Part shown: positions 1 to 64,000 of the stretch, piece by piece | Layout of the letters: the number at the start of each line of letters is the position of its first letter | How positions within the stretch are numbered: position 1 is the stretch's first letter | Assembly: GCF_020297055.1 (NCBI RefSeq) | Contig: NZ_JAIXCQ010000004.1 | Coordinates: 186,001 to 250,000, forward strand | Source: Isoptericola luteus | GTDB taxonomy: Bacteria > Actinomycetota > Actinomycetes > Actinomycetales > Cellulomonadaceae | Length of the DNA: 64,000 nucleotides | Reading direction: 5' to 3' | Position numbers and translations under genes: made by a program | Notes under the pieces: generated by a model | Seen by the model: the letters and a program-made list of their open reading frames with translations, nothing else | The model's database searches: none | Told to the model about the DNA's origin: nothing

Positions 1-87
1 GGAGAACAGGCCCACCACGTCCCGGTACTCGCGGTAGAGCGCGAGCTCCATCTCGGTCTCATAGTTCTCGAGGTCTTCGGCGCTCAC
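1..87 (-). CDS. DUF2469 family protein (5' end only)
   Basis: Only the first 29 codons are in the window. Reading starts at GTG (87-85) and gives [20 protein letters not shown] and onward, the invariant beginning of the small acidic DUF2469 proteins of actinobacteria, whose biochemical role is unknown. The start overlaps the rnhB stop by four bases (GTGA), so the two genes are translationally coupled and this is the most downstream member seen of the lepB-rnhB transcript. The position directly after rnhB is the usual one for the family. The rest lies outside the window. Confidence 0.85.
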
Positions 88-923
88 CGGCTCATCATCC
101 CATCGAGCGTCACCAGGGCCGGGTTCTCGGTGCCGACCGGGAGGGCCCGGCCGTTGCGGTCGGCGGCCTGCGCCTCGTCGGCCAGCACGCGCAGGTTCCA
201 CGACCTGCGGTGCTGGGGTGTCGGGCCGTGCGCCCGCAGAGCCTCGATGTGCGCCGGTGCCGAGTAGCCCTTGTTCTGGTCCCACGCGTACGCGGGATAC
301 TGGTGGGCGAGTCGCACGAGGAGCTCGTCCCGCTCCACCTTGGCGAGCACGCTGGCGGCCGACACCGAGGAGCACTGCAGGTCCGCCTTGACCAGCGTGC
401 GTACCGCCGGGTCCCGGGGCTCCGGACCGAGTGCGGGGTCGAGCCCGGCGTCGAGCGCCGCGGCCTCGAAGAGGTCGGCACCGGGCCGGCTCAGCCAGTC
501 GTGCGAGCCGTCGAGCAGCACGGTGTCCACGTCGCCGCACGCCCGGCGCACCTGCGCCAGCGCACGCCGGCCCGCGATCCGCAGCGCCGCCACGATCCCG
601 TGCGCGTCGATCTCGGCGGGGCCTGCGTGCCCGACCGCCCAGGCCACGGCCCAGCGTTGCACCTGCGGCACCATCGACTCGCGGGCGGCGGGAGTCAGGA
701 GCTTGGAGTCCGTCAGGCCCTGCGGCGCGGTGCGGGTGCCCGCGTCCACCACGACCACGCCCACGCTCACCGGGCCAGCCAGGGCGCCACGGCCCACCTC
801 GTCCATCCCCGCGACCAGCCGGGCGCCCCCGGACAGCAGGGCCCGCTCCTGGCGTAGCGACGGGCTGCGCCGCGCGGGACGCGGCGGCGTCGGGCGCCTC
901 AGGCCTCTGGTGTCGGTCGTCAC
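84..923 (-). CDS. rnhB: Ribonuclease HII
   Basis: It cleaves the RNA strand of RNA-DNA hybrids and removes misincorporated ribonucleotides in the cytoplasm. The 279-residue product has the RNase HII core [12 protein letters not shown], with catalytic Asp41-Glu42, then LTDSKLL (70-76), LLDGS (Asp138) and the [21 protein letters not shown] block (Asp181 region). The GTG start at 923 was chosen because it overlaps the lepB stop (GTGA). A longer upstream frame would run deep into lepB. A 20-25 residue insertion after Asp138 and a roughly 25-residue basic N-terminal tail make it longer than the minimal enzyme. It is translationally coupled to lepB upstream and to DUF2469 downstream. Confidence 0.95.
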
Positions 924-1717
924 GGCTCGGGGACCTGGTCGAAGACGTCGCCGGGGTTGCGCAGCAGCGTGGCGTCGGTGAGCGGCCACACGACGGCGAA
1001 CGTGCTGCCCACGACGTTGTCCATCGGCACGAAGCCGCCACCCGGGTTCCCGGTGTTGTACCGGGAGTCCTTGGACTCCTGGCGGTTGTCCCCCATGACC
1101 CACAGCATGCCCTCGGGCACGACCTTGTCGAACGGGTCCTGGCTCGGGACCGACCCCGGCCGGATGTACGTCTCGTCGATCGGCTCCCCGTTGACCTGGA
1201 TCCGGCCCTCGTCGTCGCAGCAGGTCACGTGGTCGCCCGGCGTGGCGATGACGCGCTTGATGAGGTGGTCGCCGGTCTCCGCCGGCATGAGGCCGACGAA
1301 CGTCAGCACGTTCGCCGTCGCCTGCCCCACCGGGGTGCGCTCCGGTGGCTCGTACGGCGGCAGCCAGCCGCCCGGGTCCTTGAACACGACGATGTCCCCG
1401 CGGTGCACGTCGAAGGCGTCAGGGACCAGCCGGGAGACCATGACGCGGTCGCCGACCTCGAGGGTGTCCTCCATGGAACCGCTCGGGATGTAGAAGGCCT
1501 GGACCAGCAGGGTCTTGATGAGCCATGACAGGACCAGTGCGGACACGACGATGATCGCGGTCTCGCGCAGCAGCCCCAGGCTGCGTGACCCGGCCGCCCG
1601 GGATCCGGCCGTGCGGGGCCCGTCGGTAAGGCCCGCGGCCGCGGAGGGCGCGTCGTCGTGCGGGAGGTGGGGTTCGCGCGCTGCGGGACGTTCGGTCACA
1701 GGGTCGGAGTCTGCCAC
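920..1717 (-). CDS. lepB: Signal peptidase I
   Basis: This membrane serine protease removes signal peptides from secreted proteins. The product has 265 residues. After an Ala/Pro-rich cytoplasmic tail comes one transmembrane helix (about 53-75), then the box B motif YIPSGSM with nucleophile Ser81, and box [13 protein letters not shown] with general-base Lys154. The GDNR(x)ESKDSR motif near the C-terminus completes the S26 family signature. The start is GTG at 1717. A CAGAGT hexamer six bases upstream resembles the leaderless -10 elements used elsewhere in the window. It sits behind the rplS terminator and heads the lepB-rnhB-DUF2469 unit. Confidence 0.95.
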
Positions 1718-1780
1718 GTGCTCACTCTGTCACCCGCCCACGCCCACCGCGAAACCCGCCGAGGGCCGCAGGACGACGAC

Positions 1781-1814
1781 GAGGGCGGCCCCTGCCGGAG
1801 CAGGGACCGCCCTC
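1781..1814 (-). terminator. Hairpin terminator after rplS
   Basis: Arms 1781-1794 and 1801-1814 pair over 14 bases with a single G-U wobble in the minus-strand RNA. The loop is six bases, and there is no U-tract, as is common in high-GC actinobacteria. It lies 44 bases past the rplS stop and separates rplS from lepB. Confidence 0.75.
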
Positions 1815-1857
1815 GTGCGGACCGGGCGTCGGCGGCGGACCGCCGGCGCCCTGCGGG

Positions 1858-2217
1858 TCACTTGCCCGTGGGGGTCTCGCGACGCTCGCGGATCTTCGCC
1901 TTCTTGCCGCGCAGGTTGCGCAGGTAGTACAGCTTGGCGCGGCGAACCACGCCACGCGACACGAGCTCGATCGAGTCGATCGTGGGGGCGTGCAGGGGGA
2001 ACGTGCGCTCCACCCCGACACCGAAGCTCACCTTGCGGACGGTGAAGGTCTCGCGGACGCCGCCACCCTGGCGGGCGATCACGATGCCCTGGAACGCCTG
2101 GACGCGCGAGCGGTTGCCCTCGACGACCTTGACGTTGACCTTGACGGTGTCACCGGCGCGGAAGTCCGGGGCGTCGTTGCGCAGCGATGCTGCGTCGACG
2201 GAGTCGAGAGTGTGCAT
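1858..2217 (-). CDS. rplS: 50S ribosomal protein L19
   Basis: L19 is a structural protein at the 30S-50S interface of the ribosome. The 119-residue product shows the full family pattern: [22 protein letters not shown]-type core, GVERTFPLH, and the basic C-terminus [21 protein letters not shown]. The ATG start at 2217 is preceded by GGGGAGA. Longer in-frame extension upstream has no family support. It is separated from trmD by 173 bases and followed by a hairpin terminator. The order rpsP-khpA-rimM-trmD-rplS is the conserved bacterial arrangement. Confidence 0.98.
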
Positions 2218-2390
2218 GGTTGTCTCCCCGCCCTGCCACAGGTCAGGAGCAAGCTCGTGGCCCGCGCGCGGCGCGGGTCCGGTTCGTGTCGGTCGTGGCG
2301 GTGGGCCGGCTCGTTCGCCCGGGCATGATGTCGGGAGCTCCCCTGTGGCAGAGGCCCGCAGTGGCGCCCGGACGGCGACACACCGAGGGT

Positions 2391-3281
2391 CTATTCTGCC
2401 ACAGCCTGCGCGCCCGGCGTGCCCGTGTGACGCAACCGTCCGTCGGCCACCGCCCAGCCGAGTTCCGCGAGCACCGTGAGGTCGGCCCGGTCGAGGTCCG
2501 CGACGTCGAGCGACGCGACCATGTCGGGACGGCGGGCGGCCGTGCGCACCAGCGCCTGGTCGCGCCGCCAGCGCTCGATCCTCGCGTGGTGCCCGGACAG
2601 CAGCACCTCGGGGACGTCGTGGCCCTCCCACGACGGCGGCTTGGTGTAGACCGGGTACTCGAGCAGCCCCGCGGCGCCGTGGGACTCCTCCACCAGCGAG
2701 TGCGGGTTGCCGACCACGCCCGGCAGCAGCCGCCCGAACGCCTCGATCATCACCAGGGCGGCGACCTCGCCGCCGTTGAGCACGTAGTCGCCGATGGACA
2801 GCTCGCTCACCCGGTGCCCCGCGGCGCGCGCACGCTCGGCGACGCGCGCGTCGATGCCCTCGTAGCGGCCGCACGCCACCACGACGTGCTCCTCGCGAGC
2901 CAGGGCCTCCGCGTGCCGCTGGGTGAAGACCTCCCCGGACGGGGTCGGCACCACGAGGTGCGCGGCGCCGGCCCGGACGCCCGCCGCACCGTCCGCCGCA
3001 CCGTCCGCCGCACCGTCCGTCCCGCCCGCCGGGTCGCCCGCCGGGTCACCCGGTGTGCCGAGCACGTCGTCGAGCGCACGCCCCCACACGTCGGGCTTCA
3101 TGACCATGCCCGCGCCGCCGCCGAACGGCGTGTCGTCCACCGTCCGGTGCCGGTCCGTGGCCCAGTCGCGCAGGTCGTGCACGCGCAGGTCGAGGATGCC
3201 CGTGCGGCGGGCCTTGCCGACCAGCGAGAGGTCGAGGGCGGCGAGGTAGTCGGGGAAGATCGTCAGGACGTCGACGCGCAC
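2391..3281 (-). CDS. trmD: tRNA (guanine-37-N1)-methyltransferase
   Basis: It transfers a methyl group from S-adenosylmethionine to G37 of tRNAs, preventing +1 frameshifting. The 296-residue product starts [13 protein letters not shown] and has the trefoil-knot SAM-binding segment [12 protein letters not shown] (161-172) and the [10 protein letters not shown] motif. GTG at 3281 was preferred to GTG at 3293 because GGGGAG precedes it by four bases and the family begins exactly here; the alternative would add four residues and overlap rimM. Residues about 75-106 are a Gly/Ala/Asp-rich insertion built on 12-bp DNA repeats (about 2981-3021), longer than the usual linker before the knot. Confidence 0.95.
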
Positions 3282-3282
3282 G

Positions 3283-3852
3283 TCACTCCCCACCCGCCTC
3301 GGCGGGCCGGTCGTCCGCCCGGTCCACGACGGCGGAGTCCGCGTCGCGCGCCAGCAGCCCGCCCGGCGGCGTCAGCACGACACGGCCGCCGGCGACGTCC
3401 ACGACCGGGACGATCGCTCGCACGAAGGGCACGAGCGTGCGCACCGCGCCGGACGCGAGCGGCTCGCGGACCACGAGCGCGTCGTGCGCGGGCAGGTGGT
3501 CCAGGCCGACGACCTCGCCGACGACCGTCCCGTCCTCCAGCTCGGCACGCAGGCCGGCGAGCTCGTGGGGGTACCAGGCGTCCTCCTCGTCCGAGACGTC
3601 GACGTCCGTGACGAGCTCGGTCCCCCGCAGCGCCTCGGCCGCCGAGCGGTCGGAGGCCTCGGCGAAGGTCACGAGCCAGCGGCCCTGGTGCACGCGCGTG
3701 CCCGTGATCGTCAAGGGCCCGGCCGACGGTGGCTCGGTGCGCAGCACGGCCCCCGTCACCAGTCGCTCCTCGGGCACGTCGGTGCGCAGGTCGAGCCCGA
3801 CCTCGCCCCGGAGTCCGTGCGCGCGCCCGATCCGTGCCACCACCAGCTGCAT
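3283..3852 (-). CDS. rimM: Ribosome maturation factor RimM
   Basis: RimM assists late assembly of the 30S subunit head and binds S19. The 189-residue product has the N-terminal [18 protein letters not shown] motif followed by a beta-barrel RimM domain, and a C-terminal PRC-barrel part containing [12 protein letters not shown] and [16 protein letters not shown] at 3852 has a perfect AGGAGG seven bases upstream, so it was chosen over the longer open frame. It ends two bases before trmD starts, indicating coupling. It begins only 45 bases after a strong hairpin, so its transcription depends on read-through or a short unseen promoter. Confidence 0.96.
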
Positions 3853-3896
3853 GTCGCCTCCTGTCCAGAACCCGCCGGGTCGATCCCGCCGGGACA

Positions 3897-3948
3897 CGAC
3901 GAGGCCCGGTCCCACTGTCGCGCTGGACGGTGGGACCGGGCCTCGTCG
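3897..3948 (-). terminator. 19-bp perfect hairpin between khpA and rimM
   Basis: Positions 3897-3915 and 3930-3948 are perfectly complementary over 19 bases with a 14-base loop. It lies 30 bases after the khpA stop and 44 bases before the rimM start. In this conserved operon it would act as an intrinsic terminator or partial attenuator. Confidence 0.8.
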
Positions 3949-3978
3949 ACGGTCTTGCGGCGGGGTGCCCGGCGACCG

Positions 3979-4218
3979 TCAGCGCCGGTCGACGTCGACG
4001 ACGTCGACCCGCACCGGGCCGTCGGTGGCCAGCGCACCGACGACGGTGCGCAGGGCCTTGGCCGTCCGACCACCCCGGCCGATCACGCGGCCCAGGTCGT
4101 CGGGGTGCACCCGCACCTCGAGCAGGTCACCCCGGCGCTGCGACCGCGCGGACACCTGGACGTCGTCCGGGTTGTCCACGATGCCGCGCACCAGGTGCTC
4201 GAGGGCCTCGGCGAGCAT
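3979..4218 (-). CDS. khpA: KH-domain RNA-binding protein KhpA
   Basis: This is a 79-residue single KH domain protein. The family (KhpA, formerly YlqC) binds RNA and works with KhpB in cell-division and elongation control in Gram-positive bacteria. The RNA-gripping GxxG loop is seen in DDLGRVIGRGGRTAKALR (G47-G50). Its start overlaps the rpsP stop (TGATG), so it is translated with S16. The position between rpsP and rimM is conserved. Confidence 0.93.
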   Translation of the reverse strand: MLAEALEHLVRGIVDNPDDVQVSARSQRRGDLLEVRVHPDDLGRVIGRGGRTAKALRTVVGALATDGPVRVDVVDVDRR

Positions 4219-4634
4219 CAGGCCTCGGCCTCAGCCTCGGCGGGTGCCGCCGGCTCCTCGGCCTTCTTCTCGGCAGCCTTCGCCTTGACCTTCTCGGCCT
4301 CGGCGGAGACGGCCTCGACCGCGGCGGCGGCGTCCGCCACCGTGGCCTTGGTCCGCAGGGTGCCCTCGGCACCGGGGAGACCCTTGAACTTCTGCCAGTC
4401 ACCGGTGACCTTGAGGAGCGCGGCGACCTGCTCGGTCGGCTGCGCGCCGACGCCGAGCCAGTACTGCGCCCGGTCGGACTGGATCTCGATGAGCGACGGC
4501 TCCTCGGTCGGGTGGTACTTCCCGATCTCCTCGATGACACGACCGTCGCGCTTGGAGCGCGAGTCGGCCACGACGACGCGGTAGTACGGGGCCCGGATCT
4601 TGCCGAGACGCTTCAGACGAATCTTGACGGCCAC
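4218..4634 (-). CDS. rpsP: 30S ribosomal protein S16
   Basis: S16 is an assembly protein of the small subunit. The first 85 or so residues match the family: [20 protein letters not shown], then [18 protein letters not shown] and [15 protein letters not shown]. The remaining 50 residues are an Ala/Glu/Lys-rich tail typical of actinobacterial S16 and probably flexible. It is the first gene of the rpsP-khpA-rimM-trmD unit, with a recognisable promoter about 130 bases upstream. Confidence 0.98.
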
Positions 4635-4759
4635 TTGGGTGGTGTCTCCTGGTTCTGGTGGGATGACCTCGCACGCTGCCGGGTGGGGTCCTGGCGGTGG
4701 TCGGGTCGGGACACGGCTCGCACAGGTGAGAGGGGCCTGGGCATGCCGAGTACCTGCCC

Positions 4760-4789
4760 ATTGTGCCAGACGGCGCGCGCCCGCTCCAA
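4760..4789 (-). promoter_or_regulatory. Vegetative promoter of rpsP
   Basis: On the minus strand TTGGAG (4789-4784) and CACAAT (4765-4760) are separated by 18 bases. This gives three of six and four of six matches to the vegetative consensus. Transcription would start near 4753, leaving a leader of roughly 120 bases. Confidence 0.55.
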
Positions 4790-4829
4790 CCGGCCCTCGT
4801 GCCGGACGCGTCGTCGCGACGGCCGGGCG

Positions 4830-5942
4830 TCAGCCGCGCACGACCTGGCCGCGCAGCACGACGGCCGTGGGGTGCCGCAGCACCTCGATGTCCTCGCGCG
4901 GGTCCGCCGGGTAGACCACGAGGTCCGCGCTCGAGCCGTCGACGAGGGTGCCGTACCCGAGGTACTCCCGCGACCGCCAGCTCGCCATCGCCACGACCTC
5001 GGCGGCGGGGATCCCCGCGGCGACGAGCTCGGCGCACTCGTCCGCGACCCGGCCGTGTCCGATGGTCCCGCCGGCGTCGGTGCCCACGAGCAGGGACACC
5101 CCCGCGTCGTACAGCGCGCGCACCTGCTCGTAGCGGCGGGCGTACAGGCGCCGCATCCGCGCCGCGTAGACGGGGTACCTGCCGTCCGCGCGCTGCGCGA
5201 TCGCCTCGAACTGCGCCACCTGCAGCAGCGTCGGTGTCACCGCGATCCGGCGCTCGGCGACCTCGTCCATGCGCGCGACGGGGATGCCGGTGCCGTGCTC
5301 GATGCCGTCGACACCGGCCGCCAGCAGGTCGTCGGTGACCTCCTCGGAGAACGCGTGGACGGTGACGCGCGCCGCCTCGGCGTGCGCGGCCTCGACCGCG
5401 TCGGCGAGCACCTGGCGCGACCACAGGGGCCGCAGGTCGCCGTCCGGCCCCAGGTCGCGGTCGATCCAGTCGCCCACGAGCTTGACCCACCCGTCCCCGG
5501 CGCGGGCCTGGGCGCGGACCGCCTCGGGCAGCCGGGCGGGGTCGTCGAGCTCGAGCCCGTAGTGGCGCAGGTAGCGCTTGGGGCGGGCCAGATGGCGGCC
5601 GGCGCGCACGAGCCGCGGCAGGTCGGTCCGTTCCTGCACCCACCGGGTGTCCGACGGCGAGCCCGCGTCGCGCACGAGGAGCACCCCGGCGTCCCGGTCC
5701 CGCCGCGCCTGCTCCTCGGCCGCCTGCGCGTCCACGGCTCCGCCGGCGTCCAGGCCCACGTGGCAGTGCACGTCGACGAGCCCGGGCAGCACCCAGCCCT
5801 CGAGCTCGCGCGTGGCGCTGCCCTGCGGCGACGGCCGGGTCAGGCTGACGCGGCCCTGGCGCACCCACAGCTCGCCGACCTCGCGGTCGTCGCCCAGCAG
5901 GACGTGACCCGTGACGTGCAACGGGACGTGCGGCACCGACAT
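4830..5942 (-). CDS. Metal-dependent amidohydrolase
   Basis: This is a 370-residue amidohydrolase-superfamily TIM-barrel enzyme; the substrate is unknown. Metal ligands are visible in order: VDVHCHVG (His59, His61), a candidate bridging Lys154 in GWVKLVGDW, His196 in VTVHAFSE, His216 in GIEHGTG, and Asp289 in LLVGTDAGG. The C-terminal SADLVVYPADPRED and VVLRGQVV segment is the small beta-sandwich typical of imidazolonepropionase- and prolidase-like members. It begins six bases after the ffh stop, so it is probably co-transcribed with ffh. No signal peptide is seen, so it should be cytoplasmic. Confidence 0.88.
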   Translation of the reverse strand: MSVPHVPLHVTGHVLLGDDREVGELWVRQGRVSLTRPSPQGSATRELEGWVLPGLVDVHCHVGLDAGGAVDAQAAEEQARRDRDAGVLLVRDAGSPSDTRWVQERTDLPRLVRAGRHLARPKRYLRHYGLELDDPARLPEAVRAQARAGDGWVKLVGDWIDRDLGPDGDLRPLWSRQVLADAVEAAHAEAARVTVHAFSEEVTDDLLAAGVDGIEHGTGIPVARMDEVAERRIAVTPTLLQVAQFEAIAQRADGRYPVYAARMRRLYARRYEQVRALYDAGVSLLVGTDAGGTIGHGRVADECAELVAAGIPAAEVVAMASWRSREYLGYGTLVDGSSADLVVYPADPREDIEVLRHPTAVVLRGQVVRG

Positions 5943-5947
5943 GCGCG

Positions 5948-7582
5948 TCAGCGCCCGCCGAGCAGCTTGTCGAACCCGGCGGGGAGCTCGAGGTTCGCCA
6001 GGTCCTGCTCGGTGGGCTGTGCGCCCTTCGCGCCACCCATGCCGAACGCCGATCCCGGGGCCGACGAGGGCGCGACACCGCCGCCGAGCGCCTTGGCCAT
6101 CGCCTCACGCTCCTGCTGCGCCCGCTTGGCCGGGTTCCCGGACTTGCCCTTCTTCGCCTTGGCGGGCGCCTGCTTGCCGCGCGACTTCTTGCCGCCCCCC
6201 GGCATCCCCGGCATGCCGGGCATCCCCGGCATCCCGCCGGGCATCCCCGGGAGGCCGCCGCCCTTGCCCATCTGGCGCATCATCTTCTGCGCCTGGGTGA
6301 AGCGGTCCAGCAGCCCGTTGACGGCGGACGTCGTCTGCCCCGAGCCGCGGGCGATGCGCGCGCGGCGGGAGCCGTTGATGATCTTGGGGTTGTCGCGCTC
6401 GGCGGGCGTCATCGACTGGATGATCGCCTGGACGCGGTCGACCTCGCGCTCGTCGAAGTTCTCGAGCTGGTCGCGCATCTGCGCCATGCCCGGCAGCATG
6501 CCGAGCATCTTCTTCATGGAACCGAGCTTCTTCATCTGCTGCATCTGCACCAGGAAGTCGGACAGCGTGAAGTCCTCGCCGCTGGCGACCTTGGCCGCCA
6601 TCTTCTCGGCCTCGCCGGCGTCGAAGGCGCGCTCGGCCTGCTCGATGAGGGTGAGCACGTCGCCCATGTCGAGGATGCGCGAGGCCATGCGGTCCGGGTG
6701 GAACACCTCGAAGTCGGTGAGCTTCTCACCGGTCGAGGCGAACATGATCGGCCGGCCGGTGACCGTCGCGACCGACAGCGCGGCACCACCGCGCGCGTCG
6801 CCGTCCAGCTTCGACAGGACCACGCCGGTGAAGTCGACGCCCGCGAGGAACGCCTGCGCGGTCGCGACCGCGTCCTGACCGATCATCGCGTCGATGACGA
6901 ACAGGACCTCGTCCGGCGTCACCGCGTCGCGGATGTCCGCGGCCTGCTGCATGAGCACCTGGTCCACGCCGAGCCGGCCCGCGGTGTCGACGATGACGAC
7001 GTCGTGCTGCTTGGCGCGTGCCTCGGCCACGCCCTGGCGGGCGACGCCGACCGGGTCGCCGATGACGGCGTCGGTCTCCATGCCCTGGTTGCCCGGGTGC
7101 GGCGCGAACACGGGGACGCCCGCCCGCTCGGCGACGACGGACAGCTGCGTGACGGCGTTCGGGCGCTGCAGGTCCGCCGCGACGAGCAGCGGCGTGTGCC
7201 CCTGCTCCTTGAGCGCGAGGCCGAGCTTGCCCGCGAGCGTCGTCTTGCCGGCGCCCTGCAGGCCGGCGAGCATGATGACGGTGGGCGGCGTCTTGGCGAG
7301 CTGCAGCGCCCGCGTCTCGCCGCCGAGGATCCCGACGAGCTCGTCGTTGACGATCTTGACGACCTGCTGCGCCGGGTTGAGCGCGCCCGAGACCTCCGCC
7401 GACAGCGCGCGCTCGCGCACCGACGCCGTGAACTGGCGGACGACGGGGACGGCGACGTCGGCGTCGAGCAGGGCGCGGCGGATCTCCCGCACGGTCGCGT
7501 CGATGTCCGCCTCGGACAGCCGACCACGGCCGCGCAGGTTCTTGAACGTCGAGGTGAGCCGGTCCGACAGGGAGTTGAACAC
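5948..7582 (-). CDS. ffh: Signal recognition particle protein Ffh
   Basis: Ffh is the GTPase subunit of the SRP. It binds 4.5S RNA and signal sequences of nascent membrane proteins and docks with FtsY. The 544-residue product has the N domain, then the G domain with P-loop GLQGAGKTT (107-115), a DTAGR motif and TKLDGDARGGAAL. The methionine-rich M domain follows, and after it a Gly/Met/Pro repeat stretch (about 435-465, GMPGMPGMPG) and a long basic tail, together about 90 residues longer than E. coli Ffh. The start is GTG at 7582; an AGGA nine bases upstream could serve as ribosome-binding site. Confidence 0.97.
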   Translation of the reverse strand: MFNSLSDRLTSTFKNLRGRGRLSEADIDATVREIRRALLDADVAVPVVRQFTASVRERALSAEVSGALNPAQQVVKIVNDELVGILGGETRALQLAKTPPTVIMLAGLQGAGKTTLAGKLGLALKEQGHTPLLVAADLQRPNAVTQLSVVAERAGVPVFAPHPGNQGMETDAVIGDPVGVARQGVAEARAKQHDVVIVDTAGRLGVDQVLMQQAADIRDAVTPDEVLFVIDAMIGQDAVATAQAFLAGVDFTGVVLSKLDGDARGGAALSVATVTGRPIMFASTGEKLTDFEVFHPDRMASRILDMGDVLTLIEQAERAFDAGEAEKMAAKVASGEDFTLSDFLVQMQQMKKLGSMKKMLGMLPGMAQMRDQLENFDEREVDRVQAIIQSMTPAERDNPKIINGSRRARIARGSGQTTSAVNGLLDRFTQAQKMMRQMGKGGGLPGMPGGMPGMPGMPGMPGGGKKSRGKQAPAKAKKGKSGNPAKRAQQEREAMAKALGGGVAPSSAPGSAFGMGGAKGAQPTEQDLANLELPAGFDKLLGGR

Positions 7583-7626
7583 CAGGCAGGTCCTATCCGA
7601 GATCTCGTGGGATGCGGTTCCCTAGC

Positions 7627-9441
7627 CTACCGGCCCTGCTCCGGGGCACCCGCCTGCGCGGCGAGCGCCGCCCGGGCCCGCCCCGTGAGGTCGTCCACGA
7701 GGCTCGCGCGCCACGCCGTCCACCCCGCGGGGCCGAGCGACGCGGCGTCGGCCTCCGTGACGACCCGCAGCCCCTCGAGCAGGTCGGCGCGGTGCTCCAC
7801 CGCGGCGAGCAGCTCCGCCAGCGTGGCCGGGTCCTCGAGGTCGCGCGACGTCGCCAGCGTCGCCAGCGTGAGGTGGTGGCGCACCAGCGTGGCGACGTCC
7901 CGCGCCAGGCCGGCGCCGAACCCGAGCCGCTCCACCAGCGGCCCCGCGACGCGCGCCCCCTCCACCGAGTGGTCGCTGCTGCGCGCCCCGCGGCGCTTGC
8001 CGACGTCGTGCAGGAGCGCCGCGAGCAGCACGAGCTCCGTCGGCGCGGCCGGTGCCCCGGTCGTCGCGGCGACCGTCCGCCGGACGCGCGCGGCCCGCGC
8101 CACCGTCTCCACGAGGTGCCGGTCGACGGTGTGCCGGTGGACCGCGGCCCGCTGCGGACGGTTGCGCACCGCCGCCCACTCCGGCATCCAGGTGGTCACG
8201 ACGCCGGCGAGGTCGAGCGCCTCCCACACGCCGACCTGGGCGGGCCCCGCACCGAGCAGCGTCAGCAGCGCCGTCCTCGCGGTGGCGGGCCACGGGTCCG
8301 GCGGGGGCGGGCACTGCGCCAGGGAGTGCACGGTCACGGGCGACAGCGCGAGGCCGGTGCGGGCCGCCGTCGCGGCCGCGCGCAGGGCGAGCAGGGGGTC
8401 GGCGGCCGGCTCCACCCCGACGGCGAGCACGAGCTCGCCGTCGTGCTCCACCAGGCCGTCGCCCACCGCGCGCAGGCGGGGCGCGGACCGCCGGCCGCGC
8501 ACCACGACCGTGCGTCGGGGTGCCGGCCGCTGCAGCGCCTGCCGTGCCCGGCGCACGGTCGAGTCCAGGGCGTAGGAGATCTCCCGTCCCGCCTCGGCGA
8601 GGCTCGCCAGCAGCTCGTCGGGGTCGTCGTGGCCGCAGCGCTGCGCGACCTCGTCGAGGTCGGCCAGGACCAGCCTCGTCGCCCGCCGCCGCGTGACGAC
8701 GTGCACCGTGTCCCGCACGTCGAGCAGGTGCGTCAGCGCACGGTCCACCCGGCCGTGCGGCCGGTCCGTGAGCCACGTCGCCGCGAGCGCCGACAGCAGG
8801 ACGGCGTCGCGGATGCCGCCCCGGGCCTCCTTGAGGTCGGGCTCGACGAGGTAGGCCAGCTCCCCCGCCCGCTCCGCGCGCTCCCTCGCGCTGTGCAGCA
8901 GCTCGGGGAGCCGGCGGCGCGACGCCGAGCGCCAGTCGGTGAGGATCGCCGACGCCGCACGGTGCACGACGACGGCGTCGCCGGCCACGGGCCGCACGTC
9001 CAGCCAGCCCACCGCCGCGGGCAGGTCCTTGGAGGCGAGCTGTCGCGTCTGGCTCAGGGAGCGCACGGCGTGGTCGAGGTCCATCCCCCCGTCCCACAGC
9101 GGGTACCAGAGGGCCTCGGCGACGCGGGCCAGCTCGGCGGGCTTGTGCGTGCGCCCGTCGTGCACGAGCACGAGGTCCAGGTCCGACAGCGGCCCGAGCT
9201 CCCCGCGGCCGAGGCTGCCGACGGCCGCCAGCGCGATCCCCGCGGGATCGACGTCGGCGGTCGCGGCGGCGTAGAGGGCGCCGAGGCGCTCCACGGCGAG
9301 CTGCTGCAGGGCCGCGCGCCGCGCCACCCCGGACCGGCCCGGGCCCGTCAGCGCGGTGGCGGCCCGGAGCAGGTCGACCCGGAGGTCGTCGACGGGGCCC
9401 CGCACCCCGGGCGGGGTGCGGGGCCCGTGCTGGTCCGGCAA
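7627..9441 (-). CDS. glnD: [Protein-PII] uridylyltransferase family protein without ACT domains
   Basis: GlnD modifies the T-loop tyrosine of PII; in actinobacteria this is usually adenylylation. The 604-residue product carries the nucleotidyltransferase motif [16 protein letters not shown] (75-90), the GlnD-type helical region ([15 protein letters not shown]), and an HD domain centred on LLHDVGK (His478-Asp479). It stops about 100 residues later, so the two C-terminal glutamine-sensing ACT domains are absent, and only 44 bases remain before ffh. The listed start is TTG at 9441, one base after the glnK stop; GTG at 9405 is equally possible, and neither has a clear ribosome-binding site. Confidence 0.85.
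9395..9426 (-). terminator. 14-bp perfect hairpin at the glnK-glnD junction
   Basis: Arms 9395-9408 and 9413-9426 are exact complements with a four-base loop. The hairpin begins 16 bases after the glnK stop and overlaps the first codons assigned to glnD, including the alternative GTG at 9405. It would uncouple glnD from amtB-glnK by termination or by hiding the start. Confidence 0.7.
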
Positions 9442-9442
9442 C

Positions 9443-11052
<1,610 letters not shown>

Positions 11053-11121
11053 GAGTTGTTCCTCCCTCACCAGCCGGGCGGCCGGGTCGGGACAACCGTC
11101 GTGGAGCGGGATTTCCCCTGG

Positions 11122-11150
11122 ACTCTTCTCGTGTGACGCCCGCGTGACAA
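11122..11150 (-). promoter_or_regulatory. Putative amtB promoter with paired GTCAC motifs
   Basis: On the minus strand TTGTCA and AAGAGT are spaced by 17 bases. Two GTCAC words six bases apart (complements at 11133-11137 and 11144-11148) overlap it, resembling half of a GlnR box (GTnAC-n6-GAAAC). A GAAAC-n6-TTTAC word lies further upstream (11164-11179). Spacing between the pairs is not canonical, so the GlnR reading is tentative. Confidence 0.35.
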
Positions 11151-11193
11151 GAGCCCCGCGGGCGTAAACATCACGTTTCGCGCTGCGGCGCCG

Positions 11194-12393
11194 TCAGCCG
11201 AGCAGGCCGTCGACGAACTGCTCCGCGTCGAACGGCGCCAGGTCGTCCGGGCCCTCGCCGAGCCCGACCAGCTTGACGGGCACGCCGAGCTCGCGCTGCA
11301 CCGCGACGACGATGCCGCCCTTGGCGGTGCCGTCGAGCTTGGTCAGGACGATGCCGGTGACGCCCGCGACCTCACCGAAGACGCGGGCCTGGTTGAGCCC
11401 GTTCTGGCCCGTCGTGGCGTCGAGCACGAGCAGCACCTCCGCGAGCGGCGCCTCGCGCGTGATCACGCGGGTGATCTTGCCGAGCTCGTCCATGAGGCCC
11501 GCCTTGTTCTGCAGGCGGCCGGCGGTGTCGACGAGCACGACGTCGGTGCCGTCGGCGCGGCCCTTCTTCACCGCGTCGAACGCCACGGCCGCGGGGTCGG
11601 CGCCGTCGCGGTCGGAGCGGACGGTCTGCACCCCGACGCGCGAGCCCCACGTCTGCAGCTGGTCGGCGGCGGCGGCGCGGAACGTGTCGGCCGCGCCGAG
11701 CACCACGGTGCGGTCCTGCGCCACGAGCACGCGCGCGAGCTTGCCGACCGTCGTCGTCTTGCCCGTGCCGTTGACACCGACCACGAGCACCACGGCGGGA
11801 AGCCGGGCGCCGTCCTCGCCGACGGGCCCGGTGGTGGTCACCGCGCGGTCCAGCGACGGGTCCACGATGGCGAGCAGCTCCTCGCGCAGCAGCGCGCGCA
11901 CCGAGGCGGCGTCCCGCACGCCGAGCACGCGCACGCGGGTGCGCAGCGCGTCGAGCAGCTCGCCGGCCGGGCCCGCGCCGATGTCGGCCAGCAGGAGCGT
12001 CTCCTCCAGCTCGTCCCAGTCGTCCTCTGTGAGGTGGTCCCGCGACAGGACGCTCAGCAGGCGGGCGCCGAGCGGCGAGCCGGACCGCGCGAGCCGGTCC
12101 CGCAGACGCACCATGCGCCCGGCGGCGGGCTCGGGGGTCTCGAGGGCCGGCGCCTCCGGCTCGACGACGTCCGGCACGGCCATGCCGGGCGTGCTCGGTG
12201 GCACGGTGCCCGGTGCGGCCGTCCCGGGTGCGACGACGGCGTCGGGGACCGACGGCGGCGCCGTGCCGGTCGGAGCGGACTCGTCCCTCGTGGTGGTCCC
12301 GCGGCGGCGGGACCGCGGGACGAGGAGGGCCGCGCCGCCGCCCACGAGGACGACGACGCCGAGCAGGATCCAGAGCCAGAGCAGATCGTTCAC
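11194..12393 (-). CDS. ftsY: Signal recognition particle receptor FtsY
   Basis: FtsY is the membrane-docking GTPase for the SRP-ribosome complex. The 399-residue product starts with a hydrophobic helix (about 4-24), a membrane anchor typical of actinobacterial FtsY, then a Pro/Ala/Glu-rich linker (30-92). The NG domain follows with P-loop GVNGTGKTTT (206-215), DTFRAAAADQL, DTAGRLQNK and TKLDGTAKGG. It lies 45 bases after a small membrane-protein gene and downstream of smc, the usual smc-ftsY order. Confidence 0.97.
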   Translation of the reverse strand: MNDLLWLWILLGVVVLVGGGAALLVPRSRRRGTTTRDESAPTGTAPPSVPDAVVAPGTAAPGTVPPSTPGMAVPDVVEPEAPALETPEPAAGRMVRLRDRLARSGSPLGARLLSVLSRDHLTEDDWDELEETLLLADIGAGPAGELLDALRTRVRVLGVRDAASVRALLREELLAIVDPSLDRAVTTTGPVGEDGARLPAVVLVVGVNGTGKTTTVGKLARVLVAQDRTVVLGAADTFRAAAADQLQTWGSRVGVQTVRSDRDGADPAAVAFDAVKKGRADGTDVVLVDTAGRLQNKAGLMDELGKITRVITREAPLAEVLLVLDATTGQNGLNQARVFGEVAGVTGIVLTKLDGTAKGGIVVAVQRELGVPVKLVGLGEGPDDLAPFDAEQFVDGLLG

Positions 12394-12438
12394 GGCCCCA
12401 GTCTTCCAGAGCGGGTCACGGGAACGGGCCCCTGTGCG

Positions 12439-12771
12439 TCACTCCGGCTTGCGGACCGTCCCCACGTGCAGGGTGGTCCGCGCCTGGGCGCGCGCACGCT
12501 GCAGCACGTCGGAGAGCTCCTCGGCGTCGACGTAGCCGGGCGCCGACTCGATCGTGGCGGCGAAGAAGTCGTCCATGTCGGTGTCCACCGGAGCCGTGCC
12601 CTCGGCGACCCGGTCGCGGCGGCGCAGGCCGGAGGCGAAGTCCCGGACGAACCGCCGCAGCCCGGGCGCGTCGTCGCCCGCCGCGTCCCGGCGCTCCATC
12701 ACGTTCGCGACGAGGAAGACGGCGGCCGCCAGGACGAGCGAGGCGAGGACCCAGACGACGAACGTGATCAT
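12439..12771 (-). CDS. Small single-span membrane protein of unknown function
   Basis: A 110-residue protein starts MITFVVWVLASLVLAAAVFL, a transmembrane helix at 2-23. A cytoplasmic Arg/Asp-rich region with DTDMDDFFAATIESAPGYVDAEELSDVLQRARA follows. I do not recognise the domain. It lies 10 bases after smc and 45 before ftsY on the same strand, so it is likely made with them. AGGGT immediately precedes the ATG, too close for a good ribosome-binding site. Confidence 0.7.
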   Translation of the reverse strand: MITFVVWVLASLVLAAAVFLVANVMERRDAAGDDAPGLRRFVRDFASGLRRRDRVAEGTAPVDTDMDDFFAATIESAPGYVDAEELSDVLQRARAQARTTLHVGTVRKPE

Positions 12772-12781
12772 GACCCTATTC

Positions 12782-15700
12782 TCACAATGCTTCGGCGCGT
12801 TCGCGCAGACGCTGGGAGATGACGGTCGTCACACCGTCGCCGCGCATGGTGACGCCGTACAGCGCGTCCGCGACCTCCATCGTCCGCTTCTGGTGGGTGA
12901 TGACGATGAGCTGGGAGTCTTCCTGCAGCTCGCGGAAGATCTCGAGCAGCCGCCCCAGGTTCACGTCGTCCAGCGCGGCCTCGACCTCGTCCATGACGTA
13001 GAACGGGCTGGGCCGCGCCTTGAAGATCGAGACGAGGAACGCGACGGCGGTCAGCGACCGCTCCCCGCCGGACAGCAGGGACAGCCGCTTGACCTTCTTG
13101 CCCGCCGGGCGGGCCTCGACCTCGATGCCGGTGGTGAGCAGGTCGCCCGGCGCGGTGAGCACCAGCCTTCCCTCCCCGCCGGGGAACAGGCGGGCGAAGA
13201 CCCGCTCGAACTGGGCCGCGGTGTCGCGGAACGCCTCGGCGAAGACCTGCTGCACCCGTTCGTCGATCTCCTCGACGATGTGCAGCAGGTCCTGGCGCGA
13301 CTTCTTGAGGTCGGCGAGCTGCTCCGTGAGGAACTGGTGGCGCTCCTCGAGCGCGGCGAACTCCTCCAGGGCGAGCGGGTTCACGGCGCCGATGCGGGCC
13401 AGCGCGCGCTCCGCCGTCTGCAGCCGCTTGGCCTGCTCGGCGCGCACGTACGGGATCGGCTCCGGGTCGGGGTCGTCCTCGCCGGCGTCGTCCGAGCGCC
13501 GCACGGGCACCGGCCGGTGAGGGCCGAACTCCTCGACGAGCGCCTCGGGGTCCGTGCCGAGCTCGTCCACCGCCCGTGCCTGGAGCTGCTCCAGCCGGGC
13601 CGTCTGCTGCGCGCGCGCCACCTCGTCGCGGTGCGCGACGTCGGTGAGGTCGCGCAGCTCGCCGGCCAGCCGCTCGGCGGTGGCGCGCACCTCCTCGAGC
13701 TCCACCTGGCGGGCGGCCCGCTCGGCGTCGGCCGCGGTGCGCTCGGCCTGCGCCCGTGCGACCGAGCGGGCCAGGGCCTCCAGGGCGACCGCCGCGTCGG
13801 CCCGCACCGACGCGGCGCGCTCCGCCTCGTCGGCCCGGCGGCGGGCCCGCTCGGCGGCCCTGCGCCGCGCGGCGCGCTCCTGCTCCGCCGCCCGGGCCAG
13901 GCCCTGGGCGCGGCCCGCGGTGGCCCGCGCCCTCTCCTCCCGGGTGCGCAGCTCCAGGCGCGCCTCCGTCTCGCGGGCCCTCGTGGCGGCGGCCGCTGCC
14001 TGCGCCGCGTCGCGCTCCTGCTGGGCCCGCTCCACGTCCTGGTCGGACTGCGCCGGCGAGGCCTGCGCGGCCTCCAGGCGTCGCGCCAGCTCGGCGAGCT
14101 CCGCCTGGTCGGCCGCCCGGCGCTCGGTCGCCTGGGCCAGCGTGGTCCGGTGCCGCTCCGCCTCCGCGGCGGCCGCGCGGTGCGCGGAACCGAGCGTGCC
14201 GAGCCGCTCGGCGACGGCGGCCAGCGCGGCGTCGGACTCGTGCAGCCGGGCCAGCGAGCCGTCATGGGCGGACTGCGCGGCGGCCAGCCGCTCGCGCGCC
14301 CCGGCGAGCTCGAACCGGTATCGCTCGCCGCGTCCGGTCGCATCCTCCAGGCCCCGGCGCGCCTCCTCCAGGGCAGACGTCAGGTGCAGCACGCTCGGCG
14401 TGGCCGCCGAGCCGCCCCACGCCCGTGCGGCGCCCAGCAGGTCCCCGGCGCGCGTCACGGCCACGGTCCGCGGGGCGCGGCGCACGACCGCGCGCGCCTC
14501 GGCCAGGTCCTCGACGACCACGACACCGGCGAGGAGCGTGCGCAGCGCGGACGCGGCCGGCCCCGCGACCGTGACGACGTCGGCAGCCCACCGCGCGCCG
14601 TCGGGCAGCGGGCCGGGACCCGCCTCGGCACCGTCCTGAGGACCGACGCCGGGCACCTCCTCGAGGGCGGGCTCGCTCTCGCCGGGGCCACCCCCGACGA
14701 CGAGTCCCGCTCGGCCGGCGTCGTCGTCGCGCAGCCGGCGCAGCGCGTCGACGGCGGAGTCGAGGTCGGTGACGGCCACGGCGTCGGCCACCGGACCGAG
14801 CGCCGCGGCGACGGCGTCCTCGTACCCGGCCTCCACGCCGAGCAGCGAGGCCACCGAGCCCAGCACCCCGCGCTGGTCGCCGCCGAGCAGCGCACCGGCG
14901 CCGTCCTTGCGGTCGAGGCTCAGCTCGAGCGCCTCGACGCGCGCACTCCAGGTGGACCGGTCGCGCTCTGCCGTGCCCGCCAGCTCCCCGAGGCGGGCCA
15001 GCGCCGCCTCCGCGTCGGCGAGCTCCGCGACGGCGGCCTCGTGGCGCGCGTCGAGGTCCTCCTCGCCCTCCTCGGCGCCCACGACCTGCACCTCGAGCGC
15101 CCCGAACTCTCCCTGGGCCTGCTCGGCCCGGCGCTCGGCCTCGGCCACCGCGGCGCGCACCCGCTCGAGCTCGGCATCGGCCGCCTCGACCCGGCTGCGC
15201 TTCGCCGCGACCTGGCCGGACAGCCGGGCCAGCCCTTCGCGCCGGTCCGCGGCGCCGCGGTGCAGCGTGGCGAGCTCGCGCTCGGCGGCGTCCGCCACCC
15301 GCTCGGCCTCCGCCCGTGCGGCGACCACCTCCGCCAGGGCCGCGCGCGCCAGCTCCACCTCCCGGGCGAGCTCCGCCTCGGCCTCGCGCGCGCGGGCCAC
15401 CTGGGCGTCGAGCTGCTCCGGGTCCTGGCCACGCTGCTCCGGCTCCGCCGTGCCGAGCAGTCGCACCCGCTCGTCGGCGAGCCGGGCCAGCCCCTGCAGC
15501 CGCTCGCGCAGGGCGCCGAGCGCGTGGAAGGCGTCGGATGCGCGGGCCGACTCCGCCGTGGCGCCCGCCGCCGTGACCTCCAGCCGCGCCAGCCGCTCGC
15601 GGGCGCCGTCCAGGGTCTGCTCGGTGGTGCGCTGCCGGTCGCGCAGCGCCGCCTCGTCGGCACGCTCCTGCGCCATCTGGGCGGTGAGCTGGGCGAGGTC

Positions 15701-16396
15701 GTCCGCCAGGAGCCGCGCCTTGGCGTCGCGCACGTCCGCCTGCACGGTGCGCGCCCGGCGGGCCGCCTCCGCCTGCCTGCCGAGCGGGCCGAGCTGGCGA
15801 CGGAGCTCGGCGGTGAGGTCGGCGAGGCGCGCGAGGTTGCCCTGCATCGCCTCGAGCTTGCGGAGCGCCTTCTCCTTGCGCTTGCGGTGCTTGAGGACTC
15901 CGGCGGCCTCCTCGATGAACCCGCGGCGGTCCTCCGGGGTCGCGCGCAGGACCTGGTCGAGCTGCCCCTGCCCGACGACGACGTGCATCTCCCGGCCGAT
16001 CCCGGAGTCGCTGAGGAGCTCCTGGATGTCGAGGAGGCGGCAGCTGCTGCCGTTGATCGCGTACTCCGACCCGCCGCTGCGGAACAACGTCCGGGAGATC
16101 GTCACCTCGGTGTAGTCGATCGGGAGCGCGCCGTCGGTGTTGTCGATCGTCAGGGACACCTCGGCCCGGCCCAGCGGGGGCCGCCCCGACGTGCCCGCGA
16201 AGATGACGTCCTCCATCTTGCCGCCGCGCAGCGACTTGGCGCCCTGCTCCCCCATCACCCACGACAACGCGTCGACCACGTTCGACTTGCCCGAGCCGTT
16301 GGGGCCCACGACGCACGTGATGCCCGGCTCGAGGCTCAGCGTCGTCGCCGAGGCGAACGACTTGAAGCCGCGGAGCGTGAGCGTCTTGAGGTGCAC
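12782..16396 (-). CDS. smc: Chromosome segregation protein SMC
   Basis: SMC is the ATPase of the SMC-ScpAB condensin that organises and segregates the chromosome. The 1204-residue product has the Walker A GPNGSGKSN (31-39), a first coiled coil, a flexible hinge near 500-660, a second coiled coil rich in Ala/Glu/Arg, and the C-terminal head with signature LLSGGERSLTAVAFL and Walker B PFYVMDEVEAALDD. The start is GTG at 16396; TAGGCT six bases upstream with no Shine-Dalgarno suggests a leaderless mRNA. Length and domain order are normal for the family. Confidence 0.98.
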   Translation of the reverse strand: MHLKTLTLRGFKSFASATTLSLEPGITCVVGPNGSGKSNVVDALSWVMGEQGAKSLRGGKMEDVIFAGTSGRPPLGRAEVSLTIDNTDGALPIDYTEVTISRTLFRSGGSEYAINGSSCRLLDIQELLSDSGIGREMHVVVGQGQLDQVLRATPEDRRGFIEEAAGVLKHRKRKEKALRKLEAMQGNLARLADLTAELRRQLGPLGRQAEAARRARTVQADVRDAKARLLADDLAQLTAQMAQERADEAALRDRQRTTEQTLDGARERLARLEVTAAGATAESARASDAFHALGALRERLQGLARLADERVRLLGTAEPEQRGQDPEQLDAQVARAREAEAELAREVELARAALAEVVAARAEAERVADAAERELATLHRGAADRREGLARLSGQVAAKRSRVEAADAELERVRAAVAEAERRAEQAQGEFGALEVQVVGAEEGEEDLDARHEAAVAELADAEAALARLGELAGTAERDRSTWSARVEALELSLDRKDGAGALLGGDQRGVLGSVASLLGVEAGYEDAVAAALGPVADAVAVTDLDSAVDALRRLRDDDAGRAGLVVGGGPGESEPALEEVPGVGPQDGAEAGPGPLPDGARWAADVVTVAGPAASALRTLLAGVVVVEDLAEARAVVRRAPRTVAVTRAGDLLGAARAWGGSAATPSVLHLTSALEEARRGLEDATGRGERYRFELAGARERLAAAQSAHDGSLARLHESDAALAAVAERLGTLGSAHRAAAAEAERHRTTLAQATERRAADQAELAELARRLEAAQASPAQSDQDVERAQQERDAAQAAAAATRARETEARLELRTREERARATAGRAQGLARAAEQERAARRRAAERARRRADEAERAASVRADAAVALEALARSVARAQAERTAADAERAARQVELEEVRATAERLAGELRDLTDVAHRDEVARAQQTARLEQLQARAVDELGTDPEALVEEFGPHRPVPVRRSDDAGEDDPDPEPIPYVRAEQAKRLQTAERALARIGAVNPLALEEFAALEERHQFLTEQLADLKKSRQDLLHIVEEIDERVQQVFAEAFRDTAAQFERVFARLFPGGEGRLVLTAPGDLLTTGIEVEARPAGKKVKRLSLLSGGERSLTAVAFLVSIFKARPSPFYVMDEVEAALDDVNLGRLLEIFRELQEDSQLIVITHQKRTMEVADALYGVTMRGDGVTTVISQRLRERAEAL

Positions 16397-16402
16397 GCCG
16401 CG

Positions 16403-16408
16403 AGCCTA
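16403..16408 (-). promoter_or_regulatory. Leaderless -10 element of smc
   Basis: TAGGCT on the minus strand is followed by six bases and the GTG start of smc. The same TAnnnT-6/7-start layout recurs upstream of ndk, folC and several other genes here. Confidence 0.5.
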
Positions 16409-16461
16409 GCCGCCGGACCCGGCGGATCCGCGGAACTCCGCCGTGCGACCCCCTGACCGAC

Positions 16462-16526
16462 GCAACGTGCGTGCCGACGTGATCCTCACAGCGGCGGTAT
16501 GAGGATCACGTCGGCACGCACGTTGC
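16462..16526. repeat. Perfect 27-bp inverted repeat between ndk and smc
   Basis: Arms 16462-16488 and 16500-16526 are exact reverse complements over 27 bases around an 11-base loop. The structure starts 24 bases past the ndk stop and could terminate ndk transcription on the minus strand. Its length and perfection exceed ordinary terminators, and the arms hold shorter words such as GCACGTTG and GTGATCC in mirrored order. A repeated genomic element or protein-binding site is therefore also possible. Confidence 0.8.
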
Positions 16527-16549
16527 TCGGGCGGGGGAAGGCGAGACGG

Positions 16550-17002
16550 TCAGAGGTGGGGGAACCAGAGCCCGATCTCCCGGGCGGCAGACTCCGGGGA
16601 GTCCGAGCCGTGCACCAGGTTCTGCTGGACCTTGAGGCCCCAGTCGCGGCCGAGGTCGCCGCGGATCGTGCCCGGCGCGGCCTCGGTGGGGTCCGTCGCG
16701 CCCGCGAGGGAGCGGAAGCCGGGGATGACCCCCTGGCCCTCGGCGACGACGGCGAGCGTCGGGCCGGACAGCATGAACTCCACCAGCGGGGCGTAGAACG
16801 GCTTGCCCTCGTGCTCGGCGTAGTGCGCGGCGAGGAGCTCGGTGGTGGCCTGCTTGAGCTCGACGGCGACGAGCGAGTAGCCCTTCGCCTCGATGCGGCG
16901 CAGCACCTCGCCGGACAGTCCGCGACGGACACCGTCCGGCTTGACCAGGACGAGGGTGCGCTCGGGGGGCTCGGGCAGGGCGTTCGGTGCGACGTCGGTC
17001 AT
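16550..17002 (-). CDS. ndk: Nucleoside-diphosphate kinase
   Basis: It transfers the gamma-phosphate of ATP to nucleoside diphosphates through a phospho-histidine. The 150-residue product has RTLVLVKPDGVRRG near the N-terminus and the active-site NLVHGSDSPESA with catalytic His131. It starts at ATG 17002 behind a TAGGCT element seven bases upstream, so the mRNA is probably leaderless. DUF4233 precedes it, the conserved actinobacterial pair. Confidence 0.97.
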   Translation of the reverse strand: MTDVAPNALPEPPERTLVLVKPDGVRRGLSGEVLRRIEAKGYSLVAVELKQATTELLAAHYAEHEGKPFYAPLVEFMLSGPTLAVVAEGQGVIPGFRSLAGATDPTEAAPGTIRGDLGRDWGLKVQQNLVHGSDSPESAAREIGLWFPHL

Positions 17003-17009
17003 GACCCGA

Positions 17010-17015
17010 AGCCTA
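17010..17015 (-). promoter_or_regulatory. Leaderless -10 element of ndk
   Basis: TAGGCT on the minus strand, seven bases before the ndk ATG; no Shine-Dalgarno lies between. Confidence 0.5.
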
Positions 17016-17107
17016 ACGGCGCTCCCGCGGTGCCCCCGAACCGGCCCCCGACCGGCACCGACGTCTCCCCGGCCGGCACCACGTCGCGCAGGCCCGGGCC
17101 GGGAAGG

Positions 17108-19356
<2,249 letters not shown>

Positions 19357-19968
19357 TCAGGCGGTGAGCACGGCGGCGAGCCGGGCCACGACGTGGGGCA
19401 CACGGTCGCCGACGTCGCCGGTCCGCCCGGCGCGGCCCCAGTCGTCCATCGCGGCGCGCGCCAGGACGAAGACGACCAGGGCGCACGTCTCCGCGTCGGC
19501 GGGCAGGGGTGCCACCGCGTGCCGGCGCTCGAACAGGGCGACGACCTGCGTCTTGTGGCGCTCGAACCAGGCGAAGTGCCGGCTGAGCAGCCGCGGCTCG
19601 AGCTGCAGGATCTCGAGGACCTGCCCGGCGTGGTGCTGCCCCGGGCCGGCGAACGCCGCGAGCATGGCACGCACCAGCGCCTCGATGTCGACGGCGAGGC
19701 GGCCGTCGGGCCCACCCGCCGCGAACGCCTCACGCACGTCGGCGCTCAGCTCGAACGACCCCTGGCCGAGCACCGCGTCGTCCTTCGACTCGAAGTAGTT
19801 GAAGAACGTGCGCGGGGAGATCTCGGCCGCGGCCGCGATCTCCTCCACCGTCACGGCGTCGAGCCCGCGGTCGAGGACGAGCCGCTGGGCGGCGTCCACG
19901 ATCGTGTCGGCACGCGCGCGCTTCTTGCGCTCGCGCAGGCCGATGTCGTCGGCAGCGGGAGGAGTCAC
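19357..19968 (-). CDS. TetR family transcriptional regulator
   Basis: A 203-residue repressor with an N-terminal TetR helix-turn-helix, VTVEEIAAAAEISPRTFFNYF (39-59) followed by ESKDD, and a variable ligand-binding C-terminal half. The GTG start at 19968 lies about six bases after a -10 element, so it is likely leaderless. An AT-rich nest of TGCAA palindromes covers its promoter, indicating autoregulation and probably control of the adjacent exporter. The ligand is unknown. Confidence 0.9.
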   Translation of the reverse strand: MTPPAADDIGLRERKKRARADTIVDAAQRLVLDRGLDAVTVEEIAAAAEISPRTFFNYFESKDDAVLGQGSFELSADVREAFAAGGPDGRLAVDIEALVRAMLAAFAGPGQHHAGQVLEILQLEPRLLSRHFAWFERHKTQVVALFERRHAVAPLPADAETCALVVFVLARAAMDDWGRAGRTGDVGDRVPHVVARLAAVLTA

Positions 19969-19974
19969 GCGCTA

Positions 19975-20009
19975 ATCATGCACGGCATGCAATTTTGCAT
20001 CAAGTGCAA
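19975..20009 (-). promoter_or_regulatory. TetR promoter with overlapping TGCAA operators
   Basis: On the minus strand TTGATG (20003-19998) and CATGAT (19980-19975) are 17 bases apart, each matching four of six consensus bases. Two overlapping palindromes lie across the spacer and -35: ATGCAA-TT-TTGCAT (19987-20000) and TTGCA-n5-TGCAA (19995-20009). This is an unusually AT-rich spot in this genome and a likely autorepression site. Confidence 0.6.
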
Positions 20010-20036
20010 TTCTTCGTGACCAGGGTCACACCGCGG

Positions 20037-20837
20037 TCAGGCCTCGCCGAACCCCGCCTCGATGAGCTCCGCGACGGCGTCGACGGCCGCTCCCGCACCA
20101 CCACCGCGCGCGGCGATCTCCAGGGCGGTGCCTCCGGGCGAGTCGAGGGCCATGAGCGCCAGCACGCTGGTCGCATCCACGCCCTGCACGGTGATCGGGA
20201 CCCCGAAGGAGGCCGCGGTGCGGGCGACCACGGCCGCGGGCCGCGCGTGCAGGCCCAGCAGGTTGCGCACCACGACCTGTCGTGTCACCACGGCCGGGTC
20301 CGCGCCGCCCACGGCGTCGGCGTCACCCACCGCGTCCACGCCGGCGGACGCTCCGGCCGGCGAGGCTGCGCCCGCGGACGGGGCGAAGGTGCTCGCGGCC
20401 GCCTCGGCCGCCCGCAGCACCGCGTCCAGCCCGCCCCCCTGCTGCGCCGCGACCGCCGCGGCGACCGCACCCTCCACGAACGGCGCGGACGCCAGCCGGA
20501 CCCGGTCGCCCAGGCCGTCGTCGATCTCGAGCACGCTCTCCACCGTCAGCAGGGCGGAGCCGAGGTCGGCCAGCACGACGACCCCGTCGTCGCCGGCGCC
20601 CTGCCCGCCACCGTCGTCCCGGCCACCACCGTCGTTCCGCCCACCACCGTCGTTCCGGCCACCGTCGAGCAGCACCGCCAGACCGGCCCGCACGAGCTCG
20701 AGCGAGGTGCCCAGGCCACCGTCGGAATCGCCTCCCGCGGTGCGGAGCGCCACGTCCGGTGCCATCTCCCGCGCCACCTCGGCCGCGCCCTCGGCGAGCC
20801 GGGCGGAGTGCGAGACGAGCAGGATCCCCACGCTCAC
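20037..20837 (-). CDS. dhaM: PTS-dependent dihydroxyacetone kinase, phosphotransferase subunit DhaM
   Basis: DhaM relays phosphate from the PTS to the ADP held by DhaL. The 266-residue product has an EIIA-mannose-type domain with LLVSHSARLAEG (His10 phosphorylated) and an HPr-like domain with LLGLHARPAAVVARTA (His197). The EI-like domain found in the E. coli protein is absent, so EI must come from elsewhere. Residues about 58-83 are a Gly/Asn/Asp/Arg insertion made of six-residue repeats (GGGRND, GGGRDD), encoded by 18-bp DNA repeats. GTG at 20837 overlaps the dhaL stop. Confidence 0.93.
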   Translation of the reverse strand: MSVGILLVSHSARLAEGAAEVAREMAPDVALRTAGGDSDGGLGTSLELVRAGLAVLLDGGRNDGGGRNDGGGRDDGGGQGAGDDGVVVLADLGSALLTVESVLEIDDGLGDRVRLASAPFVEGAVAAAVAAQQGGGLDAVLRAAEAAASTFAPSAGAASPAGASAGVDAVGDADAVGGADPAVVTRQVVVRNLLGLHARPAAVVARTAASFGVPITVQGVDATSVLALMALDSPGGTALEIAARGGGAGAAVDAVAELIEAGFGEA

Positions 20838-21493
20838 GGCGCCGTCGTCCCGGTCACGTCCTGCGCCGTGTCGGCGGCCGCGCGCAGGATGATCGCCGAC
20901 GACCGCGAGCCCGGGTCCATGTGCCCCGCGCTGCGCTCCCCGAGGTAGGACGCGCGGCCCTTCGTGGCGACGAGCGGCACGGTCGCCTCGGCGCCGGCCT
21001 CCGCGGCCTCGGCGGCGGCGCGCAGGACCCCGGCCGGGTCCTGCCCCGCGTCCGACGCCGCCGTCGCGGCCTCGACGGCGGGCGCGAGCGCGTCGACCAT
21101 CGTCTTCTCCCCCACCTCGGCCTTGCCGCGGGACGTCACGCCCTCCAGCGCGGCCTCCAGGAGCACGACGACGCCCGACCCGTCGACCTCACGCCGCGCC
21201 GACCGCTTCGCGGCCCGCAGGAACGCCGTCCCGTACAGCGGCCCGGAGGCCCCGCCGACCTTCGACATGAGGGTGGTCGCGACGACCATGAGGACGTCGC
21301 CGACCTCCGTCCGCTCGGCACCGCCCGACTCGTCGAGCTTCGCGACCACGGCCTGGAAGCCGCGGTGCAGGTTCTCGCCGTGATCGCCGTCCCCGATCTG
21401 CCGGTCGAGCTCGGTGAGCTCGCCCTTCGCCTCGGCGATCCTCTCGGCGGTACGCCGGACCCAGCGCTCCGCCCATGCCACGTCGAGCCCCAT
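20834..21493 (-). CDS. dhaL: Dihydroxyacetone kinase, ADP-binding subunit DhaL
   Basis: DhaL keeps a tightly bound ADP-Mg that is phosphorylated by DhaM and passes the phosphate to dihydroxyacetone on DhaK. The 219-residue product has the metal-binding LDRQIGDGDHGENL (29-42, Asp35/Asp37), ASGPLYGTAFL, TMVDAL and KGRASYLGERSAGHMDPG. It lies 42 bases after dhaK and overlaps dhaM by four bases, forming a three-gene operon. Confidence 0.95.
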   Translation of the reverse strand: MGLDVAWAERWVRRTAERIAEAKGELTELDRQIGDGDHGENLHRGFQAVVAKLDESGGAERTEVGDVLMVVATTLMSKVGGASGPLYGTAFLRAAKRSARREVDGSGVVVLLEAALEGVTSRGKAEVGEKTMVDALAPAVEAATAASDAGQDPAGVLRAAAEAAEAGAEATVPLVATKGRASYLGERSAGHMDPGSRSSAIILRAAADTAQDVTGTTAP

Positions 21494-21535
21494 GACCGCG
21501 TGTCTCCCTCCGTCGTGGACCCCGTCAGAGGTCCG

Positions 21536-22531
21536 TCACCAGTGCAGCGCCGCGGTGTGGACCGGGGCGTCCCACAGAGTCTCCAGCTCGTCGTCCAGCC
21601 GCAGCACCGTCACGGACGCGCCCTGCATCTCCAGCGACGTCACGTAGTTGCCCACGAGCGACCGGGAGACGGTGACGGCGCGCTCCTCGAGCAGCTCGCG
21701 CGCCCGACCATAGACGACGTACAGCTCCGACAGCGGGGTGCCACCCATCCCGTTGACGAGGAGCAGCACCCGCTCCCCCGGCTCCAGCGCGAGGTCGTCC
21801 GCCACGGGGTCGACCAGCCGCCGGGTGATGTCCGACGCCGGGCCCATGGGGATGCGGTGCCGGCCAGGCTCTCCGTGGATCCCGATGCCGATCTCGATCT
21901 CGTCCTCGCCGAGGTCGAAGCTCGGTCGCCCGACGTGCGGCACGGTGCAGGCGGTCAGCGCGACGCCCATCGACCGGACCCCGCGCACGACCCGCTCGGC
22001 GACCGCCGCCACGTCGTCGAGGCTGTCGCCGCGTGCCGCCGCGGCGCCGGCGATCTTCTCCACCGCCACCGTGCCGGCGACCCCGCGCCGTCCCGCCGTG
22101 TACAACGAGTCCTCGACCGCGACGTCGTCGTTGACCAGGACGCTCGCGACTTGCAGGCCCTCGGCCTGTGCCAGCTCCACGGCGGTCTCGAAGTTGAGCA
22201 CGTCACCCGTGTAGTTCTTGACGATCGTCAGCACGCCCGCGCCGGAGTCGGACGCCTGGATCGCCGGCAGGATCTGGTCGGGCGTGGGCGAGGTGAACAC
22301 GGCGCCGGGGACAGCCGCGTCGAGCATGCCGTCGCCCACGAAGCCGGCGTGGAGCGGCTCGTGCCCGGCACCGCCGCCGCTGACCACGCCGACCTTGCCG
22401 GGAACCGGCCCGGACGCCCGCGTCACGTGGACGGGGTCGAGGTGCACGGTGACGAGGTCCGCGTGCGCGAGCCCGAACCCGCCCAACGAGTCGACGACCG
22501 CCTCCGCGGGGTCGTCGAGCAGCTTCTTCAT
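21536..22531 (-). CDS. dhaK: Dihydroxyacetone kinase, substrate-binding subunit DhaK
   Basis: DhaK binds dihydroxyacetone covalently through a histidine hemiaminal. The 331-residue product shows VSGGGAGHEPLHAGFVG with His57, NYTGD (Asp110) and GIGIHGEPG with the covalent His219. ATG at 22531 is preceded by GGGAGGA and gives the family N-terminus MKKLLDDPAEAVVDSL; the longer open frame is not needed. With dhaL and dhaM it should channel dihydroxyacetone into glycolysis as DHAP. Confidence 0.95.
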   Translation of the reverse strand: MKKLLDDPAEAVVDSLGGFGLAHADLVTVHLDPVHVTRASGPVPGKVGVVSGGGAGHEPLHAGFVGDGMLDAAVPGAVFTSPTPDQILPAIQASDSGAGVLTIVKNYTGDVLNFETAVELAQAEGLQVASVLVNDDVAVEDSLYTAGRRGVAGTVAVEKIAGAAAARGDSLDDVAAVAERVVRGVRSMGVALTACTVPHVGRPSFDLGEDEIEIGIGIHGEPGRHRIPMGPASDITRRLVDPVADDLALEPGERVLLLVNGMGGTPLSELYVVYGRARELLEERAVTVSRSLVGNYVTSLEMQGASVTVLRLDDELETLWDAPVHTAALHW

Positions 22532-22658
22532 GTCGGTGTCCTCCCTCGTCCGAAGGCCCCGCCGGTGGCCTCGGTGTCGCCGTGGGGTTCCCGCAGGTCT
22601 GAGCTCCATCCAACACCCGCGCCCCCGGTTCCGCAGCGCCTGCCGGGTGAGGCCGCCG

Positions 22659-24095
22659 TCAGCGCCGCCCCAGCAGGAGGCGGGCGTCCGCGACGGTGAT
22701 GACCGACCCGGTCACGACCACGCCGCGACCGGCCCCCACCCCCACCTGGTCGTCCCGCTCGGAGAGGTCGGTCGCGATCTGCAGCGCCTCGTCGAGGCGC
22801 GCCGCGGTGTGGACCCGGTCCTCGCCGAAGATGTCCCGGGCCACCTCGGCCAGGTCCTCGGGGTCGGCCGACCGGTCCGACGAGCTCCGGGTCAGCACGA
22901 CGTGCGCGAACGCGGGCTCCAGCGTCGCCAGCAGCCCCTCGACGTCCTTGTCCGCCATGACGCCGACGACGCCGACGACGGTGCGCAGGTCGAACGACTC
23001 CTCCAGCGCGTCGACCAGCGACTGCGCCCCGTGCGGGTTGTGGGCGGCGTCCACGAGCACCGTCGGGCTGGAGCGGAGCAGCTCGAGACGGCCGGGGACG
23101 GCCACGTCGGCGAACGCGGCCTCGACCACGCCGCCGTCGAGCGCGCGACCCCCGAGCAGCTGTTCCACGGCGGCCAGCGCCAGCAGGGCGTTGTGCGCCT
23201 GGTGCTCCCCGTGCAGCGGCACGAAGATCTCCGTGTACAGGCCGGCGGGGGTGCGCAGGCTCACGAGCTGGCCGCCCACGGCGACGGCACGTCCCGCGAC
23301 GTCCAGGTCGACCTCCTCCCGGAGGACCCGGGCCGAGACCGCGGCGGCACGCTCGCGGACGATCTCGTCGACGACGGGGTTCTGCACGGCGCTGACGACG
23401 GTCGCGCCGTCCTTGATGATCCCCGCCTTGGTGGTGGCGATGTCGGCGAGCGAGGAGCCGAGCCAGCGCTCGTGGTCGATCGCGACGGGCGTGAGGACGG
23501 CCACCTCGCCGTCGACGACGTTCGTCGAGTCCCACTGCCCTCCCATGCCGACCTCGATCACGGCGACGTCGACGGGAGCGTCGGCGAACGCCGCGATCGC
23601 CATGACGGTCAGCACCTCGAAGAAGCTCAGCCGCGGGCCGCCCGCCTCCTGCGACTCGCGGTCGACGACCCCGACGTAGGGCGCGACGTCCTCGAACACC
23701 TCGACGAACCGTGCGTCGCTCAGGGGCTCGCCGTCCACGCAGATGCGCTCGGTGACGCTCGTCAGGTGCGGCGACGTGAACAGGCCGGTGCGCAGCCCGT
23801 GCTCGCGCACCAGCCGTTCCGTCATGCGCGCCGTCGAGGACTTGCCGTTGGTGCCGGTCAGGTGGATCGCCCGGAACGCGTGCTGGGGGTCGCCGAGCAG
23901 CTCGAGCACCCGCCGCACCCGGTCGAGAGTGGGGTCGATGTCGTGCTCGGGCGCGCGGGAGATGATCTCGGCGTAGACCTCGCGCAGCGACTCGGCGGCG
24001 GCGGCGTCCTCGGCCGCCTGCCGGGCGGCCCTGCGCTCGTCGGCGCGGGCCTTGCGGGCGGCGGAGGGGGACGTCTGGTGCGGGTCGGGGCTCAC
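22659..24095 (-). CDS. folC: Bifunctional folylpolyglutamate/dihydrofolate synthase
   Basis: An ATP-dependent Mur-ligase-fold enzyme that adds glutamates to folates. The 478-residue product has an Ala/Arg-rich N-terminal extension, then the P-loop HLTGTNGKSSTARM, FTSPHLTSVTERI, the FFEVLTVMAIAAF helix, the IEVGMGGQWDSTNVV motif and the C-terminal VLVDAAHNPHGA. GTG at 24095 sits six bases after TATCCT, so the mRNA is probably leaderless. In most actinobacteria it precedes DUF4233-ndk; here dhaKLM, TetR and an exporter intervene. Confidence 0.95.
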   Translation of the reverse strand: MSPDPHQTSPSAARKARADERRAARQAAEDAAAAESLREVYAEIISRAPEHDIDPTLDRVRRVLELLGDPQHAFRAIHLTGTNGKSSTARMTERLVREHGLRTGLFTSPHLTSVTERICVDGEPLSDARFVEVFEDVAPYVGVVDRESQEAGGPRLSFFEVLTVMAIAAFADAPVDVAVIEVGMGGQWDSTNVVDGEVAVLTPVAIDHERWLGSSLADIATTKAGIIKDGATVVSAVQNPVVDEIVRERAAAVSARVLREEVDLDVAGRAVAVGGQLVSLRTPAGLYTEIFVPLHGEHQAHNALLALAAVEQLLGGRALDGGVVEAAFADVAVPGRLELLRSSPTVLVDAAHNPHGAQSLVDALEESFDLRTVVGVVGVMADKDVEGLLATLEPAFAHVVLTRSSSDRSADPEDLAEVARDIFGEDRVHTAARLDEALQIATDLSERDDQVGVGAGRGVVVTGSVITVADARLLLGRR

Positions 24096-24101
24096 GCTCC
24101 G

Positions 24102-24107
24102 AGGATA
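24102..24107 (-). promoter_or_regulatory. Leaderless -10 element of folC
   Basis: TATCCT on the minus strand lies six bases before the folC GTG. Confidence 0.45.
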
Positions 24108-24125
24108 GGCGGTTCGCGCCGGGCC

Positions 24126-24323
24126 TCAGCGTGGCTCGAGCACGACGACGGGCGTCTCACGGCCCCGGTGGGCGGCGAACTGTGCGCCGGCCCGGGGGCG
24201 CCGCAGGACGAGGCGGCCGCGCGAGAGCCGGTACATGCCGCGCTGGACGGTCCAGGCGGCCCGCACGAACCAGCGGGGCGGCACCCAGGGGCGGGAGTCG
24301 GAGGGGGCGGGCGGCGCGTTCAT
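24126..24323 (-). pseudogene. Truncated deazaflavin-type nitroreductase remnant
   Basis: A 65-codon frame starting at ATG 24323 behind GAGGAG. It encodes PPRWFVRAAWTVQRGMYRLS and RGRLVLRRPRAG, which resembles the N-terminus of F420-dependent nitroreductase-family (Ddn) proteins. It then jumps to GRETPVVVLEPR, as if an internal piece of the strand-turn region had been lost, and stops at less than half the usual 130-150 residues. It may be an expressed small protein, but decay by deletion is likelier. The family assignment rests on my recognition of the motif pattern. Confidence 0.5.
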
Positions 24324-24496
24324 GCGGGCTCCTCGCGGGGGCGGCGCCGACGCGCCGGGGAGCACCAGGCTAGCCAGGACCGCGCCCGCCCGCCGCTACC
24401 GCCGTCCGGCGCTACGGTCGCCCACGGCAACGACCGTGGACGACCCTGTCAGGGACGACGGTGCCTCGGCTGCCGGGGCACCGCCCCCCGAGGTGC

Positions 24497-27400
24497 TCAG
24501 CCCGCCTTGGTCACCCGCACGACACGCTCGGCGCCGTCGGCCGCGCTCACGTCGACCCGGACCGCGAGCGTCTCGCTCGCGACGAGCTCGCGGTGCGCCT
24601 CGACGGCGGCGAGGTGCTCGGCCGGGACGCCGAGCTCCAGCACGATGCGGTCGCCCACCTCGAGGCCGGCGGCCTTGCGGGCGTCCTGGACGTCGCGGAC
24701 CACGTCGCGGGCGTATCCCTCGGCGCGCAGGGCGTCGTCGAGGGCGAGGTCCAGGACGACGAACCCGCCGCCCGGCAGCACGGACGCGGCCACGTTCTCG
24801 CCGGCCTCGTCGCCCACCACGGTGGTCAGCTCGTACTCGGCCTCCAGGAGGGGCACGTCGCCGTCGGCGGTGGCCACGACCACCGCTCCGTCGTCGTCCC
24901 GCCGCCAGTCGCCCGACTTCGCCGCCCTGATGACGGCCTGCACGCCACGACCCAGGCGGGGGCCGGCGGCGCGGGCGTTCACGGCCAGGCGCTCGGTGAT
25001 GCCGAAGCGCGCGGACGCGTCGGCGTCCGCGGCCACGAGGTCCACGGCCTTGACGTTGAGCTCCCCCGTGAGCAGCCCCACGTAGTCCGCGAGCGCCGCC
25101 GGGTCACCGGCGGCCACCGTGAGCCGCGCGAGCGGCTGGCGCACCCGGAGCTGGTTCGCCTTGCGCAGCGCCAGCGCGCTGGACACGACCGCGCGCACCT
25201 CGTCCATCGCTGCCACGAGCTCGTCGTCGCGCACGAGCGACGCGTCGACGACGCCGTCCGCGGCGGGCCAGTCGGCGAGGTGCACCGAACGCCCGCCGGT
25301 GAGCCCGCGCCAGACCTCCTCGGTCAGCAGCGGGGCCAGCGGCGCCATGACGCGCGTCAGCGCCTCGAGCGCCGTGTACAGGGTGTCGAACGCGTCGGCG
25401 TCCTCGTCCCAGAAGCGGTCCCGCTGGGTGCGCACGTACCAGTTGGTCAGCACGTCGAGGTGCTCGCGCACCGACTCGCAGGCGCCGGCGATGTCGTACG
25501 CGTCGAGCTGGGACGTCACCGTCGCGACGAGGTCGTGGGTGCGTGCGAGCAGGTAGCGGTCCAGGGCGGGCATCCCGGCGACGCGGTCCGCGGTGACGGC
25601 CCGGGCCGTGTACCCGTGCCCGTCGGCCGCCGAGTTCGCGTACAGGGTGAAGAAGTAGTAGGTGCTCCACAGCGGCAGCAGCACCTGGCGCACGGCGTCA
25701 CGGATGCCGTCCTCCGTGACGACGAGGTTGCCGCCGCGCAGGATGGGGCTGGCCATGAGGAACCAGCGCATTGCGTCCGAGCCGTCGCGGTCGAACACCT
25801 CCCGCACGTCCGGGTAGTTGCGCAGCGACTTGCTCATCTTGCGCCCGTCGGAGCCGAGCACGATGCCGTGCGAGACGGCGCTGCGGAACGCGGGGCGGTC
25901 GAACAGCGCGGTAGCGAGCACGTGCAGCGTGTAGAACCAGCCGCGCGTCTGCCCGATGTACTCGACGATGAAGTCGCCCGGGTAGTGGTGCTCGAACCAC
26001 TCCGTGTTCTCGAACGGGTAGTGCACCTGCGCGAACGGCATCGATCCGGAGTCGACCCACACGTCCATGACGTCCTCGACGCGGCGCATCGTGGACCGTC
26101 CGGTCGGGTCGTCCGGGTTGGGCCGGGTGAGGTCGTCGACGAACGGGCGGTGCAGGTCCGGCTCGCCGTCCGCGTTCACCGGCAGGCGCCCGAAGTCGCG
26201 CTCGATCTCCTCCAGCGACCCGTACACGTCGATGCGCGGGTGCGCCGGGTCGTCCGACTTCCACACCGGCACGGGCGAGCCCCAGAACCGGTTGCGGGTG
26301 ATGGACCAGTCGCGGGCGCCGGCGAGCCACTTGCCGAACTGGCCGTCCTTGATGTGCTCGGGCGTCCAGGAGATCTCCTGGTTCAGCTCCAGCATGCGCT
26401 CCTTGATCTTGGTGACCTCCACGAACCACGAGGACACGCCCATGTACATCAGCGGCTGCCGGCAGCGCCAGCAGTGCGGGTAGGAGTGCGCGTACGACTC
26501 GCGGCGCAGCAGCACCGTGCCGACGGTGACCGACCCGGCGTCCGCCTCGCCGCGGGTGCGGGCCCGCAGGTGGTCGATGATCGGCAGGTTCGCGTCGAAC
26601 ACCTGGAGCCCGGCGTACTCGTCGACGGGGTGCGTGAACTTCCCGTCCGCGCCGACCGGCATCACGGAGGCGACGCCCTCGCGGTCGCAGACGACCTTGT
26701 CGTCCTCGCCGAACGCGCCGGCGCTGTGCACGAGGCCGGTGCCGTCCGTCGTCGTGACGAAGTCCGCCTCGACCACGCGGTGCGCACGCTCGCGGCCCTC
26801 GTAGTACGTGAACGGCGGCGTGTAGACGGTGCCGAGCAGGTCGCGACCGGTGAGGCGGCCCACGACGCGCGGAGCGTCCTCGCCGTCGTCGGTGAGCTCA
26901 CGGGCGAACGCGTCGACGCGCGCCTCGGCGAGCACGTAGCGCTGCGGCGTGCCCGTGAACGACGACTCGACGACGACGTAGTCGATGTCCTCCCCGACCA
27001 TGACGAGCAGGTTGGACGGCAGGGTCCAGGGCGTCGTCGTCCAGACGAGCAGCTTGTCACCGGGCCGGACCGCGCCGTCGGGCGCCGGGACGGACAGGAC
27101 GTCGAACCCGACCGTGACGGCCGGGTCCTGACGCGTCTGGTAGACGTCGTCGTCCATGCGCAGCTCGTGGTTGCTCAGCGGCGTCTGGTCGTTCCAGCAG
27201 TACGGCAGGACGCGGAAGTCCTCGTACACGAGGCCGGTGTCGTAGAGCTTCTTGAAGCCCCACAGCACCGACTCCATGTAGGTGACGTTGAGCGTCTTGT
27301 AGTCGTTCTCGAAGTCGACCCAGCGGGCCTGGCGGCTGACGTAGTCGCGCCACTCGCCCGTGTACTTCAGCACGGAGGCGCGGCACGCGGCGTTGAAGCT

Positions 27401-27808
27401 CTCGATGCCGAGCTCGAGGATCTCGTCCTTCGTCTTGATGCCGAGCTGGCTCATCGCCTCGAGCTCGGCGGGCAGCCCGTGCGTGTCCCACCCGAAGCGG
27501 CGCTCCACCCGCCTGCCGCGCATCGTCTGGTAGCGCGGGACGACGTCCTTGACGTAGCCGGTGAGCAGGTGGCCGTAGTGCGGCAGGCCGTTGGCGAAGG
27601 GCGGTCCGTCGTAGAAGACGAACTCGTTGCTGCCGTCGGTGCCCGCGGGGTTCTTCGCGACCGATGCGCGGAACGTGTCGTCTGCCGACCAGAAGTCCAG
27701 GATCTCGCGCTCGATCGCGGGCAGCTCCGGCGAGGCGGGGACGCCGGCGATGCCGAACGCGGCGCCCGGCTGGGACGGGTCGGACGAGCGGTGCTGCGGA
27801 TAGGCCAT
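24497..27808 (-). CDS. ileS: Isoleucyl-tRNA synthetase
   Basis: A class I synthetase that charges tRNA-Ile and edits valine. The 1103-residue product has the HIGH-type motif HYGH (77-80) in [20 protein letters not shown] and KMSKS (657-661) in [17 protein letters not shown]. The sequence style and length match the eukaryal-like IleRS type common in actinobacteria and associated with mupirocin resistance. ATG at 27808 has CAGGAG upstream and lies at the end of a T-box leader, which regulates it by tRNA-Ile charging. Confidence 0.97.
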
Positions 27809-27839
27809 GGAGGGCTCCTGGGACGAGCTGGCGGGCGGT

Positions 27840-28020
27840 GGTACGACAGGTGCTGCAGTGCGAGGACGACGCCACGCCCCGAAGGGACGCGGGTGCCGCG
27901 GTACCACCCCGCTTGCGGACGCCGCTGGTGCCGACCTCCGCCGCTCGTTCACGGCTGTGACGGGCCTACCCGTCCGGTTCTACTGAGAGTGGGGATCACT
28001 CGGTTCTTCCGGAGGCTCAC
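27840..28020 (-). promoter_or_regulatory. T-box riboswitch of ileS with short Stem I
   Basis: The minus-strand leader contains the T-box core GGGTGGTACCGCG (27909-27897) that pairs with the tRNA acceptor end. About 80 bases upstream a hairpin, GAGTG/CACTC (28001-27987), presents ATC (27996-27994) in its loop, the isoleucine specifier codon. The small Stem I and lack of a terminator before the ATG fit the translational T-boxes with very short Stem I described for actinobacterial ileS. Uncharged tRNA-Ile would free the ribosome-binding site. Confidence 0.85.
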
Positions 28021-28100
28021 CGGTGATGGCCGGGTCGACGCCTGTGCCCCCATGGTAGCCAGCCGCGCAAGCGCCTTCGACCCCACGGACCCGGCACGGC

Positions 28101-28700
28101 TCACGCACGGGTGCTCGCTGCCATCACCGCCAGCGCGTCGAACGGCGACGGCGGGGCGAAGCGCCCGCGCAGCGACGGCTCGTACGCGGTGAGCGGACGG
28201 GCCTGGAAGGCGGTGGAGTATGCCGGGTCGTCCGGCTCGAGGCCGAGCGACGCCCCGGGGACGAAGCCGAAGCGCACGTAGTACCGCGGGTCGCCGACGA
28301 GCACCACCAGCGGCTCCCCCAGCGCGTCGGCGGCGCCGAGCACCGTGTGCACGAGAGCAGAGCCGACCCCGCGGCCCTGGTGGTCGGGGTGCACGCTCAG
28401 CGGGCCGAGCACCAGGACGGCCGCGTCGCCCACGGCGGCCCGCGTGCACACGACGTGCCCGACGACCTCGTCGCCGACGCACGCCACGAGCGCGAGCTCC
28501 GGGATCCAGGCGGCGTCGGCGCGCAGCAGGCCGACGAGCGTCGCCTCCCCCGGCGCGCCGTCGGGCTCGACCGGCGGCGCCGAGTACGGCGCGCCGGCGA
28601 AGGCGGCCGCGGTCACCGCCCGGACGGCCGGCGCGTCCGGCGGGAGCTCGCGGCGGACCAGCACGGGCTGCGGGGCGATGTTCGGCACGGGAGAGGTCAT
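28101..28700 (-). CDS. GNAT family N-acetyltransferase
   Basis: A 199-residue acetyl-CoA-dependent acetyltransferase; the acceptor is unknown. The GNAT core is visible in VVGHVVCTRAAV (beta-strand 4), LGPLSVHPDHQGRGVGSALV (motif A, acetyl-CoA pyrophosphate loop QGRGVG) and VVLVGDPRYYVRFGF, the YhbS-like signature. ATG at 28700 was chosen because the conserved domain begins just after it and the extension upstream is low-complexity. It ends 73 bases before the T-box leader and is transcribed toward it. Confidence 0.9.
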   Translation of the reverse strand: MTSPVPNIAPQPVLVRRELPPDAPAVRAVTAAAFAGAPYSAPPVEPDGAPGEATLVGLLRADAAWIPELALVACVGDEVVGHVVCTRAAVGDAAVLVLGPLSVHPDHQGRGVGSALVHTVLGAADALGEPLVVLVGDPRYYVRFGFVPGASLGLEPDDPAYSTAFQARPLTAYEPSLRGRFAPPSPFDALAVMAASTRA

Positions 28701-28790
28701 GACGCGATGGTGGCACCGCGCACCCGACGCCGTCCCGGGGTTTTCCCGGGCACCGCTCGGGGCGGGCACCGAGCTCGACGTCCCGATGCC

Positions 28791-28908
28791 GGCGGGCGGC
28801 CGGTGGCGCGACCTCGGGCTGGGCCTGAGCACGAACCTCATGAACCCGAAGGTCGGCGTGTTCTACGTCGTGTTCGGCGCGCGGCTGGCGGCGACCGCTC
28901 GCATCTGA
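28791..28908 (+). pseudogene. LysE/RhtB exporter C-terminal remnant
   Basis: The frame ending at 28908 reads RWRDLGLGLSTNLMNPKVGV then FYVVFGARLAATARI. This resembles two separated LysE-family segments, GLLTNLLNPKVGVFY and the C-terminal GFGVRLAL, joined with about 80 residues missing. No start or N-terminal helices remain. It is a deletion-decayed transporter fragment sitting between two divergent genes. Confidence 0.55.
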
Positions 28909-28936
28909 CGCGGCCCCGGGCGAGCCAGGGTGCCGG

Positions 28937-30526
28937 TCACGTGATCGTCAGCTCGATGGTGTGCCACCCGGTGGCGCCGTCGGGAGCCGGTGGTGCGAGC
29001 GCCTCGACCTGCACGACGCCGTCCGTGTCCGTCGCCCGGACGGCGACCAGGTGGTCGCCGGGCGGCGCGTCCCAGTCCAGGCGCCACTGGCGCCACGTGT
29101 CCGGGCCGACGGTGTCCGCGAGGTCCGCGGCGACCCACGCGCCGTCGTCCACCCGCACCTCGACGCCGGCGATCCCGGTGTGCTGCGCCCACGCGACCCC
29201 CGCGAGAGTCACCCTCCCTGCGGCCAGGTCGTCGCCGGGGCGCGGCACGTCGATGCGCGACGAGAGCTTGACGGGCCCGAGCGCGGACCAGCCGCGCGGG
29301 GTCCAGTAACCCTGCTCGTCGGCGAACCGCGTGACCTTGAGCTCCGTGACCCACTTCGTGGCCGACACGTACCCGTACAGGCCCGGCACGACGAGCCGCG
29401 CCGGGAAGCCGTGCTCGGCAGGCAGCGGCTCCCCGTTCATCCCGACGGCAAGCAGGCAGGCCCGGTCGGCCTCCTGCAGCACGGCGAGCGGGGTGCCCGC
29501 CGTGAAGCCGTCGGTGCTGCGCGAGAGCACCATGTCGGCGCCCGCCCGCGGCCTCGCCCGTGCCAGCAGCTCGCGCACCGGGTGGCCGAGCCACAGCGCG
29601 TTGCCGATGAGGTCGCCTCCCACCTGGTTCGAGACACAGGCGAGCGTCACGAAGTGCTCCTCCAGCGGCAGGGCGAGCAGGTCGTCCCAGGTGATCGTGA
29701 ACGGCTCGTCCACCAGGCCGGTGACGGTGAGCGACCAGTCGTCGGGCGCCACCTGCGGCACCCGCAGCGCCGTATCGATCCGGTAGAACGACTCGTTCGG
29801 CGTCACGTACGGGTCGAGCCCGTCGATGCCGAGCTCGGCGCCGGCCGGCACCGCGGGAGCGGCCTTCGCCGCCGCGGGCAGCCGGATCGCCCGGCGGACT
29901 GCGTCCACCGCGCGGCTCCCGGCGGACACCGCTCGCGACGCACCCAGCGCCACGACCGCGCCGGCCGCCGTCAGGCCCGCCAGGAGGAGGAAGGTGCGCC
30001 GGTCCGGGGCGTCCTGGGAGCCGGACCACAGGCCCACGAGCGGGGTGCGGTCACGGGGCCTGAGCTCGCGGACCAGCCGCCGCAGCAGCAGGACGCCCAC
30101 CCCGACGCCCACGAGGCTGGGCACCGCCCAGAGGACGCCCGCCGCGGGCCGCGCCGCTGCGACCACGGCCGCGAGGACGCCCACGGCTCCGAGCAGCACG
30201 GCACCCGCCGGAGGACGCCGCAGCTCCAGCCACCCGGCCAGGGCGGCGCCCGCGGCCAGCACCACCCCCATGGTGCCCAGCAGCACGGCCTTGTCCGCGG
30301 TGCCGAACCATGCGACGGCGAGGTCCTTGAGCCAGCCCGGCACCGCGTCGACGACGGCCGCACCCCCGGCCAGCACCGGGCTCGACGCCGGGTCCACGAA
30401 CGCGGCCAGCAGCTCCGCCAGCGCGAGTCCGGCGCCCGCCGCGACGACGCCCGCGAGCGCCGCCCACCAGCCGGTGCGCGCCCGCGGGGCACCGGCGTGC
30501 GGCGTGACGCCCGGTTCCGTCGTCAT
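28937..30526 (-). CDS. Membrane-anchored sulfite-oxidase-like molybdopterin oxidoreductase
   Basis: A 529-residue protein. Its first 200 residues hold about five hydrophobic helices (20-42, 80-100, 108-126, 131-149, 178-197). An oxidoreductase molybdopterin-binding domain (about 240-400, with LEEHFVTLACVSNQVGGD and candidate Mo-ligand Cys297) and a C-terminal Mo-co dimerisation domain (SSRIDVPRPGDDLAAG, VRVDDGAWVAADL) follow. The catalytic part should face outside. ATG at 30526 has GGAGG seven bases upstream; ATG at 30532 is too close to it. The electron acceptor and substrate are unknown. Confidence 0.9.
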   Translation of the reverse strand: MTTEPGVTPHAGAPRARTGWWAALAGVVAAGAGLALAELLAAFVDPASSPVLAGGAAVVDAVPGWLKDLAVAWFGTADKAVLLGTMGVVLAAGAALAGWLELRRPPAGAVLLGAVGVLAAVVAAARPAAGVLWAVPSLVGVGVGVLLLRRLVRELRPRDRTPLVGLWSGSQDAPDRRTFLLLAGLTAAGAVVALGASRAVSAGSRAVDAVRRAIRLPAAAKAAPAVPAGAELGIDGLDPYVTPNESFYRIDTALRVPQVAPDDWSLTVTGLVDEPFTITWDDLLALPLEEHFVTLACVSNQVGGDLIGNALWLGHPVRELLARARPRAGADMVLSRSTDGFTAGTPLAVLQEADRACLLAVGMNGEPLPAEHGFPARLVVPGLYGYVSATKWVTELKVTRFADEQGYWTPRGWSALGPVKLSSRIDVPRPGDDLAAGRVTLAGVAWAQHTGIAGVEVRVDDGAWVAADLADTVGPDTWRQWRLDWDAPPGDHLVAVRATDTDGVVQVEALAPPAPDGATGWHTIELTIT

Positions 30527-30625
30527 GGTCATGCCTCCAGCGTCCCACCACCGGGCGCCCACGGGGCCGGGAACGGGCCGCTCGGTGCGGAACCGTCCGT
30601 CGGCGCCGTCAGCGCCTCGTCCGCC

Positions 30626-31324
30626 TCACGCCCCGACGGCCGCCGCCCCGTCGACCGGCCGCGGTACGCCGGCGAACATGCCCTGCCCCAGCCAGCGCGG
30701 CACCTGGCGCCGGGCGTCGACGGGGCCGTCCACGACGACCGCGCCCGAGCGCAGCGAGCCGGCCCACGACACGTCGCCGCGCCACAGCCCGGTGAGGGTG
30801 CGCAACGGCGTGGTCAGCACCGCCGCCGTGTCGAAACCGGGGTCGTAGTCGCACACCTCGACCTGCCCGTCCCGCACGACGATCCACCATCGCGACGCCC
30901 GCGACGACACGTCGGTGAGCACGATCGCCAGCACCGTGCGCTCGCGTGGCCAGGCACCGACGTCGATGGTGCGCCGCATGTCCCACAGCAGCAGGTGCGG
31001 GTCCAGGTCGGCCTCGCCGAGCCCTCCGACCCACCGCGTGCCCCACGTGCCGAGCGCCTCGACGACCGGGCGCAGCTCCTCACCCGCCGCCGTGAGCGCG
31101 TACCGCGCGTGCCCCTCGTCACCGGTGCGCCGCACGATGCCGGCCCGCTCGAGGGTGCGCAGCCGTTTGGACAGCAGCGTCGGCGACATCTTCGGGTTGC
31201 CGCGGCGCAGCTCGTTGAACCGGCTGCTGCCGAGCATCAGCTCGCGCACGACGAGCAGGGTCCACCGCTCGTCGAGCACCTCCATCGCCTTGGCGACAGG
31301 GCAGAACTGACCGTAGCCCGCCAT
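30626..31324 (-). CDS. HxlR-type transcriptional regulator with C-terminal SCP2-like domain
   Basis: A 232-residue protein. Residues 1-100 form an HxlR winged helix, with FCPVAKAMEVLDERWTLLVV, NPKMSPTLLSKRLRTLERAG and ALTAAGEELRPV. The second half, VLTDVSSRASRWWIVVRDG through TLTGLWRGD, resembles a sterol-carrier-like ligand domain often fused to such regulators. It is divergent from the methyltransferase gene. Inverted CCAGT/ACTGG ends (31358-31401) and two CAGATCC words in the 140-base gap between them are candidate binding sites. Confidence 0.85.
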   Translation of the reverse strand: MAGYGQFCPVAKAMEVLDERWTLLVVRELMLGSSRFNELRRGNPKMSPTLLSKRLRTLERAGIVRRTGDEGHARYALTAAGEELRPVVEALGTWGTRWVGGLGEADLDPHLLLWDMRRTIDVGAWPRERTVLAIVLTDVSSRASRWWIVVRDGQVEVCDYDPGFDTAAVLTTPLRTLTGLWRGDVSWAGSLRSGAVVVDGPVDARRQVPRWLGQGMFAGVPRPVDGAAAVGA

Positions 31325-31464
31325 CCGTCCAGTGAACGCCCGCGCACAGGCCGGGCGCCAGTACAGATCCAGGACTTCGCCCGGTCCAGATCCGGCACTG
31401 GAGGCGCGGCGCCCGCCGCCGGAGCCTGGAGGAGCCGGGGGCCACCACGACGAAGGAGCCAGTC

Positions 31465-32304
31465 ATGAGTCTCACCGACAGCGCACCGGTCCCGACCGAG
31501 CTGCTGGACACGATCCGCACCAAGCACGGCGCGCTGTGGGCGCTGGGCGACTACCCCGCGGTCGCGGACGAGGTCATCCCCACGCTCGGCGCCGTCCTCG
31601 TCGAGGCCTGCGACGTGGGCCGCGGCGACCGCGTCCTCGACGTCGCCGCGGGGTCGGGCAACGCGGCCATCCCCGCCGCGCTCGCCGGCGCCGAGGTGGT
31701 CGCGTCCGACTTCGCGCCGCAGCTCCTGCAGGCCGGCCGCGAGCGTGCCGCGCGGCGTGGTGCGGTGCTGCGCTTCGAGTTCGCCGACGCACACGACCTG
31801 CCGTTCGACGACGGCGCGTTCGACGTCGTCATGTCGTGCGTGGGCGTGATGTTCGCACCGTTCCACCAGCTCGCGGCGGGCGAGCTCGCCCGCGTGACCC
31901 GTCCTGGCGGCACCATCGGCACGATCGCGTGGACGCCTGAGGGCTTCATCGGCGAGATGTTCGCGACGATGAAGCCGTACGCGCCCCCGCCGCCGCCCGG
32001 TGCGCAGCCCCCGCCCCGGTGGGGCGACGAGCTGCACGTGCGCGCCCTGCTCGGCGACCGGGTCAGCGACCTGCACGCCGAGGTGCGTGGGCTGGTCGTG
32101 GACCGGTTCTCCTCGGGCGCCGAGTTCCGCGACTTCTTCAAGGCGACGTACGGCCCGACGATCGCGACGTACCGGTTCCTCGGCGACGACGCGGCCCGTG
32201 TCGCAGAGCTCGACCAGGCCCTGGCGGCCCTGGCCGACCGGCACCTGCGCCCGGACGGCACCATGACCTGGGACTACCTGCTGGTGCACGCCACCCGGGC
32301 ATGA
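31465..32304 (+). CDS. SAM-dependent methyltransferase (class I)
   Basis: A 279-residue Rossmann methyltransferase. Motif I is VLDVAAGSGNAAIPAAL (58-74), the adenine-binding Asp region is EVVASDFAPQLL, and motif IV/V is FDVVMSCVGVMFAPF and ARVTRPGGTIGTIAWTPEG. The pattern is that of UbiE/ArsM-like small-molecule methyltransferases, but the substrate is not evident. It is preceded by GAAGGAG and transcribed away from the HxlR gene, which may control it. Confidence 0.88.
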   Translation: MSLTDSAPVPTELLDTIRTKHGALWALGDYPAVADEVIPTLGAVLVEACDVGRGDRVLDVAAGSGNAAIPAALAGAEVVASDFAPQLLQAGRERAARRGAVLRFEFADAHDLPFDDGAFDVVMSCVGVMFAPFHQLAAGELARVTRPGGTIGTIAWTPEGFIGEMFATMKPYAPPPPPGAQPPPRWGDELHVRALLGDRVSDLHAEVRGLVVDRFSSGAEFRDFFKATYGPTIATYRFLGDDAARVAELDQALAALADRHLRPDGTMTWDYLLVHATRA

Positions 32305-32331
32305 GCCGCGACGGCGTGCCGGCGGGGCGGG

Positions 32332-33069
32332 TCAGCCGAGCAGGCGGTGACGCAGGCGGTCGATCTCCCCCGCCGTCACGCCGTGGTCGCGCAGGTACGC
32401 CTCGACGTCCACGTCGTCGAGGAAACTCTGGAGGGCGACCCCGACGTGCGCGGACCAGGTCGCCAGCTCATCGGGACCGCGGTGGCGCTCGCCCGGCGCG
32501 GACCCGGCTCCCGCCCGCGCGTTCGTGGCGTGCACCGCGAGGAGGTAGTCCTCGACGACCGCCCGGCGCTCCACCCCGACGAGGGTCAGGAGCATCGCCG
32601 TGATCATGCCGGTGCGGTCCCGGCCGGCCGAGCAGTGCACCACGACCGTGCCGGCGGGTGCCACCGCGATCGTGCGGAAGGCAGCTGCCACCAGGTGCGG
32701 CCAGGTCGCGAGCACCGCCGGGTAGTAGAGCGGCGTATCCAGATGCTCGCCCCAGGCTCGCATGAACTCCTCGTCGCCCTGGTCCTCGACGGGCAGGGCG
32801 TGGCGTGCCACGGACGGGGGCAGCTCCAGCGGGCCGATCTCGTCGGCGTTGCGCAGGTCGACGACGGTGCTGACGCCCGCGGCCGCCATCACGGCCAGCC
32901 CGTGGGGCCCCGCGAGCTCGAGCCGGGGCGCACGCACGACGGCGCCCGGCCTGGTCCGGCGACCGTCGATCGTCGGCAGGTGACCGAGGTCGCGGGCGTT
33001 CGGCAGCGAGCCCCACCGCACCGCACGCGCGTCGGTGAGGGTGCTGGTCGGTGCGGTACGGCTCGTCAC
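32332..33069 (-). CDS. Tyrosine-protein phosphatase
   Basis: A 245-residue protein with the PTP P-loop HCSAGRDRTG (nucleophile Cys146, Arg152) and the N-terminal NARDLGHLPTIDGRRTRPG and VVDLRNADEI motifs of the bacterial PtpB/DUF5-like dual-specificity or lipid phosphatase family. It is predicted to be cytoplasmic and may act on phosphotyrosine or phosphoinositides. The start is GTG at 33069. It converges with the methyltransferase gene and diverges from the ABC importer operon. Confidence 0.92.
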   Translation of the reverse strand: MTSRTAPTSTLTDARAVRWGSLPNARDLGHLPTIDGRRTRPGAVVRAPRLELAGPHGLAVMAAAGVSTVVDLRNADEIGPLELPPSVARHALPVEDQGDEEFMRAWGEHLDTPLYYPAVLATWPHLVAAAFRTIAVAPAGTVVVHCSAGRDRTGMITAMLLTLVGVERRAVVEDYLLAVHATNARAGAGSAPGERHRGPDELATWSAHVGVALQSFLDDVDVEAYLRDHGVTAGEIDRLRHRLLG

Positions 33070-33252
33070 GTGAGCCAGGAAACCATGGGGTGCCCCCGCG
33101 TACTAGGCTCGACGGCGGATCACGGGCCTGGTACTGGCCTGTCGGCGCGGCCCGGGCTGTGGGCCGCGGTTCCACCGGTGCGAGATGGCGCGCCGTGCGT
33201 GCGGGCGTGCCCGCGCGCCGTCCACCGACCCGCCGTCCCTGGGAGTTCCTCC

Positions 33253-34275
33253 GTGCCCCGCCGCACCCGCCCCGTCCTGCCCCTCGCCCTGCTCGTCCTC
33301 GCACTGCCGCTCGCCGGCTGCGCGGGGGGCGACGCCGGTGCCGCGTCGCCGCCCGCCCGCGGCGGGAGCCCCGGCACCACCGCCGTCACCACCGCCGTCA
33401 CCGTCGACAACTGCGGGTTCGACGTCGTCGTCGACGCACCGCCCGAGCGCGTGGTGACCATCAAGTCGAGCGCCACCGAGATGCTGCTCGCCCTCGGGCT
33501 CGGCGACCGCATCGTCGGGTCGGCGTTCCTCGACGGCCCCGTGCCGGACTCCCTCGCGGGCGCCGCCGCCGACGTGCCCGCGGTCGCCGAGCCCATGGCC
33601 GACCAGGTGCCGGGCACGGAGGCCGTGCTGGGCCTGGAGCCCGACCTCGTCTACGCCGGGTGGGAGTCGAACCTCACCGCCGAGGGCGCGGGCGACCGCG
33701 CCACCCTGGCGAAGCTGGGCGTCGCGACGTACGTCTCGCCCGCCGCCTGCAAGGAGCCCGGGTACATGCCCGACCCGCTGACGTTCGACGACCTGTTCGC
33801 GGAGATCGGCGAGGTCGGGCAGATCTTCGGCGCCACCGACGCCGCGGAGGCACTCGTCGCCGAGCAGCGGGAGACGCTGGCGTCCGTCTCCCCCGACGAC
33901 CGCGGGCTGAGCGCCCTGTGGTACTCGTCGGGCGACGACATCCCCTACGTGGGCGCCGGGATCGGTGCCCCGCAGATGATCATGGACGCCGTCGGGCTCG
34001 AGAACGTCGCGGGCGACGTGCACGACACGTGGACGTCGTACGCCTGGGAGGAGGCGATCGCCGCCGACCCGGACGTCATCGTGCTCGTGGACGCCACCTG
34101 GAACAGCGCGGAGGACAAGATCGCCCGGCTCGAGGGGAACGCCGCGACCGCGCGCATGACCGCCGTCCGGGAGGGCCGCTACCTCACCGTGCCGTTCCCG
34201 GCGACGGAGGCCGGTGTGCGCACCGTCGACGCCGTCGTCGACCTGGCCGCGCAGCTGGAGGAGATCGACCGGTGA
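33253..34275 (+). CDS. Iron-siderophore/cobalamin-type ABC transporter substrate-binding lipoprotein
   Basis: A 340-residue lipoprotein: signal sequence VPRRTRPVLPLALLVLALPL with lipobox LAGC (Cys23), then a periplasmic-binding fold with PPERVVTIKSSATEMLLALGLGDRIVGSAF and the long helix typical of cluster-III (BtuF/FepB) proteins. GTG at 33253 has GGGAG upstream. A TAGGCT -10-like element at 33104-33109 would give a 137-base leader, in which I see one 8-bp hairpin (33146-33168) but no recognisable riboswitch. It is first in a three-gene operon; a metal chelate or cobalamin is the likely cargo. Confidence 0.9.
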   Translation: MPRRTRPVLPLALLVLALPLAGCAGGDAGAASPPARGGSPGTTAVTTAVTVDNCGFDVVVDAPPERVVTIKSSATEMLLALGLGDRIVGSAFLDGPVPDSLAGAAADVPAVAEPMADQVPGTEAVLGLEPDLVYAGWESNLTAEGAGDRATLAKLGVATYVSPAACKEPGYMPDPLTFDDLFAEIGEVGQIFGATDAAEALVAEQRETLASVSPDDRGLSALWYSSGDDIPYVGAGIGAPQMIMDAVGLENVAGDVHDTWTSYAWEEAIAADPDVIVLVDATWNSAEDKIARLEGNAATARMTAVREGRYLTVPFPATEAGVRTVDAVVDLAAQLEEIDR

Positions 34276-35357
34276 CGACGACGCGCACCGTGCGCGACCC
34301 CGCGGCGGCCGGGACCGCCGCGACCACCGCGCGCCCGGCGCGGCGCGGCGCCGCCTGGTGGCTGCCCGCCTCCGCCGTGGTGCTCGTGGCCTCCGTGCTC
34401 GTCGCGGTGACGGTCGGCCCGGCCGCGCTGTCGGTGGGCGACGTCGCCGCCTCGGTCGCCGGCCACCTGGGGTTGGGCCCGGTGCTCGGTCTCGAACCGC
34501 TCGGGACCCTCCGGGACGGCATGGTCTGGGAGCTGCGCCTGCCACGCGTGCTCACCGCCGCGGCCGTGGGCGGGGGCCTGGCGCTCTGCGGCGTCGTCAT
34601 GCAGTCGCTCACGCGCAACCCCCTGGCCGACCCCTACCTGCTCGGCCTGTCGTCGGGCGCGTCGCTCGGCGCGGTGCTGGTGCTCGTGGCGGGCGTGACG
34701 GCGCTGCTGCCCGTCGCGGCGTTCGTGGGGGCCGTCGCCGCCCTCGTGGCGGCGCTGGCGCTCGCCGGGGCGAGCGGGACGATCACGCCCACCCGCACGG
34801 TGCTCGCGGGGCTGGCGGTGAGCCAGCTCGCGGCGGCCGCGACGAGCTTCGTCATCTTCTGGTCGGCGACCGGGGACTCGTACCGCGAGATCCTGTCGTG
34901 GCTCATGGGCTCGGTCGCGGGCGCCACCTGGACGTCGGTCGCGATCACCGGGGTCGCCGTCCTCGTGCTCGGGACGCTGCTGGCCTCGACCGGCTCGGTC
35001 CTCGACGCCTTCACGTTCGGGGACACGGCGGCCGCCACCCTCGGCGTGCCCGTCGCGCGCGTGCGCTGGCTGCTGCTGGTCGGGGTGGCGCTGCTCACGG
35101 GCGCGCTGGTGTCGCAGTCGGGCTCGATCGGGTTCGTGGGCCTGATCCTGCCGCACGCCGTGCGGATGCTCACGGGTGCGCGGCACCGGCTGCTGCTCCC
35201 CCTGTCGGCGCTGTGCGGGGCGTCGTTCCTCATCTGGGCGGACACCCTCGCCCGCACTGTGTTCGCGCCGCGCGAGGTCCCTGTGGGCATCGTCACCGCG
35301 GCCGTCGGGGCCCCCGTGTTCGCGCTGCTGCTGTGGCGGGGAAGGCGGCTCGCATGA
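34272..35357 (+). CDS. FecCD-family ABC transporter permease
   Basis: A 361-residue permease with about ten helices. It has the FecCD signatures LRLPRVLTAAAVGGGLALCGVVMQ and RNPLADPYLLGLSSGASLGA, and the ATPase-coupling region GSIGFVGLILPHAVRMLTG. GTG at 34272 overlaps the stop of the binding-protein gene (GTGA), and its own stop overlaps the ATPase start (ATGA). It functions as a homodimer in siderophore or B12 import. Confidence 0.95.
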   Translation: MTTTRTVRDPAAAGTAATTARPARRGAAWWLPASAVVLVASVLVAVTVGPAALSVGDVAASVAGHLGLGPVLGLEPLGTLRDGMVWELRLPRVLTAAAVGGGLALCGVVMQSLTRNPLADPYLLGLSSGASLGAVLVLVAGVTALLPVAAFVGAVAALVAALALAGASGTITPTRTVLAGLAVSQLAAAATSFVIFWSATGDSYREILSWLMGSVAGATWTSVAITGVAVLVLGTLLASTGSVLDAFTFGDTAAATLGVPVARVRWLLLVGVALLTGALVSQSGSIGFVGLILPHAVRMLTGARHRLLLPLSALCGASFLIWADTLARTVFAPREVPVGIVTAAVGAPVFALLLWRGRRLA

Positions 35358-36181
35358 CGACGACGTCGCTCCCGACGTCCCTCGGGACCGCCTCCGCGGG
35401 CGGCCTCGACGCCGCCCGCGTGACGTGGGCGGCGGGCGGGCGGCTGATCCTGGACGGCGTGGACGTCACCGCGCCGGCCGGGGCGGTCAGCGGGCTGCTG
35501 GGGCCGAACGGCTCCGGCAAGTCGACGCTGCTGCGCGTGCTCGCGGCGGTCCAGCCACCGGCGGACGGCGCCGCCCGCGTCGCGTTCGACGGCGCGGACC
35601 TGCTCGGCCTGCCCCGTCGGCGTCGGGCACGGTTGCTCGCGCTCGTCGAGCAGGAGGCGAGCACCGACCTGCCCGTCACCGTCCTCGACGCCGTGCTGCT
35701 CGGGCGGATCCCGCACCGTTCGCTGCTCGCCGGGGAGGGCGCCGACGACCGCGCCGCGGCGCGGCGTGCCCTGGCGACCGTGGGCCTGACGGACCTGGCC
35801 GACCGCGAGGTCGCGACCCTGTCCGGTGGCGAGCGGCAGCGGGTACACATGGCGCGTGCGCTCGCGCAGGAGCCGGCGCTGATCCTGCTCGACGAGCCCA
35901 CGAACCACCTGGACATCGCCGCCCAGCTCGGCGCGCTGCGCGTGCTGCGCACCCTCGCCGGCCAGGGCGTCACCGTGCTCGCCGCCCTGCACGACCTCAC
36001 GCTCGCGGCCCAGCACTGCGACCACGTCGTGCTGCTGTCCGGCGGGCGGGTGGTCGCGGCCGGCGACGTGCGGGACGTGCTGGTGCCGGACGTCGTCGAC
36101 CCGGTCTACGGCGTGCGCACCGACGTGCTCACGCATCCGCGCACCGGCCGCCCGGTGCTGACCTTCAGCCCGCGCGACTGA
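35354..36181 (+). CDS. FecE/BtuD-type ABC transporter ATP-binding protein
   Basis: A 275-residue ABC ATPase with Walker A GPNGSGKST (50-58), Q-loop near Gln100, signature LSGGERQRV (156-164), Walker B ALILLDEP (175-182) and an H-loop in ALHDLTLA. It is translationally coupled to the permease and powers the same importer. The C-terminus DPVYGVRTDVLTHPRTGRPVL is typical of the siderophore/cobalamin class. Confidence 0.95.
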   Translation: MTTTSLPTSLGTASAGGLDAARVTWAAGGRLILDGVDVTAPAGAVSGLLGPNGSGKSTLLRVLAAVQPPADGAARVAFDGADLLGLPRRRRARLLALVEQEASTDLPVTVLDAVLLGRIPHRSLLAGEGADDRAAARRALATVGLTDLADREVATLSGGERQRVHMARALAQEPALILLDEPTNHLDIAAQLGALRVLRTLAGQGVTVLAALHDLTLAAQHCDHVVLLSGGRVVAAGDVRDVLVPDVVDPVYGVRTDVLTHPRTGRPVLTFSPRD

Positions 36182-36315
36182 CGGGTGCCGCCGCGGCACC
36201 CTGTGGACAACTTCGCGGCGGGTTCCGCCCGCGTTGGTAGCGTCCCCGCCGTCCCCGAAGGCATCGCCCGGTGGGACGCGCACGCCGCCGACGCCGCCGC
36301 ACGAGAGGGACTTCC

Positions 36316-37059
36316 TTGAGGACGACCACCGCACCTCGACCCCGTACGCTCGCCGCTCTGCTCGTCCTCGGCCTCGGCGGTTCGCTGCTGCTCGCCGCCT
36401 GCACCGGGTCCCGGTCCGACGACGAGGTCGAGCCGCCGCAGACGCCGACGTTCCACGAGCTCACCGTCCCGGGCGACGCGGTCCCGACGGGTGTCCAGGT
36501 GGGCGACGTCTCGGTGCTGGGTGGGATGGGCGGTTCGTCGGAGGTCCCCGTCCTGGTCGTCGGGAAGCGCGCGGTCGCGCGCGAGCTGCCCCGCCTCGCG
36601 GTGTGGTCCGCCGCAGCCGGCACGCAGATCACCGACGAGCCCCAGCTCCTCGAGACCGTCGGCGCACCCGTCGAGGTCGACCTGGACGGCGACCCCGACC
36701 TCTCCGCCGTCGCGGGGTACTCGTGGCGGGCCGGGGTCGAGGCGCCGTACCTCTTCACGTCCACGGACCGCAGCCGCTGGGAGCAGGTAGAGATCCCCGC
36801 CGACCTCGCCGGCCTGCGGCCCGTGCAGGTCGCGGTGGACGGCGACACGACCTACGTGCTGGGGATCGACACCGACGACCGGCTCGCCGGCCTCCGCGTC
36901 GCCGACGGCACCGTCGAGCCCCTCGATCTGCCGAAGACGCAGGACGTCGCCTCGGTGACGGCCGCCGAGGCCTCCGGCGGGGTGCTCGTCCTCGCCACCG
37001 CGCCCTCGAGCGGGACGGGCGACGGGCCCGAGATCTTCACGTCCACCGATGGCACGTAG
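36316..37059 (+). pseudogene. Beta-propeller-like lipoprotein, 5' part cut by in-frame TAG
   Basis: The start is TTG at 36316 (GAGAGGGA upstream). The lipoprotein signal is RTLAALLVLGLGGSLLLAAC with the lipidated Cys in LLAACTGS. The mature part carries repeated motifs of the FTSTDRSRW / FTSTDGT type seen in sialidase- and BNR-like propellers. Reading ends at TAG (37057-37059), but the same frame continues without interruption into the next entry, where the repeat style resumes. The whole 36316-38625 frame (770 codons) is therefore one gene broken by a nonsense change, a sequencing error or read-through. It has no recognised enzymatic residues. Confidence 0.75.
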
Positions 37060-37077
37060 ACGTGGGCACGGTCCGCC

Positions 37078-38625
37078 TTGGGGGCTGGGACGACAGTCAG
37101 CAGCGCCACCGTGGCGAGCCGTGGCGACGAGCTCGTCCTGGTGGGCTCCGCGTACGACGACCGTACGGAACGGTGGACCCTCGCCGCGTGGTCGTCGCAC
37201 GAGGGCGAGAGCTGGCCTCGCGACTCCGCCTACGAGGACCTGTTCCCGGAGGACGGGCCGGACAAGGGCTCCTGGTTCGGCGAGGGCACGATCGTCGGCG
37301 ACCGTCTCGTCGCCCCCGTCTCGATCGAGAGCTCCACGCAGTTCCTCCTCGTGAACCGGAAGGCGGACGCACGCTGGGTGGGCGAGCTCGACGACGAGGC
37401 CCTGCAGACCGACGGAACCAGCCGGGAGGCCCGCCAGCTTGCACCGTCCGTGCAGGTCTCCGTCACGGGGGACGGCCCGGCCCTCACGGTCGTCCGCGGG
37501 AACGGGACCGCGCACTTCTACGACGCCGAGCTGAAGTACCTGGGCGTGCTCGGCGCGGTGACCCCCTGGTTCCGCCCCCTCCAGACCGACGACTTCCGCG
37601 ACGGGGCGCCCCTGCCGGGCGTCCGGACGGTCTTCACGGACCTCGGCGAGGACGGGTGGCGCTCGGTCGGGCAGACCACCCAGTACGTCCTCGAGGACGA
37701 CGCCCTGGTCACCTCGGACGACGGCGCCGCCCCCGCCTCGGACCGTCGGGTGATCGCCGGCGCCGACCCGGGCAGCGGTCAGGAGGTGGCGCTCTACACG
37801 GGGTGGGACCCGGACGCCGACACGATCGTCACGACGCCCTGGTCCCGCCCCCTGGACGGTGTCTGGACGCAAGGCGTCGGCTTCGACGAGGAGTTCGCCG
37901 CCGCGTCGACGCTCGTCCGCACGGACGACCGCTGGATCGCCGCGGGGTCCCGCGCCGAGTCCATGAACGTCGACGACCTTCGGCACGCCGCGGCCTGGAC
38001 CTCGACCGACGGCATCCGCTGGCAGGACGCGGGGACGCTGCGCAGCGGGCCCCGCGGCTCCGACGTCGCCGGCGCCTGCGTCCTCCCCACCGGGGAGGCC
38101 GTGGTGGTGGGCAGCGTCGACACCGGGCTGATCGACGAGCCCGTCACCTGGACGTCCGACGGCGACACGTGGACGAGGCGGATCCTCGACGTCGGCGGGG
38201 ACGGCTCCGGTCACGCGGAGAGGTGCCTCGCCACGGACGACGGTGTCACGGTCTTCGTGGACGCCGGCGGGCGCACGCAGGTCTTCGCGACCCAGGACGG
38301 CGAGACCATCGCCAAGACCTGGGTCGCTCCGGAAGGCACGTCGCTGGACTCGGTGGTGTCGTGGGGCGAGTCGGTCGTCAGCGCCGGCTGGCTGGACGGT
38401 GCTCAGTACACCGGCCCCGTCCTCCGCATCAGCCGGGAGCCCGCCGCGCCGGGCCCGGCCTGGGACTGGGTGCCTGTGCCCACCCGTTCTCGCTCGGGCG
38501 TCACGGTGCACCTGCAGGACGACACCCTGGTCGTCACGACCAGCGACGACGCCGGGGTGCAGGCGTGGCGCGTGGACGACGTCGACGCGCTGCTCGCGAG
38601 GGCGAGGCCCGCGGACGATGCGTGA
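37078..38625 (+). pseudogene. Beta-propeller-like lipoprotein, 3' part after the amber codon
   Basis: This is the continuation of the same reading frame. The first possible restart is TTG at 37078 (LGAGTTVSSATVASRG), without a convincing ribosome-binding site. The 515 residues hold further Trp-rich blade motifs: RWTLAAWSSHEGESWP, AAWTSTDGIRWQDAGTL and TWTSDGDTWTRRI, spaced like propeller blades. Separated from the signal peptide it could not be exported, so if the amber codon is real this half is probably not functional. The function of the intact protein is unknown. Confidence 0.75.
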
Positions 38626-38631
38626 CCCGGT

Positions 38632-38699
38632 GCGCCCTCAGTGGTACGCCCTCAGTGGTACGCCCTCAGTGGTACGCCCTCAGTGGTACGCCCTCAGTG
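38632..38699. repeat. 14-bp tandem repeat, about five copies
   Basis: The unit ACGCCCTCAGTGGT (first copy with one change, last copy truncated) runs through the gap between two convergent genes and covers the stop codon of the CoA-binding protein gene on the minus strand. Each unit contains CACTGA on that strand, so every copy supplies a possible stop. It is a minisatellite likely to vary in copy number. Confidence 0.95.
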
Positions 38700-39245
38700 T
38701 CCGCGGCGGTCCAGCTCGATGGCCGGGCAGCGATCCATGACCATGTCGAGGCCCGCGGCCCGCACGCGCGCGGCGGCGTCCTCGTCGACGACGCCGAGCT
38801 GGAACCACACGGCCTTGGCGCCGATCGCGACGGCCTGGTCCGCGATGTCGCCGGCCAGCTCGGACCGCACGAAGACGTCGACGACGTCCACGGGGAACGG
38901 GACGTCGGCGAGCGTGGCGTAGCCCTGCTCGCCGTGCACCGTCCCAGCGCTCGGGTGCACCGGCACGATCCGCTTGCCGGCCCGCTGCAGCACCTCGGCC
39001 ACGCCGTACGCGGCACGCCTGGTGTTGGCCGACAGCCCGACGACGGCCCACGTCGTGGTGTCGTCGAGGACCCGGTCGATCGTCGACGCGGCGAAGGTGC
39101 CCGCGCCGAGCGTGGCGTCCGCGTCCGCAACGTCGGAACCTTCGACGTCGGAACCCTCGACCTCTTCGGTGCCGTCGTCGTGGCCTGCGGCGGCACGCTC
39201 GGCGGAGAGCGGGGTGGGCGTGCGGCGGGGGTCCCGGATCCTCAT
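38694..39245 (-). CDS. CoA-binding protein (YccU type)
   Basis: A 183-residue protein whose last 140 residues form a CoA_binding Rossmann fold: TTWAVVGLSANTRRAAYGVAEVLQRAG, RIVPVHPSAG, VDVVDVFVRSELAGDIADQA and GAKAVWFQLGVVDEDAAARVRAAGLDMVMDRCPAIE. The family is small, cytoplasmic and of unclear role. ATG at 39245 adds an acidic N-terminal extension with the repeat VEGSDVEGSDV. A start nearer the domain cannot be excluded, because no strong ribosome-binding site is seen. Its stop lies in the minisatellite. Confidence 0.88.
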   Translation of the reverse strand: MRIRDPRRTPTPLSAERAAAGHDDGTEEVEGSDVEGSDVADADATLGAGTFAASTIDRVLDDTTTWAVVGLSANTRRAAYGVAEVLQRAGKRIVPVHPSAGTVHGEQGYATLADVPFPVDVVDVFVRSELAGDIADQAVAIGAKAVWFQLGVVDEDAAARVRAAGLDMVMDRCPAIELDRRGH

Positions 39246-39309
39246 CCGGCCAGTCAACCAGGTCCCGTCTCGCCCGGCACGCACGGGCGACGCGGCGCAG
39301 GATGTCCGT

Positions 39310-39762
39310 ATGGCGCTCCCCGAGAAGGTCGCGAAGGCCACCAAGAAGTTCAACCGGTACGCGCTCAAGGTGTCGTCCCGCGTCCCGCCGTGGGCGACGC
39401 TGCACCACGTGGGACGCCACAGCGGGCGCAGGTACCGCACCCCGGTGGTCGCGTTCGCCGCCCGCGCCCCGATCGACCCCGCGACGGCGGCGGTCGCGGG
39501 CGCGCCGGTGGCGATCTCCGAGCACCGCGACGTGCTCGTCCTGCACCCGCTGCCGTGGGGGTCGGACGTCGACTGGTGCCGCAACATCTTCGCCGCCGGC
39601 TCCTACACGCTCACGCGCAAGGGGGTCGACTACCGCGTCGACCGGCTGCGCGTCGTGGACACGGACGAAGCGGGGCAGCTCCTCGACGGGGCGCTCGGCA
39701 GGGCCAGCTCCACCGTCGGCGTCGAGTCGTTCGTCGTCGGGCGACTCCGCCGCGCGGCCTGA
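39310..39762 (+). CDS. Nitroreductase/deazaflavin-dependent oxidoreductase (Ddn-like)
   Basis: A 150-residue protein related to the F420H2-dependent split-barrel Ddn family. It has WATLHHVGRHSGRRYRTPVVAFA, the typical GRxSGxxRxTPV turn, then VLVLHPLPWGSDVDWCRNIFAAGSYTL and a DYRVDRLRVVD strand. The F420 enzymes at 57,341-59,136 suggest the cofactor is available. The start is ATG at 39310, with no clear ribosome-binding site and a CAGGAT hexamer six bases upstream, so it may be leaderless. A small hairpin follows the stop. Confidence 0.85.
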   Translation: MALPEKVAKATKKFNRYALKVSSRVPPWATLHHVGRHSGRRYRTPVVAFAARAPIDPATAAVAGAPVAISEHRDVLVLHPLPWGSDVDWCRNIFAAGSYTLTRKGVDYRVDRLRVVDTDEAGQLLDGALGRASSTVGVESFVVGRLRRAA

Positions 39763-39783
39763 CCTCGCCGAGCGCAGCCGTCA

Positions 39784-39803
39784 GCCGGCCACCATCGGCC
39801 GGC
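39784..39803 (+). terminator. Hairpin after the Ddn-like gene
   Basis: GCCGGCC (39784-39790) and GGCCGGC (39797-39803) pair across a six-base loop 21 bases past the stop. A second partial GGCCGG copy follows. It is a plausible weak terminator. Confidence 0.45.
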
Positions 39804-40173
39804 ACACCGGCCGGACGCTCCCGACATCCGTCTGGCCGCACACGCCGGACACCCTGCCGGATGATCTCTCGACGCGGACTCCGGACGCACTGCGCCTGCG
39901 TGCACTTATGTCCTACTTTGTGCAGTACGGAACCTGGAGAGGGGCGTGCTGGTGCGCGTTCGGGTGCATCCGAGAGCGTCCGCAGAGCGTCCAGAGATCA
40001 CCGAGCAGGACGCGCCAAGGGTCGGCTGTTGGAGTTCGTTGCGGTCGAGGACGAACCTGACGGATGGTGGGTCTTGGCATGCGATGGTCGACACAACGAA
40101 GGTGCGGGACATCACCTCCGAGCGGCGAACCACGTCTCTCCGCTAAGCACAAGCCGACGACGAGGACCAGAAC
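39804..40173. other. Gene-poor stretch before the split HhH-GPD gene
   Basis: Nothing here is recognisable as a gene. One frame ends at 40196 and reads GRLLEFVAVEDEPDGWWVLA, followed by CDGRHNEGAGHH, which looks protein-like, but it lacks a start and a family. A 66-codon frame (39946-40146) is shorter still. Base composition is slightly lower in GC than the flanking core, so this may be decayed sequence at the left edge of the island. Confidence 0.4.
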
Positions 40174-40269
40174 GTGACGATGACCGGGGACCCTGACGCG
40201 GACGAGCTCCTCGACACCGACCCGTTCGCGTTGCTGGTCGGCATGCTGCTGGACCAGCGCAGCACGTAG
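40174..40269 (+). pseudogene. Stranded 5' end of the HhH-GPD DNA-glycosylase-like gene
   Basis: The frame from GTG 40174 reads TGDPDADELLDTDPFALLVG then MLLDQ, and after Gln28 runs into RST and a TAG. It matches 18 of 25 residues of TGDPQTDRLLSNDFFALLTG-MLLDQ at the start of the intact gene at 42,723, and its base composition is that of the host. I read it as the original beginning of that gene, cut off by insertion of the island at codon 28. Confidence 0.8.
40240..40258 (+). repeat. Left attachment-like repeat
   Basis: GGCATGCTGCTGGACCAGC, coding G-M-L-L-D-Q in the stranded fragment. It differs from the right copy only by two C/T changes. Confidence 0.6.
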
Positions 40270-40289
40270 CCATGAACTATCGCCGCAGG

Positions 40290-40628
40290 TCAGAGTGTTT
40301 CGCCGTGGATCGGGGACTTGCGATCCCACTCCGGGAGTCTCAGATGGCTCTCCTCGATGTGCTGCACCTCCCCGAGCCGGACGAGCAGGTCGATCGTCTC
40401 CTGCGACACGGGCGGTGCCCCGCGGACCGCGCCCGTCATCCACTCCGACTCCGCCTTTTCTCGCTTGATCTCCCGCTCCAGCCGTCGCCGCGCGGACCGT
40501 GAGGACTGTCGCTCGCGGGGGTTGGTCAGCCCGTCAAGCTTCGCGAGCATCTTCTTCCGCTGAAGAGGCCCTGCACCCTCGTAGTCCCGCGTCAGGGACG
40601 CACCGGCATCCGTCGCCCGGACGTCCAT
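40290..40628 (-). CDS. Hypothetical basic protein of the island
   Basis: A 112-residue, highly charged protein: GPLQRKKMLAKLDGLTNPRE and RQSSRSARRRLEREIKREKAESEWM form a likely basic helix or coiled coil. A more acidic C-terminus follows, with PPVSQETIDLLVRLGEVQHIEE. No family is recognised. ATG at 40628 comes six bases after the stop of a 38-codon gene on the same strand, so the two form an operon read away from the XRE gene. DNA or RNA binding is possible from charge alone, but not shown. Confidence 0.55.
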   Translation of the reverse strand: MDVRATDAGASLTRDYEGAGPLQRKKMLAKLDGLTNPRERQSSRSARRRLEREIKREKAESEWMTGAVRGAPPVSQETIDLLVRLGEVQHIEESHLRLPEWDRKSPIHGETL

Positions 40629-40634
40629 CGCGTC

Positions 40635-40751
40635 CTACAGCGCTTGCCGCACAGCGTCCTCAGCCTCCGCCTTGGTGTCAGCCTCCACGAACCGGTGACT
40701 GACACCGCACACGTCCACACGCCACAGTGCCATGCGGCGAATGCTACTCAT
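40635..40751 (-). CDS. 38-residue small protein of the island
   Basis: The frame from ATG 40751 reads MSSIRRMALWRVDVCGVSHR then FVEADTKAEAEDAVRQAL. A later ATG at 40733 would give 32 residues starting MALWRVDV. The beta-beta-alpha look (WRVDVCG, HRFVEADT, KAEAEDAVRQAL) resembles small accessory folds in which a strand pair precedes a helix. A near-consensus TATAAG lies ten bases before the first ATG, and the next gene follows after seven bases. I do not recognise it. Confidence 0.5.
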   Translation of the reverse strand: MSSIRRMALWRVDVCGVSHRFVEADTKAEAEDAVRQAL

Positions 40752-40761
40752 AGTCTGTCGA

Positions 40762-40767
40762 CTTATA
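40762..40767 (-). promoter_or_regulatory. -10 element of the divergent island operon
   Basis: TATAAG on the minus strand, five of six consensus bases. TGGGAT lies 17 bases upstream. Initiation would fall about four bases before the 40751 ATG. The XRE gene starts 25 bases away in the other direction, so XRE binding here could control both sides. Confidence 0.5.
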
Positions 40768-40792
40768 CAGTGCACCATCCAAGAATCCCAGG

Positions 40793-41047
40793 ATGGGCAA
40801 CTACGACGAGCGCCTCCAAGCTCGTCTCCACCACCTGGGACAACGCGTGCGCACCGAGCGCGGCCGACTCGGCCTCTCCCAGGAGGATCTCGCCCACCGC
40901 GCAGGACTCCACCGCACCTACGTGGGCTCTGTCGAACGCGGGGAACGAAACATCAGCATCGGCAGCCTTTACGCGCTGGCCGACGAGCTCGACATCTCGG
41001 CGTCGGCGCTACTAACCGACCCTCTTTCCCAAAGTTCCACCAAGTAG
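40793..41047 (+). CDS. XRE-family helix-turn-helix regulator
   Basis: An 84-residue protein that is little more than a Cro/CI-type HTH: RTERGRLGLSQEDLAHRAGL, then HRTYVGSVERGERNISIGSL and YALADELDISASALL. The HRTYVGSVERGERNIS segment is the form seen in controller proteins of restriction-modification and other toxic or defence modules. ATG at 40793 follows CCAGG. It lies 35 bases upstream of the ATPase and is read with it; autoregulation and control of the divergent operon are likely. Confidence 0.88.
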   Translation: MGNYDERLQARLHHLGQRVRTERGRLGLSQEDLAHRAGLHRTYVGSVERGERNISIGSLYALADELDISASALLTDPLSQSSTK

Positions 41048-41082
41048 ACAAGACAATCTTCCGAACGGCACTCAGGAGCAGC

Positions 41083-42672
41083 ATGAGCGAGTCATCGTTG
41101 ATCTCGGACCGGCAACTTGCCCGAGCTGTTTCTAACATCACCGACCGGTCGGAAAAGCAGGGAGATCTCGACGTTCTTCGTGACACGTACGTGGACACAG
41201 GTGTCCTCCAACAGGTCGCCAATCACGCGAATCAGATCCTCTACGGCCGTCGAGGCACTGGAAAAACCCACGTGTTTCAAGTGCTACGGTCCGAACTTGA
41301 GGAGACCCACGGGTCGTACGTGATCTACCTCGACGTAAGAGTTCTCGGCAGCGCGCATACATTCCTCGACCCGGAAAAGCCGTTGGCCGAACGGTGCGTC
41401 GCGGTGTTCAAGGACCTCCTCTCCAACATCCAGGGAAAACTGCTCGACATCGTCACCGCGCCCGAGTCGGATGGAAGCGGCCTGGAAGAAGTGAGCGATT
41501 TTGCCGATACAATCACCCGGAAGGCCGCCGAGGTCAACGAGCGCAGCGTCTCGACGTCAAACCAGGAAAGCACGTCGGCCGGCACGAAGGCTGAGGCGGG
41601 AATGTCGGGTATGAAGCCCGGTCTCTCCCTTGGCGTCGACGACAACCACTCGCAGACGCAGACCCACGAGTCACAGTACACAGAAGCACTCCGCCAGTCA
41701 CTCGTGTTTAGCGAGATTTATCACGGACTCGAAAGGGCGCTTCGAGCGCTCGGGGCCAATCGATTGACTATCCTCATCGACGAGTGGACGGCACTCCCCG
41801 TCGAACTCCAGCCGTTCATCGCGGAGTTCATCAAGCGCTCCCTCTTCCCTAGCAGTCTCGTAACAATCAAGATCGCTTCTCTGGAGTACCGTTCGCGCTT
41901 TACACTCCCTCGCGAAGGCAATCCGATCGGCTTCGAACTGGGTCCTGACATCAAGGCTAACCTCGATCTTGACGATTACTACGTCTACGAACGCAACGCT
42001 GACAACGTGGTCGAGATCTTTCACGAACTGCTCTATCGCCACATTGTTTCCGGTATGACTGATGATGCACTCAGGGGCTATAACGTTCGCGATGCGACCT
42101 CGTTCCGCTCCCGTCTGTTTACCGAGAAGGCGACCTTTATTGAATTGGTTCGCGCGGGTGAGGGCGTGGTCCGGGACTTTCTCGGCATCTTTAGTTCTGC
42201 ATTCTTCAAGGCCAAGTCGACCGGTCGTCAGAAGATCGACCTAAACTCAGTCGAGGAGGCTGCTCGAGACTGGTACGAAACCGACAAGTCCACGGCCCTC
42301 TCCGAAGGTCAGCGAACCGCCCTCCATCGCATTATCACCGACGTGATCGGGAGCCGACAAACCAAGATGTTCATGCTGTCGCGCGAGCATGCAGATAACA
42401 AAATGATTCTCTCCCTCTTTGACCTGAGGCTCATCCATCTCATTTCGCGCGGATATAGCGACAAGGAGAACCCGGGGCAGCGATACAACATCTATGCACT
42501 CGACTATGGCACGTACGTTGACTTGAAACGCACAAAGGCGGAGCCCACCGATTTCGAAATTGAAGAGGAGGATGACACCCCGTCCCCCCGAGATCGCATC
42601 GTCCCCTTCGCCGATAAGCGCAGCATTCGACGAGTCATTCTTCGAAGCGAAATCTTCGACGACCTCGAGTGA
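41083..42672 (+). CDS. ORC/Cdc6-like AAA+ family ATPase of unknown function
   Basis: A 529-residue P-loop ATPase. N-terminal LARAVSNITDRSEKQGDLDV and LRDTYVDTGVLQQV precede Walker A GRRGTGKT (55-62) and, after a Ser/Thr-rich insertion (about 150-200), Walker B LTILIDEW (228-235). The latter half has a helical region and RYNIYALDYGTYVDL, perhaps a winged helix. This type occurs as a solitary accessory gene in actinobacteria. A defence or mobile-element role is my inference from context. ATG at 41083 follows CAGGAG. GC and codon use are plainly lower than in neighbours. Confidence 0.8.
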   Translation: MSESSLISDRQLARAVSNITDRSEKQGDLDVLRDTYVDTGVLQQVANHANQILYGRRGTGKTHVFQVLRSELEETHGSYVIYLDVRVLGSAHTFLDPEKPLAERCVAVFKDLLSNIQGKLLDIVTAPESDGSGLEEVSDFADTITRKAAEVNERSVSTSNQESTSAGTKAEAGMSGMKPGLSLGVDDNHSQTQTHESQYTEALRQSLVFSEIYHGLERALRALGANRLTILIDEWTALPVELQPFIAEFIKRSLFPSSLVTIKIASLEYRSRFTLPREGNPIGFELGPDIKANLDLDDYYVYERNADNVVEIFHELLYRHIVSGMTDDALRGYNVRDATSFRSRLFTEKATFIELVRAGEGVVRDFLGIFSSAFFKAKSTGRQKIDLNSVEEAARDWYETDKSTALSEGQRTALHRIITDVIGSRQTKMFMLSREHADNKMILSLFDLRLIHLISRGYSDKENPGQRYNIYALDYGTYVDLKRTKAEPTDFEIEEEDDTPSPRDRIVPFADKRSIRRVILRSEIFDDLE

Positions 42673-42722
42673 CTGCCGCCGTGGCGCAACTCATCGAGTG
42701 AATGCAGAGGAGTCGATTTCAC

Positions 42723-43316
42723 ATGAGCACCGAACTTTGGATCACCGGAGATCCGCAGACAGATCGATTACTCTCTAACGATTTCTTCGCACTCCTAACT
42801 GGCATGTTGTTGGACCAGCAGTACCCGATGGAGCACGCGTTCTCCGGCCCGCGCAAGATCCGCGACCGCCTCGGATCGATCGATCCGCGCGCCGTGGCCG
42901 ACGCGGACCCGGACGAGTTCGTCACGCTCGCCACCACTCCCCCGGCCGTCCACCGTTACGGGCGCTCGATGGCGGGCCGCATCCAGGCGTTGGCGCACGT
43001 CGTCGTGGACGAGTACGACGGCGACGTCACCGCGATCTGGACCCGGCCCGGGGCGGACGGCGCTCCCACGGGCGCCGAGGTGCTGGCGCGGCTGAGGGCG
43101 CTGCCCGGCTTCGGGGAGCAGAAGGCGAAGATCTTCCTCGCGCTGCTCGGCAAGCAGCGCGGCGTCCAGCCGGCGGGGTGGCGCGAGGCCGCCGGACACT
43201 ACGGCGACGACGGCTCGCGGCGGTCCATCGCCGACGTCACCAGCCCCGAGTCCCTCGTCGAGGTGCGGGCCTTCAAGAAGGAGCAGAAGGCCGCGGCCAA
43301 GGCCGCCAAGGGCTGA
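42723..43316 (+). CDS. HhH-GPD-type base-excision repair protein
   Basis: A 197-residue helix-hairpin-helix DNA-glycosylase-like protein. The hairpin LRALPGFGEQKAKIFLALLG (124-143) is clear; the usual downstream catalytic Asp is not obvious, as in other members of this short actinobacterial group. The first 32 or so codons are AT-richer and differ from the stranded host 5' end at 40,174, while the rest has host composition. The gene is thus a chimera, with the island supplying its start. ATG at 42723 was chosen; a longer frame to 42702 exists. Confidence 0.85.
   Translation: MSTELWITGDPQTDRLLSNDFFALLTGMLLDQQYPMEHAFSGPRKIRDRLGSIDPRAVADADPDEFVTLATTPPAVHRYGRSMAGRIQALAHVVVDEYDGDVTAIWTRPGADGAPTGAEVLARLRALPGFGEQKAKIFLALLGKQRGVQPAGWREAAGHYGDDGSRRSIADVTSPESLVEVRAFKKEQKAAAKAAKG
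42801..42819 (+). repeat. Right attachment-like repeat
   Basis: GGCATGTTGTTGGACCAGC within codons 27-33 of the intact HhH-GPD gene. The composition changes from island-like to host-like within or just after it. Confidence 0.6.
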
Positions 43317-43335
43317 CCGCCCGCGCCCGCGAGCC

Positions 43336-44385
43336 TCAGAGCCTGCCGCCCGCCCGCAGCGCGCCCAGCACGTCGTCGACCGGGACGGCGTGGCTGGTCC
43401 CCCGGTGCCCGACCGTCGTCGTCGCGCAGAGGACGGACGCCAGCAGCGCCTCCTCGACCGCGTCCATGGTCGCGGCGAACAGCGGGTCCAGATCGCCGTC
43501 GGGCACCAGACGGTCGTCCGGGTGCGCGGTGCTGAACGCCAGCGCGTAGTCGCCGCTGCCGTGCGTGAAACCGGCCCCGACCCGCCCCATGGCGAACACC
43601 GCCCGCCGCGCGACCCGGTCCAGCCGCCGGGCGTCCAGCGGGGCGTCCGTGGCGACGACGATCATGCAGGAGTTGCCGTCGTCAGGTGCCGGGAGCCTGG
43701 AGGCGTCCCCGCGCACCGGCACCGGCACGCCCAGCACGGTGAGCGTCCCGGAGAAGTTGGACTGCACCACCGCACCGACCGTGCGCCGGCTCCCGGCGAC
43801 GTCAACCACCCGCGACGACGTGCCGATCCCGCCCTTGAACCCCAGCGCCGTGGTGCCCGTGCCCGCCCCGACGCAGCCCTGCGCCACCGGTCCGGACGCC
43901 GCGCCGTCGAGCGCGGCCCGCACGTGCGACTCGGCGATCGGGCGGGCCCGGACGTCGGAGCAGAACCCGTCGTTGGTCTCACCGACCACCGGATTGAGGG
44001 TGCGCACCTCCTCGTAGCCGGGGAGCTCCAGCACGTGCGACACGAGCGCGTCGGCGGCCCGGAACGCCGACAGGGTCGCCGTGAGCACGACCGGCGTCTC
44101 CAGCTCGCCGAGCTCGGCGAGCTGGGTCGCGCCGACGAGCTTGCCGTACCCGTTCCCGGCGAACAGCCCGCACGCGAGCGCCCGGCGCTGCCCCGGCCCG
44201 CGCCCCAGCATCTCGGGGACGACGGCGGTCACGCCCGTGTGCAGGCGCGCGCCGTCGTGCAGCGTGGTATGCCCGACGCGCACGCCGGGCACGTCGGTGA
44301 TGGCGTTCCAGGTCCCCGGCGGCTGGTCGCCGACGGCGATGCCGAGCTCGCGCGGCGTCGGGCGGGCTGTCGTCGGGGCGTTCAC
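43336..44385 (-). CDS. P1 family peptidase (DmpA-like Ntn hydrolase)
   Basis: A 349-residue member of the S58 family, self-cleaving aminopeptidases or amidases. Conserved stretches are GTWNAITDVPGVRVGHTTL, GLFAGNGYGKLVGATQLAE, NPVVGETNDGF, GCVGAGTGTTALGFKGG and the cleavage/nucleophile region DDGNSCMIVVATDAPL. GTG at 44385 overlaps the stop of the MerR gene (GTGA), so both are translated together. The natural substrate is unknown. Confidence 0.9.
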   Translation of the reverse strand: MNAPTTARPTPRELGIAVGDQPPGTWNAITDVPGVRVGHTTLHDGARLHTGVTAVVPEMLGRGPGQRRALACGLFAGNGYGKLVGATQLAELGELETPVVLTATLSAFRAADALVSHVLELPGYEEVRTLNPVVGETNDGFCSDVRARPIAESHVRAALDGAASGPVAQGCVGAGTGTTALGFKGGIGTSSRVVDVAGSRRTVGAVVQSNFSGTLTVLGVPVPVRGDASRLPAPDDGNSCMIVVATDAPLDARRLDRVARRAVFAMGRVGAGFTHGSGDYALAFSTAHPDDRLVPDGDLDPLFAATMDAVEEALLASVLCATTTVGHRGTSHAVPVDDVLGALRAGGRL

Positions 44386-44954
44386 GCGCCGCCCCCGTCC
44401 GTGGTTCCCGGGACAGAGGCGCCGGCAGCGGCGCCGACCGAGGCGCCGGCGGACCCGTCGACGGGCTCCCCGGCCGACGCGGGAACGGCGTCCACCGGGT
44501 GCAGGTCGCGCCAGGTGCGGGTGCCGTCCACGAGGTCGCGCACGTGCTCGCGAAACCGTGGGCACGTCGCGATGTCGTGTGCGCGGCAGGCCAGCGCATG
44601 CTCGGTCATGTGCCGTGAGCGGTCGATCTCCGCCTGCAGGCGGTCCAGCTCGGCCAGGTGCGCGGCGAGCACCTGGTGGCGCTCCCACGCGCCGCGCCGG
44701 GACGCCCCCGCGTCCAGGAGCACCTGGATCTGCTCGAGGCTCATGCCCGCGACCTTCGAGCTGAGGATCGTCGCGACCCGCACGAGGTCGTCCGAGTCGT
44801 ACCGACGCCGGCCGGCGCCGTCGCGCGCGGGTGCCAGCAGGCCGACGTCCTCCCAGTAGCGCAGCACGTGCGTCTCCAGCCCGAACCTGGCCGCCAGCTC
44901 CCCCACGCTCCAGGTGCTCTGTCGTGCTGCGTCCGCCCGATCGCTTGACTTCAT
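44382..44954 (-). CDS. MerR family transcriptional regulator
   Basis: A 190-residue regulator with the MerR winged helix WSVGELAARFGLETHVLRYWEDVGLL and DDLVRVATILSSKVAGMSLEQIQVLL, a dimerisation helix, and an Ala/Gly-rich tail. Cysteines exist (LACRAHDIATCPRF), but the metal-site pattern of MerR/CueR is not evident. The ATG at 44954 lies inside a perfect palindrome, so the gene is probably leaderless and autoregulated, and the divergent flavoprotein is the expected target. Confidence 0.9.
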   Translation of the reverse strand: MKSSDRADAARQSTWSVGELAARFGLETHVLRYWEDVGLLAPARDGAGRRRYDSDDLVRVATILSSKVAGMSLEQIQVLLDAGASRRGAWERHQVLAAHLAELDRLQAEIDRSRHMTEHALACRAHDIATCPRFREHVRDLVDGTRTWRDLHPVDAVPASAGEPVDGSAGASVGAAAGASVPGTTDGGGA

Positions 44955-44969
44955 GTTGACATGAAGTCA
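44946..44969. promoter_or_regulatory. Perfect 24-bp MerR operator
   Basis: TGACTTCATGT (44946-44956) and its exact complement (44959-44969) flank two bases. The site overlaps the MerR start codon. TTGACT at its left end followed by a 19-base spacer fits the elongated spacing of MerR-activated promoters for the rightward flavoprotein gene, though the -10 there (CAGGCT) is poor. Confidence 0.75.
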
Positions 44970-45024
44970 CAGGCTGGGACCCGACGCAACCCACCCGCAC
45001 CCGCACGACCGAAAGAGGACCACC

Positions 45025-45963
45025 ATGACCGACCAGCACCTGCACGACGCGATCGTCGTCGGCGGCGGGCCCGCCGGCCTCGCCGCGGCCCTGATGCTCG
45101 GGCGCACCCGCCGCGACGTCGTCCTGCTCGACTCCGGCACCTACCGCAACGACCCGACCGACGCCATGCACAACGTCCTCGGGTTCGACGGCACACCTCC
45201 CGCCGAGTTCCGCGCCACCGCGCACCGCACGCTCGCCGCGTACGACACGGTCGAGCTCCGTCGCACGACCGTCCACGAGATCACGTCCGCCGGGACCGCC
45301 GCGCAGCCGTCCTTCGTCGTGCGCACCGACGGCGGGGAGATCGCCGCCCGGCGGCTGCTGCTGGCCACCGGCCTGCGCGACGAGCTGCCCTCCACCCCCG
45401 GGCTGGCCGACCTGTTCGGCACCGTCGCGGCGCACTGCCCCTACTGCCACGGCCACGAGTTCCGCGGGACGCCGGTGGGCCTGCTCGGCGCCGGGCCGCA
45501 CACCCCGCGGGTCGCCGGGCTCATGGAGCGCATCGCGAGCCGGCTCGTGGTGCTCGCCGACGGCGGCACGCTGGACCCGCAGGCCCGCGCCGGGCTCGAG
45601 CGACGCGGCGTCGAGATCCGCCCCGAGCCCGTGGTGCGGCTCGAGCCGCACCCGTTCGACGACGGCCGGCCCGGCCTGCTCGCCGTCCTCGACGGCGGCG
45701 ACACCCTCACGCTCGGCGGGCTCATGGTGGCCCCCGCCCTGCACCAGGCGGCACCGTTCGCCGCCCAGCTCGGGCTGGAGCTGCGGGAGTCCGGCTGCGT
45801 GGCGATCGACGCCTTCGCACGAACCAGCCTGCCGGGCGTGATGGCCGCCGGGGACCTCGCGCACACCGCTGACCTCCCCATGCCCCTCGCCTCGGTGACG
45901 GCGGCCATGGCCGCGGGGCAGCTCGCCGCCGCGGCGATCGACGGCGACCTGCTGGAGCCGTGA
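45025..45963 (+). CDS. NAD(P)/FAD-dependent oxidoreductase, thioredoxin-reductase-like
   Basis: A 312-residue flavoprotein with the FAD dinucleotide motif VVGGGPAGLAAALMLGR (11-27) and a CPYC pair (Cys137, Cys140) in AAHCPYCHGHEF. The last motif, SLPGVMAAGDLAHTADLP, is the C-terminal FAD contact. The layout matches TrxB-like disulfide reductases; the partner is unknown. GAAAGAGGA precedes the ATG. It is divergent from MerR across the 24-bp operator and is likely induced by the signal MerR senses. Confidence 0.92.
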   Translation: MTDQHLHDAIVVGGGPAGLAAALMLGRTRRDVVLLDSGTYRNDPTDAMHNVLGFDGTPPAEFRATAHRTLAAYDTVELRRTTVHEITSAGTAAQPSFVVRTDGGEIAARRLLLATGLRDELPSTPGLADLFGTVAAHCPYCHGHEFRGTPVGLLGAGPHTPRVAGLMERIASRLVVLADGGTLDPQARAGLERRGVEIRPEPVVRLEPHPFDDGRPGLLAVLDGGDTLTLGGLMVAPALHQAAPFAAQLGLELRESGCVAIDAFARTSLPGVMAAGDLAHTADLPMPLASVTAAMAAGQLAAAAIDGDLLEP

Positions 45964-45964
45964 G

Positions 45965-45992
45965 CCGGCGGCGGTGAGCCGGTGGCCGCCGG
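45965..45992 (+). terminator. Hairpin after the flavoprotein gene
   Basis: CCGGCGGC (45965-45972) and GCCGCCGG (45985-45992) form an 8-bp stem with a 12-base loop right after the stop codon. Confidence 0.4.
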
Positions 45993-46085
45993 TCCGGGTC
46001 GGCGATCCCTCGGCGGGGCGGCCGGTGCGGCGGCGCGACCGATGTCGCGACGGCACACTGCCACGTCCGGACGCCGCCCGGCCGT

Positions 46086-46091
46086 TAGGCT
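46086..46091 (+). promoter_or_regulatory. Leaderless -10 element
   Basis: TAGGCT, six bases before the ATG at 46098, identical to the smc element in sequence and spacing. Confidence 0.5.
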
Positions 46092-46097
46092 CGCCGC

Positions 46098-46946
46098 ATG
46101 ACGTCACCGGACCTCGTGCCCCTCGGCCCCGCCCCGCGCCCCACCACGGGCGACGACCTCGCCGCACGGCTGATCGACCTGGCCCGCCAGGCCGGCGGCG
46201 GCACGGTCACCGGGCTCGAGCGGGCGCGGGTCACGGCCGACCTCGACGGCGCGGACGTCGCCGCGCTCGAGCTGGACCTCACGGGCGTCGCGTTCGGCGC
46301 CGGCCAGCAGGCACCCGGCGCCTCCTGGTCCCCCGTGTCGGTCAGCTCCCGCGAGCCGGGCACCGTGCGCCGTCTGCGCGTCGACGCCCACCCCCTCACC
46401 GCCGTCGACCTGCCCGTGGACGTCACCGCCGAGGCGGCGGGCCTGCGGTTAGCGTGGGTGGAGGGCTCGGACGGCCAGGTTGGCGTCGAGGCCGTCGAGC
46501 CCGACGACGCGCACCCCGTGACCGGGCACGCCCGCGTCGCGGTCTCCCGCGCGGGCCTGGTGGCGACCGTGCACGGCCTGCTCGCCGTGTCGCTGCAGTC
46601 GCAGGGGATCCAGCTCACCGGCCTCGACGTGCGGCTCGACCCCCGTGGCCCCCGCGCCGCCGGGGTGCGGATCGACGCGAAGATCCGCAAGGGCTTCCTG
46701 TCCGCCGCGGTGACCGCGACGGCCTCCGCAGCGGTGGACGACGCGATGGTGCTCACCGTCGGCGACGTGCAGATCTCCAGCGGCAACCCGCTCGTGAGCG
46801 CCATGCTCGGTGCGGTGCGCGGACGCGTGGAGGCCGCCGCGAACCGCCGCGTCGACCTCGCCGCCGCCCTGCCGTCGGGCGTCCACCTCACGGACGTGCG
46901 CCTCGACGTCGGCGAGGAGCTGGTGATCAGCGCGCGGCTGGGCTGA
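46098..46946 (+). CDS. DUF2993-like (LmeA-type) lipid-binding protein
   Basis: A 282-residue protein resembling DUF2993/LmeA phospholipid-binding proteins. It has an N-terminal RLIDLARQAGGGTVTGLERA, alternating strands (GLRLAWVEG, RVDAHPLTAVDLPVDVTAEA), DAKIRKGFLSAAVTATASAA, and the ending GVHLTDVRLDVGEELVISARLG. I see no signal peptide, unlike LmeA of mycobacteria, so location is uncertain. The assignment is from overall pattern, not motifs. Confidence 0.6.
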   Translation: MTSPDLVPLGPAPRPTTGDDLAARLIDLARQAGGGTVTGLERARVTADLDGADVAALELDLTGVAFGAGQQAPGASWSPVSVSSREPGTVRRLRVDAHPLTAVDLPVDVTAEAAGLRLAWVEGSDGQVGVEAVEPDDAHPVTGHARVAVSRAGLVATVHGLLAVSLQSQGIQLTGLDVRLDPRGPRAAGVRIDAKIRKGFLSAAVTATASAAVDDAMVLTVGDVQISSGNPLVSAMLGAVRGRVEAAANRRVDLAAALPSGVHLTDVRLDVGEELVISARLG

Positions 46947-46972
46947 CGCCGCCGGGCCGGCGGCGCCCTGGG

Positions 46973-47089
46973 CGACTGGTGGCCCTGGGGGACGAGGCCC
47001 GGGACGAGGCCTCCGCGGAGGCGCGACGCCGCGACGTGCCGGTGCTGCTGTCGGTCGGGTACGCCGCGTGCCACTGTGTCTCGAGGTGA
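46973..47089 (+). pseudogene. Decayed duplicate of the 5' part of the DUF255 gene
   Basis: Bases 46973-47076 repeat 47398-47490 of the downstream gene almost exactly, coding [17 protein letters not shown]. Compared with the parent, one G is missing in the run after CCCT and about 11 bases are extra (CGGGACGAGGC region). The match ends at CCACTG, just before the second Cys of the CHWC motif. It has no start of its own and cannot make a functional product. Confidence 0.85.
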
Positions 47090-47335
47090 AGCCATCGACG
47101 GCCGGGTGTCCGAGCCGGGCGCGTAGGACCGCACCCGCCCACCACGCGTCGCGCCGCCGAGCATGCGCGGCCTGCCCTGCGCGAGCAGCCTCGATGGCGC
47201 GCGCGAGGCCACGAGACCACCTCCCTAGGCTGGTGGCTCCGGGTCGCCGAGAGCCCGCTGCACGTCCGTACTGCATCACTCTCGTGCATCACTCAAGTGA
47301 ACTTGGTGCACGAGCCACTCGTGAGGAGTAGAGGA
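47090..47335 (+). other. Leader region of the DUF255 gene
   Basis: No gene is seen. Two TGCATCACTC direct repeats (47272-47281, 47285-47294) are followed by an inverted pair CTCGTGCA (47281-47288) and TGCACGAG (47307-47314). That pair would form a hairpin about 20 bases before the ribosome-binding site AGGAG. It may be an mRNA structure or binding site; no clear -10 element is visible. Confidence 0.4.
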
Positions 47336-49315
47336 ATGGCCAACCGCCTCGCCGGCGCAACCAGCCCGTACCTGCGCCAGCACGCCGACAACCCCGTCGA
47401 CTGGTGGCCCTGGGGGGACGAGGCCTTCGCGGAGTCCCGACGCCGCGACGTGCCGGTGCTGCTGTCGGTCGGGTACGCCGCGTGCCACTGGTGCCACGTC
47501 ATGGCGCACGAGTCGTTCGAGGACGACGGCGTGGCGGCGGCGATCAACGCGGGCTTCGTGCCGGTCAAGGTGGACCGCGAGGAACGACCCGACGTCGACG
47601 CCGTCTACATGGCCGCCACCACGGCGATGACGGGGCAGGGCGGCTGGCCCATGACGGCGTTCCTGACGCCGGACGGCGAGCCGTTCCACTGCGGCACCTA
47701 CTTCCCCCGCGAACAGCTCCTGGCGGTGCTCGCCGCCGTCGGGGAGGCGTGGCGGGAACGGCGCGGGGCGGTCCTCGCTCAGGGCGAGGCGGTGACGCAG
47801 GCGATCGCGCGCGGCACCGGGACCCTGCCGACCGCCCCCGTCGACGACGCCGCGCTCGCCCAGGCGGTAGCCGCGCTGCGTCGTGACTTCTCGGCGCAGC
47901 ACGGCGGGTTCGGGGGCGCGCCGAAGTTCCCGCCGTCGATGACGCTGGTCCACCTGCTGCGCCACCACGCCCGGACCGGGGACGCCTCGGCTCTCGAGCT
48001 GGCGGAGCGCACCTGCGAGGCGATGGCGCGGGGCGGGATCTACGACCAGCTCGCGGGCGGGTTCGCGCGGTACTCCGTGGACGCCGCCTGGGTGGTGCCG
48101 CACTTCGAGAAGATGCTCTACGACAACGCCCAGCTGCTGCGCGTGTACGCCCACCTGTGGCGCGCGACGTCGTCGCCCCTCGCCGCACGGGTGGCTCGCG
48201 AGACGGCACAGTTCCTGCTGCGCGACCTGCGCACCCCCGCCGGCGGGTTCGCCTCGGCGCTGGACGCCGACACCGACGGGGTCGAAGGGCTGACCTCCGT
48301 CTGGACCCCCGCCCAGCTGCGCGACGTGCTCGGGGATGACGACGGCCGGCGGGCCGCCGAGGCCCTGGTGGTGACCGACGCCGGCACGTTCACCGGCGGC
48401 GCGTCCACGCTCCAGCTCCCCGAGGACCCGGACCCGGCGTGGTGGGGACCGGTGCGCGACCGGCTGTTCGCCGCCCGCGGGAGACGGCCGCAGCCCGCCC
48501 GTGACGACAAGGTGGTCACCGCGTGGAACGGCCTGGCGGTCGCGGCCCTGGCGGAGGCTGGTGCCGTCCTCGACGAGCCGGCCTGGGTGGACGCGGCCGC
48601 CGTGTGCGCGGACCACCTGCTCGCGGTCCATCGTGTGGAGGGACGGTGGCGCCGCGCCTCGCGCGACGGCGTCGCCGGCGACGCCCCCGCCGTCGCGGCC
48701 GACCACGGCGACCTCGCCGAGGGCCTGCTCGCGCTGCACCAGGCGACCGGCGAGGCCCGTTGGCTCAGCGCCGCCGGGGAGCTCCTCGACCTGGCGCTGG
48801 ACCACTTCGGCAGCGCGGACGGCGGGTTCTTCGACGCCGCCGACGACGCCGAGCGCCTCGTGGTGCGCCCGCGGGACCCCACCGACGGGCCGGAGCCGTC
48901 CGGGACCTCCGCCCTGGCGGGGGCGCTGGCCGTCTACGCCGCCCTCACCGGCTCGTCGCGGCACCGGACGGCGGCCGAGCGCGCCGTCGCGGCGACCGGC
49001 ACCCTGGCACGCCGGGCGCCGCGCTTCGCCGGCTGGACCCTCGCCACCGCCGAGGCCCTGGCCGCCGGGCCGCTGCAGGTCGCCGTCGTGGGCGACGGGC
49101 CGGCCGCGGACGACCTGCGCCGCACCGCGTGGCGCACGCCGTCTGCCGGGGCCGTCGTGGTGCACGGCGCCCCCGACTCCCCCGGCGTGCCGCTGCTCGC
49201 CGACCGGCCTCTGGTGGGCGGCCGGCCGGCCGCCTACGTCTGCCGTGGGTTCGTCTGCGACCTGCCGGTCACCGACCCGGCCGACCTCACCCAGCAGCTG
49301 ACCGTCAGAGCGTGA
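47336..49315 (+). CDS. Thioredoxin domain-containing protein (DUF255/YyaL family)
   Basis: A 659-residue, two-domain protein. The N-terminal thioredoxin-like DUF255 domain contains [37 protein letters not shown] with CHWC (50-53), and [19 protein letters not shown] six-hairpin glycosidase-like (alpha/alpha) region follows, with [42 protein letters not shown] and [16 protein letters not shown]. The family is related to spermatogenesis-associated protein 20; its enzymatic role is unknown. ATG at 47336 has AGGAG seven bases upstream. Its end overlaps the convergent peptidase gene by 11 bases. Confidence 0.95.
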
Positions 49316-51623
49316 CGCTCGTGCCCACCAGCACCAGCTCTGAGGTGTGCGACCCCGCCACGCCCACGTCCGCCGGGCGCGCCACGAAGCCGGGCAGGTC
49401 CTCCAGGCCGCCACCACCCGCCACGACGCGCAGGTCGAGCTCCCGGCCCGCGGGCAGGGTCACGACGAGCTCGACGCCGCCGGCGGGCGTGTAGTGCCGG
49501 GTGCTCAGGTGCCCGTCACCGCCCACCGGCAGCTCGCGACCCGACAGGACCGCCGAGGTGACGCCGTCCGCGTCGAGCTCGACGTAGCGCAGCGCGTCAG
49601 AGGTGCCGATCCGGGCGCCCTCGCCGGGGCGCACGGTGAGCGTCAGGGTGCGGCCCTCGCTCGAGGTCTCGTCGGAGACGACCGTCACCTCGGGGGCCGG
49701 CAGGTCCGCCGCGTCGGCCCTGCCGGTCCAGACCTCGCCGTGGAACATCGGGAACGGGCCGGAGAGGTCCTGCTGCCGCTCCACGAGCTGCCCGGTCCAG
49801 TCGCTGGGCGTCCCCTCGTCGGACACCCACAGCGCCTGGCCGGTGTCGGCGTCGAGCGCGTACGCGAGGCGCGTCGGCTCGGGGTGCCGCGCGTCGAAGT
49901 CGTCGACGACGAGGCCCACGAGGAGCGCCACGACGGTCAGGCCGCCGCACGCCGCCACGAGCCAGCCGCCCGTCCGGCGGCCCCGGGGCAGCATCGCGGC
50001 GAGCACGGGCGTCAGCGCGAGCCCCAGGAGCGCCGCGACCACCGCGGGGGCGGCGCCCGTCTCCAGGCCGAGGGCCGGGAAGAACAGGAGCACCACGGGC
50101 GCGACGACGACGACGCCCACGGCCGCACCGAGCGTCACCGCGACCCGCCCACCGGCGACGCCCCGGGTCGCGGTCAGCGCGACGATGCCCGCCACGGCGC
50201 CGGCCATCGCGGGCAGCGCGGCCAGGTACGAGGCACCGGGCGTGACGGCCGCCAGGACGACGCCGATCACCGCCAGCCAGCCGAGGGCGCCGAGCGCGAG
50301 CGCCGGGGCGCCGAGCCGCCGGCGCAGTCCGACGAACCAGCCCGTGAGCACGAGCCCCACGATCCCGAGGAGCGCCACCCGGAAGCCCCAGGGCCGCCAC
50401 GGGTCGAGCATCTCGTCGTAGCCGGGCCGGATCGCGACCATGAGCCACCACAGGCCCATGGCGCCGAGCACGGCACCCACGATCGGCAGCAGCGCGGAGG
50501 CGAATCCGGCGACCAGCCGGCCGGCGGTCGTCGGCTCGCCGTGCACCTCACGGCGGCGCGCCAGGACCACGGCGAACGCACCCACCGCCAGCACCGCGGC
50601 GAGGGCGAACGGCCAGGTGAGCCAGCCCGGGTAGCGGGCGAGCACGTGGCCAGGCAGCGGGAAGTAGGTGGCGTCGTGGGCCGACGGCTGCGCGAGCGCC
50701 GCCGTGTCGGCGTCGCCGAGCTCCCGCACCAGGGCCAGGGCGTTGGACCCGTGGTGCTGCAGGGTCGCCAGCGACATGCGGTCGGCTGTGTCCTGGGGCG
50801 CGTGGTAGGCGGCTGCACCGTCGATGTACGCGCTGTTCAGGCCGGTGAAGCGTGCCTCGGGGTCGTCGAGGAACGGGGAGAAGTCGGTGTCGTTCGGCAG
50901 GATCCGGTAGACCTCGACCGCGAGCGAGCTGCCCACGGGGTACGGCACCTGCGCGTACGCGTCGACGAGCGCCGCGTTGCCGTCCGACGTCTCGAACATG
51001 ACCACGGGGCCGGCCGAGCCGCGGGCCTCGAGGTTGACCGCGACGCCGCCCCCGGCAGCGCGGGGGTCGGCGTGGACGAAGGCCTCCGCCCCGCACAGGC
51101 ACGCCTCCTCCGCGTCGGTGAACACGAGCACGACGTCGTTGCGCAGCGCCGGGCCCTCGCCCAGCGCGCGGGCCGTCTCCAGCAGCGTGGCCACGCCCGC
51201 GCCGTCGTCGTTCGCGCCGTGGGAGACCTCGGCGGAGTCGTAGTGCGCGAGCAGGAAGACCGGGCCGGAGGAGTCCTCGCCCTCGATCGTGGCCACCACG
51301 TTCTTCGTGGCCGCGACCCGGCTCTGGTCACCGAGGCGCCCCGACATCCCGACGCCGTCCACCACCTCGGGTGCCAGCCCGAGCGCGGCGAGGTCGGCGA
51401 CGATCGTGTCCCGCACCTCGGCGGCGGCCGCCGTCCCGTGCGGGTGCACCTGGGTGCTGATCGCCTCGACGGTGGCGAAGGCGCGCTCGGCGCTGAACTC
51501 GTCGGCGGGGGCGTCCGCGGACCGCGGTGACGGGGGCAGCACCGCCCAGACCGAGGCCGCGGCGAGCAGGACGAGCAGGAGGGTGCACGCGAGCGTCGTC
51601 GCCCGCGACCGAGTCACGTTCAC
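49305..51623 (-). CDS. M28 family membrane metallopeptidase
   Basis: A 772-residue protein. It has a signal-anchor helix (about 9-30), an extracellular M28 zinc-aminopeptidase domain, about eight membrane helices in the middle, and a C-terminal beta-rich extracytoplasmic domain. Metal-site motifs are VFLLAHYDSAEVSHGANDDG (His, Asp) and FTDAEEACLCGAEAF (Glu pair), with a later YHAPQDTADRM histidine. The layout matches the Fxna/ERMP1-like actinobacterial M28 proteins. GTG at 51623 was chosen so that the protein begins with the anchor; longer frames add only charged residues. Confidence 0.9.
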   Translation of the reverse strand: MNVTRSRATTLACTLLLVLLAAASVWAVLPPSPRSADAPADEFSAERAFATVEAISTQVHPHGTAAAAEVRDTIVADLAALGLAPEVVDGVGMSGRLGDQSRVAATKNVVATIEGEDSSGPVFLLAHYDSAEVSHGANDDGAGVATLLETARALGEGPALRNDVVLVFTDAEEACLCGAEAFVHADPRAAGGGVAVNLEARGSAGPVVMFETSDGNAALVDAYAQVPYPVGSSLAVEVYRILPNDTDFSPFLDDPEARFTGLNSAYIDGAAAYHAPQDTADRMSLATLQHHGSNALALVRELGDADTAALAQPSAHDATYFPLPGHVLARYPGWLTWPFALAAVLAVGAFAVVLARRREVHGEPTTAGRLVAGFASALLPIVGAVLGAMGLWWLMVAIRPGYDEMLDPWRPWGFRVALLGIVGLVLTGWFVGLRRRLGAPALALGALGWLAVIGVVLAAVTPGASYLAALPAMAGAVAGIVALTATRGVAGGRVAVTLGAAVGVVVVAPVVLLFFPALGLETGAAPAVVAALLGLALTPVLAAMLPRGRRTGGWLVAACGGLTVVALLVGLVVDDFDARHPEPTRLAYALDADTGQALWVSDEGTPSDWTGQLVERQQDLSGPFPMFHGEVWTGRADAADLPAPEVTVVSDETSSEGRTLTLTVRPGEGARIGTSDALRYVELDADGVTSAVLSGRELPVGGDGHLSTRHYTPAGGVELVVTLPAGRELDLRVVAGGGGLEDLPGFVARPADVGVAGSHTSELVLVGTSVTL

Positions 51624-51693
51624 GCGGCGAACCGTAGCCCCGTCCCGGCGACGTGGCCCAATCGTGACCGGCACGGCGTGGTTGGATCGGCCC

Positions 51694-52740
51694 GTGCGCG
51701 CGATGACGTTCGACGAGTTCGGCGGCCCCGTGACCGTCCGCGAGATACCGGCCCCCGCCGCCCCGCCCGGTGGCGTGGTCGTCGAGGTCCGCGCGAGCGG
51801 GCTGTGCCTCAGCGACTGGCACGGGTGGGCCGGTCACGACGACGACGTCCGGGACCTCCCCCACGTCCCCGGCCACGAGCTCGCGGGCGTCGTGGCGGAG
51901 GTCGGCGACGGTGTCGAGCGCTGGCGGGTGGGCGACCGCGTGACGTGCCCGTTCGTCTGCGGCTGCGGCCGGTGCGCGTGGTGCCGCGCCGGCGACGCGC
52001 AGGTGTGCCCGGACCAGACCCAGCCGGGGTTCACGCACGCCGGGTCGTTCGCGGAGCGGGTCGTGCTGCACGCGGCCGACACCAACCTCGTCGCGATCCC
52101 CGACGGGGTCGACGACGCGACCGCCGCGAGCCTCGGCTGCCGCTTCGCCACCGCGTACCGCGCCGTCGTCTCCCGCGCGCAGGTGCGGCCCGGTGAGTGG
52201 GTCGCCGTCGTGGGCGCGGGCGGCGTGGGGCTCAGCGCGGTCATGGTGGCCGCGTCCCACGGTGCGCGCGTCGTCGCCGTCGACCGGCACGAGGGCGCGC
52301 TGGCGGCCGCGCGTCGCGCCGGGGCCGAGCACACCGTGCTCGCGGCGGACGGCGCCGACGTCCCCGCCGCCGTGCACGCGCTGACCGGCGGGGGCAGCCA
52401 CGTCGCACTCGACGCCGTCGGCAGCGAGCGCACCTGCGCGGACGCCGTCCTCAGCCTGCGGCGCCGCGGCCGGCACGTCCAGGTCGGGCTGCTGCCTCCG
52501 GTCGCCGGGCACCCGCGCGTGCCGATGGACCGCGTCATCGCGTGGGAGCTCGACGTGCTCGGCAGCCACGGGATGGCCGCGGCCGACTACCCCCGGATGC
52601 TCGCCCTGGTCGCCGACGGGAGGCTGCGCCCGCAGGACCTGCTGGACCGTGTGGTCGGGCTCGAGGAGGGGGCACGGCTGCTCCCGGACCTGGCCGGCGC
52701 ACCGCGCACCGGCATGGTCGTGGTGGACCCGAGCCGCTGA
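51694..52740 (+). CDS. Zinc-dependent alcohol dehydrogenase
   Basis: A 348-residue medium-chain dehydrogenase. Catalytic zinc ligands are in GLCLSDWHGW (Cys) and VPGHELAGVVAEVGDG (His-Glu); the structural zinc lobe is CGCGRCAWCRAGDAQVC. The NAD(P) fold is VAVVGAGGVGLSAVMVA with acidic Asp in VVAVDRHEG, suggesting NAD preference. The substrate cannot be told. GTG at 51694 lies six bases after TTGGAT with no ribosome-binding site, so it may be leaderless; ATG at 51703 is the alternative. Confidence 0.92.
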   Translation: MRAMTFDEFGGPVTVREIPAPAAPPGGVVVEVRASGLCLSDWHGWAGHDDDVRDLPHVPGHELAGVVAEVGDGVERWRVGDRVTCPFVCGCGRCAWCRAGDAQVCPDQTQPGFTHAGSFAERVVLHAADTNLVAIPDGVDDATAASLGCRFATAYRAVVSRAQVRPGEWVAVVGAGGVGLSAVMVAASHGARVVAVDRHEGALAAARRAGAEHTVLAADGADVPAAVHALTGGGSHVALDAVGSERTCADAVLSLRRRGRHVQVGLLPPVAGHPRVPMDRVIAWELDVLGSHGMAAADYPRMLALVADGRLRPQDLLDRVVGLEEGARLLPDLAGAPRTGMVVVDPSR

Positions 52741-52798
52741 CCTGCCCCGCAGCCGGCCCGCGCCCGGACGGGGCCTGCTGCCCGGGCCGCGCGCGACG

Positions 52799-53071
52799 TA
52801 CACTGGCCCCGTCCGGTCGAGGCGACACCCCGTCGCAGGCAACGCTCAGGAGGTGCGCGCATGACCCGCAGCGAACCTCCCAGTAGTCCCGGCCGCGACT
52901 GACGGCCCTCGCCCTCCCCGGGCGACCCGGCGCCGAGCGCGCCGCCCCCCTGCGCGACCCGCCCCCCCCGGGACCGGTCGCCGCCTGCCGCAGTCGCGGG
53001 ACAGCACCCGCCGCCAGCCACCCGCACGCCGGTGTGCCCTGCGCACGCCGACGCCTGCCCCGGAGGTCCTC
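52799..53071 (+). promoter_or_regulatory. corA leader with candidate uORF-dependent switch
   Basis: TACACT (52799-52804) is a likely -10; the -35 is weak. The 260-base transcript would carry a 13-codon ORF (52861-52902). Within it ACCTCC (52875-52880) is complementary both to the ORF's own ribosome-binding site GGAGGT (52849-52854) and to that of corA, GGAGGT (53062-53067). The two pairings exclude each other, so ribosome position on the short ORF could decide access to corA. The remaining 170 bases are C-rich with only short hairpins. It does not resemble the ykoK/M-box magnesium riboswitch. Confidence 0.45.
52861..52902 (+). CDS. 13-residue leader peptide upstream of corA
   Basis: MTRSEPPSSPGRD, with an excellent AGGAGG seven bases before its ATG. 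Such a strong signal before so short a frame argues for real translation. The Pro-Pro at 6-7 and Pro at 10 recall the proline-rich leader peptides of magnesium transporter genes in enterobacteria (MgtL), where slowed translation controls the downstream gene. Any homology is unproven. Confidence 0.5.
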   Translation: MTRSEPPSSPGRD

Positions 53072-54247
53072 ATGGCCGTCCCCTCTGCACGCACGACCCC
53101 CCGCACGACCCGCACCGTGGGCCCCCGGGTGCTCGGTGCGCTGCGCCCGCGCCGCGGGTCGTCGCCCGCCGCCCGCCCGGGTGCGCCGGCCGCGCCGTCG
53201 GACCACGACGTCCTGCCCCGCCGCTCGTCGATCGTCGAGTCCGCCCTGTACGACGGCGAAGGCCGCCGGGTCGCGAGCTTCAGCCGGCTCGCCGACACGT
53301 TCCGCGAGCTGCGCTCCCACCCGGGCCGCACCGCCTGGATCGGTCTGGAGCGCCCCGACGAGGCCGAGCTCGCGTCCCTCGCGCGCGAGTTCGACCTGCA
53401 CCCGCTCCTCGTGGAGGACGCGATCGTCGCCCATCAGCGCCCCAAGATCGAGCGCTACGGCGACACGCTGTTCGTCGTGCTGCACGCCGCGCGGTACGTG
53501 GACGTGGCCGAGGAGGTCGAGTTCTCCGAGCTGCACGTGTTCGTCGGGCCGGACTTCGTCGTCACCGTGCGCCACGGTGCGTGCCCGGACCTCGCGGCCG
53601 TCCGCACCCACCTCGAGGCGCACCCCGCCGTGCTGGCCCGGGGCCCGGAGTCGGTGCTGTACGCGATCATGGACCGCGTCGTGGACGACTACCTGCCGGT
53701 CGTGGCCGGGCTCGACGCCGACGTCGACGAGATCGAGTCGGAGGTGTTCGGCGGCGACGACCAGGTCTCCCGCCGCATCTACGAGCTCTCGCGGGAGGTC
53801 GTAGAGTTCCAGCGCGCGGTGCGTCCGCTGCAGCGGGTCTGCGCGTCGTTGGCCAAGGGCGCGGAGAAGTACGGCGTCCCCACCGAGCTGCAGGCCTACC
53901 TCCGCGACGTCGCCGACCACCTCATCGAGGTCGCCGAGCGCATCGAGACGTTCCGTGTGGCCCTGCGCGACATGCTCACCGTGAACGCGACGCTCGTCGC
54001 CCAGCGGCAGAACGAGGAGATGAAGCACCTCACCGAGGTGAGCCTGCGCCAGGGCGAGGAGGTCAAGAAGATCTCGGGCTGGGCCGCCATCCTGTTCGCG
54101 CCCACCCTGGTCGGCACCGTCTACGGGATGAACTTCGACGCCATGCCGGAGCTGCACTGGACCTACGGCTACCCCGCGGCGCTGGTGGCGATGCTGACCG
54201 TCAGCGTGGGCCTTTTCGTGGTGTTTCGTGCCAAGCGATGGATCTGA
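53072..54247 (+). CDS. corA: Magnesium/cobalt transporter CorA
   Basis: A 391-residue CorA protein: a basic, Pro/Ala-rich N-terminal tail (about 50 residues), a large cytoplasmic alpha/beta domain and long stalk helix (LPVVAGLDADVDEIESEVF onward). Two C-terminal membrane helices flank the signature YGMNF (GMN at 352-354), and the basic end RAKRWI completes it. It forms a pentameric Mg2+ channel. ATG at 53072 follows CGGAGG by seven bases. The unusually structured leader suggests control of its translation by the leader peptide. Confidence 0.95.
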   Translation: MAVPSARTTPRTTRTVGPRVLGALRPRRGSSPAARPGAPAAPSDHDVLPRRSSIVESALYDGEGRRVASFSRLADTFRELRSHPGRTAWIGLERPDEAELASLAREFDLHPLLVEDAIVAHQRPKIERYGDTLFVVLHAARYVDVAEEVEFSELHVFVGPDFVVTVRHGACPDLAAVRTHLEAHPAVLARGPESVLYAIMDRVVDDYLPVVAGLDADVDEIESEVFGGDDQVSRRIYELSREVVEFQRAVRPLQRVCASLAKGAEKYGVPTELQAYLRDVADHLIEVAERIETFRVALRDMLTVNATLVAQRQNEEMKHLTEVSLRQGEEVKKISGWAAILFAPTLVGTVYGMNFDAMPELHWTYGYPAALVAMLTVSVGLFVVFRAKRWI

Positions 54248-54255
54248 GTGACCGT

Positions 54256-54261
54256 TAAGGT
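54256..54261 (+). promoter_or_regulatory. Leaderless -10 element
   Basis: TAAGGT, six bases before the GTG at 54268, just after the corA stop. Confidence 0.5.
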
Positions 54262-54267
54262 CGGCCG

Positions 54268-55890
54268 GTGACCACCACGCAGGCACCGCCTCTCGCACCG
54301 TCCGGCTTCACGCCGGCCACCAGGACCCTCCTGACCCTCGCCGCAGGGGTGCTCGTGCTCGCCGGGATGCACGTCGCGTCCGAGGTGCTGGCGCCGATCT
54401 TCCTGGCCGCGGTGATCGTGATCATCTGCCACCCGGTGCGGTTCGGGCTGGAGCGCCACGGCTGGCCGCGGTGGGCGGCGACCACCGCGGTCATCGTCGT
54501 CGCCTACCTCATCCTGTCGGCGCTCGGCGCGATGCTCGTCTTCGCCGGGTTCCAGTTCGCGGGCCTCGTGAACGACTACCTCGGCCAGCTCCAGCGGTCG
54601 GTGAACGAGGTGGCGGACCAGCTCGCGGGCCTGGGGCTCGACGCGCAGATCGCCGAGACCGCGACGTCGATGCTCGAGCCGTCCCGGCTCCTCTCGCTCG
54701 CGGGCAGCGTCAGCAGCATCGTCCTCAGCGTCGCCACCGCGCTGTTCTTCGTGCTCGCGTACGCCATCTTCATGGCCGCCGACGCCGCCCGGTACACCAA
54801 CGCGTCGCGCCTGTTCGGGCGCTCGCACGCCGACCAGATCGACCGTGCCACGCGCTTCAGCTCCGGCGTGCGCCGCTACTTCGTCGTCAACGCGTCGTTC
54901 GGCGCGGTCGTCGCCGTCATCGACGGCGTCGCCCTGGGGCTGCTCGGCGTCCCGGCGCCCGTGGTGTGGGCCATCCTGGCGTTCGTCACGAACTTCGTGC
55001 CGAACATCGGCTTCATCCTCGGGCTGGTCCCGCCGGCCATCATGGCGTTCGTGGTGGGCGGCTGGCCGCTGGCGCTCGGCGTGATCGCGATCTACTGCGT
55101 CGTGAACGTGGTGCTCCAGGTGCTCGTGCAGCCCAAGTTCGTGTCCGACGCCGTGAGCCTGAGCCTCACGCTGAGCTTCGTCTCGGTGGTGTTCTGGACG
55201 TTCGTCATCGGCCCGCTCGGGGCGATCCTCGCCATCCCGCTCACCCTGCTGGTGCGGGCGCTCATCCTCGAGGGCGACCGCCGCACCGTGTGGCTGCGCT
55301 GGCTGTCCGGCGACACCACGGTGCTCTACGAGACGTCCGACCCGGGCGACCGCCCGGTCGCGCTGTCGGAGGGCGGGACGGCGTCGCCGGCCGGGGCGCG
55401 GACGGCAACCCTGCATCCCGCGGTCGAGACGGTCCGTGCGGCGCTGGACGCGCACGGCGCCGACGGCGAGGTCCGCTGGCTCCAGGACGGCGTGACGACG
55501 GCGGCCGCCGCGGCCCGGGCGCTCGACGTCCCCGTCGGCGCGATCGCCAACTCGCTCGTCTTCACCCTGGACGACTCCCCCGTGCTGGTGCTGACCAGCG
55601 GGTCGCACCGGGTCGACACCGCGTATCTCGGCGAGCGGCTCGGCGGGCGCCTCCGCAGGGCCGACGCCGCGCTCGTGCGAGAGGCCACCGGCCAGTCGAT
55701 CGGTGGCGTCGCGCCAGTGGGGCACCCTGGGCAGGTGCCCACGTACGTCGACGTCGCGCTCGCGGAGCACGACGTCGTGTGGGCGGCGGCGGGGCACGCC
55801 CGCACCGTGTTCCCCACCACGTTCGACGAGCTGGTCCGGGTCACCGGGGGCACCCCGACCACGGTCGAGGCGCCCCCGGAGACTGCCTAG
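54268..55890 (+). CDS. AI-2E family transporter fused to a YbaK-type aminoacyl-tRNA deacylase domain
   Basis: A 540-residue fusion. Residues 1-355 are an AI-2E/PerM-type permease with about eight helices, including VLAPIFLAAVIVIICHPVRF, GVPAPVVWAILAFVTNFVPN, IGFILGLVPPAIMAFVVGG and the C-terminal VIGPLGAILAIPLTLLVRAL. After a 27-residue linker, residues 383-540 form a YbaK/EbsC/ProX-like domain: ARALDVPVGAIANSLVF, VLVLTSGSHRVD, ATGQSIGGVAPVGHPGQVPT and the GHARTVFPTTFDEL ending. Both halves look complete. The second is normally a separate cytoplasmic protein that hydrolyses mischarged Pro- or Cys-tRNA. Confidence 0.85.
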   Translation: MTTTQAPPLAPSGFTPATRTLLTLAAGVLVLAGMHVASEVLAPIFLAAVIVIICHPVRFGLERHGWPRWAATTAVIVVAYLILSALGAMLVFAGFQFAGLVNDYLGQLQRSVNEVADQLAGLGLDAQIAETATSMLEPSRLLSLAGSVSSIVLSVATALFFVLAYAIFMAADAARYTNASRLFGRSHADQIDRATRFSSGVRRYFVVNASFGAVVAVIDGVALGLLGVPAPVVWAILAFVTNFVPNIGFILGLVPPAIMAFVVGGWPLALGVIAIYCVVNVVLQVLVQPKFVSDAVSLSLTLSFVSVVFWTFVIGPLGAILAIPLTLLVRALILEGDRRTVWLRWLSGDTTVLYETSDPGDRPVALSEGGTASPAGARTATLHPAVETVRAALDAHGADGEVRWLQDGVTTAAAAARALDVPVGAIANSLVFTLDDSPVLVLTSGSHRVDTAYLGERLGGRLRRADAALVREATGQSIGGVAPVGHPGQVPTYVDVALAEHDVVWAAAGHARTVFPTTFDELVRVTGGTPTTVEAPPETA

Positions 55891-55912
55891 CCATCCACCT
55901 GGCGGACCCGGG

Positions 55913-56806
55913 TCAGTATCCGAGGGCCGCCAGCGCGGCGTCCGCCATCGCCGACTCCCCGCGGGCGTTCGGGTGCACCGGCACCACGTTGGTGCCGAAC
56001 AGGAGCGGCTCGATCCACCGCTCGCCCCGCGCGGCGCACGCGTCGTGTCCGTCGCTGACCTCGGCCAGGTCCACGTAGGTCACGCCGGTCTCCGCGGCGG
56101 CGCGCTCGATGACGCCGTTGAGCGTGGACTGCAGGTCGCGCAGGTACGGGATGTCACCGCGCGCGATCGGCATCCTGGCGAAGCAGCCGCGCGTCTCGGG
56201 CACGATCCACGGGTAGCCGACGATCGCGACGTCAGCGTCCGGCGAGCGTTCCTGGATGCCCTGCAGGGCCGCGACCAGGGCCGGGTACGTGCTGTCCTCG
56301 ACCTGGTCCGTGAAGCGGTCGCCGTACGCCCGCTCGCAGGGGTTGCCGTGGCCGGCGGTGAGAGCCCCGATCGACCCGCAGGCGAGGAGCGCCCCGATGA
56401 ACGTGCTGTTGTCGTTGCCGCCGATCGTGAGGGTCACCAGGTCGGTGTCCTCGGTGAGGGCGTCGAACTGGGCGGGCACGCGCGGGTACTGGCTCTCGGC
56501 GAAGTGCTTCGTCTGCGCCCCGCCGCACGTGACGTCCGTGAGGTCCGCCCCGAGCCGGTCGGCGACCGCGTTCGGGTAGTTCAGCGTGGTGCGCAGGCAC
56601 AGGGGCCGGGCACCGGGGTCGAGCGGCAGGATGCCCGAGCCTGCCGAGTACGAGTCGCCGAGGGCGACGTAGCGGAGCGGGTCACCCTCGGCCGCCTGGG
56701 CGGTGGGGACGGGGCCGGCCGCGGTGACGAGGGCGGTGGCGAGGGCCATGCCGGCCGTCGCGAGACCGGCGGTCAGGGCGCGACGGCGCCGACGTGGTGC
56801 GTGCAT
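55913..56806 (-). CDS. Secreted SGNH/GDSL-hydrolase (lipase/esterase)
   Basis: A 297-residue secreted enzyme. An Arg-rich signal peptide (APRRRRRALTAGLATAGMAL to AQAA, cleavage near residue 39) precedes block I ALGDSYSAGSG (Ser52), block III TIGGNDNSTF and block V VVPVHPNARGE (His). Six cysteines in the mature part suggest three disulfides, as in the Streptomyces rimosus lipase and S. scabies esterase group. ATG at 56806 follows AAGGGAG. It converges with the fused transporter gene. Confidence 0.92.
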   Translation of the reverse strand: MHAPRRRRRALTAGLATAGMALATALVTAAGPVPTAQAAEGDPLRYVALGDSYSAGSGILPLDPGARPLCLRTTLNYPNAVADRLGADLTDVTCGGAQTKHFAESQYPRVPAQFDALTEDTDLVTLTIGGNDNSTFIGALLACGSIGALTAGHGNPCERAYGDRFTDQVEDSTYPALVAALQGIQERSPDADVAIVGYPWIVPETRGCFARMPIARGDIPYLRDLQSTLNGVIERAAAETGVTYVDLAEVSDGHDACAARGERWIEPLLFGTNVVPVHPNARGESAMADAALAALGY

Positions 56807-56944
56807 GAGACAACTCCCTTGTTGCGTCTTGCATCCGAGGTGCTCGTCGTCGAACACCGAGACCGAGTATCACCGCATGGGACGCAGTCTTCACCCAGGC
56901 ACGCCGGTAACCGGACAGCCTTGCCCGGTGGGGCGGAGTGGTGG

Positions 56945-57331
56945 TCAGCCTGCGAAGAGCACGCGGCCGTCGGGGTCGTCGTCCCGGCGGGGGCGCAGCG
57001 TGGCCGGCGCGGGCCACGGCAGCTCGAACCGCTCCACCGCCACGTCGATCGCGCCGAAGTCGTCGGTCTGCACCAGGACGAGCCCCGGGGTCACCTCGAC
57101 GAGGCGCACCCGCAGGGGCTCGTCGTCGTCGCGCTCCAGCATCCACACGTTCGCCATCCACGACAGGCCCGCCTCCTCCAGCGCGGCCTCGGCGACGTCC
57201 CAGTCGACCGCCCCGGTGAGGTCGCGCCCGAGCAGCGACACCGCCACCCACTCCTCGCCCTCGGGGCGCAGCCAGCCCACGGGCTCGCGGTCCTCGGGGC
57301 GGCGGTGGGCGATCCAGTCGGCGGGGAGCAT
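56945..57331 (-). CDS. Conserved hypothetical protein
   Basis: A 128-residue acidic soluble protein starting MLPADWIAHRRPEDREPVGW, with LEEAGLSWMANVWMLERDDD, EPLRVRLVEVTPGLVLVQTDDFG and a Pro-rich end. It looks like a single beta-rich domain found in actinobacteria; I know no function. TAGCCT six bases before the ATG suggests a leaderless transcript of its own. Confidence 0.7.
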   Translation of the reverse strand: MLPADWIAHRRPEDREPVGWLRPEGEEWVAVSLLGRDLTGAVDWDVAEAALEEAGLSWMANVWMLERDDDEPLRVRLVEVTPGLVLVQTDDFGAIDVAVERFELPWPAPATLRPRRDDDPDGRVLFAG

Positions 57332-57337
57332 CCTGGC

Positions 57338-57343
57338 AGGCTA
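57338..57343 (-). promoter_or_regulatory. Leaderless -10 element
   Basis: TAGCCT on the minus strand, six bases before the ATG at 57331. It overlaps the stop codon of cofE. Confidence 0.45.
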
Positions 57344-58135
57344 GCCGCCGACGCCGTCCCGCGTCGCGGAGATTCCGCGGGCGTACGCCTCGGCGCTGCC
57401 CTCCCGGAACAGGTCGTCCGCGCTGGGGCGCACCAGCGTGCGTGCCCCCGGGCCGTCACCGTCCGGCCCGCCACCCGCGAGGACGTAGCGGCCCAGGCCC
57501 CGCACCACGGCGACCGGCCGCCCGGACGTCTTGCCGCGGACCAGCTCGGACGCCGCCGCGACCTCGTCGGCCACGGCGGTCACCGTCACCGAGATCGGCC
57601 GGCCGTGCGCGTCGGCGCCCCCGCGGAGGTCGTCGACGACCGCGACGCCCGCCGCACCGATCGCGATGTCGACCAGGCCGTCACGCCAGGGCCGCCCGGC
57701 CGTGTCGGTGACGACGACGCCGAGCCGGTCCACGCCCCAGCGGGCCCGCAGCGCCCGGCGCAGCGCACGAGCCGACGCGTCCGGGTCCTCGGGCAGCAGC
57801 AGCACCGTCCCGTCGGGGGTGTTCGACGCGTCGACGCCCGCCGCGGCCATGACCAGGCCCAGCCGGTTCTCGACGATCCGCAGGGGGGCGAGCCCGCCCG
57901 GGCGCTCGCGCGTCGCGACGACCCGCACCGTCTCGTCGGTGATCGCCTGCTCCCGGTCGGCCGCCCGCACGACGCGGCCCTCCGCCTTCGAGACGATCTT
58001 CGACGTGACGACGACGACGTCGCCGTCGGCCACCCCCTCGGCGTCGAGCAGGTCGCCCACCAGGAGGGCGAGGTCGTCACCCGGACGGACCTCGCCCAGG
58101 CCCGCCGGGGCCCAGACCGTCAGCCGGTCGCTCAC
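57341..58135 (-). CDS. cofE: Coenzyme F420-0:L-glutamate ligase
   Basis: It adds glutamate residues to F420-0 using GTP. The 264-residue product has the CofE/FbiB N-domain pattern: [80 protein letters not shown] and [18 protein letters not shown]. The C-terminal FMN-reductase domain of mycobacterial FbiB is missing. GTG at 58135 overlaps the stop of the F420-dependent oxidoreductase gene (GTGA), placing synthesis and use of the cofactor in one operon. Confidence 0.92.
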
Positions 58136-59136
58136 CGGGTCAGCTTCGGGAGCACCTCGCGGCCGAAGACCTCGATCCACTCGCGCTGGTTGCGTCCGAC
58201 GTTGTGCAGGTAGATCCGGTCGAAGCCGAGGTCCGCGTACTTCTGGATGGCGGCGCGGTGCTCGTCCGGGTCGGCCGAGATGACCATGCGTCCCTCGAAG
58301 TCCTCCGGGCGCACCAGCTTGGCCATCTGCGCGAAGTCGTGCGGCGAGCGGATGTCGGCCTTGGGGAACTTCATGCCCCCGTTGGGCCACTCCGTGAGCG
58401 CGTTCGCGAGGGCCTCCTCGTCGGTGGCGGCCCACGACATGTGCACCTGCAGCACCTTGGGCATGCCGACCGGGTCGCGCCCCGACTCCCGCACGCCGTC
58501 GTCGAACTTGCCGAAGAGCATCTCGATCTTCTCGAGCGGTGCCCCGACGGTGATCAGCCCGTCCGCGTGCTTGCCGGCGCGCTTGGCGGTGATCGGCCCG
58601 GCGGTCGCCACGAGGATCTCCGGCGGCACGTCCGGCATGGTCCACAGCCGCGTGGACTCCATCTTGTAGTACTGGCCGGAGTGCTTGACGTCCTTGCCGT
58701 CGATGCCCGACGCGAACAGCTTCTTGATGATGTCGATGGCCTCGAACATGCGGTTGATGCGCTCGGGCGCCTCCGGCCAGTAGCCCGCGACGACGTGCTC
58801 GTTGAGCGCCTCGCCGGAGCCGAGCCCCAGCCAGTGACGGCCCGGGTACATCGCGGCGAGCGTCGCCGACGCCTGCGCCACCATCGCCGGGTGCCAGCGG
58901 AACGTCGGGGCGGTGACGCCGGGGCCGAGGTCCCCGCGGGTGCGCTCGCCGAGCGCGGACAGCACGTTCCACACGAACGCCGCCTCGCCCTGCTGCGGGA
59001 CCCACGGTTGGAAATGGTCCGCCGCCATGACGCCGGAGAAGCCGTGCTCCTCCGCGTACGCCGAGAGGTCGACGACCTCGGTGGGGTGGAACTGCTCGAG
59101 CATCGCGGCATAGCCGATGGTGAGACCGGAAGGCAT
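58132..59136 (-). CDS. LLM-class F420-dependent oxidoreductase
   Basis: A 334-residue TIM-barrel of the luciferase-like family, close to glucose-6-phosphate dehydrogenase (Fgd)-type members: [72 protein letters not shown] and ADGLITVG. It should use F420/F420H2. The substrate is not defined; I cannot tell true Fgd from paralogues. ATG at 59136 lies six bases after TAGGGT, so it is likely leaderless. Confidence 0.92.
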
Positions 59137-59142
59137 GACGCG

Positions 59143-59148
59143 ACCCTA
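59143..59148 (-). promoter_or_regulatory. Leaderless -10 element of the F420 operon
   Basis: TAGGGT on the minus strand, six bases before the ATG at 59136. Confidence 0.5.
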
Positions 59149-59186
59149 TCCCCGCCCGCCGACGAGGTACCTGCTACCGGCCCGAC

Positions 59187-60089
59187 TCATGCCAGGCGCT
59201 TGGCGAAGAAGTGCTCGGCGTACGGGTTCTCGTTGTACCGCCCGACCCGGCGGTACCCGGCGCGCTCGTACATCGCGACCGCCTCGACGAGGGTGCCGTT
59301 CGTGTCGAGGCGCACCTCGTCGTGGCCGAGGTCGCGGCTCACGCCCTCCAGGTGACGCAGCAGCCGCGAGCCCAGCCCCGCCCCGCGCCAGGCGGGGTGC
59401 ACCCACATGCGCTTGATCTCCCCGCGCCCGTCGCCGAGCGGCTGCACTCCCCCGCACGCCACCGGGGCGCCGTCGCTCGTCGCGACGACGAACGCGCCCG
59501 ACGGCGGCCGCAGGCGGTGGGCGTCGGCCGAGCCGGAGTCGCCCGGGTCGAACCCTCCGGGGAACCGCTCGTCGAGCTCGGCCACGTACGCCGCCACGGC
59601 GGCGCGGGCGGGCGCCGCGAGCGGGTCCACGGGCTCGAGGGTCACCGTCGCGGCACGTACGAGCAGGTCCGCCTCCGCGAGCGCCGCGGCCAGCCGGGCG
59701 CGCTGCCTCGCGGTGAGCGGCCCGAGCAGGTCGCGGGCGCGGTCGCCGGAGCGCCGCTCCAGGTCGTCCCAGGCCCGCCGGCCGGCGGGCGTCAGGTCCA
59801 CGCGGCGCAGCCGCCCGTCGGCGGTGTCCGGCACGACGGCGACCAGCCCCTGGGACTCCAGCCTCCGCAGCAGGCGGCTCAGGTATCCGGAGTCGAGCCC
59901 GAGCCGGGACCTCAGGGCGCGGGTCGTGCCCGGCTCGGCACCGATCTCGAACAGCAGGCGTGCCGCCCCCAGCGGCATGCCGGTGCCGAGGAACGAGTCG
60001 TCCAGCGCGCCCACGCGCTGGGTGTAGCCGCGGTTGAAGCGCCGCAGGACGGCGGCATGGGCGTCGAGCTCGGTGGTCGCGTCGGACAT
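59187..60089 (-). CDS. MarR-GNAT fusion protein
   Basis: A 300-residue protein with a MarR winged helix (about 1-140) joined to a GNAT acetyltransferase (about 150-300). MarR hallmarks are GTTRALRSRLGLDSGYLSRL, LRRLESQGLV and DTADGRLRRVDLTPAGRRAW. The GNAT part has RMWVHPAWRGAGLGSRLLRH and NGTLVEAVAMYERAGYRRVG. This fusion class is common in actinobacteria; the effector and acetyl acceptor are unknown. Its start is overlapped by a palindrome on a leaderless -10, so it should repress itself. Confidence 0.92.
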   Translation of the reverse strand: MSDATTELDAHAAVLRRFNRGYTQRVGALDDSFLGTGMPLGAARLLFEIGAEPGTTRALRSRLGLDSGYLSRLLRRLESQGLVAVVPDTADGRLRRVDLTPAGRRAWDDLERRSGDRARDLLGPLTARQRARLAAALAEADLLVRAATVTLEPVDPLAAPARAAVAAYVAELDERFPGGFDPGDSGSADAHRLRPPSGAFVVATSDGAPVACGGVQPLGDGRGEIKRMWVHPAWRGAGLGSRLLRHLEGVSRDLGHDEVRLDTNGTLVEAVAMYERAGYRRVGRYNENPYAEHFFAKRLA

Positions 60090-60091
60090 TC

Positions 60092-60107
60092 TCTGACCTT
60101 AGTCAGA
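60092..60107 (-). promoter_or_regulatory. MarR operator over a leaderless -10
   Basis: TCTGAC-CTTA-GTCAGA is a perfect palindrome. Its centre contains the minus-strand -10 TAAGGT (60101-60096), which lies six bases before the ATG at 60089. Confidence 0.6.
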
Positions 60108-60187
60108 CGAATGCCGGGACGGAACCCCCGACCGCACCGCGAAACCCGTTGCGGGGTGTGCCGCCACGTCTGGGAGAATGAGCGACC

Positions 60188-62962
60188 ATGAGCGACTTCC
60201 CGACCCCCGAGGCGCAGCACGCGCCCGCGCAGACCCCCGCACCGACCCACGCCGCCGGCACGGTAGCCGACGGCGTCGTGCGCGCGGTGGTCCGGGAGGT
60301 ACCGGACAAGGTCGGCCTCGACGGGCTCGAGCAGCGCTACGACGAGCGCTGGAGCGCCGACGGCACGTTCGCCTTCGACCGGACGGCGACGCGCGGCCAG
60401 GTCTTCTCCATCGACACCCCGCCGCCCACCGTCTCCGGCTCGCTGCACGTGGGCCACGTGTTCAGCTACACGCACACCGACACCGTGGCCCGGTTCCAGC
60501 GCATGCGCGGCAAGGAGGTCTTCTACCCGATGGGGTGGGACGACAACGGCCTGCCCACCGAGCGTCGCGTGCAGAACTACTTCGGCGTGCGGTGCGACCC
60601 GTCGCTGCCCTACGTCGAGGGCTTCGAGCCCCCGCACCACGGCACCGACGGCAAGAACGTCAAGCCCGGCGACCAGGTCCCCGTCAGCCGCCGCAACTTC
60701 ATCGAGCTGTGCGAGCGGCTCACCGCCGACGACGAGCGGCAGTTCGAGGAGCTGTGGCGCCGGCTCGGGCTGTCCGTGGACTGGGCGCAGACGTACCAGA
60801 CCATCGACGCGACCTCGCGGGCCGCGTCCCAGCGCGCGTTCCTGCGCAACCTGGCCCGCGGCGAGGCCTACCAGGCCGAGGCCCCCGGCCTGTGGGACGT
60901 GACGTTCCAGACCGCCGTCGCGCAGGCGGAGCTCGAGGCCCGCGAGTACCCCGGGTTCTTCCATCGTGTGGCGTTCCACTGCCCCGACGGCGAGAAGGTC
61001 TACGTCGAGACCACCCGCCCCGAGCTCGTCGGCGCCGTGGTCGCGCTCATCGCGCACCCCGACGACGAGCGGTACCAGGCCCTGTTCGGCACCACCGTCA
61101 CCTCGCCCCTGTTCGGCGTCGAGGTGCCCGTGCTCGCGCACCCGGCCGCCGCGATGGACAAGGGCGCGGGCATCGCCATGTGCTGCACGTTCGGTGACCT
61201 CACCGACGTGCAGTGGTGGCGCGAGCTCCAGCTGCCGACCCGGTCCATCGTCCAGCGCGACGGCCGGCTGTCCCGCGAGACGCCGGAGTGGATCGCCGCC
61301 GGCCCGGGCGCCGACCTGTACGCCGCCGAGCTGGCCGGCAAGACGGCGTTCTCCGCCCGTACCGCCGTCGTCGACGCGCTGCGCGACTCGGGCGACCTGG
61401 ACGGCGAGCCCGTCAAGACCCAGCGCATGACGAACTTCTACGAGAAGGGCGACAAGCCCCTCGAGATCGTCACCTCCCGGCAGTGGTACATCCGCAACGG
61501 CGGGCGCGACTACGAGGGGCGCGACCTCAAGGCGGAGCTGCTGCAGCGGGGCAAGGAGCTCGACTTCCACCCCGACTTCATGCGCGTGCGCTACGACAAC
61601 TGGGTCGGCGGCCTCAACGGCGACTGGCTCATCAGCCGCCAGCGCTTCTTCGGCGTCGCCGTGCCGCTCTGGTACCCCGTGACCGCCGCCGGCGACGTCG
61701 ACCACGAGCACCCGATCGTGCCCGCGGAGGCCGAGCTCCCGATCGACCCGACCTCGCAGGCGCCCGCGGGCTACACCGAGGACCAGCGCGGCGTGCCCGG
61801 TGGCTTCGTCGGCGACGCCGACGTGATGGACACCTGGGCGACGTCGTCCCTGACCCCGCTCATCGTGTCCGGCTGGGAGCGGGACGAGGACCTCATGGCC
61901 CGCGTGTACCCGATGGACCTGCGTCCCCAGGGCCAGGACATCATCCGCACCTGGCTCTTCGCCTCCGTGGTGCGCTCGCACCTCGAGAAGGGCGTGCTGC
62001 CCTGGAAGCACGCGGCGATCAGCGGCTGGATCCTCGACCCGGACCGCAAGAAGATGTCGAAGTCCAAGGGCAACGTCGTCACGCCCATGGGCCTGCTGGA
62101 GGAGCACGGCGCCGACGCGGTGCGCTACTGGGCGGCGTCCGCGCGCCTCGGCACCGACGCGGCCTTCGAGGTCGGTCAGATGAAGATCGGCCGCCGCCTG
62201 GCGATCAAGGTGCTCAACGCCTCGAAGTTCGCGCTGACGTTCGGCGTGGACCCGCAGACCGGCACCGGCGAGATCGTGCTGGACCCGGCGCGCGTCACGG
62301 TCGGCATCGACCGCGCGATGCTCGCCGGGCTCGCGGACGTCGTCGAGCAGGCGACCGAGGCCTTCGAGGCGTTCGACCACACCCGCGCGCTCGAGGTCAC
62401 CGAGTCGTTCTTCTGGGCGTTCTGCGACGACTACCTCGAGCTCGTCAAGGACCGCGCGTACGGGGCGGGCACCGCGGCGTCCGAGCTCACCGACGCGACG
62501 GTGAGCGCGCGGACCGCGCTGGCCGTCGCCCTCGACGTGATGCTGCGGCTGCTCGCACCGTTCATCCCGTTCGCCACCGAGGAGGTCTGGTCCTGGTGGC
62601 GCACCGGCTCGGTGCACCGCGCACCGTGGCCGACCGCGCGGCCGCTGCGCGAGGCGGCCGGCGACGCCGACCCGCTCCAGCTCACCGCGGCCGGGCACGC
62701 CCTCGCGGCGCTGCGCAAGATCAAGTCCGAGGCGAAGGTGTCCATGCGCACGCCCGTCCTCGACGCCACCATGGCCGTGCCGGCCCCGCTCCTCGCGGGC
62801 GTGACCGACGCCCTCGTCGACGTCAAGGGTGCCGGACGCGTCACCGGCCCGCTGGAGCTGGTCGCGGCGGCCGAGGGCCAGGGCAACCCGGACGTCCAGG
62901 GGGGCATCGTCGTGACGGCCTCCGAGCTGGGTGAGCCCCCGGCCCGCAAGCCGAAGGCCTGA
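60188..62962 (+). CDS. valS: Valyl-tRNA synthetase
   Basis: A class I synthetase of 924 residues that charges tRNA-Val and edits threonine. HIGH-type motif HVGH (87-90) lies in PPPTVSGSLHVGHVFSYTHT and KMSKS (622-626) in DPDRKKMSKSKGNVV. The long C-terminal coiled coil of E. coli ValRS is not seen; only a short tail follows the anticodon-binding domain. The start region is odd: ATGAGCGACC is tandemly repeated, so an out-of-frame ATG at 60178 precedes the true ATG at 60188, and GGGAG lies 14 bases from the latter. Confidence 0.96.
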   Translation: MSDFPTPEAQHAPAQTPAPTHAAGTVADGVVRAVVREVPDKVGLDGLEQRYDERWSADGTFAFDRTATRGQVFSIDTPPPTVSGSLHVGHVFSYTHTDTVARFQRMRGKEVFYPMGWDDNGLPTERRVQNYFGVRCDPSLPYVEGFEPPHHGTDGKNVKPGDQVPVSRRNFIELCERLTADDERQFEELWRRLGLSVDWAQTYQTIDATSRAASQRAFLRNLARGEAYQAEAPGLWDVTFQTAVAQAELEAREYPGFFHRVAFHCPDGEKVYVETTRPELVGAVVALIAHPDDERYQALFGTTVTSPLFGVEVPVLAHPAAAMDKGAGIAMCCTFGDLTDVQWWRELQLPTRSIVQRDGRLSRETPEWIAAGPGADLYAAELAGKTAFSARTAVVDALRDSGDLDGEPVKTQRMTNFYEKGDKPLEIVTSRQWYIRNGGRDYEGRDLKAELLQRGKELDFHPDFMRVRYDNWVGGLNGDWLISRQRFFGVAVPLWYPVTAAGDVDHEHPIVPAEAELPIDPTSQAPAGYTEDQRGVPGGFVGDADVMDTWATSSLTPLIVSGWERDEDLMARVYPMDLRPQGQDIIRTWLFASVVRSHLEKGVLPWKHAAISGWILDPDRKKMSKSKGNVVTPMGLLEEHGADAVRYWAASARLGTDAAFEVGQMKIGRRLAIKVLNASKFALTFGVDPQTGTGEIVLDPARVTVGIDRAMLAGLADVVEQATEAFEAFDHTRALEVTESFFWAFCDDYLELVKDRAYGAGTAASELTDATVSARTALAVALDVMLRLLAPFIPFATEEVWSWWRTGSVHRAPWPTARPLREAAGDADPLQLTAAGHALAALRKIKSEAKVSMRTPVLDATMAVPAPLLAGVTDALVDVKGAGRVTGPLELVAAAEGQGNPDVQGGIVVTASELGEPPARKPKA

Positions 62963-62976
62963 CCCAGCACGACGAG

Positions 62977-63018
62977 GAGGCCCGGACGGGTCCGCCGTGG
63001 CGGACCCGTCCGGGCCTC
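62977..63018 (+). terminator. 20-bp perfect hairpin after valS
   Basis: Arms 62977-62996 and 62999-63018 are exact complements; the centre opens as a small loop. It lies 14 bases past the valS stop and is followed by TTCG and T-rich repeats. It could act on both strands between the convergent genes. Confidence 0.85.
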
Positions 63019-63068
63019 TTCGTCGCCTCTTCGTCGCCTCTTTGTCGCCTCTTTGTCGCCTCTTCATG
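63014..63068. repeat. 11-bp tandem repeat, five copies
   Basis: Units GCCTCTTCGTC (x2), GCCTCTTTGTC (x2) and a fifth, imperfect copy run directly out of the terminator's right arm into the tail of the convergent gene's downstream region. The first unit is part of the hairpin stem, which hints that the repeat grew by slippage from it. Confidence 0.9.
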
Positions 63069-63084
63069 GCGAGGCTGCGGACCA

Positions 63085-64000
63085 CTACCTCGGCGAGCGG
63101 ACCCGCTCGTTGTCCCCGCTCATGGACGCCGCCCACTCGTGCGGGGTGGACCCGTCCGTCCACCGGAGCGTCGCGCCGACACCGTCCATGAGCTCGACCG
63201 ACCCCTCCGGGGCGAACGCCAGGCCCGCGTCCTGGGCGACGGCGGCACGCATGAGCGCGGACGCCGCCGGCAGCTCCTGGAGCCCGTCCGTGACCCCGCC
63301 GCCCTCCAGCTCGGCGCGCGCCACGGCGATGTGCATCGGCTCGGGGCCGATCCACAGGTGCCGCCCGTCGAGCAGCCCGCTGAAGCCGGGGCTCGCCGCA
63401 CCGCCCTCGGACCAGGTGCGCAGCGCGGCGGTGGCCGCGTCCGCCAGCTCCTCGGAGAGCACCAGGTGCTTCACCTGGCCACGGGCCAGGACCTGCACGA
63501 CGTCGTCGATGCTCGTCACCGCCCCGTCCTCACGCCCCAGCCCCTGCCGCAGCTCGGCGAGCACCTGCTCACGGCGGCGCTCACGGAACGAGTCCAGCGC
63601 GTCGGACAGCCCGTCGGCGAAGGCGTCCTCCCGGACGCCCGGGCCGCGCCCGCCGCCCGGCACCTCGACCGTGATCTCGGCGGCCTGGCGGCCGAGCGCG
63701 CCCCGCACGAGCGGCACGGCACGCACGTCACCGCTGAGCAGCACGATCTCGGGGCGCTCGGCCGCCACCCGCCGGTCGACCTCCGTGGCCACCGCCTCGG
63801 CGTTGCGGCGCCACGAGTCCTCGGCCCGGGACTCGATGGTCGCCCGCTTCACGCTCGGGCTCGAGGTCTTGGAGACCTCGTCGTGGCCACCCTCGAACGC
63901 CTCCACGGCGCCGGTCGGGTGACCGTCGACGCCGACGGTGCAGAAGTCCGCGCCCTGCCGGTCCACGGTCACGCACAGGGCGTTCACCGCCTCGTCCGCC
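63085..64000 (-). CDS. baeRF/Vms1-type peptidyl-tRNA hydrolase-like protein (5' end missing)
   Basis: An open frame continues past the window edge; 305 codons are visible. It has an eRF1-like look: ERPEIVLLSGDVRAVPLVRG and ALGRQAAEITVEVPGGGRG, a helical ALDSFRERRREQVLAELRQG, TSIDDVVQVLARGQVKHLVL, and a C-terminal DGVGATLRW. This matches the actinobacterial baeRF2/Rv2629-like family, related to Vms1 and aRF1 and linked to ribosome rescue or hibernation. GTG at 63987 is a possible start, but the frame stays open upstream. Confidence 0.75.
   Translation of the reverse strand, partial: ADEAVNALCVTVDRQGADFCTVGVDGHPTGAVEAFEGGHDEVSKTSSPSVKRATIESRAEDSWRRNAEAVATEVDRRVAAERPEIVLLSGDVRAVPLVRGALGRQAAEITVEVPGGGRGPGVREDAFADGLSDALDSFRERRREQVLAELRQGLGREDGAVTSIDDVVQVLARGQVKHLVLSEELADAATAALRTWSEGGAASPGFSGLLDGRHLWIGPEPMHIAVARAELEGGGVTDGLQELPAASALMRAAVAQDAGLAFAPEGSVELMDGVGATLRWTDGSTPHEWAASMSGDNERVRSPR

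Follow-up and report, generated by a model that had tools for sequence, protein, structure and literature searches.

A probable recombinase-less, gene-restoring cassette at a large serine recombinase attachment site in an HhH-GPD gene of Isoptericola luteus

In Isoptericola luteus (NZ_JAIXCQ010000004.1), a 2,561-bp island splits an HhH-GPD gene of family TIGR03252 and provides it with a new 5' end. We consider this island likely to be a recombinase-less, gene-restoring cassette, belonging to a family that uses the attachment site of large serine recombinases (LSRs) in the TIGR03252 gene. This reading draws on the direct comparison, at sequence level, of empty and occupied sites, breakpoints in the core, tandem units, the motif at the left ends and the LSRs of four larger elements. 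The window, i.e. the whole stretch of DNA analysed, comprises 64,000 nt; its relevant features are:

40174..40257, plus strand: original 5' end of the HhH-GPD gene (TIGR03252), now stranded; its peptide ends in MLLDQ (TIGR03252 E=7.1e-9)
40240..40258, plus strand: left copy of the 19-nt repeat, with the putative crossover core GGACCAG at 40251-40257 (symmetry centre G|A in the predicted attP of two LSR elements)
40258..42818, no strand: whole inserted unit, 2,561 bp from site to site, consisting of P'-like end, cargo and gene start
40258..40278, plus strand: island left end with a P'-arm-like motif that reads CACGTAGCCATGAACT, the family pattern being about TNCGNTARCCATG (40 left ends compared)
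40290..40628, minus strand: left-end ORF, 112 aa; 82% in G009, no family match
40793..41047, plus strand: XRE/Cro-type helix-turn-helix protein, 84 aa (Pfam HTH_3, 8.1e-14)
41083..42672, plus strand: P-loop ATPase, ORC-CDC6-like, 529 aa, cargo (Pfam PF24389, 1.7e-12; 90% in G009)
42723..42818, plus strand: island-borne replacement 5' end, AT-rich, as judged from GC content and identity to the genus consensus; ends in the right core GGACCAG (42812-42818)
42723..43316, plus strand: restored full-length HhH-GPD gene (TIGR03252 5e-89; Pfam HhH-GPD 3.6e-6)

The preliminary description had reported a stranded start of 28 codons, a complete gene with an AT-richer, homologous start from 42723 and a 19-base site with 17 identical positions at both junctions, all of which was borne out. 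The stranded fragment reads GTG ACG ATG ACC GGG ... GAC CAG, followed by element DNA with a stop codon at 40267-40269, and aligns to positions 3-30 of the TIGR03252 model in a profile search (E=7.1e-9). The full gene starts at ATG 42723, is complete through 43316 and passes the family cut-off (296.9 vs 136.5 bits). By eye, the peptides of the two starts agree in 18 of 25 residues, and a recount of the repeat pair (40240-40258 and 42801-42819) again gave 17 of 19 identical positions; a separate repeat search returned 40225-40258 and 42786-42819 at 74% identity. In the 90 nt ahead of the site, the GC content is 0.67 in the left and 0.49 in the right copy, rising in the latter to 0.72 past the site. 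Compared with the consensus of 14 intact genes of the genus, the identity of the left fragment drops at the site from 0.72 to 0.28, while that of the right copy rises from 0.63 to 0.86. Since the identity switches there in both copies, both junctions are placed at or adjoining GGACCAG. Breakpoints at this heptamer were found in three elements with foreign starts, namely those of the window and of genomes G009 and G001.

G009 carries the window's unit with 82% identity over 2,422 bp. Homologues of the XRE protein reach 87% identity in G009, 53% in G098 and 57-75% in G095, where the gene is in two pieces. The ATPase also matches the NCBIfam Sll1717 family, under the cut-off, and gave no match to PDB sequences. 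The left-end ORF is cut to 112 aa by an in-frame stop, compared with 142 aa in G009; its homologues (82% in G009, 57-63% in G095 and G098, a remnant in G008) all lie at the same site, and among 396 genomes of the order it is present in two, both times at the HhH-GPD site. It had no match at E<=1 in Pfam, NCBIfam or PADLOC. Its AlphaFold model is all-helical with a mean pLDDT of 59 and a pTM of 0.25, a confidence too low for a structure search with this fold. An Rfam scan of positions 39900-43400 gave no match. The earlier statement that the island has no integrase of its own agrees with our searches, as the ORFs of the window unit matched no recombinase (including the tyrosine integrase IntI, for which the window unit alone was scanned) or relaxase family in Pfam, and tblastn detected no LSR.

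Empty sites, alternative cargo and breakpoints at the repeat, as expected for the proposed gene-restoring insertion, were all found in relatives. The gene is single and uninterrupted in 14 of 18 genomes of the genus, so that not every relative is occupied, whereas the remaining four contain insertions with three types of cargo between the same two repeats; the recurrence of the arrangement in four of 18 genomes argues against chance. In total, we saw the same gene split in 36 actinobacterial genomes, some with two or three tandem units. A pattern of the left site had 22 matches in a collection of one genome per species (84,980 species), 21 of them with a real stranded start; the one left out (L049, Arsenicicoccus) is a frameshifted gene with no insertion. 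Two loci (L056 and L065) repeat G001 and G008, for three of the 21 retained (L055, L059 and L060) the full gene is absent from the same contig, and for L048 and others it was reached only in longer stretches. The split occurs in 13 of 198 Microbacterium genomes, five of which are already among the 21. Twelve family genomes had more than one match: five contain stranded starts (G191, already known, and four new ones), the other seven single genes, C-terminal pieces or split genes. Tandem arrays of two or three units occupy six of 34 bounded loci, and 35 of the 39 units without LSR measure 0.4-3.2 kb. The same boundaries enclose unrelated cargo in many species; among 20 hand-picked cargo proteins, ten belong to defence or toxin-antitoxin type families in Pfam. 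A tblastx comparison between cassettes was set aside, its matches being mostly weak and apparently composition-driven. Long gaps upstream of intact genes of the genus were considered as decayed cassettes and rejected: the seven regions have a GC content of 0.74-0.77 and no site-like motif.

Comparison shows that one cassette was transferred together with its gene start between Microbacterium species. The unit common to M. murale and MYb54, gene start included, is 96.7% identical over the 901 bp that lead up to the site, compared with 0.829 for the gene body and 79.7% for the upstream flank (80-84% for the flanks overall), and it occupies different array positions in the two species. Five more cassettes, one of them only partly, recur in other arrays. 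The copy shared by MYb54 and MicG397 is 87.6% identical, as against 75.8%. In other cases the values are close: 78-80% vs 81% for the gene in M. lacticum and MicG373, 79-82% vs 81% in MYb54 and M. lacticum, and 0.82 for the island vs 0.79 for the gene body in the window and G009. Several shared cassettes thus differ from one another as much as the genes do, which leaves M. murale/MYb54 as the only clear case of recent movement and MYb54/MicG397 as a likely one.

Four larger elements carry an LSR at the identical site: MicG350, Schumannella G239, G403 and Streptomyces SM11. The LSR of G239 is 79% and that of G403, truncated where the contig stops, 86% identical to the MicG350 enzyme, and the LSR genes of all three begin 31-32 nt past the core. 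Among the 44 LSR loci checked, the HhH-GPD gene or its start was present in the fetched flanks of these four only, and all four have the GACCAG core in common with the cassettes. An inverted-arm test covered two of the four, MicG350 and SM11, whose LSRs are 32% identical; the predicted attP symmetry peaks at the same G|A of GGACCAG in both, with 14/22 positions in MicG350 (shuffle p 0.009) and 16/22 in SM11 (0 of 5,000 shuffles). For MicG350 this symmetry is of moderate degree, and in the host target the sequence around the core already forms a near palindrome. The cassettes carry one P'-like arm: a motif of ~21 nt that matches the P' arm of attP is common to left ends of unrelated cassettes, and among 40 left ends conservation extends to +21 and then falls to about zero. 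Of 32 rows that had been chosen regardless of CCA, 19 have it at +13 to +15; sites found without the motif have a stop in five of six cases and TARCCA in four of six.

Tblastn with three LSRs detected none in 39 of 41 bounded units. In 38 of these 39, the right end is a coding gene start or the intact gene site, the exception being unit 3 of G221; gene starts in place of P arms make the ordinary attL x attR reaction unavailable. With LSR P0001 as query (E<=1e-8), G001, G008 and G191 had no match and the other two family genomes examined, G000 and G009, only distant relatives. P0001-related LSR genes occur in 11 of 23 genomes with arrays. Since these are 26-42% identical, besides the G239 query, and lie off the site except for that of SM11, the searches yielded no cognate resident LSR in the window genome. 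At none of the loci seen did an LSR element stand beside small cassettes. The right ends, the P0001 result for the five family genomes, this lack of mixed loci, the gene-like divergence of several shared cassettes and the limits of the symmetry test speak against our reading.

We propose that the LSR attachment site lies near codons 25-32 of the TIGR03252 gene and that a cassette consists of a P'-arm-like left end, cargo of usually one to three genes, and a copied promoter-proximal region of the host gene with its first ~30 codons. Exchange at G|A in GGACCAG would strand the old start on the left and fuse the start of the cassette to the remainder of the gene on the right. The rebuilt gene would again hold the site, so that further cassettes could stack there. 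The units would move as circles, with recombination probably performed in trans by an LSR of a resident or transient helper element. Of the three options named earlier for an element lacking an integrase, a site-specific enzyme, either lost or acting in trans, is favoured by the LSRs that four other elements carry at this site and by the matching half-site on recombinase-less units; homologous recombination keeps some plausibility for near-identical copies.

According to this last option, circles or fragments with a gene-start copy of ~100 nt would integrate by RecA, the left motif being a fossil of the first unit's origin. Left and right copies are indeed up to 0.99 identical, and at 14 Microbacteriaceae-type loci pairs from one genome are closer than random pairs (mean 0.831 vs 0.796, p 0.0003), which is expected from local exchange. 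However, a start's own partner ranks top at only five of the 14 loci, the copies of the window, G009 and G001 are only 0.56-0.68 identical and yet switch at the site, and the conservation of the left motif to +21 falls outside any common coding sequence; we regard this explanation, the foremost competitor of our reading, as unlikely. Local duplication of the host gene start, with the intervening DNA gathered later and no mobile element, could account for near-identical pairs such as those of G233 (0.99) and G224 (0.98), but the unrelated cargo that many species carry within one and the same pair of boundaries speaks against it. For the window it is already contradicted, the right copy being AT-rich (0.49) and having DFFAL in common with the element-borne starts of G009 and G001, where intact genes of the genus have other residues. 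We deem it very improbable in general.

Alternatively, each small unit might have arisen on its own from an LSR element by an internal deletion that spared the att ends, and have been dead and immobile since, similar to a fossil CIME. CIMEs of such origin are described in the available part of PMC5704250, and the retained P'-like arm, the lack of an LSR in most units and the gene-like divergence of several shared cassettes would fit. Against this stand the right ends, which are gene starts instead of P arms, and the M. murale/MYb54 cassette with its differing positions and its excess identity over the flanks, and we judge this account quite unlikely. Phages and plasmids were also considered as carriers and rejected. 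The left-site pattern had no match in viral contigs, LSR P0003 no relative there and, at E<=1e-30, no plasmid relative either, and a gene-start peptide no match in phages. LSR P0001 has relatives in 98 phage records, all below 60% identity and up to 35.8% among the 20 matches listed; the window's HhH-GPD protein matched six plasmid records, four of which are replicons over 1 Mb.

The closest known counterparts of the recombinase-less cassettes are the ssrA islands of Dehalococcoides, SCC and CIMEs. As far as described in the accessible sections of PMC3146451, the ssrA islands stand in tandem at one conserved gene with gene-end repeats as borders, the serine recombinase DsiB adjoins attL, and 15 islands are without integration module, which according to the authors might be CIMEs. 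Tandem units, a single conserved gene, repeat borders and recombinase-less forms are thus common to both; however, the ssrA islands use the 3' end of an RNA gene, whereas the cassettes, most of them small, sit in the 5' part of a protein-coding gene, supply it with a new promoter-proximal region and N-terminus, and occur in several actinobacterial genera. The same excerpts describe SCC as having a serine recombinase, one chromosomal site and tandem accretion (PMC3146451). These three traits recur here, but the target is the 5' end of TIGR03252, not the 3' end of rlmH, and the window unit is without a serine recombinase, in contrast to SCC with ccr. SCC has recombinase-less forms too, although with larger units and true attL/attR pairs at the rlmH 3' end. 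Islands in dusA and SXT in prfC are much larger than the cassettes. They are integrase-coding and mobilizable or conjugative according to PMC8409611, in contrast to the small recombinase-less units. CIMEs are recombinase-less units at an integrase site that form tandem structures by accretion and keep attL and attR, according to parts of PMC5704250; the cassettes have a left end of the B.P' type and, on the right, a gene start or else the site of the intact gene. Integration and transfer genes were likewise missing, for recombinases and relaxases among the window ORFs in Pfam and, for LSRs only, in 39 of 41 units. Integron cassettes are also small tandem modules of one or few genes at one site, the recombinase may be unlinked, and cargo such as toxin-antitoxin, defence and acyltransferase genes is common to both; in contrast, IntI was not found in the window unit, nor attC as far as covered by Rfam families, and the site is of the LSR type within a coding gene. 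That Actinomycetota possess an integron-like system run by serine recombinases is a tentative idea, possible rather than probable: helper LSRs would capture and shuffle hybrid B.P' cassettes in trans at the 5'-end array of the glycosylase-like gene, with the left-end ORF (40290-40628) of the window's family as a cassette-borne directionality or accessory factor enabling the use of a foreign enzyme.

In the literature searched, no paper mentioned TIGR03252 or combined HhH-GPD with an integration site and a serine recombinase. The LSRs and their sites are candidate tools for genome integration. In the available part of PMC5704250, serine-recombinase IMEs are said to disrupt dispensable genes by specific integration; in this light, units that are linked to a serine recombinase and restore the 5' end of a gene are unusual. 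The mechanistic question, whether a serine integrase acts on a hybrid B.P' site and an intact attB, becomes testable. If our interpretation is right, actinobacteria have an acquisition site for small cassettes that was not found in the literature searched, and, given the share of defence and toxin-antitoxin types among the picked cargo, the anchor gene may mark more such systems.

The island of 2,561 bp at 40258-42818 of the window (G000:C21:186001-250000, from a genome of 3.97 Mb) lies in an HhH-GPD gene of the TIGR03252 family. The preliminary description had this gene split, with about 28 codons stranded and a common 19-base site at both junctions; the split is borne out by the two family matches below, and 17 of the 19 bases are alike.

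HhH-GPD gene parts in the window
40174-40257, stranded 5' end of the TIGR03252 HhH-GPD gene, first ~28 codons (E 7.1e-9)
42723-43316, complete TIGR03252 HhH-GPD gene (E 5e-89)

GC content is 0.53-0.67 over the island vs 0.71-0.80 for most of the flanks (400-nt windows). Elsewhere in the window, the 14-bp unit GGTACGCCCTCAGT is repeated in tandem at 38629-38699 (5.1 copies, 98% matches), directly past an ORF end at 38625, and the 11-bp GCCTCTTCGTC at 63014-63065 (4.7 copies).

An uninterrupted gene in relatives, which the preliminary description had proposed to look for, was found as a single copy in 14 of the 18 genus genomes searched. The other four (the window genome, I. chiayiensis, I. halotolerans and a further genome, G009) have a stranded start plus a full gene. 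Other cargo between the two repeats, likewise proposed as something to look for, is present as well: the I. halotolerans insertion (0.88 kb) has its left 106 bp as in the window, followed by a DUF4265 gene, and that of I. chiayiensis (2.0 kb) carries an AIPR/AbiU-type gene. G009 has the window's element (ATPase 90%, XRE 87% and left-end ORF 82% amino-acid identity). In two intact genomes (loci L027 and L033), a TIGR00026 match upstream stops ~20 nt ahead of the gene-start match.

For breakpoint mapping, each element was scored in 15-nt steps against a consensus built from the 14 intact genus genes. Left fragments agree with it at 0.72-0.94 before the core GGACCAG and at 0.28-0.31 (random) after it; the right copies of the window, G009 and I. 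chiayiensis are foreign before the core (0.63-0.67 vs 0.82-0.94 for intact genes) and agree at 0.86-0.89 after it. The match is thus lost on the left and gained on the right at the core, which places the exchange at or beside GGACCAG (40251-40257 / 42812-42818). The right copy of I. halotolerans is uninformative on the breakpoint because it scores 0.92 before the core.

We searched a collection of 84,980 species, one genome each, for stranded starts that run into an early stop: 22 stretches matched and 21 were real, L049 being ruled out as an insertion since its gene is frameshifted. For 18 of the 21, the gene is found further down the contig that carries the stranded start; in Schumannella G239 it is without its 5' part. 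A related pattern matches 13/198 Microbacterium genomes (8 of them new), and a motif-independent TIGR03252 search, covering the 12 family genomes with more than one match, adds four (G095, G098, G114 and G176). In all, 36 genomes have the split gene, counting the window genome, G009 and G191; within the window's family it is found in 9/221. The genera are Isoptericola and others of its family, Microbacterium, Leucobacter, Schumannella, Blastococcus, Geodermatophilus, Saccharothrix and Streptomyces, and the split gene also occurs in an Acidimicrobiia MAG and in Actinomycetota MAGs.

Bounded units, 41 in number, were delimited at 34 loci (G239 and MicG403 left out), and 6 of these loci have two or three units in tandem. 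The 39 bounded units in which no large serine recombinase (LSR) was found have a median of 1,279 bp (range 216-12,398), and 35 of them measure 0.4-3.2 kb. The 216-bp unit of Microbacterium MicG397 (L119, 1596-1812) consists of left motif and gene start, apparently without a cargo ORF, and thus appears to be an 'empty' minimal cassette; two shared cassettes sit further upstream. The largest unit without a related LSR detected (12.4 kb; L067, G191) has long ORFs that by eye look like RHS/YD-repeat proteins, and the 25-aa stretches encoded by its two gene starts are the same although the codons differ. On contig C85 of the Acidimicrobiia MAG (L076, G234), stranded gene starts have repeated DNA nearby (99.9% over 1,134 bp), and a full gene was not matched there. 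G176 has the HhH-GPD locus (L184) twice on its main contig, near each end (C1:13429 and C1:3419580), which may reflect an assembly overlap.

Movement of cassettes as whole units shows in M. murale, whose methyltransferase cassette plus gene start is 96.7% identical to that of MYb54 over 901 bp; homology stops at the core, and identity is 0.829 for the gene bodies and 79.7% for the upstream flank. MYb54 has a second cassette (GNAT) between the methyltransferase cassette and the gene, which suggests, if not proves, gene-proximal insertion; in MYb54 the old left fragment and the first 27 nt are lost. Five more cassettes recur in different arrays.

Recurring cassettes and the arrays containing them
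GNAT cassette: MYb54, MicG397, M. lacticum
Abi_2-type cassette: M. lacticum, MicG373
PIN cassette: MicG243, MicG397
APH-type cassette: M. halophytorum, M. lacticum (copy interrupted by a transposase-like ORF), partly Leucobacter
Part of MicG260: recurs in MicG357

A G233 cassette matches a G235 contig too, at an ambiguous position. Cassette identity exceeds gene-region identity for MYb54/MicG397 (87.6 vs 75.8), MicG243/MicG397 (80.3 vs 75.7) and M. halophytorum/M. lacticum (84.5 vs 80.8), and is about equal to it for M. lacticum/MicG373, MYb54/M. lacticum and MicG260/MicG357.

Four elements at the site encode an LSR: those of MicG350 (12.2 kb), Schumannella G239, MicG403 and Streptomyces SM11 (20.3 kb). 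In the first three, the LSR begins 31-32 nt beyond the core, and the proteins of G239 and MicG403 are 79% and 86% identical to that of MicG350 (MicG403 over 325 residues, the contig end cutting the remainder). The SM11 LSR, 32% identical to MicG350's, is located at the element's right end. Resolvase and Recombinase domains are present in the LSR proteins P0001-P0003. We examined 44 LSR loci, a few genes being counted twice, and in the ~1.5 kb of flank retrieved for each, the HhH-GPD gene or its start turned up at these four only. A close LSR occurs in 2/295 Microbacterium genomes, and relatives of <=53% identity in 22 more. The MicG350 element further encodes a Prim-Pol, an AAA ATPase and a second resolvase; the right end of the G239 element (L079) is rearranged, with a resolvase-like ORF abutting the HhH-GPD gene without its 5' part.

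Half-sites are labelled P, P', B and B' by the serine-integrase convention. Joining the element ends of MicG350 and SM11 gave predicted attP sites with arms TGGTCAACGCA / TGGTTACCGCA and TCGTTAGCAAA / TCGTTAGTGAA, respectively, which were scanned for inverted symmetry at all centres. Both sites score best at one and the same centre, the G|A of GGACCAG (MicG350: 14/22, shuffle p 0.0092, with 13 at another centre; SM11: 16/22, 0/5,000 shuffles). Across 40 left ends, information reaches +21 past the core (about TNCGNTARCCATG), with almost none beyond. The stop at +10..12 was selected for by the search patterns; among 32 rows picked without regard to CCA, 19 have it at +13..15, and the six motif-independent sites have a stop in five cases and TARCCA in four. 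Since the left motif is also found in rows and sites not selected for it, the cassettes retain a P'-type arm. The right end is a gene start in 38 of the 39 LSR-less bounded units; a gene-start copy is absent from the right end of the remaining one (G221 unit 3) and of the two LSR elements with known right end (0.21-0.26 identity). In well-conserved pairs, similarity usually starts ~15-20 nt before the ATG, and farther in Saccharothrix and MicG243.

With the site, its breakpoints, the stacking, the transfer of units and the LSRs at the site established, we infer that an LSR probably acts in trans, by way of a circular intermediate. It would need to recombine B.P', the hybrid of host half and element P' arm, with the intact gene site B.B', a combination that differs from the textbook serine-integrase pair. 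The main rival, homologous recombination within the gene-start copy, is favoured by the observation that gene-start copies within a genome are more alike than under random pairing (0.831 vs 0.796, p 0.0003), but it explains neither the breakpoints in diverged copies nor the P' motif.

Nearest in plan to the cassette arrays are the ssrA islands of Dehalococcoides (PMC3146451); from CIMEs the cassettes differ in attR. For new 5' ends, dusA islands and SXT are the precedent (PMC8409611). No paper on an HhH-GPD insertion site was among the matches listed in the literature searched, mostly non-subscription papers.

A simple script supplied the cargo ORFs, of which 20 were chosen by hand; 17 of these have a Pfam match. 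The families comprise AIPR, Abi_2, SLFN_AlbA_2, NTP_transf_2 with HepT-like, YoeB with YefM, PemK, PIN and GmrSD, besides methyltransferase, GNAT, acyltransferase, APH, lactonase, RidA-type and DUF4265. A left-end module of minus-strand ORF and XRE gene is found in the window, G009, G095 and G098, and the cargo behind it differs in at least the window and G095. The left-end ORF, whose fold model is weak, has matches in 2/396 order genomes, both at the HhH-GPD site, and possibly acts as a control or directionality factor. In Pfam, the window ATPase matches an ORC-CDC6-like family (1.7e-12); it has matches in 5/297 order genomes, its own included (E<=1e-20), the nearest other being 62% identical. 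This homologue (L150 / L154 in G751) apparently adjoins a pheT-like gene, which we take to be pheT judging from its sequence; the locus is a possible second insertion site for the ATPase cargo. From the company of the other cargo, our guess is that the window ATPase would have a role in defence.
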